Positions 1 through 42,044 of a DNA stretch of 42,044 nt are shown here, piece by piece. The DNA is from Desulfuromusa sp. (GTDB lineage: Bacteria; Desulfobacterota; Desulfuromonadia; Desulfuromonadales; Geopsychrobacteraceae), in NCBI GenBank assembly GCA_027858895.1, contig JAQIBX010000026.1:1-42044 (forward strand), given 5' to 3'. The notes beneath the pieces were generated by a model. It worked only from the letters and a program-made list of their open reading frames with translations, had not been told where the DNA came from and did no database searches. The position numbers were made by a program, and so were the translations under genes. The first letter of the stretch is position 1, and the number at the start of each line of letters is the position of its first letter.

Positions 1-28
1 CGAGTTATGCTCGAAAGTGGTGTTTGAG
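1..28 (+). repeat. IS256 left terminal inverted repeat
   Basis: Begins CGAGTTATGCTCGAAAG and pairs with the right repeat at 1387-1414. The strongest shared blocks are CGAGTTAT at the tip and TGGTGTTTG further in. Confidence 0.75.
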
Positions 29-108
29 GGAGATTTAAGAAAATAAAAGACGTACCCTGTTGGAACTGTTCGCCAAAACAGAAGTCCCAACAAAAAAAGG
101 ATACGTCT

Positions 109-1377
109 ATGAACAAGAATAAGGTCACTACACTCAAAGCTCCAAGAGAAATCTCTGAAGATCCGCTGACCGAGTTGCTCCGAGCCGGGGCCAAGAAGTT
201 GATTGCAGAAGCTGTTGAAGCCGAGATTCAGGATTTTCTGGCGCAATATGCAGAGCTCAAAAACGAGAAGGGGCACCGTCAGGTCGTTAGGAATGCCTAT
301 TTGCCCGAGCGGGAAATTCTGACGGGGATCGGAGAGGTTGAAGTCAAGATTCCAAAAGTAAGGGATAAAAGTGGCCAGGGGATTAAATTCAATTCCGTTC
401 TGGTGCCGCCCTACTTGCGAAAGTGTAAAAATATCGAGGATCTATTGCCTTGGCTCTATCTCAAGGGCATTTCCACTGGAGACTTCCAGGAAGCTCTCCA
501 TACGCTTTTGGGAGTTAACGCCAAAGGATTATCTTCTTCAGCGATCAGTCGCTGCAAGCGTATCTGGGAGCAAGAGCATGAAGTCTGGGACCGACGCAGC
601 TTAGAAGGCAAGCGTTATGTTTACATTTGGGCCGACGGCATATATTTCAACATTCGCAGTGATGACGCCAGACAATGTATCCTCGTTATTATCGGTGTCA
701 CAGAGCAGGGGCGAAAAGAATTTATCGCTATCGAGGACGGTTACCGAGAGTCCGAGCAAAGTTGGTCAGAGGTTCTGCTACGGCTCAAATCACAAGGACT
801 GAAGCATGGCCCCAAGCTGGCTATCGGTGATGGTGCTCTGGGCTTCTGGAAAGCTTTGAGCAAGGTCTACCCAGAGACCCGCCATCAGCGCTGCTGGGTT
901 CATAAGACGGCCAATGTACTCAACAAGCTGCCGAAGAGTGTTCAACCCAAGGCTAAGCAGGCCTTGCATGAGATTTGGATGGCACCGACCAAAGGAGAAG
1001 CTTATAAGGCCTTCGATGCAGCGATATCGACATATTCAGCCAAGTACCCCAAGGCCATGCAGTGTTTGGGAAAAGACAAAGATCAGATGTTGGCTTTCTA
1101 TGATTTCCCGGCCACACATTGGCAACACATACGGACGAGTAACCCCATAGAATCAACCTTTGCCACCGTGCGTTTGCGGACGGCAAAAACCAGAGGCTGT
1201 GTGGCAAGGAAAACAATTTTGTCTATGGTCTTCAAGCTGGGACAAAGTGCACAGAATAGATGGCGCAAGTTGCGAGGATTTAAACTGCTGGCAGCGGTAA
1301 TACGAGGTGTTCAATTCAAAGATGGAGAGCCCATCGAGCCATTAACTGAGAGTGAACTCAACAGGGACGTCGCATGA
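109..1377 (+). CDS. IS256-family (Mutator-like) transposase
   Basis: Catalyses cut/copy transposition of the surrounding element through a DDE RNase-H-like domain. The 422 residues are near the usual length (about 400). Candidate catalytic residues are D176 (in WADGIYF), D241 (in AIGDGALGF) and E348 (in NPIEST). The family signature around residues 259-275 (HQRCWVHKTANVLNKLPK) lies between the second Asp and the Glu. The N-terminal part (residues 15-75) has the characteristic GAKKLI...AEI..FL...Y segment. The ATG is preceded by AAAAAAGGATACGTCT, a plausible ribosome site. The frame is intact, so the copy may be active. Confidence 0.93.
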   Translation: MNKNKVTTLKAPREISEDPLTELLRAGAKKLIAEAVEAEIQDFLAQYAELKNEKGHRQVVRNAYLPEREILTGIGEVEVKIPKVRDKSGQGIKFNSVLVPPYLRKCKNIEDLLPWLYLKGISTGDFQEALHTLLGVNAKGLSSSAISRCKRIWEQEHEVWDRRSLEGKRYVYIWADGIYFNIRSDDARQCILVIIGVTEQGRKEFIAIEDGYRESEQSWSEVLLRLKSQGLKHGPKLAIGDGALGFWKALSKVYPETRHQRCWVHKTANVLNKLPKSVQPKAKQALHEIWMAPTKGEAYKAFDAAISTYSAKYPKAMQCLGKDKDQMLAFYDFPATHWQHIRTSNPIESTFATVRLRTAKTRGCVARKTILSMVFKLGQSAQNRWRKLRGFKLLAAVIRGVQFKDGEPIEPLTESELNRDVA

Positions 1378-1386
1378 TGGAATTTT

Positions 1387-1414
1387 CCCAAACACCAGAC
1401 TTGACTATAACTCG
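1387..1414 (-). repeat. IS256 right terminal inverted repeat
   Basis: Read on the minus strand it begins CGAGTTATAGTCAAG and matches the left terminal repeat. It lies nine bases after the transposase stop codon. Confidence 0.75.
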
Positions 1415-1886
1415 AAAAGATATGCACCGAGTCGAGCCGTTGCTTTGAGGTGTCCAGGGTAAACAGCTTGGTCAATGTCTCCGAGACATTCTCAAACAGC
1501 GCCTGATCCAGACCGAGATGACCTACATGATCCCGCATAGTCCAGAGGGTGCGGGTCGAGACATAGGAACTAAAATCAGAGGCATCGGTCACATTGAGCG
1601 CATACTGCCAGAGAATATTGAAGGCAAACTGTTGCACCGTCTCTTCGTCGGTCAGATCCTCCATCTGCTGTAGAAGAACCAGGCCGAGCATCGCGTAGAG
1701 TTCTTTAGTCTGCCGCCCCTTCGATTCGTCATACAGTTCGAAGAGCTTCTCAGCCGGAAGCTGGTGAAGAATCTCTTCGCGAAACAGGTGCGCCCAGGAC
1801 GTTTCTAAAAGTGCAAGTCGTTTCGGGCCAAGATGCTCAAACGGGTTGAACATGTCGTAGGTTTTGTGGTCTTTGACATGAATCAT
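1415..1886 (-). pseudogene. IS1182-type transposase, N-terminal fragment
   Basis: The first roughly 157 residues match the N-terminal (DUF772-like) region of IS1182/IS5-type transposases, including MFNPFEHLGPKRLALLE, the EEILHQLPAE segment and the KQRLDSVHIF motif just before the break. The frame is cut at 1414/1415 by the IS256 element; translation across the junction continues only into insertion-sequence DNA and stops at 1311. The ATG at 1886 is the natural start. The C-terminal catalytic half would lie to the left of this window. This gene is certainly non-functional as it stands. Confidence 0.85.
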
Positions 1887-1893
1887 GCGACCT

Positions 1894-1995
1894 CCGGATA
1901 ACCAGTTGAATTCATTGCGGTTATCCTACCATGGGGCAATGTGGTTGAAAAGGAAAAATCCTGAGCTTTGTCAGTTATTTCAGCTGGTTATCCGG
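1894..1995. repeat. 12-bp inverted repeat, likely IS1182 end
   Basis: CCGGATAACCAG at 1894-1905 and its perfect reverse complement at 1984-1995 flank 78 bases, just upstream of the truncated transposase start. This could be the terminal and subterminal repeat of the IS1182 element. I see no gene between 1887 and 2117; the remainder is AT-rich spacer downstream of the large minus-strand operon. Confidence 0.4.
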
Positions 1996-2117
1996 ACACG
2001 ACGTTTTTGCGAGTCCATCAATATTGACTGGTTCGTCAATGCAGACTGCTATTTACAAATGGCCTTTTAACGAAAAAGACCACAACACCCAGCTCTATTG
2101 ATTGAACATGACTATCT

Positions 2118-5100
2118 TCACTCTGAAGAAAACATTTCTGAGAACTTTCTTTTCAACTGCCGAATCAAAGAAATCCTTAAACTTTCTGATAAATTGCATA
2201 TTCTTTCATAAATATCATCAATATGCATTCCATCAATATGGGACTGTACAGTTTTCCTCATTTTGCTGACTTCATCATAATTTTCATGATGAATATACTC
2301 AGGGACGCTGCTCAACTCTGACACGAGTTTTTCGCAGTGAACAACACTTCTAGTAGCAATAAACGGTATTTCATCCCTCACCTTGGTCAACCAAGTAATT
2401 TCTTTTTTCTGCCTTTCGTTCTCAACAGACTGTTTAATACTCGCAAAAATCAGATCAACAAATCTTGTTATTTCATTTCGGTCAACCAAAGAAATCCAAG
2501 TTGGTACATTGTTAAGCTTTGACAACTGTCTTTCACATTCAGGCACTGACCAAGAGTCAAGCTCATCAAGTTTAGGAGAAATATCCCTTAACCACTGAGT
2601 TGAAAGTTCCATTTTATCTTTAAGGATATTGTTTTTAAACTCAACATATACTTCTTCTAAATCACAAAACAGTTCGCCATCAGCACTCTCTACTTGACGT
2701 ATTATCTCCTGAATACGATGATCTACCTGCTCCTCAAGTAGTATTTCTAGTTCCTCAGGTGGAATTTCAAGTGATTCCCAGCGCTGCATGTCCTTCTTAA
2801 AAATCATTAGTTGTTCAAACACTTCAACAACATCATTTTCATCTTTGGTTCCTGAAAATATGTGCTGTAAATCCTTAACAAAGACCAGTAAGTTTTCTAC
2901 TGCTTGCAAACCGTCTATATGATAATTATAGACCTCACCTAAACGCTTCTTATGCTGACTTTCAATATCTGCATAAATATGTTTACGAGATTTAAGCTTA
3001 ACAATTAAATCAGATATGTCTTTAGCATCAATTTTTTTATAAGCTGCAGTCAAAGTAACTACCAGCCCATCTACTTCTTTAATATGATGCCTAAGCGAGA
3101 GCACTTTATCTTTCAATGTTGGTTCAGGCAAACGAACAATGTCAGTAGCCTTATTAAGACTCATTTCATACTCAGCACGCTTATCAATTTGATAAATAAT
3201 TGTATTTTTTTGTTCGTCTAGGCATGTTGCCTCATCTTCTAAGCCTAAAGTTTCTAGTCCACGAATCCTGTTCTCCATCTTTTCACGAAATACTGATACT
3301 TGCTTAATATTGTTACACGACTGGCTACTAATCCATTCAGCGAGGCTTACACTAAGCAATGAGTTGACATGAGACACCAATGCAGTTAACTCGTGAATTT
3401 GACTGTCTGCCCATAATTCGCTCTCCCCTTCCATCTTACTTATTTTCTGGGCAAACTTGCTCCCGCAGTAGATGAGGCTATCGACATTTCTTTGGCGTTC
3501 AGCTCTCTCAAAGCTTTTTTCAAGCTCCTCAAGCTCTTTATAATGTTTTCCAACCGTGAGCTCAGCTTCTAAGGCTTTATCCCTGACGTAAGAAAACATC
3601 CCTTCAAGAGACTCGGGCAAAGGGTCTGCTTTTCTTTGTTTTTCAGCGGCTTTAAAAAGTAAGATTTTCTGTGAAAGATTTTTTTCGTCTTCAATCTTTA
3701 TCAATATGGAGTTCCAACGTTGATTAGCATCTTCCTCCAGGAAGAGAAGGTTGGTCTTTGCAAGCCCCTGTATATCGAAAGAATATTTTCCTTTTTTATT
3801 TGGGAGGACATGCACTAACCATTCTTCCAGAGAGCAACTATCCCCATTAAGTTTTAAAGCCCGCGGTGGCAGCTCTTTAGCAAGCATTAATCCCAAGATA
3901 ACACCAGCAGACGATGCATTAAAGCCATAGGGTGGAGACAAGAGCATCTTGAAAGTTTCTCCCAGTGTTCTACCGCTGTCTTCGAGGTGTGCATTCTCAA
4001 CTACCTGTAGGACTTCAGCTAAAGGCTCTTCTTCGGGTTTTTGACGCAACTTTCCATCAGTTCCCAACACTTTCCAGTCCTGCACAAGTAAACGTCGTAC
4101 ACGATTTTGCATCGCTTTTTGTTGTAAGGCCACCCAATCACCGTTGACTTGTCGGCCCACGAGAGCTCTCATCAAGCTCATACAATCACGAGGACCAGCC
4201 CCCGATTTAGAACCAAACCCATCAAATGGGAATGAAATAACCTTCGGGTACACCTGCTCAAACAACCAGCTGGCAACGGCATTGAGCCTTTTTTCAGGGA
4301 CGTCTTCAATACCAGCGACGTAGTAATTACGTTCGAGTTGTGATTTTTGTACGCCATCTTTTAAAGCTCTAAGGGCCCTTTTTTGTTCCTCTGGGATAAA
4401 CCGACGAAACTTATCTTGTTCATCTGCACCAAATTCTTCGTCTACAACGTATGCCCTAGCCAAACTCTCACAAATCTTGCCATCACGATCATGTAAAACA
4501 ATTGACCAAATAGGAGCCTTCTGCTCATCCAAGTTACGTTTATAGGCCGCAGAAATTGCACAGGCTACAGCGTCATAATCCTCATCCTCCTGAACAAGAA
4601 CATATACAACGTGCCCCTTAGGATCATCGTGAGAACTTGCTGTTTTCCAATTCTCAATCGCTCCCTTCAAGACGCCACTGATATTTGCAGCGTCCGCAAG
4701 GGAGGATTCATAAAACCAATCAGAGGTTGATATGTTTTTTTTATTAGAGAAATCTGGATTAATATCCGTAAGTTCAGCGTAATTACTTCCCCTATGAATA
4801 AAAATTTCGCTAATTTTTTTTCTATCAATTTCTCTTAATTTTTTATTCAGTAACACCTGGAATTGTCCACGTGTCGCAGCATCCGCGATCAACTCATATT
4901 GGCCAAGGTCAGCATTCCACTCAACAACACCAACTTCATTACTCAGAGAAGAAAGGGTTGTATTTAAAATTTCATCAGACAACCCAGAAACAAAACCGAG
5001 TAATTTATCTACAAATAATTTCTCACGTGTTTCTATGCGCAACTTATCGAGTATCATTACCCCCGCGAGGAGCAATTTTTGCTCTGGCGTAAGCTTGGAC

Positions 5101-6620
5101 TTATACTTTTCTAAAACCGCCTGCAATGTCTCTGCGATAGAGCCACCTTGGGTACGTTCTGCTGCAATGATTTCAGGCAGCATACTTTGTAAAACCAACT
5201 CTGCTGGAGAGATATAGTAAAGATCACCGTCGATCTGATGAGGGTTGAACGCGACATTTTCAACAGCATCTTTGATAAACGTTAAAGCGGAACGTGACTG
5301 AACAATATCTTGTTGTCTTGTCAAAAACCATGTGGTCAACGGATGAAGAGGCCAACAACCATTGACGACCACTTGCTTAAACTTCTCAAAATCAGACCAT
5401 ACGGGGATCCGCTTGAATCCTGGCAAGCTCGAACAGAACAAACTATGGATCTCTGCCCATCCCCCTTTCGGCTGATAGGTCTCTAAAGCATGACTGAGCT
5501 TTTCTTCATCATGTTTTTCAATCAGGTGAGCAAATAAAGTTTCAAGGTTGGTAGAGAGATATAATTTTTCTGAAGAATCAAACCTAGTAATATATCTTTG
5601 TAACTGTAATAAATCCCGCTGGTTAAAACGATTCAAATATGCTTTTAATTCGTATTGAATAAAACCAACGAACCTTGCCTTGTCGCTACAGTCCTGTATC
5701 CCTTGGAATATTTGCTGCAAAGCTGAATCACCGGCCAAGTTGGGTTTTTCTGCTGCGTACTCTAGATATCGACCAAATTCATCAAACAAGATGACTAAGC
5801 CAGAAAAGTGACCTGCAGGGCCACAATAGACTTCACAGACAGTTTTTATTAAATCTTGTGCTGACTCATGGCCATCAACAGGAATTCTAGTGCCGTTTGC
5901 TTTAAAGAAGACATCGTCAACAATCGAATACAGATCCTCATCTTGTTCTTGTAATTTATCGATAATAGTTATTAGGGCTTCATTTATGCCAGCCTTATCA
6001 AACTCATTTTTTCTGAACTCATAATTTCTTATGACAAAATCTTCTGCATACTGAAAGCGTGGCGAGAGCTCGGTAATAGGATCTAAATCCACGTTTGCAT
6101 TCTTTAATTGTCGAATAATTCCGCGGCTCAGTTCACTCCCTAAGTGAAAATTCGACATACCATCGAGTGTAACAACCAATGCAGGTTTCTTCAGCTTCTC
6201 CAGTAATTCAGCAACATTATTGCCAATCTCTGCATCAGCGGCATAAATGTTCTTTAGTATGCAGAGCGCTTCTGGGGAATTTGGTTGACTTAAAAGTTGA
6301 GACGCAGTGAGAGCGAAATGAGACTTACCAGAACCGTATCCAGCAACTGCTAGCAAAAGAGGGTTGATATTTAAGGTGTCAGGAGAGAGGCACAGTGAAT
6401 TAATCAAATCATGAATAAAAGTTGCCGTATCCGTTAGCTTGTAAGATCGGCTAACACCTTTATCATCATTTTCACTTACACCATGATAACGTGGCCCATG
6501 GAAAACAAAGTTTTCAGATGCAACCTTTGCACGTTCAGGGTTTTCTTGAGCCCATCTGAGTTGAACAGCTCCTTCGAAAAAAAGCTCTTTCTTAAATCCA
6601 ACCAGGTCTCCAATTACCAT
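2118..6620 (-). CDS. Large BrxC/PglY-like P-loop ATPase
   Basis: Last gene of the five-gene operon, 1500 residues. Seen: a Walker A motif GYGSGKSH at residues 94-101 and a hydrophobic Walker B VILFDE at 276-281. An N-terminal ATPase region of about 600 residues is followed by a long, charged, helix-rich tail with predicted coiled coils (roughly 1000-1500). The P-loop wording and overall plan resemble the BrxC/PglY (DUF6079-like) ATPases of BREX and Pgl phage-defence systems, which are usually about 1200 residues. The assignment is by resemblance only. The ATG follows AAGGGGGGAACATA, a strong ribosome site, 16 bases after the preceding gene. A restriction or sensing role is inferred from context. 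It could instead be an unrelated defence AAA-type ATPase. Confidence 0.72.
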   Translation of the reverse strand: MVIGDLVGFKKELFFEGAVQLRWAQENPERAKVASENFVFHGPRYHGVSENDDKGVSRSYKLTDTATFIHDLINSLCLSPDTLNINPLLLAVAGYGSGKSHFALTASQLLSQPNSPEALCILKNIYAADAEIGNNVAELLEKLKKPALVVTLDGMSNFHLGSELSRGIIRQLKNANVDLDPITELSPRFQYAEDFVIRNYEFRKNEFDKAGINEALITIIDKLQEQDEDLYSIVDDVFFKANGTRIPVDGHESAQDLIKTVCEVYCGPAGHFSGLVILFDEFGRYLEYAAEKPNLAGDSALQQIFQGIQDCSDKARFVGFIQYELKAYLNRFNQRDLLQLQRYITRFDSSEKLYLSTNLETLFAHLIEKHDEEKLSHALETYQPKGGWAEIHSLFCSSLPGFKRIPVWSDFEKFKQVVVNGCWPLHPLTTWFLTRQQDIVQSRSALTFIKDAVENVAFNPHQIDGDLYYISPAELVLQSMLPEIIAAERTQGGSIAETLQAVLEKYKSKLTPEQKLLLAGVMILDKLRIETREKLFVDKLLGFVSGLSDEILNTTLSSLSNEVGVVEWNADLGQYELIADAATRGQFQVLLNKKLREIDRKKISEIFIHRGSNYAELTDINPDFSNKKNISTSDWFYESSLADAANISGVLKGAIENWKTASSHDDPKGHVVYVLVQEDEDYDAVACAISAAYKRNLDEQKAPIWSIVLHDRDGKICESLARAYVVDEEFGADEQDKFRRFIPEEQKRALRALKDGVQKSQLERNYYVAGIEDVPEKRLNAVASWLFEQVYPKVISFPFDGFGSKSGAGPRDCMSLMRALVGRQVNGDWVALQQKAMQNRVRRLLVQDWKVLGTDGKLRQKPEEEPLAEVLQVVENAHLEDSGRTLGETFKMLLSPPYGFNASSAGVILGLMLAKELPPRALKLNGDSCSLEEWLVHVLPNKKGKYSFDIQGLAKTNLLFLEEDANQRWNSILIKIEDEKNLSQKILLFKAAEKQRKADPLPESLEGMFSYVRDKALEAELTVGKHYKELEELEKSFERAERQRNVDSLIYCGSKFAQKISKMEGESELWADSQIHELTALVSHVNSLLSVSLAEWISSQSCNNIKQVSVFREKMENRIRGLETLGLEDEATCLDEQKNTIIYQIDKRAEYEMSLNKATDIVRLPEPTLKDKVLSLRHHIKEVDGLVVTLTAAYKKIDAKDISDLIVKLKSRKHIYADIESQHKKRLGEVYNYHIDGLQAVENLLVFVKDLQHIFSGTKDENDVVEVFEQLMIFKKDMQRWESLEIPPEELEILLEEQVDHRIQEIIRQVESADGELFCDLEEVYVEFKNNILKDKMELSTQWLRDISPKLDELDSWSVPECERQLSKLNNVPTWISLVDRNEITRFVDLIFASIKQSVENERQKKEITWLTKVRDEIPFIATRSVVHCEKLVSELSSVPEYIHHENYDEVSKMRKTVQSHIDGMHIDDIYERICNLSESLRISLIRQLKRKFSEMFSSE

Positions 6621-6636
6621 TATGTTCCCCCCTTGA

Positions 6637-7464
6637 TCATACCAAATTATCGTAAAGACAATTAATTACCGTTTCGGCTGCAGCTGTCCTCAGAAGCAAT
6701 GCCTCACCTGTCTGGCGATCAATTTTCAACAAACCATTGTCAGCCATCCAATCGAGAAAAATATTCACTTCAACCTCTTTGCATCCAAGTGTTGCTAAAA
6801 AATTTGATGTGCCCTCAATATTTGCAATTGATATTTGTTGGTCGTTCGGAAAATATTCCTCCCATGCTGACAGGAGGAGAAAGGCATATCCATAATAAAA
6901 CTCTTGAGTCATTGGGGCTATGCTTCTTACGATCGTCCCATTTTCTTCCACTAACGCTCGACAAAGGTCAAAACTAGAATCATTTGAATACATGCGCAAA
7001 AGGGGACTTATATTCTTAAAAGGCGTTTTAAGGTACGTCGTAAGATCATCACGAAAGAATGTTCGCCCTAAAGGCAGTTGCCCTTCTCCAAACACCCTGT
7101 ACCAAGCTTCTGCACCGCCTTGACGACGACAAAACATTAAATGTAAAAGCCATTGCGTCAAATTTTCTTTGAGGTAAATATCCTGTTCAAATATCTCTTC
7201 ACCAAAGGAAGTTAAACTCAAGCGGAAGCATGCACCACCAATGCGTTCAACGTTTAGAAGCCCCATGCCTTGAGCATACTTAATCGTTGGTTCGACTTTA
7301 CCAGTAGATTTACCCGTTGGAATACCAGTAACACTCGAAATTTTATCAATGGTCCCCTGTTTTTGTGACTCAGCGAACTGCATAAGCTTTGCAAGATAAC
7401 TACTTTCAGGCGCAAATGTATCGTGAAAGGATAAAGGCAGTCTTATAAACTGATCTTTTGACAA
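6637..7464 (-). CDS. DUF4007-like small protein of the defence operon
   Basis: 275 residues. The N terminus reads LPLSFHDTFAPESSYLAKL, followed by a putative winged-helix region (IDKISSVTGIPTGKSTGKVEPTIKY...MGLL) and then LTSFGEEIFEQDIYL. This order (F-H-[DE]-T-F, helix-turn-helix-like block, LT..GE.IF..D.YL) resembles DUF4007, a family known near Dnd/phosphorothioation-linked and other defence genes. The function is unknown; a DNA-binding or adaptor subunit is an inference. I use the TTG at 7464: AGGAG lies eight bases upstream, whereas the nearby ATG at 7469 is out of frame and too close to it. The ribosome site overlaps the stop codon of the upstream gene, which implies coupled translation. 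Confidence 0.65.
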   Translation of the reverse strand: MSKDQFIRLPLSFHDTFAPESSYLAKLMQFAESQKQGTIDKISSVTGIPTGKSTGKVEPTIKYAQGMGLLNVERIGGACFRLSLTSFGEEIFEQDIYLKENLTQWLLHLMFCRRQGGAEAWYRVFGEGQLPLGRTFFRDDLTTYLKTPFKNISPLLRMYSNDSSFDLCRALVEENGTIVRSIAPMTQEFYYGYAFLLLSAWEEYFPNDQQISIANIEGTSNFLATLGCKEVEVNIFLDWMADNGLLKIDRQTGEALLLRTAAAETVINCLYDNLV

Positions 7465-7476
7465 ACCATTGACTCC

Positions 7477-10400
7477 TTATGCTTTAATGCGACTTTCAAG
7501 TGAATTTATTTTTAACGGGATAACTCTATCCCTTAATCGTTCATCAGAGGAAGCAACTGGACCTAGCGACAAACATTCACCTTTTTGAAGACTTTTTAAT
7601 CGCTGCACCCACTCGTCACGATTAGTTCCCGGAACATTATCTTTTAAAATATCTGCATAGCGCTTCACTTCTGTATCTGCAGGGGCAAAGAAGAGCTTAT
7701 GGCTTGCTTGAAATAATCGATCACGTTCTTCAGAATCAAAGTTGCTCAAAGTTTGTGTCGCAAGGATCAAAGAGATTCCAAACTTGCGACCTTCTCTAAG
7801 AAGCTTATCCAAAGGCGAATCATTTCGATGATCAAGGTTCTGAATTTCATCCAAAACAATGGGTAAGGGATTATCTTTATTACCACTTGAAGTCGCATAG
7901 TCATAAATATCCCAAAGAATAAATTCTGATATAATTCTTTGAAACTCCCTAGGAATTCTAGCAAGTTGCAATATATGTACTTTTGAATCATTACAGTTCA
8001 GCATTTGCTTCCAACCTGAATCAGATTTTTCCCTGAAGGGCTTCATTTTTATCAAAGGTGTTATCTTGTTTGACAGCGCTATCCCAACATCACCCTCTTC
8101 CTCTAAGCACTCAATTAACGTGTCAAGATCGAATTGATGATGTGATGAAAGTCCACTCTCAATGGCACGAATCAAAGCTGCAAATTGCTGCTGTCCAACA
8201 CTGTCAAACACTGAAGAGAAGACATTTGCAACACGGGTGGCCACATTAAAATCACTTTCTTCAATTGAACCAAAGCCCTCGATTACTGTGATTTGTTTCC
8301 TAAATGGATTCACGGGAAGTGGTTCTTTGATCACAAGATGCGTTTTCGGTTTTACAATTTGTGTGAAAGCCAGTTCAACCTGATTGGGCAAAAACCCATC
8401 TGTGTAATCAACGATCAAACTGTTCTGTTGCCTAAGTGCCAATTCTGCCAATAAACATTGAATCGCATAAGTTTTCCCTGAGCCTGAAGCTCCAAAAATC
8501 AACATGTGCCTATTGTTCAGATTTTCATGCCCATACTCCCAAAATATTTGTTGGTCACTACGATCTACACCTAATAATAGCCGGTTAGGAACGTCGTTGG
8601 TCAGCACAACAGGACCAAAGCCCTTAGGCTCTAGTGTTGGTTCTGGTGTTGGTTCTGGTGTTGGCTCTGGTGTTGGCTCTGGTGTTGCACTCTTGCATTG
8701 ACTACACAAATACTTAAGACAACTTCCAGGAATTTTTAATTCAGAATCACTGTTTTCCGAAAATAAGTTGGCAACAGCATCATGTCCGTATTGAAAATGG
8801 TAAATGTGGAAACCATCGAGAGACTTGTTACCATCAGCAAAACCGGTAACAGCAGGGTACAGTTTGGATGGTTCCGTTTTTAGATTTTGCTGATCAGACC
8901 AAAGAGTAACAACAGCGGCTTGCCACTCAATGTCAAAGTAACCTTCAACTAAATGCTCAAATGCTGCATTAACTTTATAAGAAACATCTTTAGTGAAATT
9001 CACCAAAGATCTAGTTGCAATAGCCCGCTGGAGTTGCGCCCACCAATAACGTCTATCAAATGCCGCGCTGCTCTCATCTTCAGTGTTTGGTTTAAATATT
9101 TGGGTAAGTCGAGCTAGACCAGCCTTAGTTTGTTCTATCGCCTTGCTAAGATGTTTGTCATTCGTCAGTGCTAATTTACACTCTATGATTGAAGCTTTTA
9201 TCTTAACAATTGAACCTTCCAAAAAGACCTCAAAACGAAGCAGATCAGGTCTTTGATTAACGTCCGCACCGTGAAACCAATGTTGCACAGAGTCAATTGG
9301 AACAATTTGCGTCATAATCGCGTTAGGCGAAGAAGAAAAAGCCTTTTTAACCATTGCATAAGCAACCACATCACGAATGTGCTCACTATTTCCAATGGCC
9401 TTAACAAGAGACAAACCTGTTATTTCTTGTGATTCTGAAATGACACTCTGAGAAACGAAGTTGCACTGTGATGTATCCCACGCAGGGTAAAGTACAGACA
9501 AGCGCTCACGCATTAAAACGATTAGACGGGACAACGTGTCCGCTTCTGTTGAAATAGTTAGGTTAAGTTCACCAGACAATCCAAGACCAGAACTAAATCC
9601 TACAATCTTACGATCTATAGCGTCATCAACACCGACATGATCGACTAACATTTTATCAATGTATGGATCAATACAAGCCAACCATTGAGTGTGCCTATGA
9701 AGCGCGGCGACAACTTTCTCCCAATCCGACATATCGACTCGGCCAAACACCAAATAGTTTTGATTTTTAGCGTTATGAGGGTGCTTTAGCCTAGCGCTCA
9801 ATTCAACATGACAGGTCTGCGCTCGTAACCGCCGGTTACTTAAAAGCGTCTGTCTTTGGTTCTCTTCAAATTTATTAACCGGACGAGGGTATTCTGAAAT
9901 TGGAAACTTATCGATATTCGAAGGTGAAAAATTGTATTCAAAAGGCGCAACCGGCTCAACCTCATCTCCGCCTTGTTGACTCATCATAAATTTGAGGAAA
10001 AAAGTAACATCAAAATCAGAGTTTTCCTTTTCAAGGAAATCCAAAACGTTCTTCCCTTGGGGAGCATAACGATGTCCCACACGGATGTTACATTTTCTTT
10101 CACGCCCCTCTTGTTGCAACCAATAGTCACGCCAGGCGGAAAGTTGGTTTGTAATTGCGATAGGTGAAGAGGAAGAAGTATAAACTTTTAGGTAAAGCTG
10201 AAAAGGGACGGCACTATCACTCTGATCTTTAAGGTAATCAACTAAAAAGTGATGAATCCCAGATAATGTCATTTTTAAATCTGTTGCGTTGACAACCAAA
10301 ATTTGAATTTGGTCATGTGCATAGGGGTGTAATTTTTGGTAGTCAGATAAAGTTTTCTGAATGATTCGAGATTCATCGTTTGGCTTAACAATACTTGAGA

Positions 10401-12642
10401 TACTTTCATCATCCTCATTGCCTTGCTCTCGCATAATGGATTGTGAAGCAAGGCTTAACTCTGTGCTTGGGGAATCACCAAAACAGTGAACCAAACCATA
10501 AGAACGAATGCGCGTTGACAAACGATGGTCTTTATCTTTGACAATTGCTGCTAGTGGCCTTCTGATCTCAACAAGCCCAATCAACCGATCATAAAAAAGC
10601 TGACTTGAAATAGTTCCTCTTTCTAGTAACTCGGACGCAATATCTGGGAAATGCTTTATGAGATAGGATTCTCTAGCATAAGAAAGCTCTGCAACAAACG
10701 GCGCAATACTTAACGAAATTGCTGATGTAACAAAACTATCGCCGGGGACTGAATCACAATTAACGACTAAAAATGCTTTATAAAATCTATTAAGAAGTTC
10801 TGGACTGCCTTTTAAATCTTCACGCAAGAGTAGAGTCGTTAATTTCTCATAGGCCGAAAGAACATTAAGCAATTTCTCTTTGTTTGCTTCGTAATAACCT
10901 TTATTCACGAAGTGTTGTAGATAAGTTTTAAAGTGAGATGAAAGATCTTTGGACGCCGCAATTAACTTAACATCAAAATCATCCCGATTGGTACCAGCCA
11001 TGATATCGGAAACTTCTAGTTCAACCAACCCCTCTCTTACCAAACGGTTTGCTTCTTCTACATCGCAAGCGAAAAACAGTTCTGTAAAGGTTCTATTCAA
11101 TTTAAAGGTCGGAATTATTTGCTGCTGATATTTCTGAAGCCCCTCTAGAATTAAGGTAGCGCATTGAAATCTTACTTTCTCTTCTGAGTTGTCGTCTAAT
11201 GTCCAAATAAAGCTGCTTAGCTGGGAGTAATTATCGTAAATTGATGTTACATTTACCTCGAATTCGACACCCGCCTTTGCACGTGTTGACGAATAACGGA
11301 CACCGTAGTCATCTTTCCCAAATGTTAATTTGACTGGTATCTCTATATCGCGGCAAGGAGAGTCCGGGTCAGATTTCACTTCAATACTATCAAAAAGAAC
11401 CCTATCGAGGCCGCCTAGGCAGCCCTCCAATATCGCCTCTGCAGCCTCACTGCCGGTTAAAGAATCGTTATCAAAATCGGCGGTAATATTGTGCTTAAAA
11501 CCTACGATATTAACGTCAATTTTTGTTATGAGACTAGGAGCCCACTCGGTGCGGCACGATTTTTTGAAGTCTTTAAGTGTTAACCAAATTGCTTCAACAA
11601 AGGCACTGATACTTGGCCCATTAAGCCTGGTAACCCTTGTTGTTTTTTGTTTCCCAGGCCCTCTCTTTTTTAGAACCTCCAAGACTTGAGAGATGTCTGT
11701 TTTAAGAAGCTTTTGTTCATTTTCTCTATCACCATTTCTTATGAACTCAAATACAGTTTCAATGAAATCATCTAGGCTGCTGAAGATTGTTTCATCATTT
11801 AGCGTTTCAGGCATATTGATCTGCCCCGCACGCTTTGCTTCATCAATTTTATTAATAGCTTTTTTTCGTTCAGCTTTGGTGTTGAACATCTGGTGCTTAA
11901 TGAATTTCATAGCATCATTGAGCATCGTGGTAATTTTGTTGTCTGAACTTGGGATTTTAAAGAAAGGCGGAATACCCCATGCGGGTATTCGTTCAAAAAC
12001 ATGCTTAAGCAAATCTGTATTTGTAAAAAAGTAGGATTTATGAGGCAGTATATGATTTGAGAAGAAATCAGAGAGCTCAATTAAGCTTCTATGCCGATTT
12101 TTGTAGATAACGTCTAGAGCTACTGCTAAAGTTTGGGTGATTTTCTCACCGACCTGCAAGCCACAGTCAGAAATCAGTTGATTGACCCAGGGTTCATAGG
12201 AACCCTGCAGCACCTGATTCCATAGAATATCTTCTTTGACAACATGAAAATCTGACAACCCACCTTTATCCGACGCGTGGTCTAGGCCGATCAAAATGAT
12301 AACCAAAGCATCCTTGCCTAAAGGACAGCTTTTATTTCGATAAAATGTGAGTTTATCTTCGTCGTCAACCCAGCCCTTAATTTCAATTTTATCTAATTCG
12401 TGTGAAACCTCAGAGGTGTTACTTTTCCAGTCGAGCCATAGACCGCTGGCAATTTTCAAGTGGTATTCGATATTGCCTTCTTGCAGAAGAAAACTTTCCA
12501 TTTCTTCAAAAACTGTCTTGGCGTGCGAGAACGGAAGACTTTCAACAAAAAGACGAACTTCTCTATCAGAATCACCATCAGACAAAACTGTTTCACATTG
12601 TTGCTTCAAATAATCGACGAGAGTTTTAGAGAACATATCCAT
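7477..12642 (-). CDS. HerA/FtsK-like ATPase, DptH-like
   Basis: 1721 residues. The C-terminal motor domain has Walker A GASGSGKT at residues 1384-1391 and a Walker B with the DEIQNLDH motif (D1598, E1599), followed by DSPLDKLLREGRKFGISL and ATQTLS. That layout is typical of HerA-type DNA translocases and of DptH, the large ATPase of Dnd-dependent restriction, which has a similar length. A TPEP-repeat linker (1320-1339) separates the motor from a roughly 1300-residue N-terminal region I cannot assign. The inferred role is DNA translocation coupled to restriction. The ATG is 18 bases after the preceding stop, with a weak AAGG upstream. The DptH comparison is from memory of motifs, not alignment. 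Confidence 0.78.
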   Translation of the reverse strand: MDMFSKTLVDYLKQQCETVLSDGDSDREVRLFVESLPFSHAKTVFEEMESFLLQEGNIEYHLKIASGLWLDWKSNTSEVSHELDKIEIKGWVDDEDKLTFYRNKSCPLGKDALVIILIGLDHASDKGGLSDFHVVKEDILWNQVLQGSYEPWVNQLISDCGLQVGEKITQTLAVALDVIYKNRHRSLIELSDFFSNHILPHKSYFFTNTDLLKHVFERIPAWGIPPFFKIPSSDNKITTMLNDAMKFIKHQMFNTKAERKKAINKIDEAKRAGQINMPETLNDETIFSSLDDFIETVFEFIRNGDRENEQKLLKTDISQVLEVLKKRGPGKQKTTRVTRLNGPSISAFVEAIWLTLKDFKKSCRTEWAPSLITKIDVNIVGFKHNITADFDNDSLTGSEAAEAILEGCLGGLDRVLFDSIEVKSDPDSPCRDIEIPVKLTFGKDDYGVRYSSTRAKAGVEFEVNVTSIYDNYSQLSSFIWTLDDNSEEKVRFQCATLILEGLQKYQQQIIPTFKLNRTFTELFFACDVEEANRLVREGLVELEVSDIMAGTNRDDFDVKLIAASKDLSSHFKTYLQHFVNKGYYEANKEKLLNVLSAYEKLTTLLLREDLKGSPELLNRFYKAFLVVNCDSVPGDSFVTSAISLSIAPFVAELSYARESYLIKHFPDIASELLERGTISSQLFYDRLIGLVEIRRPLAAIVKDKDHRLSTRIRSYGLVHCFGDSPSTELSLASQSIMREQGNEDDESISSIVKPNDESRIIQKTLSDYQKLHPYAHDQIQILVVNATDLKMTLSGIHHFLVDYLKDQSDSAVPFQLYLKVYTSSSSPIAITNQLSAWRDYWLQQEGRERKCNIRVGHRYAPQGKNVLDFLEKENSDFDVTFFLKFMMSQQGGDEVEPVAPFEYNFSPSNIDKFPISEYPRPVNKFEENQRQTLLSNRRLRAQTCHVELSARLKHPHNAKNQNYLVFGRVDMSDWEKVVAALHRHTQWLACIDPYIDKMLVDHVGVDDAIDRKIVGFSSGLGLSGELNLTISTEADTLSRLIVLMRERLSVLYPAWDTSQCNFVSQSVISESQEITGLSLVKAIGNSEHIRDVVAYAMVKKAFSSSPNAIMTQIVPIDSVQHWFHGADVNQRPDLLRFEVFLEGSIVKIKASIIECKLALTNDKHLSKAIEQTKAGLARLTQIFKPNTEDESSAAFDRRYWWAQLQRAIATRSLVNFTKDVSYKVNAAFEHLVEGYFDIEWQAAVVTLWSDQQNLKTEPSKLYPAVTGFADGNKSLDGFHIYHFQYGHDAVANLFSENSDSELKIPGSCLKYLCSQCKSATPEPTPEPTPEPTPEPTLEPKGFGPVVLTNDVPNRLLLGVDRSDQQIFWEYGHENLNNRHMLIFGASGSGKTYAIQCLLAELALRQQNSLIVDYTDGFLPNQVELAFTQIVKPKTHLVIKEPLPVNPFRKQITVIEGFGSIEESDFNVATRVANVFSSVFDSVGQQQFAALIRAIESGLSSHHQFDLDTLIECLEEEGDVGIALSNKITPLIKMKPFREKSDSGWKQMLNCNDSKVHILQLARIPREFQRIISEFILWDIYDYATSSGNKDNPLPIVLDEIQNLDHRNDSPLDKLLREGRKFGISLILATQTLSNFDSEERDRLFQASHKLFFAPADTEVKRYADILKDNVPGTNRDEWVQRLKSLQKGECLSLGPVASSDERLRDRVIPLKINSLESRIKA
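8627..8686. repeat. Five tandem 12-bp units encoding TPEP linker
   Basis: Five consecutive copies of a 12-base unit (consensus GGTTCTGGTGTT / GGCTCTGGTGTT on the plus strand) encode a Thr-Pro-Glu-Pro ladder in the ATPase gene read on the minus strand. The unit is four codons, so gain or loss of a copy keeps the frame. It forms a stiff proline-rich hinge just before the HerA-like motor domain. Confidence 0.9.
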
Positions 12643-12660
12643 AGTTAACTAAACCTTGAG

Positions 12661-14208
12661 TTATTTATAAGGGTTTTCAACCATTGAGACAGCATCAGAC
12701 AATTCAATTAAGACACCGCCACGCTGTAACTCATCTTCAAACCATGAAGCATCTCTAGAAACGGCTAATTCGCCACGTGTCCTCCTAATCCATTTCAAAG
12801 CAATCGCTTGTTCTCTAGAAGCAATAGCAATTCCATAATGCGCGAATATTCTGCGATAAAATTCTGACAAACGAATACGACCTCCAGGGTTAATCAATGA
12901 ATAGACCAAGAATCTAATTAATTGTGGGGGCAAAACCAAACGTTGATTTTTTCCTGTGAGCGGAATAATCAGTCCGATTTCTTTACCAAGTTTCCTAAAT
13001 AATTTAAAAACATTATCGTCAGCCTTACTTAAATCATCTTCATTCGCAGGAAGCACTCCATCGGGGTAAGCCGACGGATTTCTGAGAACTCGGTACAACA
13101 TTTGTTCTATGCAATGATTACTTTCTTGAGCAAGCTTACGAGCTTCTCCGGCTATTTCACTATCCGGAGAGCAAACCACCCAAGCATAATTACCAACAAA
13201 TCCTTTCACCTGACCTTCCGTTTCACCTGTCTCTCCTAGGCGTCTTGCCTGTGAACAGAGGCTTCTTAATACATGCATACAGCACAGAGACTGCAGAAGT
13301 TCAGCTTTTTGAAGTGCTCCATGGCTTGAGTTGCATATATTTAGAATTTCAGAGGCAAACAGTAACGCCTCAGGCAGCGTCTGTTTGGGAATCCAGCCTA
13401 ATTTAGCAGGACCTTTATCGGCGAGGCTAAAATTTTCCAAACAATGCTCTACAAAATCAACCAATCGTCCAAAACTATCATCAACCTCAGTGAGCATTTT
13501 TTTTAACCCTGCTTCTATATCTCTTCGCAGAGTCAAGTCGATTTTAAGATGTAAATAATCTTTAGATGCGCGAATACTTTCAACTGCAGGGCTATCAAGG
13601 CTGCCAAAAAGGTTGACTAATTGTAAAAATAGAAGCTCTCCCCCCCTAGCCATGAAATTGTGAGCACTGACATCGAAACAATTGAGGAATTCACACCATT
13701 CTTTTCCTGTTCTTTTAATCGCCTTAGAATGTCTCCAGTCCACCTCCCTCGCTAAAAGGGAGCTAGAAAAAGGGAGAAACGCTTGAGTCGCCCATGTACG
13801 ATTTTTGGCAACTCCAACAAAACCCTCCAATAGGCTCTGAATTAAGTGGACATCAAAGTCTTTTTTTTCTTCTGTGGAACTAATTTTATTCCTGATCGAA
13901 TTCAGACCCTCTTTGTAGCTTTGAACATGTACAGGGTGACGAGTATCAAACTTTGATGAGGCAAAAAAGGAGAAGAGCTTTAAAGATATTTTATCCTCAG
14001 GCTTATACGTAGGATCTGCAGTATCGTCAGCTATTCCTTGAAAAGAAAAAAAGGAGTCCTCATCACTGCATTTTGGTGAGGAAAATGCCAATAAAAACTC
14101 AGCAAGGTATTCAACTGGCGTTTGATCTTTGTGATATCTGCGCCCGAAAAGACTAATTGCTGGATTGGAATCGGCGCCAATGCTTTTAATCTTTGGAAAT
14201 TTTTCCAT
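12661..14208 (-). CDS. Unknown 515-aa protein of the defence operon
   Basis: I do not recognise a named family. The protein is predicted soluble and largely helical, with no signal peptide or membrane segment. A notable stretch near residues 140-190 has W, R and E residues typical of a conserved core (NRTWATQAFLPFSSSLL, then REVDWRH and KEWCEFLNCF). I choose the ATG at 14208 over the one 18 bases upstream. It has GGAGGGG at the right distance, and it overlaps the previous stop as TAATG, a classic coupled junction. Its place between the kinase and the HerA-like ATPase matches the position of DptG between DptF and DptH in Dnd restriction loci. Whether it is a DptG counterpart is speculation. 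Confidence 0.7.
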   Translation of the reverse strand: MEKFPKIKSIGADSNPAISLFGRRYHKDQTPVEYLAEFLLAFSSPKCSDEDSFFSFQGIADDTADPTYKPEDKISLKLFSFFASSKFDTRHPVHVQSYKEGLNSIRNKISSTEEKKDFDVHLIQSLLEGFVGVAKNRTWATQAFLPFSSSLLAREVDWRHSKAIKRTGKEWCEFLNCFDVSAHNFMARGGELLFLQLVNLFGSLDSPAVESIRASKDYLHLKIDLTLRRDIEAGLKKMLTEVDDSFGRLVDFVEHCLENFSLADKGPAKLGWIPKQTLPEALLFASEILNICNSSHGALQKAELLQSLCCMHVLRSLCSQARRLGETGETEGQVKGFVGNYAWVVCSPDSEIAGEARKLAQESNHCIEQMLYRVLRNPSAYPDGVLPANEDDLSKADDNVFKLFRKLGKEIGLIIPLTGKNQRLVLPPQLIRFLVYSLINPGGRIRLSEFYRRIFAHYGIAIASREQAIALKWIRRTRGELAVSRDASWFEDELQRGGVLIELSDAVSMVENPYK

Positions 14209-17200
14209 TAAAGCCCCTCCAAACACTTATCATCATCTGATAATTCATATGAATAAGTTTTCACCTCACCCTCAATTCCAGCCTTAATTAAAGTGATAAC
14301 ACCATGAGAATCTTCTTCATTTTTGGTGTGCTGAATGGCAAGAAGTTGAGATCTAAAATGTTCAATTTGATTAGCATAAATTGGATCAAGGCCACAATCA
14401 AGATCCCCTGCACCTCTAGATGTGATGTAATCAAGCAATGGTAAAGACATCTCAAGACCTTTTTCTTCCTGATAATCTTTATGGATCAGTCTTGGTATTC
14501 TTTTTTTCTCATCAAACACTAATTTGAACTCATCAAATGAGAACTCTGCCAAGACAAGCTGTGAGGGTTGATGCACATTACGGTCAGAACGTTTTAAAGT
14601 CACATACAGTTTTTTGGTTGCTCCGTACTGCCCAATGCTGAACCCGGAATACTCTTCCAAGAGTACCGCCAACGTGTTGTCCAAAAGAGCCCTCTTCTCT
14701 GCACGAGAGGCAACGATAGCCCCCTTGTAAGCCCATCTTTCTAGATCGATCAAGCGGGAGGACTTCAAAAAATGATTGCAGTAATTACGGCTGAAAGAAG
14801 ATGCACCATCATTTAAGTCAGCAAACATATAGATTAAACGACGGAGACTTTGACGTGAATCTTTATTCCCAGGCTTAGAGCTCTTCCCAGCTAAGTAATG
14901 AGTGGTGGGTCCAAGAGATACCGGTACGCTAGCCCAATCCGCAAAATCTTCATTCAATATTGAGCGTTCTATTTGTGGAGAACTATGCACACCAAAGTGA
15001 TGGTATTTAAGTAACTTCATACAATAGAGAGCGCTATTCGCAGCCGATTCTTTTGCTTCACTGCCTCCAAAAAAAGTGTTACTAAAAACATGTGAGGCTA
15101 AAAAGTCCTCTTGTTCTGACGCTGTAGAGAAGCTTCTTTTCTTTTTTCTAATTTTTTTACAATTAAATCCAGCCGTTAAGCTGTACGCTAGATGAGAGCT
15201 CATCTGGCGCAATGTCATTCTTTGTCCATAAGATGAAAGCCTAGTGTATATCCAGCGCACCCTTTCACGGCTAATTGAACCAGCCTCTTTTAGGGCGGTG
15301 ACATTCAATGTGATGTGGCAACATTCCCTCGCATCACAAGAATCACAGTGTTCCCAGCTCGGGTGCGCAACGATTCGACCCAATACGTTCGAAGCTACGC
15401 CAACATTGTTTAGCTTGGCTAAATTGACAAGTAGTACTGGTTTTTTGAAACCATTGAGGCAGTGTTCTTCACTAGAGATTGATCCATCTACGGGCTGGTT
15501 CAATACACCAAGTATTGCATCTTCAACTTGTAATTTCTCTTCATCACTCTTTTTCAGAGCTGAGAATGAACTCAATAGAGGTCCAGTATTCGAAACAATG
15601 AGCCAACTGACAAACTCACCATCTTTTTCATCAAGACTATCCGTTAATATTTCTATACGCGCTTCTGCTGACAGCTCACTCATATCTTTAACTATATATA
15701 CGCATCGCCTCTCACCAAGAATGACTTTCTCGACTTCAATTGGTGGGGCATCAAGTTGCTTATCTTCCGGAAGGTTTTTCAGTTTTTTTAACACATCGAG
15801 TGCAATTGTTGATTTGCCATCACCTGCGTGACCGGTCAAAACGAGGACCACCGGATCTTCGCCGGTGAGATAATCACAAATATCTCCGACCAAACTGATC
15901 GGCTCATAAATATCAACAAAGTAGGGGTTGATTGATTGAGCTTCTGCAAGGGCATGCACGTTGTTAGCCGTAACATTATGCATTGTATTCAGATAACTAA
16001 CAAAACTTGGGGCGTGGCAATCTTGGGCCGCCTCATGATTACATTCAGCAGAAATAACGACCCTGTCTTGTTCCTCAGAAGAGATTTCTGTAATGCAAAC
16101 ATCTTCGTTTGTAATTTCTCTGAAAGCACTTAAAGCAAATTCAGCAGACCTGAAGCGCTCATCCTCCCCTCCCCAGCACTGACCAAACCAGTTATAGAGG
16201 CGCTTTCTCTGCTGCTCTGAACACTCCTCAAGATCAATGTCATTGAGATTGTGACTCTCGTTTGGGCGTTTGCCAACAAGCCATTCCCATAGAGTTACAC
16301 CGAGACCATAGATATCACCCGACGGCGAGGCATCAAGCTCACCCGCATCCAACAAATCTGGAGCAATGTAACCGCGAGTTCCACGATATGTGACTGGACC
16401 AGGAGTTGAAGCAGCACCAAAATCAATCAGGACTGTACGCCCACTCAACTCATCTACAAGAATATTATTAGGGTTGATATCATTGTGGATCACTCCAACA
16501 CTCGCATCATTTTCAATATTCGGGTGCATGGCTAAAAGCGTTTCGAGTAACTGGTTAGCAACAGACAGAAAATCATTCAGAGATGGTCGCTTGCCATTTT
16601 TTATGAGGTCTTTCAGCTTACAGCCCTCTACATATTCCATAACCAAACACCAGCGCCCATCATCCCACTGCATAAAACTTTTATATTTAGGGATGCAAGG
16701 TGAATCAGATTCCAAGAGCATGGAGCGTTCATGCAAGCATCTATCTTTTGATACTTCAGGGCTGTATAGTTTTAGTGCGGCCTGCTCGCCATGACAATCC
16801 CCCTTATAGACTTCACTTGTCGACCCTTCTGCTAACAGGTCTCCAAGTATCCAAGTATTAGAAGATCTAGCTAAAGTAGAGACCTTAGACGAAACATGTT
16901 CTGGAAGAACCCCCTGTAGCCGACCAACAACCTCAACTGCCTCGGGCCGGCAAGCAGCATCAAATTTCATTACATCAACAAGCAGACCTCTTAACTCAGC
17001 AGGAACATCGGTCGGTAATTTGTCGAGATGCTGTGGATTTAAACCCTCAGAGAGAATTCCATCACCTCGTTTTTTCGGTGGTTCACCTGCGAGCATTGTA
17101 AAGAACGTCACTCCCCAAGAATAAATATCTGACCTAGGGTCAGCGTCTCCCATGTGAACTTCTGGAGCCATATAAGGCAGATACTCTTTAGCAGGAGGCT

Positions 17201-18281
17201 CAAAAACTGTATACTCCTCGGTAGGATCATAAACTAAATCAAAATCGGTGAGCTGAGGAATGTCATCAGAATTAAGGAGTATGCTTTTGGGGGAGAGATT
17301 ACGATGTACAAGCATCTGGTCAGAGGAATGAATATGCAGCAATGCCTTTGCAACACCTAAAGCAATTTCAGACGCATGCGGCCAAGCTATTTGACCAACC
17401 TGACCAAGACGTTGCTCTAAAGTTTCAAATCCTAGCCACTCTGAGACCTCAACAACTAACTTCTTTTCGTTAGGGCACTGTGAAGCATGGTGGATATTCT
17501 CATGCTTATCAAGAGTCCCTAACTCTTTTAAACTTCTTACTTGCCTTGCATTTTTGATTGGATCATCACTTAAAACTCCAAACACTCGCAACCGATATAG
17601 GATATCTCCAAGAGGGGGAATTTTCGCAGCCAAATATGAAGAATAGCTATTTGTGTGCTCTAATTCATCGACAATACTATAGCCAGGAATTTGGTCTGTA
17701 TATTCAGCTTTTGGCTGATCAAAAATTTTGTCAAAATAGGCTCTAACCCTTGAGAAATCTCCATCAGATAAAGAGTTCCTATGAGTTCGTTTGCTTCTTT
17801 TTTTTAAATAATCAGCTAAAGAAGGTATCCCATCAAAAGTAATTTGTCCTTGGATTGAATCTTGTTTAAATAATGGATTAACACTATCTGCACCTGATAC
17901 TTCACCAGCGGGATTGGTCAAAACAACTATAGAATGTACAAATGGAATTTTGGAAACTGCGGGAAGGATTTTTTCAATCGTCGACCTTAAGACCTTACAC
18001 TTTCTGTTGTTCGATCGATGAGGATCGGGCACAGCTCTATAGCCCCGATACCATAAATCGTGGGAAACAGTGATCTCACCTCGCCAATGTTTGAGCTCTA
18101 CAATTGCACAATGCCCTTTCGAGATTACAACCAGATCACATTCAAGATATGCTTTTTTGCTGTCATCAAAAAGTTCAAAATTCGGGTAAATTTCAATATC
18201 GTCACCACATAAAAATGATGTATCAAGCTCCCCAAAAGCTAGTTTTTCATGTTCAAACTCACAGTTTTCATAAGACTTCAT
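14208..18281 (-). CDS. NERD nuclease / pseudokinase / Ser-Thr kinase / ATPase fusion (PglW-like)
   Basis: First gene of the operon, 1357 residues. Domains in order: (1) NERD nuclease-related domain, about residues 10-140, with D49 and E62-x-K64; (2) a kinase fold, about 270-460, whose catalytic loop reads HRN (N328 replacing Asp) and whose DFG is DFD (346-348), so probably a pseudokinase; (3) an intact-looking kinase, about 475-690, with K504, HND (D601) and DFG (D620); (4) a P-loop ATPase with GHAGDGKS at 817-824 and a cysteine cluster C979-x2-C982-x4-CC. NERD plus kinase is the plan of PglW from Pgl/BREX type 2; the C-terminal ATPase with a cysteine cluster recalls DptF. The ATG follows GAGGAACTCGT. 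It probably acts as sensor and signalling subunit, which is inferred. Confidence 0.82.
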   Translation of the reverse strand: MKSYENCEFEHEKLAFGELDTSFLCGDDIEIYPNFELFDDSKKAYLECDLVVISKGHCAIVELKHWRGEITVSHDLWYRGYRAVPDPHRSNNRKCKVLRSTIEKILPAVSKIPFVHSIVVLTNPAGEVSGADSVNPLFKQDSIQGQITFDGIPSLADYLKKRSKRTHRNSLSDGDFSRVRAYFDKIFDQPKAEYTDQIPGYSIVDELEHTNSYSSYLAAKIPPLGDILYRLRVFGVLSDDPIKNARQVRSLKELGTLDKHENIHHASQCPNEKKLVVEVSEWLGFETLEQRLGQVGQIAWPHASEIALGVAKALLHIHSSDQMLVHRNLSPKSILLNSDDIPQLTDFDLVYDPTEEYTVFEPPAKEYLPYMAPEVHMGDADPRSDIYSWGVTFFTMLAGEPPKKRGDGILSEGLNPQHLDKLPTDVPAELRGLLVDVMKFDAACRPEAVEVVGRLQGVLPEHVSSKVSTLARSSNTWILGDLLAEGSTSEVYKGDCHGEQAALKLYSPEVSKDRCLHERSMLLESDSPCIPKYKSFMQWDDGRWCLVMEYVEGCKLKDLIKNGKRPSLNDFLSVANQLLETLLAMHPNIENDASVGVIHNDINPNNILVDELSGRTVLIDFGAASTPGPVTYRGTRGYIAPDLLDAGELDASPSGDIYGLGVTLWEWLVGKRPNESHNLNDIDLEECSEQQRKRLYNWFGQCWGGEDERFRSAEFALSAFREITNEDVCITEISSEEQDRVVISAECNHEAAQDCHAPSFVSYLNTMHNVTANNVHALAEAQSINPYFVDIYEPISLVGDICDYLTGEDPVVLVLTGHAGDGKSTIALDVLKKLKNLPEDKQLDAPPIEVEKVILGERRCVYIVKDMSELSAEARIEILTDSLDEKDGEFVSWLIVSNTGPLLSSFSALKKSDEEKLQVEDAILGVLNQPVDGSISSEEHCLNGFKKPVLLVNLAKLNNVGVASNVLGRIVAHPSWEHCDSCDARECCHITLNVTALKEAGSISRERVRWIYTRLSSYGQRMTLRQMSSHLAYSLTAGFNCKKIRKKKRSFSTASEQEDFLASHVFSNTFFGGSEAKESAANSALYCMKLLKYHHFGVHSSPQIERSILNEDFADWASVPVSLGPTTHYLAGKSSKPGNKDSRQSLRRLIYMFADLNDGASSFSRNYCNHFLKSSRLIDLERWAYKGAIVASRAEKRALLDNTLAVLLEEYSGFSIGQYGATKKLYVTLKRSDRNVHQPSQLVLAEFSFDEFKLVFDEKKRIPRLIHKDYQEEKGLEMSLPLLDYITSRGAGDLDCGLDPIYANQIEHFRSQLLAIQHTKNEEDSHGVITLIKAGIEGEVKTYSYELSDDDKCLEGL

Positions 18282-18685
18282 ACGAGTTCCTCATCAGCAA
18301 CACTTGATACAAATAAAATATAAAAAGGTCATTAAAAGTTTGGTGTCGGCAGATTAACAGAAAAATTTGATTTGCGGTCGAGGCCCCTCCTTGATTCGCA
18401 GATAGGTATTTAAAAAATACATGTATTAATAACATGCAAGCAAGGTTTTTAATTTAAACTTTTAAAAAAACGCATTCCTGGCTTATCAAAAGGAAACCCC
18501 CGGTACTCTAAATTTTGTGAATGTGTATTCAGACAGTGTTTACCTGAAAATGTACGCTAAACATTCTCCCTTTGCAGACCCTGATTCTATAGGACCGCCA
18601 CTATTATGACCTCCCTCATAAAGATAGATGAACGCAGGTACTTCAGGAGGACAAAAACTAATTTTCAAGGTAACCATTGATTTCT
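18282..18685. other. Leader region upstream of the defence operon
   Basis: About 400 AT-rich bases without a credible gene, between the rhomboid gene and the kinase gene (both minus strand). It must hold the operon promoter unless transcription reads through from the rhomboid. A 12-base perfect palindrome, AATACATGTATT, lies at 18416-18427, about 135 bases upstream of the kinase start, and could be an operator. I see no convincing terminator. Confidence 0.4.
18416..18427. promoter_or_regulatory. Palindrome, possible operator of defence operon
   Basis: AATACATGTATT is self-complementary and sits in the AT-rich leader, next to a TTGCTT-like element on the minus strand. Short palindromes are common in AT-rich DNA, so the regulatory role is a guess. 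Confidence 0.25.
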
Positions 18686-20059
18686 TCAGTGATCGCGTTG
18701 CCGCGCCGAATACATTTCAGATGCCTCATCCAATCCCATCTTCTTACACAACCTCGAACAATGAAACAAGCACTTGTCTTGTAATTCTGGTGACAGTTCA
18801 CCATTATTGATCAGCATTTCCAGACAACGGGTCGCAAAATCGAGATTTCCACCTTTTTCAATCAATACCGCCAACCTAATCTGCAACTCTGGTTCAAGAG
18901 GCTGCTGATATTTATCAAAATACTCTTTGAATATGGTGACCGCCTGGTCGAGATCGGACTGTAGTAAAATCAGAATAGCCCGCTGATAAAGATCACGCCC
19001 CTCATCGGGTAACCGATAATGCGATACTTTTCTTGCAAGCAATAATATTGCCTCGACATCTTTTTCATCTCTTTGAAGATATTCTCTGACCGATTCTTCA
19101 CCAATATCTTGGTCTAACCACTCTTTACCACCCAGAGCAGATCGAGCCGTGTCCAGCCTCTTTTCCTGAATGGCATCTTTGGTTAGCCCCATATCTTTGG
19201 TTAACAGGACACCCGTTAGTAATCCTCCGATGTGAGCACCATAAGCAATATTGTCAGTATTAGTTCCAAGAAGCTGACCAATACCTAAACTCATATCCGC
19301 CCAGAAAAACAATCCAATCACGACCAGAGAGTTCATTCTTATCTTGAGATTCAATGGAAAAATATAGGAGAACAATCCCAAAACCGGAAAGGGGAAGATG
19401 ATGGTCTTGAAGTAACAGCGGACAGCAAAGATCCCCATTAATCCGGAAATTGCGCCAGAAGCTCCGATAGAAGGAACCAGTTCCCCATAGATCAGCAAAC
19501 CGGCAAAAACAAACAGGAGATTGCTGGCGAAACCTACTGCCAAATAAAGACCGAGCAGCCATCCGCTACCAACCCTTTTTTCCAGAACTGTTCCCATCGC
19601 CCAGAGAAAAGCCATGTTGCCCCACAAATGCCAACCATCAGCATGGAGGAATAAATTTGTTAGCTGAGAAATCAGGGTATTGATAAACGTGATATCTGCG
19701 GGGACAAAGGCAAGATTATCAAGGACTTGATCTGATAAGGAGGGCATCACCAGGTAAAAGACGAAAACATTGATCCCAATCAGAGTATAGGTTACCCATG
19801 GAACTGTTTGATATTTATCGTCCCACTCAAGATAGGGGGCAGGAATAAAGGTTAAGTTGTCTACCAGAATCTCAAGAAAACTCTTGTTCTGATGTATCGA
19901 CACAATTTGTAGTAAGAAAAATAGAAAGACGGGGGCACAAAGGAGGATGGTAAACCACCAGAGGTAGAGAATATTCTGCAGTGTCTTCAGCAACACAACC
20001 AGAAGAAAGGCTTTGACGACAAATAAAAGTTCTGGTCGTTGTTGAAAATATCGAATCAA
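18686..20059 (-). CDS. Rhomboid family intramembrane serine protease with C-terminal repeat domain
   Basis: Cleaves transmembrane proteins within the inner membrane. Seen: HxxxN at 144-148 (HLWGN), GASG at 199-202 giving nucleophile S201, and H276 in AYGAHIGG, the full rhomboid catalytic set. Two or so extra N-terminal membrane segments (residues 12-55) precede the six-segment core. The last 170 residues are soluble with a helical, TPR-like look (YLQRDEKDVEAILLLARK and similar blocks). The start is TTG at 20059, preceded by GGAGGGGGAG. The gene is intact. It stands upstream of, and on the same strand as, the kinase operon, but 400 bases away, so a shared role is unproven. The substrate is unknown. 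Confidence 0.9.
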   Translation of the reverse strand: MIRYFQQRPELLFVVKAFLLVVLLKTLQNILYLWWFTILLCAPVFLFFLLQIVSIHQNKSFLEILVDNLTFIPAPYLEWDDKYQTVPWVTYTLIGINVFVFYLVMPSLSDQVLDNLAFVPADITFINTLISQLTNLFLHADGWHLWGNMAFLWAMGTVLEKRVGSGWLLGLYLAVGFASNLLFVFAGLLIYGELVPSIGASGAISGLMGIFAVRCYFKTIIFPFPVLGLFSYIFPLNLKIRMNSLVVIGLFFWADMSLGIGQLLGTNTDNIAYGAHIGGLLTGVLLTKDMGLTKDAIQEKRLDTARSALGGKEWLDQDIGEESVREYLQRDEKDVEAILLLARKVSHYRLPDEGRDLYQRAILILLQSDLDQAVTIFKEYFDKYQQPLEPELQIRLAVLIEKGGNLDFATRCLEMLINNGELSPELQDKCLFHCSRLCKKMGLDEASEMYSARQRDH

Positions 20060-20162
20060 CTCCCCCTCCAGTGTATTCTATTGGCCCAAATTAGATCCTT
20101 TTTACCTTTAAGTAAAGAATAAATTAGTTTTTTTTCACGCAGATCGACATATCAAAGAAACT

Positions 20163-20720
20163 TCAAAATTTAATTCCTATTCGAACTGGATTTTTTGCTG
20201 CTAGTGCAAGTTCACTTGGTTTCCACACTGAATCCTTATAGATTTCCTCATCAAAAAGTTCATCTTTAGCTCGGTTTGTTGGATATGAACCAGGGGAAAC
20301 ATTGACCACGTAGCAAGTTTCACATTCTGTGCCTTTGGCTGAGTGAATAGTGATAATGGTGACCTTGTCGTCATCATCTGTACTTTCAGCCTGGCTGCCG
20401 TGCAAAAGGTCCAGTAAATATTCCTCGACAAAGCTTAGAATTGAAATATGTTTCTCAGCAAGCTTGGAAACAACAATGAAGTCTTTTTGTCGCTGCTCCC
20501 AATTCTGCTTCTGATGTTTTGTTGTAATCTTAATAACTTCTACAGCCTGTTCTGGTAGTTTTTCTTCCTTGAGCAACATTTCTGGGATCATGTCTTGATT
20601 GGGTTCGGTCAAAATCCTACTTAATGCTTTTGTCGCGTGGGTTAGCAACCAATCGCAAAACAGCGAAGAGATTTGTGAATATTTTTAAAATCAGCACTAC
20701 GATATCCGGTATATCGTCAT
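20163..20720 (-). pseudogene. Decayed UvrD/PcrA-like helicase, C-terminal remnant
   Basis: The frame ending at 20163 contains the superfamily I helicase motif V signature VTIITIHSAKGTECE, followed by a degraded tail that lacks the usual EERRLLYVALTRA segment. The frame is open upstream only to a stop near 20687 and has no good start codon. In another frame just upstream, the string VLRLVANPRD, typical of the preceding UvrD region, can be read, which implies a frameshift near 20630. Walker A and the N-terminal domains are missing. It is a dead fragment, possibly the remains of a defence or repair helicase. Confidence 0.75.
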
Positions 20721-21213
20721 AATCAAGATAGCGGCATGCCCTTTTCTTTTCTTCATTATCTGGGCAATAATTTTCGTAACAGTTAAGATGTGCGACAGAA
20801 ATTACACAAAAAATGAATCATAACATTTAACTAAAGGATGGGATTTGGGTACAGGCGGGCACTCAAAAAGTGTTCGATAAATCTTAGGAGAAGCAGAGTC
20901 TGGGTGCTGGAACAACAGATAAGAATTGATTGTGTCGCACCGATACTGCGCTTTGGTTTTTCAGGGGGCATTGCGGGGAAAGCCGCAGAGGGGGTAGGGG
21001 AGACCTCCACCTTTTAAACTCCTGGTCGCAGTCAACTTGAACCAGAAGTGGGAGAAGGGCGCGGCCCTGATCCCCTACGTCGCTCATTCGCTCCTGTTCC
21101 CTATGGATAACTCTTCGAGGTAACCCACGAGGGAAGGGGGCCACACCAGCTAAGATCGACCGGTAATCTTCCGATAGCAATAGCTATCCATTCAAAAAAC
21201 CAAAAACACCGGG
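20721..21213. other. Gene-poor stretch between helicase remnant and repA
   Basis: About 490 bases downstream of repA on the minus strand. A 98-codon minus-strand frame at 20884-21180 has no recognisable motif and an improbable composition, so I do not call it. A TTATCCATAG sequence (minus strand, near 21104-21113) differs from a DnaA box at two of nine positions. Nothing else stands out. Confidence 0.4.
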
Positions 21214-22134
21214 CTATGAAACCCCCATCTGATCCAGCAACACCTTTGCCACCGCCTTGGAATCCCGCCGCGCAAAAATCACCTTATCCTTTTCAGCGAC
21301 AAAGATGATCATATAGTCCGGTAAACTTTGTTTTTTGACGGCCTCTTTGATGTTTAATCGAAACCTTTTCAGTGGTGATTCCGACCCAACCTTATGGTGC
21401 AGAGTGTCTAGATTGATAGACCAATCCGTTTGATTCCCACAATGCTTCCGGGCGATCTGATAAAGCCGGCGCTCCAAAGAGGAACGAATTTTAAAATATT
21501 GCTGGTTCATCGTCAGCATTTCTTTTTTCGCGTTCCAAATCCCCCGGTACAACCAATCACTTAATTTCAAATCGAAGGACAAGATTTTTTCGTCCTTGCC
21601 GGTCACCCGGATTTTAAAGGACTCAATAAGGCCAAACGACTCAATATCTCTTACGCCATTGGTTTCAATGTTTGTTTCGATCATCGAACCCTGTAACCGC
21701 CTCAGCATATCGCGAATATTTTTGTAACTGTTCCCCCCGGTACTCCGACTTGTCGCAGCAAGAAAATTGTAAGACGGGATATTGATCGGCGTATTGGTTT
21801 CACCCATGAAATCATCTTCCATCGCCCACCGGATCAGGGTCGCCGCATAGATAAGTAAATCCTGATCCATAACCGTTGGGTGACCCAAGGACGAAGGGGT
21901 GATTGTAACCTTCGCCTTACCATTGGGACTTTTATACTCGCGCATACGGGTATCGCGCTTGGTAGAGAGAGCAAAAAACGGGTGTTCAAGGGTGTGGCGG
22001 TCACTCTTCGGCGACCAGGCCAAAACATCCGTAATTGCGAAAACATGGTCAGAAGGGACCAGTTTCTCCTCTAAGTCGGTGATAACTTCATCCGGTATGA
22101 TTTCAGGAAAAAGCGAGTTTTGTGATTGAGACAT
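21214..22134 (-). CDS. repA: Plasmid replication initiator RepA (RPA family)
   Basis: 306 residues matching the replication initiator protein A family of broad-host-range-type plasmids. Recognisable segments are HPFFALSTK near the N terminus, PSSLGHPTVMDQDLLIYA, the RSTGGNSYKNIRDMLRRLQG winged-helix block, and SSLERRLYQIARKHCG. It should bind iterons and open the origin. I choose the ATG at 22134, with GAAGGGA eight bases upstream, over a TTG fifteen bases earlier. The likely binding sites, the iterons at 27300-27431, are 5 kb away because a Tn3-type element and another gene lie between. The 212 bases upstream hold no gene and presumably the promoter. Confidence 0.88.
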   Translation of the reverse strand: MSQSQNSLFPEIIPDEVITDLEEKLVPSDHVFAITDVLAWSPKSDRHTLEHPFFALSTKRDTRMREYKSPNGKAKVTITPSSLGHPTVMDQDLLIYAATLIRWAMEDDFMGETNTPINIPSYNFLAATSRSTGGNSYKNIRDMLRRLQGSMIETNIETNGVRDIESFGLIESFKIRVTGKDEKILSFDLKLSDWLYRGIWNAKKEMLTMNQQYFKIRSSLERRLYQIARKHCGNQTDWSINLDTLHHKVGSESPLKRFRLNIKEAVKKQSLPDYMIIFVAEKDKVIFARRDSKAVAKVLLDQMGVS

Positions 22135-22346
22135 AGGTGTTCCCTTCAAAAATCTTGAAAGGGCGCAGGAAGGGTGCTATAAAAATCTCAACCCAAGAGA
22201 TTCAGGGCTTCCAGACCCGGTCTTTCGAAGAGCCTCGATGCGCCAACATCGGGACTTTACTTTTTGCTGGCCATGATAACGCCTCAGCGCCTCAAAAACC
22301 AGAGGCAAAATATACACTGAGTACGAGAGATTTCAACCAGAGAGTA

Positions 22347-23018
22347 TCAATTCTCCAGCAGCTTTCTCGCCAAGGCATGTAACTCTGAGTTTGCCAGGGC
22401 TACAACCTTCTTTTTAACCGTCCGAGAATAGTATTCCTGATCGGTTTTTGTGAAGGGTTTTCCTTCAAGTTTCTTTTTGAAAAGATCTTTCTGTTTCGGC
22501 GAAAAGACTTGAGAAAGCGAATATTCAAGAGAGTATTCATCCAGTTTCTCCCGTCTGCGTTTGGTTTCCGCACCAGCCTGAACAAAATAGAGCTCAAATG
22601 TCTCTCTCATCCGCTTCGGATCCAGTGCGGTATCTTCCCAGCGGACCTCCGTACCATGTACAAGAACATTTCGCCAGAAACCAACCGCTTTCCGATCTTC
22701 TTCATTCAATGTCTTCCAGAATTTACGTGACCAGGAAAAGGTCAAATTGTAGACTGCGTAAGCCGATAGGGACACCATGATCAGGAAACGCAAATCATCC
22801 TTCAGCTTCTGGCTATCAAGCTTTTCAGCTAAAGCATCCAGAGAGAAACGATAATCCTCAGCGGCCCTGGCTAACATGACAGGGAAGCCCTCCCAGAGGC
22901 GGGCGTCATGGCTCTGGACAACCTCGGCCAAAGTTTCCACCGCATCCACCTCTTCTGTGGTCTCGAACATTTGGAAACCGAACTTAGCCAAACGATTGAG
23001 CAGTTTTGCATCAGCCAT
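22347..23018 (-). CDS. Unknown 223-aa partner of a broken nucleotidyltransferase-like gene
   Basis: No named family recognised. The product is soluble, helical, basic toward the C terminus (KTDQEYYSRTVKKKVVAL) and rich in Trp/Phe in the middle (NLTFSWSRKFWKTLNEEDRKAV). I choose the ATG at 23018, with GGGAG ten bases upstream, over an in-frame start 66 bases earlier. The start overlaps by eight bases the stop codon of the truncated upstream gene (ATGGCTGA). So the two were translationally coupled, as in two-gene toxin-antitoxin or nucleotidyltransferase/partner modules. With its partner destroyed, its expression and role are doubtful. Confidence 0.65.
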   Translation of the reverse strand: MADAKLLNRLAKFGFQMFETTEEVDAVETLAEVVQSHDARLWEGFPVMLARAAEDYRFSLDALAEKLDSQKLKDDLRFLIMVSLSAYAVYNLTFSWSRKFWKTLNEEDRKAVGFWRNVLVHGTEVRWEDTALDPKRMRETFELYFVQAGAETKRRREKLDEYSLEYSLSQVFSPKQKDLFKKKLEGKPFTKTDQEYYSRTVKKKVVALANSELHALARKLLEN

Positions 23019-23210
23019 AAAGATTATTCTCCCGCAGCTCTTCGATGAACCGGTCAATGTGTGGCCTGATCCGCTGTTCAGCAATATCGTAAATAATCAT
23101 TTATTTCCCGATAGTGTCCAACCAGACGGTCAATATCTATCCTCTCCCGATGTGCCTGGGTCAACATCAGGCAGTCATCGTAATCAACCTGGGTTCCCCG
23201 CATCAATTTA
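23011..23210 (-). pseudogene. 3' remnant of a nucleotidyltransferase-like gene, cut by Tn3 element
   Basis: Reading leftward from the transposon end, one frame gives KLMRGTQVDYDDC, then AHRERIDIDRLVGHYREI, and stops. The adjacent frame continues with YDIAEQRIRPHIDRFIEELRENNLYG to a stop at 23011. The two join sensibly with a single frameshift near 23090-23100. The sequence style resembles the C-terminal part of AbiEii/DUF6036-like nucleotidyltransferases, with low confidence. The 5' part is missing beyond the transposon. Confidence 0.55.
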
Positions 23211-23251
23211 GGGTACGTTTAAACAAACGACACTAAAGTTGCATAGGATTT
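23211..23251 (+). repeat. Tn3 left terminal inverted repeat
   Basis: Starts GGGTACG, then a 34-base block (23218-23251) that is perfectly repeated in inverse orientation at the right end. It lies about 50 bases from the 3' end of tnpA. Confidence 0.9.
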
Positions 23252-23303
23252 TGCGTAAACTTGCCACTTGCAAGACTTTCCGCCTGTTTTTGATCTCCTG
23301 ATT

Positions 23304-26300
23304 TTAGCCTAGTTCCAGACCTGGATTTTTGGGAGGCGTCAAACCCATCGAATCGACCATTCGCTCATCCGAGAAATCGAACTCTCCGTGCAGGTTGAAA
23401 TGCGCCCAGGTGGCGGCCGAGCCGTTACGCATGGCTTCAAGCAGCACTGTCCGGCGCTCCTCATTCTTCTCCTCGGCAAGTACCCGCGAGAGATAAAGGT
23501 AGTTCCAGCATACGATGGCGTTCTTGATCAGCCGCCGGCAGGCCTCGGCGATTTCCTGGTCCTCTTTCTCGCCCTGAATGAACTCGTGGCTGTGACCAAA
23601 GGAGACGGCCTTGGAAAACTTGTTCGATCCCTCTCCTTTGTTGAGTTGCTTCTCGATAGCCTGCCTGAGCTGGAGATCGTCACAATACTTCAAAATGAAG
23701 AGGGTCTTCGGAATCTTTCCAAATTCCTTCAGCGCCCGGTACAGCGGGTGCTGCCTGGAGTAGGAGTTCAGGCGTTTGAAGAGTTGGGAGGCGGTGGTGA
23801 TTTTCATCCGGATGGTCGCGATAAAGCGCAGCACCTCCTCCCATTGGTCTTCAATCAGGGATTCGCGGATATAGTGGTTGGGTCGCAAGAGTTGCCCTTG
23901 CTCCTGGTCACGCTGGCGGTGCTTGAAGGCGTAGATGTGTTGGCGGCCGACGCCCTTGATGCGTGGCGCAAACCCAAAAAGCAGGAGGTAGGTCGCCGCA
24001 AAGACAACTTCCGAGTACCCATGCGTGTCGGTTGAATGGATGTCGCTCTGGATCACGTCGTTGTGCATCAGCCCATCGATGACGTAGGCGGCCTCCCGTT
24101 CGGCGGAGCTGATCACAGTGGAATGCCACATCAGGTCGCGCATATCCGTAAATGTCACCACGCTGACACCCTTGTCTTTGCCAAGGTATTTGAAAGAATA
24201 GTTAGCGTTCAGGGAATCCACGGCCACCTCGAACTTCTGCCCGTCGCTGGAAGTGTGCAGAACCTCCGGATTTTGTCTGTAGATGTTCGGTAGGCTCATC
24301 CGGTCCATCAACCGCAGGACACGATCGTTGGCACCCTGCACATTCTGAAGAGAGAAATACCAGTTGACCGCGTTGTCCAGGTCACCTTCGTCGATCTGTT
24401 TGGAAACCTGCGCCAGTTTGCGGTGGCCGATATCGCAGCCAAAGCCAATAATGCCGGCAAAGAAAATCTTCTTGGCCGGCTTGGCGCGCTGGTACTTGAC
24501 TTGCCAATGCTCGAATTCGTCGAGGAAGTTTGTGGCGTGATCTACCGTCGCCAGCATCTCCAGCATGGAGATGTATTTCCGTTCCGGGAAAAATGCCCCC
24601 AGCGACAGGCATTCCACTTCCTCCTGCTTGGGTGTGCTCACATGGAAAGTGCCGTCGGTACGTATGGACAAATACGAGTTTTTGCCTGAGTTGAGGTTCT
24701 GGTTGGTTTCCTGGTAACGAACATCGAGCGCCTGGTCCAGCGCCCTCAAGGTGGCTTTGCAGTCGGCGAATTCTTCGAGCTGAGCCCGGTGCAGATACTC
24801 GGCCCGGCGGGTATCCCACTCCGCTTTCGGGATCAGGTATTCGTCGAGCGCGCGGTATTTTTCCGAGTGCGCCAGATTCAGCGCGCCGGACTTGATGGCA
24901 TCGGCAATCCCGACATACAGCAGTGCCTTGTACAGCGAGACTCGAAACTTGCCATCTGTGGACACCAGTGCCGCACGCTGTTCGGCGGACAGAAAGTCGA
25001 GCGGCGCGCTCTTGTCGACATTGCCATCCTTCTGCTGGTAATGCCGCAGCGCGGCCCACAGCCCCGGTAGGTTGCAGTTCGGTGCGAATTGCACTTGGCG
25101 CACGATATCGGCAACGCGGTGTTGCAGCTTGAGGGAGTGCGACTCCAGCAATGTGAAATAGTCCTGTCCCTGCTGAAGTTTCGCCACATTTTTTTTGAAT
25201 TCGTCGATCCGCATTTCGACACTGGCCGTTGTGTTTTCCGTATTCACGGCGGCATCAATCAAGGCGACCTTCTGGCTGTCGCACAGCTGCGCATCAGCCA
25301 CGATATGCCTGATCGAGGACAGCGTCTCCTGGACACTTTGACGCAGCTTATCGGCCAGCGCCGATAGGGATTGGCTGCGCTGTTCACGCTCCTGGAAATA
25401 TGCTTCCTTTTGAGCCCTTACTGCGCTATTGACCGCTGCCTGCACGGCACTCAACAGCGTATCGATCAGAGTGTCATTCAGTTTAAAGGTCTGGTACGCA
25501 ACGAAGGCAATGAGGTGCAGCAAACGGTCGTGATCGGCGCGGCGTGAAACCTGGGGGATTTGGGCCTTGATGACCGAATACGCATAATAGCGGGTACACT
25601 CGTAACTCAAGTCGAGGCGCAGTATCACCGGTTTCAGGCCGAGGTAGAGCGTTTGCAGGGTGTCCAGGTCGGCCAGATTGGCTCTGATTTTTAACGGCCG
25701 GGTGGATTGGAAAGGTCGCTTCAGCAACGTGAGGCGATAGCGCCAACCCCCGCTCGTTCCGTTGTCAGGCTCTTTTTCCAGCAACGCATCGAGCATGTCG
25801 CGCTGCTTCTTGCTGAGACCGGCGTCGACAATGTCGCTGAGCACACGTCGATGGTGATTGGTGGCAGTGACGATCAGCTGAGCCAGCACATTGTAGCTGG
25901 GAATCTCGATCTTCTGACGTGTCAGGATCTGGATAATTTCCAGCAGAACCAGTTTGGGTCGGTACTGGACGCGCACTAACGTCATAATCTCACTGGCGAT
26001 AAATTTTTTAGCCGCTTCGTCGAACGGGTTGCAGCCGAAGTGGCTAAGAATTATGGACTGATGACGGGAGCACGCGAACTTGCTGTAGGTTTCGGCGTGT
26101 ACCTCAGCTGGATCCTCACCAATCTGACGCGCAATATACTCAATATCCGCCTGGTGAAATTGTCGAGAAAAAAATCTTCGCCGTGCCTTGAAGTATCCAG
26201 CAGCTACCAGGAAACAGACTTTATTGGTGGGAGTGCGCAAGTCCACCATCGAATCCTTGAGCATCACAGGCAAAGAAAAGAACTGCTTGCGCTCTGCACT

Positions 26301-26366
26301 GTTGAACACCGGCGGGGATTCGAATGCCTCCTCCTCCAGAGTGTTGAAGATTTTCATTCTCGCCAT
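23304..26366 (-). CDS. tnpA: Tn3-family transposase
   Basis: 1020 residues, full length for TnpA, which carries out replicative transposition to a cointegrate. The C-terminal half contains the family's DDE region, with motifs such as [28 protein letters not shown], then [17 protein letters not shown] and [12 protein letters not shown]. The N terminus (residues 1-120) shows the usual [15 protein letters not shown]-binding layout. The ATG at 26366 is taken as start; MKIF nine bases on is an alternative. Base composition is GC-richer than the defence operon to its left. The frame is intact, so this transposase may be active. Confidence 0.95.
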
Positions 26367-26459
26367 AGGGTTAACTCACAAGAAAGAACCTCAAATTCAA
26401 AACCGTAATTCCAGATCAAAGCGTGCACTGATCAAACACGGTAGATACAGCTTCCCCAA

Positions 26460-26580
26460 ACAACCCTGTCCGAATAGGAACGGTTTCGGTCATACATATT
26501 TACATGTGTACGAAAGTAAGGTAAATATATTTTGGACGCAAGCTTTAATTCGTACACAACTTTCGGACGGGATTAGACCT
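26460..26580. promoter_or_regulatory. Putative res recombination region between tnpA and tnpR
   Basis: The divergent intergenic space contains resolvase-type dyads. One is TGTCCGAA...TTCGGTCA near 26467-26493. Two further half-site pairs, TGTACGAAA...TTTTGGACG and CGTACACAAC...TTTCGGACG, lie between 26507 and 26570. This is the usual three-subsite arrangement for a serine resolvase; it also holds the promoters of both genes. Exact subsite borders are uncertain. Confidence 0.6.
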
Positions 26581-27228
26581 ATGTCACGTGTTTTTGCCTA
26601 CTGTCGTGTTTCTACTGCTGATCAGAACACTGAGAATCAGAGCATGGAAATCAAAGCGGCCGGATTCGCCATCGAGAAGTATCGCCTTATCGAAGAAAAC
26701 ATCAGCGGATCGGTGGCTGCAAAACAGCGGCCTGGTTTTATTAAGCTTATTGATCGGATGGAGAAGGGGGACGTGCTTGTTGTAACCAAACTTGACCGAT
26801 TGGGGCGCAATGCAATGGATGTGCGGGCAACCGTCGAGCAACTCGAGAGCTCAGGCATACGTGTGCATTGCCTCGCACTTGGCGGTGTTGATCTCACCAG
26901 CCCAGCAGGAAAGATGACGATGCAAGTTATCGCAGCGGTGGCCGAATTTGAGAGAGACTTGCTGATTGAACGAACGCAGTCGGGAATTCTTCGGGCTAAG
27001 GCGGCCGGCAAACGATTCGGCAGACGACCATCCCTTAATGCGGATCAAAGAGCAGCTGTCGTAGAGAGGCTGGATGCCGTCGCCAATATTGCCATGGTCG
27101 CACGCGAATTCAAGACATCTCGGCAAACTGTCATGCGGATACGCGACGCGGCTCTAAAACTATCGATACCCAAAGAGGACAAATCCTGTCGGGAAATCGG
27201 AGATGCTGTCCTCGAACATTCAACTTAA
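26581..27228 (+). CDS. tnpR: Serine resolvase of the Tn3 element
   Basis: 215 residues. The N-terminal serine recombinase domain begins [16 protein letters not shown], with the nucleophile serine in RVST (residue 10), and has the conserved TKLDRLGRN block and [21 protein letters not shown]-terminal helix-turn-helix ([19 protein letters not shown]) binds res. It resolves cointegrates made by TnpA. The frame is open far upstream (26188), but that part is antisense to tnpA; the ATG at 26581 begins the conserved domain. Confidence 0.93.
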
Positions 27229-27256
27229 GGTGGACAATTCAGGACATAACTATTCG

Positions 27257-27297
27257 AAATCCTATGCAACTTTAGTGTCGTTTGTTTAAATTCACCC
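27257..27297 (-). repeat. Tn3 right terminal inverted repeat
   Basis: On the minus strand it starts GGGTGAA and then matches the left repeat perfectly for 34 bases. The outer end is two bases from the first iteron. Confidence 0.9.
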
Positions 27298-27299
27298 AA

Positions 27300-27431
27300 A
27301 GTACTATTGAGTGACCGAGGGCCAGAGAGGGAAGGGAAAGTACTATTGGATGACTCTAAAAGTACTATTGAGTGACCGTATCCACAGGCAGGAAGTACTA
27401 TTGGTTAACCAATAAAGTACTATTGGTTAAC
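27300..27431 (+). repeat. oriV: Iteron array, probable replication origin
   Basis: Five direct repeats share AGTACTATTG and continue AGTGAC, GATGAC or GTTAAC. They start at 27300, 27339, 27361, 27394 and 27416. Start-to-start distances are 39, 22, 33 and 22, mostly whole helical turns. A near-consensus DnaA box (GTATCCACA) lies at 27378-27386, between copies three and four. The AT-rich stretch to the right could be the unwinding region. RepA is the expected binder. Copy one almost touches the transposon end. Confidence 0.85.
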
Positions 27432-28027
27432 CTGACAAGCCAAAAAAGTGAATAATTCCGTAATGTTGGAGCGTTTTTTTTGCCCTAAACGCTTATAAAG
27501 CACTTAAAGACTTTAAACACTTCTTTAAACACCGTGCATATAAGTGCCCTAAACGCGCCCTATTCGGGCGCAGGGAGGCTTAAATCAGAGAAACAAACAA
27601 AAACTTTATAAGTGGCCTTAACGTGGCCTATGGCCACAGGCAGAACATGAAAAAATCCAATTCCGTACGTACAAAAAAATATTATTGCTCTGATTTGCTC
27701 TTACCTGAGTTCCCTAACAGGGAAGAACAACCAACCAATCAAGATCTTAAAAGCGGCATTTAATAAGACGAAGAAACAAACAGCAGGGGCATTTTGATAG
27801 ATTTTTACTTTAACTAAATATGTTGTGGAACATCTTTTTAAAATAAGATTTATTCTCAGTAGTAAGTATAGAGACAGAAGAATAACATCTATTACAGACT
27901 AATATAGGAGGTCGGTTTTTCTTTTTTAACTGCTTAAAACTTCTTCTATAGAGATAATACTCAAATTAAATTTTTATTTTTATATAGCACTATATTTCTG
28001 AATTCTTCATTTGTCTTTTCCATATAT
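27432..28027. other. AT-rich origin-proximal region without genes
   Basis: About 600 bases with T- and A-runs, repeated CCCTAAACGC words near 27483 and 27550, a GCGCCC-TATTC-GGGCGC hairpin near 27557-27573 and a GTGGCC-TAT-GGCCAC hairpin near 27629. The layout fits the AT-rich and accessory part of an iteron origin. I see no open frame worth calling. Confidence 0.5.
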
Positions 28028-28597
28028 TCACCAAAGATTTTCAAATTGAATGGCGGCGGTCCTGGTGTAGCGGGCCGTATGTTTTGGGTCGCGGTGTCCC
28101 AGGTAATCTTGTACAACACGGCTAGGTGTCCCGTTGTTTGCGAGGTAGAAACCGCAACTGTGACGCAGCATGTGAGGGGTGACATGCCCCAGGCCTGCGA
28201 GTTTTGCGGATCTGCTGACGATATAGATAACTGCGTGACGAGTTAACTGGCCTTGACGTTCTGAAATAAAGAGCCAGGGGAGGGAATCTTTACGAGTAAG
28301 AAGATAACGCCTTAACAGGCGTAACTCGCGGCCCTCGATGGGCTGTTCTGTACTCAGACCGCCCTTAATTCTCTCTACCCAGATCCGAGCGGTTTTCAGA
28401 TCCAGGTGCGAAAGCCTGGTTCGACACAATTCCGTTTCTCTTAAGCCGTGACGGAAAAGCATCATGATTAAAGCTTGATCCCGTTCGGGATAGCGACTTT
28501 TCTTTGCCGCCTTTAAGAGCTTATCTATTTCAATATGGGTCAAAAAATCGCGATATCTTTCGTGATCATCTACTGTTTTTGTTTCAACTTTTAACAT
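28028..28597 (-). CDS. Short tyrosine recombinase (Xer-like)
   Basis: 189 residues holding essentially only the catalytic domain. The canonical set is present: R53 (HGLRETEL), K78, H142 and R145 (HMLRH), H168 (LGHRD) and nucleophile Y177 (ARYTRT). The N-terminal core-binding domain of full-length XerC/D (about 300 residues) is absent, as in FimB-type and several plasmid recombinases. Next to the origin it most likely resolves plasmid multimers; an integron or transposon origin is less likely. The ATG follows AGAGGGCGAA. Confidence 0.88.
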   Translation of the reverse strand: MLKVETKTVDDHERYRDFLTHIEIDKLLKAAKKSRYPERDQALIMMLFRHGLRETELCRTRLSHLDLKTARIWVERIKGGLSTEQPIEGRELRLLRRYLLTRKDSLPWLFISERQGQLTRHAVIYIVSRSAKLAGLGHVTPHMLRHSCGFYLANNGTPSRVVQDYLGHRDPKHTARYTRTAAIQFENLW

Positions 28598-28713
28598 TTC
28601 GCCCTCTGGCCTTCATTGTCTTTTAATCTTTAAACATCCGAAATACCAACAAATTGGAATTCAAACTTTTAACAAAAGGCTTATTTTGTTGAGAGTTTTT
28701 TTGAATAAAAAAA

Positions 28714-28753
28714 AACTGCAATAAGCCGGATGGGGGGGTGGCTAGTCGCAGTT
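28714..28753 (-). terminator. Bidirectional terminator-like hairpin
   Basis: AACTGC (28714-28719) pairs with GCAGTT (28748-28753), and AGCC with GGCT inside. On the minus strand the stem is followed by a run of nine T's, and on the plus strand by TCTTTTTCTTTT. It would stop transcription entering the recombinase gene from the right. Confidence 0.6.
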
Positions 28754-29100
28754 CTTTTTCTTTTCAGGCAAAAAATAACACTCATTTTTTTTGTGGTCAA
28801 TCGATTTTTAAAGTATACGGGGTCTAATGAAGCCCAATGGGGGTGCCCGCAGAATTCGTAAAAAATCGTACGCTAAGGTTTTCTGATGCCGTGGACGTAT
28901 CAAGTGGGTTTGAAGCCCAATGGTAAGAAAACTCTCGCTAAGCAAATATAGCTTCCCGAATCAATCCTATTGTTCCGATGACCACATAAGATGAAAATTG
29001 GGGGGGAACTTTGATGCCGAGAAATTGACAACGGACTTGGCAGGAGCGTTCTTTTAATCCTTAGGTTAAGCAGGATTGTATTTAAGAACAACTTTCAGGA

Positions 29101-29131
29101 AAGGCCCAATCGATAATTTCGATTGGGCCTT
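29101..29131. terminator. 13-bp perfect hairpin
   Basis: AAGGCCCAATCGA (29101-29113) and its exact complement (29119-29131) surround a TAATT loop. No strong T-run follows on the plus strand and only a short one on the minus strand, so it may be a terminator, possibly left over from a lost gene. Confidence 0.5.
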
Positions 29132-29498
29132 CTGATGTGCTGTAAATGGTGACTTATCAGACATCCCCCCCAACCGTCACAACTGCTAAGTTTTGACAAT
29201 CGCATATCCCGAGTGCGTTGGATTGAGGGGATTGATTGTTGCAGGATATTCCCTTTTAGTACCCGCCAGATTCAAGTGGCACCACATCTGAGTTGGACGA
29301 GATCTTTGACTTGGAATTTTCCTTGGTCTACATTCAGTTTAAGTGCAATCTAGAGGGTTTAGTAGGGGAGATAGCCGTCTCGCTTAACCATGATTAAGGT
29401 CAATTAAATAAGCTTTTAGCGTTGCTCCCTCCACCTTGAATATCTTCATTTTGGGAGGTCTCGATACTTAAGTTGCGGGAAAGGATAATGACCTCCAT

Positions 29499-31259
29499 AT
29501 GGGCTCAGTGGTAGAAAGTGAATTGCGTTTTCTGGTGGATCTACAGTCCCCCATGTCGGCAATCATCAATGCTAGTCACAACGGTATTATGATTCTGGAT
29601 CGGGAAGGCATCGTTGTTTTTTACAATACTGCGGCCTCTAGAATCTTTGATGAAAATCAGGTTGCTATCGTCGGCCAGCATTTCTCTGCGGTTCGCCCCG
29701 AAGCCTGGCCAGATCTTCTGCGGGTGATGGAGACAGGTGTATCCCAAATAGGTCAAAAGCTATCTCTCTCTGGGGCTACGATTATTGTTAATCGCAGCCC
29801 AATAATTGTTGATGGTCGCATTGCTGGGGCAATTTCGGTTTTTCAGGACATCTCCGCATATGAATCGATTATTTCCAACCTGCAGGGCTATCAGACTCTA
29901 CACCGCGAATTGGACGCCACCTTTGAGTCCTCGGAAGATGGACTTTATATCGCGGACGGTAACGCCATCACAGTTCGCGTCAATAGCGCGTATGAACGTA
30001 TCACCGGGCTCTCACGTAAAAATCTGATCGGCAAAAATTTACATGATCTGGTCGCAGCAGGGGTCTTTGACTACTCTGCCACTCTGGCTGTATTGCAGGA
30101 CCGAAAACAGTCTTCCATGCTGCAGAACCTCAAGAGTGGCAAACAGATCATGGTCACCGGAACCCCGGTTTTCAATGATGCCGGGGATATTGAACTCGTC
30201 GTCACCAACGTGCGCGATATTACCGAGCTTAATCATATGCGCGTTGAACTGGAAGACAGCCGCCAATTGAGCAGCCGCTACTACCAATCAATCCTGGAGC
30301 AGGAAGAGATGGAGCAGATGCTCAGAGATATGGTGGTCAAGAGCAAAGAGATGCTGCATGTGGTGCACCGGGCCGTCAAGGTGGCGGGCTCTGAGATATC
30401 CGTGCTGCTCAGCGGTGAATCAGGCACCGGCAAAACCATGTTGGCCCGCTCCATCCATCAGATGAGCAAACGTAAGGAGCGCCCTTTCGTCAAGATCAAC
30501 TGCGGCACCATCCCCGATTCCCTGATCGAAAGTGAGCTGTTCGGCTATGAAAAAGGCGCCTTTACCGGTGCGAGCAAAGAAGGCAAAGCCGGATTAATCG
30601 AGGCTGCCCAGGGTGGGACCCTGTTTCTGGACGAGATTGGTGAGCTAAAACTTGCCCTGCAGGTCAAGCTGCTGGAGGTCATTGAGGAGAAAACCTTTAC
30701 CCGGGTGGGTGGTTCCAAGATCATCAGGGTCGATGTGAGAATTATCACCGCAACCCACCGCAACCTGCAGGAGATGATGAAGCAGGGGCAGTTTCGAGAA
30801 GACCTGTTTTACCGGCTTAACGTCGTACCGATCACTATCCCCCCGTTACGTGAGCGGCGCGAAGATATTCCCCCGCTGATTTATAAATTTATCGAGGAAT
30901 ATAATCAAAAACACAACACTGCCAAACGGTTTACCCCGGCCGCACTGAATCGACTTCAGGGCCTCTCTTATCCGGGGAATGTCCGCCAGCTCCTCAACTT
31001 TCTTGAGCAGTTGACGATAATGTCCGACAAGCAGACGATCGACTCGGAAGATTTGCCGATGGAGTTGAGCGCTGTGTCCCTATCTGACCAGGAGGGCCTG
31101 CTCGGGGTGCCGAATCTGAAACGCGCTCTGGATGGTTTGGAGAAGAAAATGCTTGAAGATGCCCTCAAGCAGCATCCTACCGAGTTATCGGCCGCCAGAT
31201 CGCTGGGGATTCACACGACAACCCTGTGGCGAAAAGCGAGTAAGCACGGCCTCAAGTAG
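29499..31259 (+). CDS. Sigma-54-dependent activator, PAS-PAS-AAA+-Fis
   Basis: 586 residues. Two PAS sensor domains (about 18-118 and 134-245) precede a sigma-54 interaction AAA+ domain (about 280-510). That domain has Walker A GESGTGKT (306-313), the sigma-54 contact loop GAFTGA (353-358) and Walker B GTLFLDEI (373-380). A C-terminal Fis-type helix-turn-helix (about 550-585) completes it. There is no receiver domain, so it probably responds to a ligand or redox signal through PAS, like aromatic or alcohol-utilisation activators. It should drive the promoter at 31457. The start is uncertain: ATG 29499 has a poor ribosome site, while AAGGATA precedes an out-of-frame ATG at 29488 that encodes a nine-codon frame overlapping it. 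Confidence 0.93.
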   Translation: MGSVVESELRFLVDLQSPMSAIINASHNGIMILDREGIVVFYNTAASRIFDENQVAIVGQHFSAVRPEAWPDLLRVMETGVSQIGQKLSLSGATIIVNRSPIIVDGRIAGAISVFQDISAYESIISNLQGYQTLHRELDATFESSEDGLYIADGNAITVRVNSAYERITGLSRKNLIGKNLHDLVAAGVFDYSATLAVLQDRKQSSMLQNLKSGKQIMVTGTPVFNDAGDIELVVTNVRDITELNHMRVELEDSRQLSSRYYQSILEQEEMEQMLRDMVVKSKEMLHVVHRAVKVAGSEISVLLSGESGTGKTMLARSIHQMSKRKERPFVKINCGTIPDSLIESELFGYEKGAFTGASKEGKAGLIEAAQGGTLFLDEIGELKLALQVKLLEVIEEKTFTRVGGSKIIRVDVRIITATHRNLQEMMKQGQFREDLFYRLNVVPITIPPLRERREDIPPLIYKFIEEYNQKHNTAKRFTPAALNRLQGLSYPGNVRQLLNFLEQLTIMSDKQTIDSEDLPMELSAVSLSDQEGLLGVPNLKRALDGLEKKMLEDALKQHPTELSAARSLGIHTTTLWRKASKHGLK

Positions 31260-31260
31260 G

Positions 31261-31378
31261 ATTGCAATACTGCAATTCTACTGCAGTATTGCAATAGATG
31301 TCCGCTGAATAGCCCCCAAAAGGCCTTTAGCTCTCACCCAATTCCCTCTCAAGTCACCGGCCATTGCAGTTCTGCAAT
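31261..31378. promoter_or_regulatory. Three 16-bp palindromic activator sites (enhancer)
   Basis: ATTGCAATACTGCAAT (31261-31276), ACTGCAGTATTGCAAT (31280-31295) and ATTGCAGTTCTGCAAT (31363-31378) share the pattern ATTGCA-N4-TGCAAT, with one mismatch in the second. They start two bases after the activator stop codon and lie about 80-200 bases upstream of the -24/-12 promoter, the usual place for sigma-54 enhancers. Sites one and two are 19 bases apart centre to centre and together form a larger 14-bp inverted repeat. Confidence 0.8.
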
Positions 31379-31456
31379 TCACCGTTAATCCGCCAATTGT
31401 CCATATAAATATGTTTCCCTGTGTATATTCAATCACTTAGTTGCCTAGAATTGTTG

Positions 31457-31471
31457 TGGCACATCATTTGC
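31457..31471 (+). promoter_or_regulatory. Sigma-54 (-24/-12) promoter
   Basis: TGGCAC-ATCAT-TTGC matches the RpoN consensus TGGCAC-N5-TTGC at every position. Transcription would begin near 31483, giving a leader of about 125 bases before the binding-protein gene. The upstream palindromes and the adjacent activator gene support it. Confidence 0.88.
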
Positions 31472-31607
31472 TATAACACTGGTTGATTATATCGATGACC
31501 TCTCATCAGTCAAACAGTCTAGGTCCCGTTATTTCTGAATTCTGTGGACAGTCGGAAACCTAAACGATCAACGGGCGTTAGCCCCAACTTTTCAAGGAGG
31601 ACAAACC

Positions 31608-32936
31608 ATGTCACAAGACAGTCAACCCAGAAAGAATTCCAGGTTTCATCTGACAGTATTTGCTCTTATCGCAATGCTGACAGCGGTTCTCAGTGTCGGC
31701 ACGCCGGCACCTGCCCAAGCCGAAGACGGTACCTTCAAGCTCGGCCTCGTGACCTTCCTTTCGGGCGGGGCTGCCGGTCCGTTTGGGGTTCCGGCCAGAA
31801 ATGCTGCTGAACTTGTGATTGAAGCAATCAATAAGGGTACCTTACCCGCTCCTTACAACAGTATTGGCATTGCCGGGCAAGCCATTGAGCCGATCATCAT
31901 TGATGAGGCCGGTGGTGGCACCAAGCAGGTTGGCGAGTACCGTAATCTTATCCAGCGCAAGAATGTCGATGCTGTTATTGGCTATATCTCCAGTGGCGAC
32001 TGTATGGCCATCGCGCCCGTCGTTGAGGAGCTTGAAACCCTGACCGTCTTTTTCGATTGCGGAACCCCCCGGATTTTTGAAGACAACAAGTACAAATACC
32101 TGTTCCGTACCGGTCCGACATCCACCATGGATAACGTTGCCGCAGCGCGCTATGTCCTGGATATCAACCCTGACCTGAAATCTGTGTCAGGAATCAATCA
32201 GAACTACTCTTTCGGCAAAGACTCATGGGCCGACTTTAAAGGTTCCATCCAGACCCTCAAGCCAAGCGTCGAGTTCAAGACTGAGCAGTTTCCTAAAATC
32301 TATGCTGGCCAATATGGTGCTGAAGTTTCATCTTTGATGCTTGAAAAGGCTGAAGTTATCCATTCCAGTTTCTGGGGCGGTGATATGGAAGGTCTGGTTC
32401 TCCAGGGCGCAGCTCGTGGTTTATTTGACGACTTCACCGGGGTCTTTACCTGTGGTGAGACCGGCATGTTCCGACTGGCTGACCAGATTGCCGAGGGCAC
32501 TATTCTCGGTGCGCGTGGACCCTTCGGTGTCTATGCTCCGAAAAGCCCACTCAACGACTGGCTGCGTAAAAACTTCATGGCTCGTTACGGGACTCCACCA
32601 ACCTATCCAGCCTATAAGATGGCTCAGGCCCTCATGGGTCTGAAAGCGGCCGCTGATAAAGCCGCTGCTACCGCAGGCAAGAAACCAACCCAGGATGAGA
32701 TCATCGCGGCCTTCACAGGCTTGGAATTTGAAGGTCCAGGCGGCACGGTAAAAATGGCGCTCGGCAATGGCCATCAAGCTGTCCAGGATATGTACTACGG
32801 TCAGTACTCCAACAAGAATGGCAAGCCGACCATGACCAACGTCAAGCGTTATCCTGCTGACTGCGTCAACCCACCTGATGGTGTAACCAGCACTGAATGG
32901 ATCAAGAACGGCCTGAAGCAGGCCAGCTGTAAGTAA
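31608..32936 (+). CDS. Branched-chain amino acid-type ABC transporter substrate-binding protein
   Basis: 442 residues with a Sec signal peptide: basic N terminus, hydrophobic core at about 14-30, likely cut after APAQA (A38). The mature part is a Leu/Ile/Val-type type I periplasmic binding protein (LGLVTFLSGGAAGPFGVPARNAAELVIEAIN, then a GGTKQVGEYRNLI segment). It captures the substrate in the periplasm for the permease pair that follows. In many anaerobes such importers take up aromatic or short organic compounds rather than amino acids, so substrate is open. AAGGAGG seven bases before the ATG is a near-perfect ribosome site. It is first in the operon and followed by a strong hairpin, consistent with high expression. 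Confidence 0.92.
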   Translation: MSQDSQPRKNSRFHLTVFALIAMLTAVLSVGTPAPAQAEDGTFKLGLVTFLSGGAAGPFGVPARNAAELVIEAINKGTLPAPYNSIGIAGQAIEPIIIDEAGGGTKQVGEYRNLIQRKNVDAVIGYISSGDCMAIAPVVEELETLTVFFDCGTPRIFEDNKYKYLFRTGPTSTMDNVAAARYVLDINPDLKSVSGINQNYSFGKDSWADFKGSIQTLKPSVEFKTEQFPKIYAGQYGAEVSSLMLEKAEVIHSSFWGGDMEGLVLQGAARGLFDDFTGVFTCGETGMFRLADQIAEGTILGARGPFGVYAPKSPLNDWLRKNFMARYGTPPTYPAYKMAQALMGLKAAADKAAATAGKKPTQDEIIAAFTGLEFEGPGGTVKMALGNGHQAVQDMYYGQYSNKNGKPTMTNVKRYPADCVNPPDGVTSTEWIKNGLKQASCK

Positions 32937-32946
32937 CACTCCTAAG

Positions 32947-32970
32947 CAGGGGTGGCTTCGGCCACCCCTG
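32947..32970 (+). terminator. Intercistronic UUCG hairpin
   Basis: CAGGGGTGGC-TTCG-GCCACCCCTG is a perfect 10-bp stem with a C(UUCG)G tetraloop, followed by TCCTTTTCCT. Placed between binding-protein and permease genes, it probably stabilises the upstream message and partly terminates transcription, giving more binding protein than membrane subunits. Confidence 0.75.
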
Positions 32971-33001
32971 TCCTTTTCCTGCTAATTATTGTGAGTTGTC
33001 C

Positions 33002-33898
33002 ATGGATACCCTTTTAGTCATTTTGATCGATGGAATTGTCTATTCATCCTGGTTGTTCATCGTTGCCGCCGGACTGACTCTGGTCTACGGCGTCATGAAA
33101 ATCCTGAATATGGCCCACGGAAGTCTGTATGCCATCGGGGCTTACTCTGCCGCATCGATGGTCGGCTGGTACTTTACCAACGGATATGTCCCCTGGGCCA
33201 GCTACCTGGTGTTTCTCGCCGCCGCGATATTAGCAGGGGCCTTTGCGGGCCTGCTGATCGAACGCGGACTGTTGCGGGTGATGTACGGACGCGACGAAGT
33301 TGTCATGATCTTAGTGACCTATGGCGTGTTGCTGATCCTGGAAGATGTGATCAAGCTGCTCTGGGGAGTGGAGGCTTATTTCGCCTATCAACCCTATAGC
33401 CTGGTCGGCCGTACCAAACTTCTGGGAATCACCTTTGCCAACTACGATTTCGTGCTGATCGCTGCTGCGGTTGTGATCGGTGCAATGCTTTGGGCGGGGC
33501 TAAACCGGACCATTCAAGGAAAACTGTTGCGTGCGGTTATCCATGACCGGGATATCAGCATGGCTATGGGGATCAACGTTAAGCGCACCTTCTTTGTGAC
33601 CTTTGTTCTGGGCAGCGCACTTGGCGCACTGGCAGGTGGGCTCACCGCCCCAGCTCTTTCGGTGGTACCCGGGATCGGCATCGAAGTGGGCATCCTGGCC
33701 TTTGCAGTTGTTGTAATTGGCGGCCTCGGCAGTGTTGGTGGGGCCGCAGTCGGTGCTCTGATGGTCGGAATCGCCCGCGCAATTGCAGTTCACACCTATC
33801 CCCAGGTCGAACTGTTCGTCATCTATGGCGTTATGGCTATGGTCCTGGTGGTTCGGCCGCAGGGTCTTTTTGTCTCGACTGTCGCGAGGAAAATCTGA
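33002..33898 (+). CDS. LivH-type ABC transporter permease
   Basis: 298 residues, about eight hydrophobic segments, with the family signature near the N terminus (AAGLTLVYGVMKILNMAHGSLYAIGAY) and the cytoplasmic coupling-loop area (MAMGINVKRTFF...LGSALGALAGGL). It forms one half of the membrane channel with the next permease. I take ATG 33002 rather than a TTG two codons earlier. The stop TGA overlaps the next ATG (ATGA), so translation is coupled. Confidence 0.93.
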   Translation: MDTLLVILIDGIVYSSWLFIVAAGLTLVYGVMKILNMAHGSLYAIGAYSAASMVGWYFTNGYVPWASYLVFLAAAILAGAFAGLLIERGLLRVMYGRDEVVMILVTYGVLLILEDVIKLLWGVEAYFAYQPYSLVGRTKLLGITFANYDFVLIAAAVVIGAMLWAGLNRTIQGKLLRAVIHDRDISMAMGINVKRTFFVTFVLGSALGALAGGLTAPALSVVPGIGIEVGILAFAVVVIGGLGSVGGAAVGALMVGIARAIAVHTYPQVELFVIYGVMAMVLVVRPQGLFVSTVARKI

Positions 33899-34848
33899 TG
33901 CTTAAAACAGATAACACCTCACGCAACCTGTGTATCGCATTTGTTTTACTGCTGTTGGTCGGCTTGATATTGCCCAACTGGCTCGCTTTTCTTACCACCA
34001 TTGCATTGGCCAAAGCGATGGTCGTTGTCGGCCTGGTCATGCTGATGAGGGCGGGACTGGTCTCTTTCGGCCAGGGACTCTACTACTGCCTGGGCGGATA
34101 CACCGTCGGCATCGCTGGTCAGCATCTTGGCATCACCGATGCGGTCGGTATCCTGTTTGTTTCAGCTTTTATCGCCGGCTGTCTCGCGGCCCTGCTGGGG
34201 CTGCTGCTGTGTCGCTACCGGGAAATATTTTTTGCCATGTTGACCCTGGCCTTCTCGATGATTCTTTACGGGGTGTTGGTGAAAACGAGTGAGCTCGGCA
34301 GCACCGATGGCTTCAATGTTGCGAAAGTGACCCTTTTAGGCTGGCAACCCAGCCCTGGGCAGCTGAGTCTGGTGGTTTACAGCCTCGCCTGCCTGGTGGC
34401 CTTTCTGACCGCATTCTTTATGCATCGCTATTACCAGTCGGGCATGGGATTCGCTGGCGAAGCAGTCCGTGAAAACGAGATCCGGGTCGAATATCTTGGC
34501 GTTTCACCGCAGCGCGTGGTCTTTATCAAATATGTGCTGGCAGCGATGCTGGCTGCGGTTGGCGGATCGATCACGGCGATGATTGCCGGGCATGTCGATC
34601 CGGAGATGGCCTATTGGACCACGTCGGGTGAATTTGTTTTTGTTGCCCTGCTCGGTGGCACCGGCCATGTCGTCGCAGCCTTTATCGGCGCCTTCCTGTT
34701 TGAGGTCATCAGAACCATCGCTTTCGATCTGGCACCCTATACTTGGCAGATGATTCTCGGCACCACATTGCTGCTGGTCATCTTCTTTCTGCCGAAGGGA
34801 TTATGGTCTCTGCTGAAAGCCAAAAAAGTCGGGGGCAATAATGTCTAG
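33898..34848 (+). CDS. LivM-type ABC transporter permease
   Basis: 316 residues, multi-spanning. Segments such as RAGLVSFGQGLYYCLGGYT and the coupling region (RENEIRVEYLGVSPQRVVFIKYVLAA) are typical of the LivM branch. It pairs with the LivH-type subunit. It overlaps the ATPase gene that follows by eight bases. Confidence 0.93.
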   Translation: MLKTDNTSRNLCIAFVLLLLVGLILPNWLAFLTTIALAKAMVVVGLVMLMRAGLVSFGQGLYYCLGGYTVGIAGQHLGITDAVGILFVSAFIAGCLAALLGLLLCRYREIFFAMLTLAFSMILYGVLVKTSELGSTDGFNVAKVTLLGWQPSPGQLSLVVYSLACLVAFLTAFFMHRYYQSGMGFAGEAVRENEIRVEYLGVSPQRVVFIKYVLAAMLAAVGGSITAMIAGHVDPEMAYWTTSGEFVFVALLGGTGHVVAAFIGAFLFEVIRTIAFDLAPYTWQMILGTTLLLVIFFLPKGLWSLLKAKKVGGNNV

Positions 34849-35629
34849 TATCCTGGAAACCAAAGGTTTAACTAAAAGTTTTGGCGCCATCACTGCGGCA
34901 GCAAACATCAATGTCACTATCAATGAGAAGGAGATCGTCGGTGTCATCGGGTCTAACGGGGCCGGGAAGACGACTTTTATCAATATGGTGACCGGCTACC
35001 TGAAGCCGACCGGCGGCAGCATCCTCTTTCGCGGTCGCGACATTACCGGCTTCTCCCCGCGACAGGTCACCAGAACGGGCATCTGCCGTTCATTTCAGGT
35101 GGCACAATTGTTCCCTGAATTAACCACCCTGGAAAACATGCTGGTGGCCCACGCCATGTTGAGTAAAAAAAGACTGGGCATGCAGGCCCCAATGAAGAGC
35201 CAAACGAACATTGATACCGCCATGGCCGCTCTGTCTGGCTACGAAATAGAGAGTTATGCGGATGCCCCGGTAGCAACCTTGCCCCAGGGGATTCGTAAAT
35301 TACTGGATATTGCCATGGCGATGGCGAGTGGACCCGATCTGCTACTGCTGGATGAACCTACCAGTGGTGTCGCCATTGAAGAGAAATTCGGCTTGATGGA
35401 TACGGTGATGGAAGCGGTCAAGCGATCGGGCGCGGCAAGCCTCTTTGTTGAGCACGATATGGAGATTGTCAGTCGCTATGCCACGCGGGTTATCGCCTTT
35501 TACGACGGGCATATAATCGCAGATGGTCCAACCGAAGAGGCCTTGAACAATCCGGAAGTGAGAGAATATATCGTAGGCTCCGAATTGCACCTGCAAAAGC
35601 CTGAGGATGATCAAAATGCTGAAAATTAA
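34841..35629 (+). CDS. LivG-type ABC transporter ATPase
   Basis: 262 residues. Walker A GSNGAGKTT, Walker B LLLLDEPTSG and the H-loop (FVEHDME) are intact, and the LivG-type insertion after the Q-loop (RSFQVAQLFPELTTLENML) is present. The ABC signature reads LPQGIRKLLDIA, a departure from the usual LS/AYGxxRxLEIA. The LivG group is known to vary here, but the Pro-Gln pair is unusual. It energises import together with the LivF-type subunit. Confidence 0.92.
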   Translation: MSSILETKGLTKSFGAITAAANINVTINEKEIVGVIGSNGAGKTTFINMVTGYLKPTGGSILFRGRDITGFSPRQVTRTGICRSFQVAQLFPELTTLENMLVAHAMLSKKRLGMQAPMKSQTNIDTAMAALSGYEIESYADAPVATLPQGIRKLLDIAMAMASGPDLLLLDEPTSGVAIEEKFGLMDTVMEAVKRSGAASLFVEHDMEIVSRYATRVIAFYDGHIIADGPTEEALNNPEVREYIVGSELHLQKPEDDQNAEN

Positions 35630-36269
35630 CCAACTTAGCGTCAATATACAAAAGACCCCTATCTTAAGAGATGTTTCGCTATCGATAGAGACGGGGACCA
35701 TGGTTGGTCTCATCGGGCGCAATGGCGCGGGCAAAACCACCTTGATGCGGACGGTTATGGGACTTATGCCCTATGTCTCCGGTTCTGCCCAGATTGATGG
35801 GGTCGACATGTCCACGATTGAACCCCATCATCGGGCCAAGATGGAGATCGGCTACATGCCCGAGGACCGGCGGCTGATCCCGGACCTCACCGTCGAAGAG
35901 AATATTCTGGTTCCGGCCTGGGCAAGCAAGATCCCCGATTACGAAGCACGCCTGGCCTGGGTCTATGAACTTATGCCCGAGGTGGCCGGATTTGCGGGTC
36001 GCAAGGCTTTGCAGTTGAGTGGTGGTCAACAAAAGTTGGTCGCCCTGGCGCGGGCTCTGCTCTGTGGCCGGAAACTGCTGCTGCTGGATGAACCTTTTGA
36101 GGGGGTAGCCCCCGCTTTGTGCCAGCGCCTCATGGATGTCTTGCGTGTGCTGAAGGCCGAAGGCTTGTCCATGTTGCTGTCCGAGTCTGATTATTCCCAT
36201 TCAGCGGGGCTGGTGGATAAGGTCTTCGTCATTGAACGTGGTCAGATTGTCGAAAAATCCCTGACCTGA
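35616..36269 (+). CDS. LivF-type ABC transporter ATPase
   Basis: About 217 residues, with Walker A GRNGAGKTT, signature LSGGQQKLVALARAL and Walker B LLLLDEPFEG. I choose ATG 35616 because GAGG lies nine bases upstream; the in-frame ATG at 35607 overlaps that site. The start overlaps the end of the LivG-type gene. It is slightly shorter than usual LivF (about 235 residues). It completes the five-part importer. Confidence 0.92.
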   Translation: MLKINQLSVNIQKTPILRDVSLSIETGTMVGLIGRNGAGKTTLMRTVMGLMPYVSGSAQIDGVDMSTIEPHHRAKMEIGYMPEDRRLIPDLTVEENILVPAWASKIPDYEARLAWVYELMPEVAGFAGRKALQLSGGQQKLVALARALLCGRKLLLLDEPFEGVAPALCQRLMDVLRVLKAEGLSMLLSESDYSHSAGLVDKVFVIERGQIVEKSLT

Positions 36270-36321
36270 AGCGGTGCTGAATGCTGGGCATATCGTTCGA
36301 ATCTAGAGTGGAGACAATATA

Positions 36322-37476
36322 ATGAGCGAATTTATTTTCCAAACAACCCCGACAATTATTAATGCCCTTGGCTGCACGTCAAGGCTTGGTGAGTTCGCGG
36401 CCGAACTCGGCATGAAACGCGTGCTGCTGGTCAGCGATGCCATGCTTGCCAAGATCGGATTGCTTGAAAAAGCGGTTGCCGGACTACGCAAGAGCGGTAT
36501 GGAGGTTGAAATTTTTGCCGATGTACTCGCCGATCCGCCGGTCAGTAATGTCATGGAAGCATTACAACTGGCCCAGGATTTCGGCGCCGACGGAGTTGTC
36601 GGCTTCGGCGGTGGCAGCTCGATGGACGTCGCCAAACTGGTGGCCTTCCTCTGTTGCTCCAGCCAGAGTTTGCCCGACATTTACGGGGTCGGCATGGCAA
36701 AGGGCAAGCGCTTGCCGCTGATTCAGGTCACCACGACTGCCGGAACCGGTTCCGAAGTCACGCCGATTGCCATTGTGACAACCGGCGAGAGTGAAAAAAA
36801 GGGGGTTGTTTCACCGCAGCTGCTGCCCGATATCGCAATGCTCGATGCCGAACTGACCACCGGCCTGCCGCCGCGAGTGACCGCCATGACCGGGATTGAT
36901 GCCATGGTGCATGCCATCGAGGCCTATACCACTAAGCTGAAAAAGAATCCGATTTCCGACACCCTGGCCCGTCAGGCACTGAAACTGCTGTTCGAAAATA
37001 TCCGCCCTGTAATGGAAGATGGTAACAACCTCGAAGCTCGCTCGCAGATGTTGGTTGGTGCCATGCTCGCCGGGCAGGCCTTCGCCAATGCTCCGGTGGG
37101 GGCAGTTCATGCCCTGGCCTACCCGATCGGCGGGCAGTATCACGTGCCCCACGGCCTGAGCAATTCCCTAGTTCTGCCTCATGTCATGCGCTTCAACTTA
37201 CCGGTAGCAAGCAAAGAATATGCTGAACTTGCTCGTGAACTTTTTGACAATCTCGGTTCAGTTACTGATCTGGCCGCAGGCGCGGAATTGATTTCAGCTC
37301 TGGAACAACTGACTCTTGACGTTGGCCTGGAAACACGCTTGCGTGAGGTCGGAATTGAGGAGCAAGCCCTGTCCCAGTTGGCTGAAGCAGCCATGCTGCA
37401 GTCTCGCTTGCTGGTCAACAATGCCCGTGATATTACTTACGAGGATGTCCTCCAGATATACACGGATGCCTGGTGA
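36322..37476 (+). CDS. Iron-containing (group III) alcohol dehydrogenase
   Basis: 384 residues, normal family length. It oxidises an alcohol to an aldehyde with NAD(P)+, or the reverse. Seen: GGGSSMD (96-102) in the nucleotide-binding region, TTAGTGSEVT (138-147), and metal ligands D193, H197, H263 and H277. The ATG follows GGAG. It stands directly upstream of a MoaD-like gene and an aldehyde:ferredoxin oxidoreductase. Its product aldehyde is therefore likely the substrate of the latter, a two-step route from alcohol to carboxylate. The specific alcohol cannot be read from the sequence. Confidence 0.93.
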   Translation: MSEFIFQTTPTIINALGCTSRLGEFAAELGMKRVLLVSDAMLAKIGLLEKAVAGLRKSGMEVEIFADVLADPPVSNVMEALQLAQDFGADGVVGFGGGSSMDVAKLVAFLCCSSQSLPDIYGVGMAKGKRLPLIQVTTTAGTGSEVTPIAIVTTGESEKKGVVSPQLLPDIAMLDAELTTGLPPRVTAMTGIDAMVHAIEAYTTKLKKNPISDTLARQALKLLFENIRPVMEDGNNLEARSQMLVGAMLAGQAFANAPVGAVHALAYPIGGQYHVPHGLSNSLVLPHVMRFNLPVASKEYAELARELFDNLGSVTDLAAGAELISALEQLTLDVGLETRLREVGIEEQALSQLAEAAMLQSRLLVNNARDITYEDVLQIYTDAW

Positions 37477-37519
37477 AAATAGGCCGCGGATCTTTCTTGG
37501 ACGAGACGGGGGAGAGTTT

Positions 37520-37744
37520 ATGAACATCAAGGTGCGCCTGTTCGGACTCTTTCGTATTGACCGTTTCAAGGAAGATATCCGCAGCATCCCACCAGGCACC
37601 AGCGCACAAGCGGTCATTGACGATCTTCAGTTGCCCGCTACAATGCTTGGTATCATATTGATCAATGACATCCATGCCGAAGCTTCTGATCTTCTGAGTG
37701 ACGGGGACTGTCTGACGTTACTACCCCTTTTGGATGGTGGCTGA
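37520..37744 (+). CDS. MoaD/ThiS-family sulfur carrier protein
   Basis: 74 residues with a ubiquitin-like fold pattern and the C-terminal Gly-Gly (LLPLLDGG) that becomes a thiocarboxylate in this family. MoaD supplies sulfur for the dithiolene of molybdopterin/tungstopterin. The ATG at 37520 follows GGGGGAGAGTTT; a longer frame starting at 37316 overlaps the dehydrogenase and is rejected. Its place immediately before the oxidoreductase suggests a dedicated cofactor-synthesis helper, as often seen next to tungsten aldehyde oxidoreductases. Confidence 0.85.
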   Translation: MNIKVRLFGLFRIDRFKEDIRSIPPGTSAQAVIDDLQLPATMLGIILINDIHAEASDLLSDGDCLTLLPLLDGG

Positions 37745-37778
37745 AAACTACCAATAGCAAAGAGCAAGGAGCGGACCC

Positions 37779-39632
37779 ATGAAATTCCATACCACAGATC
37801 CTGCCTCAAACCCTTCTGCGGTTCTATACAACCGTTGTACTGTTGACTTGCAGACCGGGGCGATAAGCTTTGCCGATATCCCCTGTCGTAATCTGGAGGA
37901 TGTGCTGGGTGGTTTCGGCCGCTCCTTTCAGGATCTGGCTCAGCGGACAATTAAAACTGCCTACTGTGATGAAAACCCGCTGATCGTCAACACCGGGCTG
38001 CTCACCGGCAGCAGCGCCATGACCGGAATGCGAACCTACTTTTCCGGCTACAGTCCGATCAAGGGCTCGAAGGCAGGTTTGCCCGCCGCCATGTGGTCAA
38101 CTGGTAGTGGTAAGTTCGGCGCCAAGTTCAAGTGGACCGGCCTGGATGAACTGATCTTCGAAAATTGCTCCGCAACGCCGGTCTATATTCTGATCAAAGA
38201 AACGCCTGATGGGCCCATGGTCGAGGTAAAGTCCGCGACTCATCTGCTCGGGCTTTCAACCCACGCTAAGATCATGGCACTGCAGCTGGAGTATCCCGAT
38301 GCCCATTTTGCAGCCATCGGTCAGGCCGGCGAAAACTGGCAGAATAACTACATGGGTGGCGTAGCGCTCTCGACCGAAAATCAGCTGAAATCAAAAGAAG
38401 ATAAGTGTCGCTTCGCCGGGCGCGGCGGCATGGGTAGCTTGATGGGCCACAAAAACATCCTTGCCCTGGTCGCCCAGAGTAGCGACAAGCACGGAAAACT
38501 CAGTGAGGCCGTCAAAAAGGTCAACCTTAACGTCGTCAAAGGGGGCGGTTCAGCACGCATCCAGCCACTCAGTCGCGGTGGTGGTGGCGGTACCTGGGCG
38601 GCCTACGACGTGCTGCAGGCATTCCATGCCGTACCGCTCAACAACTTCCGTCCGCAGGGGAATGATCTGCCGGAAAAATTGTTTCGCGAAAATGTTGAAA
38701 AAGAGTACGACATCAAGTCCGAGGCCTGTTACCGCTGTGGCATCACCTGTCACAACAATATCTCGGAAAAAAACATCGACGGCAGCAAGGGTGAGTTTCT
38801 GGCCAAGTTCGATTATGAACCGCTCAACCTGCTCGGCACCAATATCGGAATTCACGATGCCGGACAGGCTGCACGTTTAATTCAACTTTGTGATAACTAC
38901 GGTATGGATGCCATCTCCCTCGGGGTCACTATCTCCTACGCCCTGGCCTACAATGAACGGCATCCGGGAAAAACCATCCTCAATGGTGCCACTTTCGGCG
39001 ATTATGCCAAGATCCGCGAACTGATTATCCAGACTGGGGAGGGGAAGCTGCCGGAGATCGGCAAGGGCTCAATGCGACTGTCCGAAAGTCTCGGCGAAAC
39101 GTCTTATGCCTATCACGTCAAGGGATTGGAGATTGCCGCCTACCAACCGGAAACCAACCCAGGCTACGCTTGGGCCATCGCTGGCGGACATATGTCGATG
39201 GGCACCTATGGTCTGTTGACCCGGGAAGGTAAGTCGGACATCGACTCTTGGGTCAAAGGGATTACCGAAGACAAGCTGCATATCGTCGGTTTCGATATGA
39301 TCGGTCTGTGTAAGTTTTTCGATATCGCCAAAGGGATCGGTACACAGATGGTAGTCGATTGCTTAAAGAGTGAATTTGATCTAGATGTCAGCGCTGATGC
39401 TATTCGCGCCGCCGTGCGCCAAGCTTTTCTGCGCGGGTTGGCTTTGGAACTGCGTCAGGGGTACACTAAAGCTGAGTTCTGCCTGCCTGCCGAAGTCATT
39501 GAAAATCCAAACCCGCACATCAAATTACCGAACATCACCAGCCCTGAGTTTCTCGCCCAGCTAGAGACGCAAGTCTGGGCAATTTTCGAGCCGGAGCTAG
39601 AGGGCCTATTGGCCCCCGTTCTTATGCGTTAG
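37779..39632 (+). CDS. aor: Aldehyde:ferredoxin oxidoreductase (W/Mo-bispterin)
   Basis: 617 residues, normal AOR length. It oxidises aldehydes to carboxylic acids, passing electrons to ferredoxin through a tungsten or molybdenum bispterin and a [4Fe-4S] cluster. Cluster ligands are C317-x2-C320-x3-C324 with the distal C511 (GLCKF). Cofactor-binding regions include GRGGMGSLMGHKNILA and the RGGGGGTWAAYD area. The ATG follows AAGGAGCGGACCC. Downstream of the alcohol dehydrogenase and MoaD-like genes, it forms the second oxidation step. It is intact. In reverse, such enzymes can reduce acids, so direction is open. Confidence 0.94.
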   Translation: MKFHTTDPASNPSAVLYNRCTVDLQTGAISFADIPCRNLEDVLGGFGRSFQDLAQRTIKTAYCDENPLIVNTGLLTGSSAMTGMRTYFSGYSPIKGSKAGLPAAMWSTGSGKFGAKFKWTGLDELIFENCSATPVYILIKETPDGPMVEVKSATHLLGLSTHAKIMALQLEYPDAHFAAIGQAGENWQNNYMGGVALSTENQLKSKEDKCRFAGRGGMGSLMGHKNILALVAQSSDKHGKLSEAVKKVNLNVVKGGGSARIQPLSRGGGGGTWAAYDVLQAFHAVPLNNFRPQGNDLPEKLFRENVEKEYDIKSEACYRCGITCHNNISEKNIDGSKGEFLAKFDYEPLNLLGTNIGIHDAGQAARLIQLCDNYGMDAISLGVTISYALAYNERHPGKTILNGATFGDYAKIRELIIQTGEGKLPEIGKGSMRLSESLGETSYAYHVKGLEIAAYQPETNPGYAWAIAGGHMSMGTYGLLTREGKSDIDSWVKGITEDKLHIVGFDMIGLCKFFDIAKGIGTQMVVDCLKSEFDLDVSADAIRAAVRQAFLRGLALELRQGYTKAEFCLPAEVIENPNPHIKLPNITSPEFLAQLETQVWAIFEPELEGLLAPVLMR

Positions 39633-39672
39633 CCGGGTTGCATTGAGTTTGACTGCAGAATGAAGAGGTGAC

Positions 39673-40101
39673 ATGGAAAATCGACCTGTACGTAACGACT
39701 ATAAGGTGTTCTACCCTATCGCTACGCGGTGGATGGATAACGATTTTTATGGTCACGTTAACAATGTGGTCTATTACTCGTATTTTGATACGGTGGTTAA
39801 TCTCTATCTGATTGAAGCCGGGGGGATGGATATCCACACTGCCCCCGTTGTCGGTTATGTGGTCAACTCTGGCTGCAATTACTCATCCCCGGTTGGCTAT
39901 CCTGACCAGTTGGAAATCGGTCTGAGGGTCGATCGACTTGGCAACAGTTCGGTCCAGTATGGGGTTGCCGTATTTAAGCAGGGGGAATTTCTGTCGGCGG
40001 CCCATGGTCACATGGTACATGTCTTTGTCAACCGTGCGGAAAACAAATCGGTCCCTGTGCCGTTAAGTATTCGGCGAGAATTGGACAAGATTTTGGTCTG
40101 A
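39673..40101 (+). CDS. Hotdog-fold acyl-CoA thioesterase (4HBT/YbgC type)
   Basis: 142 residues, with the family active-site motif RWMDNDFYGHVNNVVYYSYFD near the N terminus (Asp in D-x-x-G-H-V-N-N). It probably hydrolyses a CoA thioester made in the pathway. It follows the oxidoreductase by 40 bases, with GAAGAGGTGAC before the ATG. The substrate is unknown; acyl or aroyl-CoA are both possible. Confidence 0.9.
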   Translation: MENRPVRNDYKVFYPIATRWMDNDFYGHVNNVVYYSYFDTVVNLYLIEAGGMDIHTAPVVGYVVNSGCNYSSPVGYPDQLEIGLRVDRLGNSSVQYGVAVFKQGEFLSAAHGHMVHVFVNRAENKSVPVPLSIRRELDKILV

Positions 40102-40210
40102 TGGAATCGGCTCGTCCCAGGCACCATGAGAAATAAGCGACAGATTGAAAGGCCGCGAAGGCTTTATAAAACAGCGCTTCTCATGGAGCATTCCTCTATA
40201 AGGACAACAG

Positions 40211-40525
40211 ATGCTCACCGTTATTGTTGAATTCAAACTCCCACAACCGATTTCAACCCAACAGGCCCAGGATATTTTTTTGAGCACAGCGCCTAAATAT
40301 AAAGGCATGCCCGGATTAATTCGAAAATATTATTTTCTGGCTCCGGACGGAATTAGTGCTGGCGGCATCTACCTTTGGCAATCACGCGAAGCTGCAGATT
40401 GCCTGTACACCGCCGAATGGAAAGGGTTTGTGCTTGAGAAGTATGGCTGTGCCCCCGCGCTGACTTACCTCGAGACTCCAGTTGTTGTCGATAATGTGTT
40501 GAATGAAATTATCTCAATGCCGTAA
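40211..40525 (+). CDS. Small YdhR/ABM-like protein
   Basis: 104 residues resembling the dimeric alpha/beta-barrel monooxygenase-like family YdhR (MPGLIRKYYFLAPDG..AGGIYLW, then EKYGCAP). Members are often of unknown role near aromatic metabolism genes. AAGGACAACAG precedes the ATG. It is the last gene of the operon, 110 bases after the thioesterase; that gap contains a 9-bp inverted repeat (40124-40132 with 40178-40186). Confidence 0.75.
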   Translation: MLTVIVEFKLPQPISTQQAQDIFLSTAPKYKGMPGLIRKYYFLAPDGISAGGIYLWQSREAADCLYTAEWKGFVLEKYGCAPALTYLETPVVVDNVLNEIISMP

Positions 40526-41017
40526 CTCATGTGTCGAACTCCGCCAGCCTGCCAGAGATAACGCCTATTTTTTTGTCAGTTGGACAGACATGGAGGCGTT
40601 ATCCTCCAAAATGCCCTACTAGAAATACCCAGTATTTCGCCAAAGCCACAGCTCACTTGTGCGGATAGGAGCCTTCTAATAAGTTTATAAATTACAGGGG
40701 AAGCCCTGTTTTCCTAAGATAAATTGCGCAGATTCGGCTTGTCAAAAATATGAATTTAACCCTTGGAAAATGCCCCTGGGGGAATCCTGCAGAATATTCA
40801 AAAGTAGAAAGTTATGTAGTGACCAAATCCCTACAAGTGTCGACTAATCGGACATTGAGAGAGCATTATTTTAGCCCAAAATTCCGATCAGTCTAAAACG
40901 TCTCGGAAGTTGCTCCACATTGTTTTATAGGTCAGAAAATCCGTCTTATCGAGCATGTTCTGAATATCGCCACTTCCAGTACACCCATCCAGAGTTCACC
41001 GCCTTCTGGCGGTCATT
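40526..41017. other. Intergenic region downstream of the catabolic operon
   Basis: About 490 bases without a credible gene. GATAACGCC (40557-40565) and GGCGTTATC (40595-40603) form a 9-bp stem with a 29-base loop, possibly a weak terminator for the operon. A short hairpin, ACCGCC-TTCT-GGCGGT, sits at 40998-41013 directly before the main terminator. Confidence 0.4.
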
Positions 41018-41018
41018 A

Positions 41019-41050
41019 GCCGCTAGCTTAAAATGCTAGCGGCCTTTTTC
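41019..41050 (+). terminator. Rho-independent terminator
   Basis: GCCGCTAGC (41019-41027) and GCTAGCGGC (41035-41043) form a perfect 9-bp stem with a 7-base loop, followed by CTTTTTCCTTTTTT. It stops plus-strand transcription just before the convergent coiled-coil gene. Confidence 0.8.
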
Positions 41051-41055
41051 CTTTT

Positions 41056-41865
41056 TTATCCCTTCTTTTTGTCAATTTCTTTGATGCGTTTCAGGGCATC
41101 ACTCAAACTACGTTTTAAATCATTTACTTTTTCTGTCAGAGTTATTGATTGTTGTTCGGCCATTTCTGCCCGTTTTTCTATATCTTTTTCCAACAGAGAC
41201 TTGTTGGTGACTTCCTGACGTGAGGCGGTAAGGGCTTGTTGAAGCTCTTTATTCTCGCTGGCCACCTTTTCCAGTGCTTTTATCTGTGCCGCCTGATCCG
41301 TTGCGAGTTGTTCGGCTACCGCTGCTGTTTTTTCTGCGGTGTTTTTCTCTTGTTGGGTGTTTTTGAGAGCTGTTTCTAGGCTTACAATTTCTGTTTTTTG
41401 TTCTTTCAATCGGTTTTCTACATTTATATATTTTTCTTTTAGTTCTTCGACTCGGGCAGCGGCTACCGCCGCTTTTTTCTCTGCTTGGGTATTTTCGGCG
41501 GAGAGATTTTCAATTCTTTTATTGAGTTCGTTTTCTCGTTTTTCCGCTGAAGCAACTGCTTTAACTGCTTGATCGAGTTGAAGCTGTGCGCGAGCTGTTT
41601 CTGTGCGGGATGCTTCGCCGGATTTTATGAGTTGGTCCCGTTCTGTATGGAGGGTGCCTACCTGTTCTTTTAGCTCTTCAATTTTTGAAGTTTGAGCGCT
41701 ATTTATCCGCTCATAATCTAATTCTTGGGAGTTGATTTGGGCCTTTAAATCTTTCACGCTAGTTTCTAAAAGCGAATTATTTTGTTCTGTTGTTTCCAAA
41801 GCTTCGAGGGCTTCTCTATTCGTTTCTTTAAGGGGGCTGCTCACGAAACGGAAAATATCGTACGT
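41056..41865 (-). pseudogene. Coiled-coil protein (KfrA-like C-terminal part), interrupted
   Basis: The visible 262-plus residues are almost wholly Glu/Lys/Gln/Ala heptads, a long coiled coil with no hydrophobic segment. It ends in IKEIDKKKG. The nominal GTG start at 41844 is internal: the frame stays open upstream through YDIFRFVSSPLKETN to the start of intron-like DNA at about 41865. So the N-terminal part is outside the window or lost. The layout fits the C-terminal arm of KfrA-type plasmid DNA-binding proteins, whose helix-turn-helix lies at the N terminus. That identity is inferred from the coiled coil and plasmid context only. Confidence 0.65.
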
Positions 41866-42044
41866 GTGCGACGTGAAGTTGCACCAATTATTGTCTCACC
41901 TCGAGAGAGGAAAGGAGACTCGTTGGTCCCTCAACGGTAGCCTACCGGTGCAGGCGAAGCTGGTAACGGCTCGGTCTGAAGCCACCGGGACAATGAAGCC
42001 CCTTGCAAGAGAAGGATAAACCGCGAGGCGAATCCAACCGCTGC
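41864..42044 (+). mobile_element. 5' end of a group II intron (partial)
   Basis: At 41864-41870 the sequence GTGTGCG fits the 5' splice-site consensus GUGYG in either register. What follows (CAACGGTAGCCTACCGG hairpin, GGCGAAGCTGGTAACGGC, AATGAAGCCCCTTGCAAG, AAACCGCGAGGCGAATCC) reads like domain I of bacterial group II introns. It starts abruptly inside the coiled-coil reading frame and lies on the strand opposite to that gene. The rest, including any reverse transcriptase, is beyond the window. Confidence 0.7.

What the first reader, a model, noticed from the sequence alone, without database searches (positions are those of the whole stretch)
2118..18281. Candidate undescribed five-gene defence system: kinase/NERD + unknown + HerA-like + DUF4007-like + BrxC-like
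Seen: five minus-strand genes with gaps of 12-18 bases or a TAATG overlap, three of them giant P-loop ATPases (1357, 1721 and 1500 aa). Known: NERD-kinase is the plan of PglW, GYGSGKSH-type large ATPases are typical of BrxC/PglY, and a roughly 1700-aa HerA-like protein is typical of DptH. Inference: this is a hybrid of Pgl/BREX and Dpt-like parts without any methyltransferase, PglZ, BrxL or DndABCDE in the window, so self/non-self discrimination must work differently or rely on a modification encoded elsewhere. It sits on a mobile, IS-rich replicon.
Basis: partly seen in the sequence, partly recalled or inferred. Interest (0 to 1): 0.85.

Follow-up and report, generated by a model that had tools for sequence, protein, structure and literature searches.

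The report
Orphan kinase-type Ssp restriction operon
Five linked genes on a mobile element form the DNA-attacking half of a known sulfur-marking (phosphorothioate) phage-defence system, in a kinase-fused and extended version, but the sulfur-marking half that its relatives carry beside it was not found in this genome assembly.

Summary
The five genes are real and intact, but not an unrelated new system. They are the restriction arm of an Ssp phosphorothioate (PT) system: NERD-pseudokinase-kinase-SspF (KF), SspG, SspH/DndH, and a second, diverged SspB/SspC pair (B', C'). The 'unknown' gene folds like DndG (Z 17.1), the DUF4007 gene like SspB (Z 21.2). The order F-G-H-B'-C', with or without the kinase fusion, recurs in distant bacteria beside canonical sspBCD: of 43 loci with uncut sspF and all five genes in order, 41 carry SspD in the locus (13 of 14 kinase-fused ones). 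So B'C' are not the modification pair but belong to the restriction arm, an extension I did not find described. In this assembly no SspB, SspC or SspD was found outside the window. The contig ends 2 kb after C' in insertion sequences, where two of the three closest KF relatives carry sspD and sspC. Loss, separation or missing assembly is likelier than a mark-free mechanism. A homologous kinase-F-G-H arm forms mad6-mad7-mad8 of MADS beside a methyltransferase, so this effector arm seems to pair with two different marks. Novelty: new variant of a known kind.

The parts
14208..18281 (-). KF: NERD nuclease-like domain + pseudokinase (HRN) + Ser/Thr kinase + SspF/DndF P-loop core, 1357 aa
   Evidence: Pfam NERD 8.6e-12 and Pkinase 1.3e-46; PADLOC SspF 1.9e-28 over 759-1111, mad6 8.4e-64, PglW 1.8e-40; motifs compared with relatives
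12661..14208 (-). G: SspG/DndG-like DNA-binding subunit, about 515 aa from the ATG
   Evidence: PADLOC SspG 6.5e-15; AlphaFold model pLDDT 88.4 matches DndG 7exx: VIA-align Z 17.1, 344 residues, 5.2 A, next row Z 4.1; Foldseek ranks it first but only at E 0.034
7477..12642 (-). H: SspH/DndH-like, PD..ECK nuclease motif plus C-terminal HerA/FtsK ATPase, 1721 aa
   Evidence: PADLOC DndH 9.2e-63 and SspH 6.2e-20; profile hits DptH structure 7es4 at E 4.5e-11; motifs intact
6637..7464 (-). B': diverged SspB paralogue (DUF4007), 275 aa
   Evidence: Pfam DUF4007 41.4 bits, cut-off 27; AlphaFold model pLDDT 92.2 matches SspB 6juf Z 21.2 over 266 residues, 3.5 A, Foldseek E 4.7e-8 to 6lb9
2118..6620 (-). 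C': diverged SspC/BrxC paralogue, AAA+ ATPase, 1500 aa
   Evidence: PADLOC SspC 5.3e-13; profile comparison with canonical SspC, 728 columns, 17% identity, E 5.4e-11, probability 97%; GYGSGKSH and FDEFG intact
18282..18685 (-). 404-base gap upstream of KF, likely site of the operon promoter
   Evidence: gap between KF and the next same-strand ORF; no sigma-70-like site found in it
1311..1886 (-). DUF772 transposase gene piece next to the 3' end of C'
   Evidence: Pfam DUF772; lies where L081 and L037 carry sspD and sspC
109..1377 (+). Mutator/IS256-family transposase gene at the contig end
   Evidence: Pfam Transposase_mut 3.6e-68

Best explanation
The operon is the restriction arm of an Ssp-type phosphorothioate defence system, in its kinase-fused form. 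Shown: KF, G, H, B' and C' are homologues of SspF, SspG, SspH, SspB and SspC, and in relatives the same five genes sit next to canonical sspBCD. Inferred: B' (triple winged-helix) and C' (AAA+ ring or loader) form a DNA-scanning pair that, with G, checks DNA for the PT mark; H nicks and translocates along unmarked DNA; the SspF core is the nucleotide-dependent regulator, and the fused kinase/NERD parts control it or act as a backup effector. In this genome the modification half (sspBCD) was lost, separated by the insertion sequences at the 3' end, or lies in DNA missing from the assembly.
For: Family hits for all five proteins. Folds of B' = SspB and G = DndG; H = DptH. The 4 other strong C' hits among 395 phylum genomes carry F-G-H-B'-C' with sspD and sspC upstream (PADLOC) and before them a gene I take as sspB from position and sequence; in 3 of 4, F has the NERD-kinase fusion. 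In 80 loci: 43 have uncut F and all five genes in order, and 41 of them carry SspD in the locus, 13 of 14 for the NERD-kinase type (two of the 80, L073 and L083, are the same contigs as G296 and G132). Of the two without, L093 has SspD elsewhere in its genome, L033 does not. B/B' and C/C' fall in separate clades with different conserved residues. In L081, L037 and L051 sspD and sspC lie downstream of C' on the opposite strand, where the window has insertion sequences. Own genome: an SspC model hits only the window, no PAPS reductase over cut-off, an SspD profile hits only a protein I read as GuaA, DUF4007 only in the window. SspFGH is reported to damage DNA lacking PT (PMC8092258).
Against: The defining partner SspD is absent from this assembly, so PT dependence is not shown for this copy. 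An intact SspFGH without PT should harm its host, according to PMC8092258, yet the window genes show little sign of decay. Of 20 genomes of loci without SspD in reach, 8 had none at E 1e-10: those of L029, L033, L049, L056, L060, L071, L085 and L088. L033 is the closest relative of KF, and L056 is also kinase-fused. Congener G470 has the end of H, B' and C' but no SspD (87% complete). The 80 loci were found with H of this operon type, which favours similar arrangements. In G210 the canonical sspC is itself in two pieces with two opposite-strand ORFs between. Five Psychrobacter loci have F-G-H without B'C', so the pair is not always needed. The role of B'C' is inferred from homology only.
Confidence: 0.8

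Rival explanations
1. A stand-alone five-gene system that needs no DNA mark: KF senses infection (nucleotide or protein), and the kinase switches on the G/H/B'/C' nuclease machine only then. Self-protection is by regulation, not by marking.
For: No SspB/C/D found outside the window in the assembly; genes intact; L033, nearest KF relative, has no SspD detected and a PP2C-like phosphatase gene upstream of KF; 8 of 20 genomes searched had no SspD; Rakesh et al. 2024 argue that DndFGH is often decoupled from modification (passages read).
Against: 13 of 14 NERD-kinase loci with all five genes in order carry SspD in the locus. In L033 only 2.2 kb upstream of KF and 0.9 kb downstream of C' are held before the contig ends, and the C' piece of G470 lies on a 3.4 kb contig. 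The window contig ends at an IS element.
Confidence: 0.12
2. A remnant: the operon lost its modification half by IS activity and is now silent or partly inactive.
For: DUF772 transposase piece and IS256-type transposase directly at the 3' end; B' has 3 of 29 near-invariant columns changed, rank 62 of 64; no sigma-70-like promoter found in the upstream gap.
Against: All five frames are open over 16 kb; near-invariant columns changed are G 0 of 67, C' 1 of 111, H 3 of 135, KF 4 of 109, several of them conservative; the catalytic motifs inspected are intact.
Confidence: 0.12
3. A MADS or type 2 BREX (Pgl) member.
For: KF matches MAD6 (2.9e-87) and PglW (1.3e-35) models; Mad6-7-8 are homologous to KF-G-H.
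Against: MAD6 score 293.6 against cut-off 460 and PglW 122.5 against 990; no methyltransferase, specificity subunit, PglZ or BrxL among the 20 other window ORFs scanned with Pfam; G does not hit mad7.
Confidence: 0.04

Closest known systems
SspABCD-SspFGH (Vibrio anguillarum FF-93; PMC8092258, sections 6, 9 and 10 read)
   Same: F, G and H homologues in the same order; relatives of the window operon lie next to sspBCD.
   Different: The published restriction cassette has three genes; here SspF carries NERD and two kinase domains and the arm has two more genes, B' and C'. sspBCD was not found in this assembly. FF-93 itself was not examined for B'C'.
DndFGH / DptFGH
   Same: H matches DptH 7es4 and G folds like DndG; NERD plus inactive and active kinase fused to DndF is already described (Rakesh et al. 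2024, PMC10853773, passages and one part read).
   Different: Dnd modification uses DndBCDE rather than an SspB/SspC pair (recalled and PMC10853773); no PAPS reductase over cut-off in the assembly.
MADS (mad1-8)
   Same: mad6, mad7, mad8 are homologous to KF, G, H and in the same order in Bacteroides finegoldii L003; the G-mad7 link is the weakest (probability 85%).
   Different: In L003 the arm is paired with a methyltransferase and specificity subunit, and no B'C' hit was seen there.
Type 4 BREX
   Same: Shares SspB/SspC/SspD-like genes; G533 has BCD followed by a second B-C pair.
   Different: Has PglZ and BrxL instead of F-G-H (G533 genes so named from sequence and recall).
PglW (type 2 BREX)
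   Same: NERD + pseudokinase + kinase order at the N terminus.
   Different: C-terminal half is SspF here; score far under the PglW cut-off.

Membership tests
Ssp PT system, restriction arm SspFGH | SspF, SspG and SspH homologues encoded in order | tested here: met
   PADLOC SspF 1.9e-28, SspG 6.5e-15, SspH 6.2e-20 / DndH 9.2e-63; G fold = DndG
Ssp PT system, restriction arm SspFGH | Linkage to sspBCD modification genes | tested here: not met
   Not in the window; not found in the held assembly. Met for SspD in 41 of 43 related loci with all five genes in order. The assembly has 183 contigs, so absence from the organism is not proved.
Ssp PT system, restriction arm SspFGH | Restricts DNA that lacks PT; harmful without PT | not testable with these tools
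   Reported for FF-93 (PMC8092258); needs experiment
SspB family | SspB fold and DUF4007 | tested here: met
   Z 21.2 to 6juf, 266 residues; DUF4007 over cut-off; but a separate clade from canonical SspB
SspC family | SspC/BrxC-type AAA+ ATPase along most of the length | tested here: met
   728 aligned columns, E 5.4e-11; separate clade from canonical SspC
MADS | MAD6 model cut-off and linked methyltransferase/specificity genes | tested here: not met
   293.6 of 460 bits; no such genes in the 20 other ORFs scanned
Type 2 BREX (Pgl) | PglW over cut-off, PglX, PglZ | tested here: not met
   122.5 of 990 bits; no methyltransferase or PglZ Pfam hit in the 20 other ORFs scanned
DndFGH | DndH/DptH-type HerA ATPase and DndG fold | tested here: met
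DndFGH | Linked Dnd modification genes | tested here: not met
   No PAPS reductase family member (DndC type) over cut-off in the assembly

The most novel reading that the evidence does not exclude
A lineage of kinase-fused SspFGH-B'C' operons (window, perhaps L033 and the congener G470) has dropped the sulfur mark altogether and works as a self-contained, phosphorylation-gated DNA-destruction system, with B'C' as its own target scanner.
Probability: 0.1. Interest if true: 0.75.

Novelty: new variant of a known kind. Interest (0 to 1): 0.45.

Why it matters
It redraws the parts list of Ssp restriction. In most relatives of this type the effector arm is not three genes but five, with its own diverged SspB/SspC pair beside the modification pair. 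A dedicated second scanner could help answer how PT systems tell self from foreign when only a fraction of sites carry sulfur. The homology of mad6-7-8 with kinase-type SspFGH suggests one effector arm used with two different marks, methyl and sulfur. An intact arm without a detectable mark is a natural case for asking how such an arm is held in check.

Tried and rejected
Rejected: chance hybrid of Pgl/BREX and Dpt parts (recurrence). Rejected: B' and C' as the modification pair (relatives have both pairs; separate clades). Rejected as SspD in the own genome: a C168 open frame, which I read as TilS, and a C182 frame, which I read as GuaA; both named from sequence and recall.

Led nowhere: the kinase protein against plasmids brings mostly general kinases; C' and H against plasmids give 2 and 4 weak records. 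The weak C' hits L013/L014 (G373, G072) belong to a different operon; a neighbour in G373 is type IIG/DrmMI-like. A remnant of sspD between C' and the transposase piece was looked for by eye in six frames and not recognised. PDB sequence searches with the B', C' and G profiles gave nothing significant. hhalign of G with SspB or B' gave nothing. The RNA search found only a group II intron end. The MADS paper (10.1016/j.chom.2024.07.005) is not held, so whether its authors noted the SspFGH homology is unknown to me. FF-93 itself was not examined for B'C'.

Biases: the locus census used H of this operon type and kept 80 of 106 relatives. The profiles were built from the window and four relatives, two of which reappear among the 80 as L073 and L083. 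Loci with F cut at a contig end (7) or with no F in reach (21) were left out of the 52, and 9 of the 52 lack the full order and were left out of the 43. F types rest on my own ORF calls; in a few loci F is split or short (L035, L045, L051, L089), which may be frameshifts. In the trees, pieces outside the length limits were dropped (24 canonical and 64 prime B; 36 canonical and 55 prime C).
Full report
WHAT IS THERE. The window is the whole of contig C160 (42044 bp) of a 2.78 Mb draft genome of 183 contigs, 98.66% complete. Five minus-strand ORFs of 1357, 521, 1721, 275 and 1500 aa fill 2118-18281, with gaps of 18, 12 and 16 bases and one stop/start overlap. G+C is 0.38-0.43 per 2 kb between 2001 and 20000, against 0.51-0.55 from 30001 to 40000.

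WHAT THE PROTEINS ARE. PADLOC places all five in one system: SspF (residues 759-1111 of the first protein), SspG, SspH/DndH, SspB and SspC. The SspB, SspC and SspG scores are weak, as expected for diverged members; NERD-kinase families (mad6, PD-T4-6, PglW) score higher than SspF on the first protein. Pfam adds NERD and protein kinase to the first protein and DUF4007 to the fourth, over cut-offs. An AlphaFold model of the fourth (pLDDT 92.2) matches SspB crystal structures along its length (Z 21.2, 266 residues, 3.5 A). A model of the second (pLDDT 88.4) matches DndG (Z 17.1, 344 residues, 5.2 A; next row 4.1), although Foldseek alone gives that match only E 0.034. The profile of the third hits the DptH structure 7es4 (E 4.5e-11). 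The first protein therefore reads NERD - pseudokinase (HRN) - kinase (HND, DFG) - SspF core with Walker A GHAGDGKST (motif meanings recalled).

RECURRENCE. C' was used to search 395 genomes of the phylum. Besides the own genome it found four strong hits (E below 1e-160) and two weak ones. The four strong hits carry F-G-H-B'-C' in that order. Upstream of F they carry a PAPS-reductase gene scoring 38.8-57.6 bits to PF01507 (cut-off 22.5) and matching PADLOC SspD, preceded by canonical SspC and a further gene of about 300-350 aa that I take as sspB from position and sequence. In G210 the canonical sspC is in two pieces with two opposite-strand ORFs between them. In three of the four, F has the NERD-kinase fusion; in G210 it does not. 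A scan of GTDB genomes with H gave 80 loci. With profiles made here, B' directly follows H in 55 of 70 loci with at least 1 kb downstream, and C' follows in 44 of 57 with at least 5.5 kb. Five of the exceptions are Psychrobacter loci without B'C'; in some others B' or C' lies further along. Of 52 loci with uncut F, 28 have F alone, 9 NERD-F and 15 NERD-kinases-F, and SspD lies in the locus in 46. Of these 52, 43 have all five genes in order, 41 with SspD; for the NERD-kinase type 13 of 14. Among the six of 52 without SspD in the locus, L086, L093, L095 and L105 have it elsewhere in the genome, while L029 and L033 do not. In all, 12 of 20 genomes of loci without SspD in reach had it elsewhere; the other 8 are those of L029, L033, L049, L056, L060, L071, L085 and L088. 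I gave that of the loci without SspD, not all of them.

B' AND C' ARE A SECOND PAIR. Canonical and prime forms separate completely in trees of B (24 and 64 sequences) and C (36 and 55), with supports of 0.89-1.0. C' aligns to canonical SspC over 728 columns at 17% identity, B' to canonical SspB over 151 columns. Residues nearly invariant in canonical SspB (for example N and M of its G-x-N-M stretch, and E at window position 99) are different in B', which has its own conserved S-x-G-K stretch. Which SspB residues are catalytic I did not establish. This fits a dedicated pair serving the restriction arm; the role is inferred.

THE MISSING HALF. In the own genome, an SspC model hits only the window, PF01507 finds nothing over its cut-off, an SspD profile finds only a protein I read as GuaA, and DUF4007 is found only in the window. 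Upstream of KF the contig runs on for 24 kb, and none of the ORFs scanned there is one of these genes. Downstream of C' it has 2.1 kb with a DUF772 transposase piece and an IS256-type transposase, then ends. In L081, L037 and L051 sspD and sspC lie after C' on the opposite strand, 0.4-2.5 kb away; L081 and L037 are the second and third closest relatives of KF after L033. The simplest reading is that sspBCD stood, or still stands, beyond these elements. In most other loci SspD is upstream of F instead. The other contig end is a group II intron piece, so both ends look like assembly breaks at repeats. A congener, G470 (87% complete), has the end of H, B' and the start of C' on a 3.4 kb contig and no SspD.

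IS IT INTACT? Near-invariant columns changed in the window: G 0 of 67, C' 1 of 111, H 3 of 135, KF 4 of 109, B' 3 of 29. B' (rank 62 of 64), KF (14 of 16) and H (50 of 59) lie towards the changed end. The catalytic motifs inspected in KF, H and C' are present. There is little sign of decay, though B' deserves a second look.

HOW IT MOST LIKELY WORKS. In Vibrio anguillarum FF-93, SspFGH protects together with IscS-SspBCD, all three genes being needed, and damages DNA that lacks PT, host DNA included (PMC8092258, sections 6 and 10). I infer the same logic here: B'C' and G scan DNA, H nicks and translocates, and the SspF core gates the reaction. Rakesh et al. 2024 (PMC10853773, passages and one part read) already described NERD plus inactive and active kinase fused to DndF and proposed such domains as co-effectors. 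The 2026 BREX survey (PMC12839542, passages read) notes the same module in PglW and DndF. The kinase may instead control the arm; L033 has a PP2C-like phosphatase gene upstream of KF, and plasmids L003 and L006 have one next to H.

RELATION TO MADS. In Bacteroides finegoldii (L003), mad2, mad5, mad6, mad7 and mad8 homologues occur as methyltransferase, specificity subunit, kinase protein, G and H. Profile comparison with L003, L004 and L006 links the SspF core (503 columns, E 1.9e-16), H (248 columns, E 3.2e-8) and, more weakly, G (112 columns, E 6.6e-6, probability 85%; 62% with the five-sequence alignment) to the window's families. So one effector arm appears to be used with two kinds of mark.

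NOVELTY. Searches of the held library for SspFGH with SspBCD, DUF4007, BrxC, PglW, MADS, NERD and kinase terms gave no paper that, in what I read, describes a B'C' pair in the SspFGH arm or the MADS link. Besides the papers above I read passages of PMC12904381, PMC12707154 and PMC12421847; the other listed papers I saw only in the listings. Subscription papers, including the MADS paper, are not held, and no supplementary files were read. The kinase-F fusion itself is known. I file this as a new variant of a known kind.

Noticed in passing
L003:15617-31043; L004:15434-30611: Bacteroidota plasmids carry methyltransferase + specificity subunit + kinase-F + G + H; L003 matches mad2/5/6/7/8, so the MADS effector arm is homologous to kinase-type SspFGH. 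L006 shows the same kinase-G-H order by size and similarity, its upstream genes unchecked.
   Followed up: partly
L033:215-1006: PP2C-like phosphatase gene upstream of the kinase-SspF gene in a Bradymonadales bin, the closest relative of the window's KF; similar genes next to H in L003 and L006.
   Followed up: partly
L114:9538-19899 and L117:1-9280 (G533): sspB-sspC-sspD followed by a second, different B-C pair, then PglZ-like, BrxL-like and cysteine desulfurase genes: looks like type 4 BREX merged with Ssp.
   Followed up: partly
L108:1172-2599 and L017:1-3864 (G210): Canonical sspC lies in two pieces with two opposite-strand ORFs between them, so the modification half of this relative may be broken too.
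   Followed up: no
L005:16210-30375: Rhizobium anhuiense plasmid: NERD protein, a 600-aa protein and a large ATPase followed by two DNA methyltransferase genes; possibly another mark-swapped version.
   Followed up: no
window 41919-42044: Group II intron (RF02012) cut by the contig end.
   Followed up: no
window 29499-40525: Sigma-54 activator, branched-chain amino acid type ABC transporter, iron alcohol dehydrogenase, aldehyde ferredoxin oxidoreductase and thioesterase genes: a catabolic cargo cluster of higher G+C.
   Followed up: no
window 18686-20648: Rhomboid-TPR membrane protein and a short UvrD C-terminal piece upstream of the operon, on the same strand.
   Followed up: no
L048:17512-22155; L069:16427-21094: In two Bacillota bins sspD is about 550 aa (twice the usual length) and the modification order is D-B-C, downstream of C'.
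   Followed up: no
L086, L095, L100, L104, L105: Psychrobacter loci have F-G-H without B'C', so the second pair is not strictly needed in every lineage.
   Followed up: no
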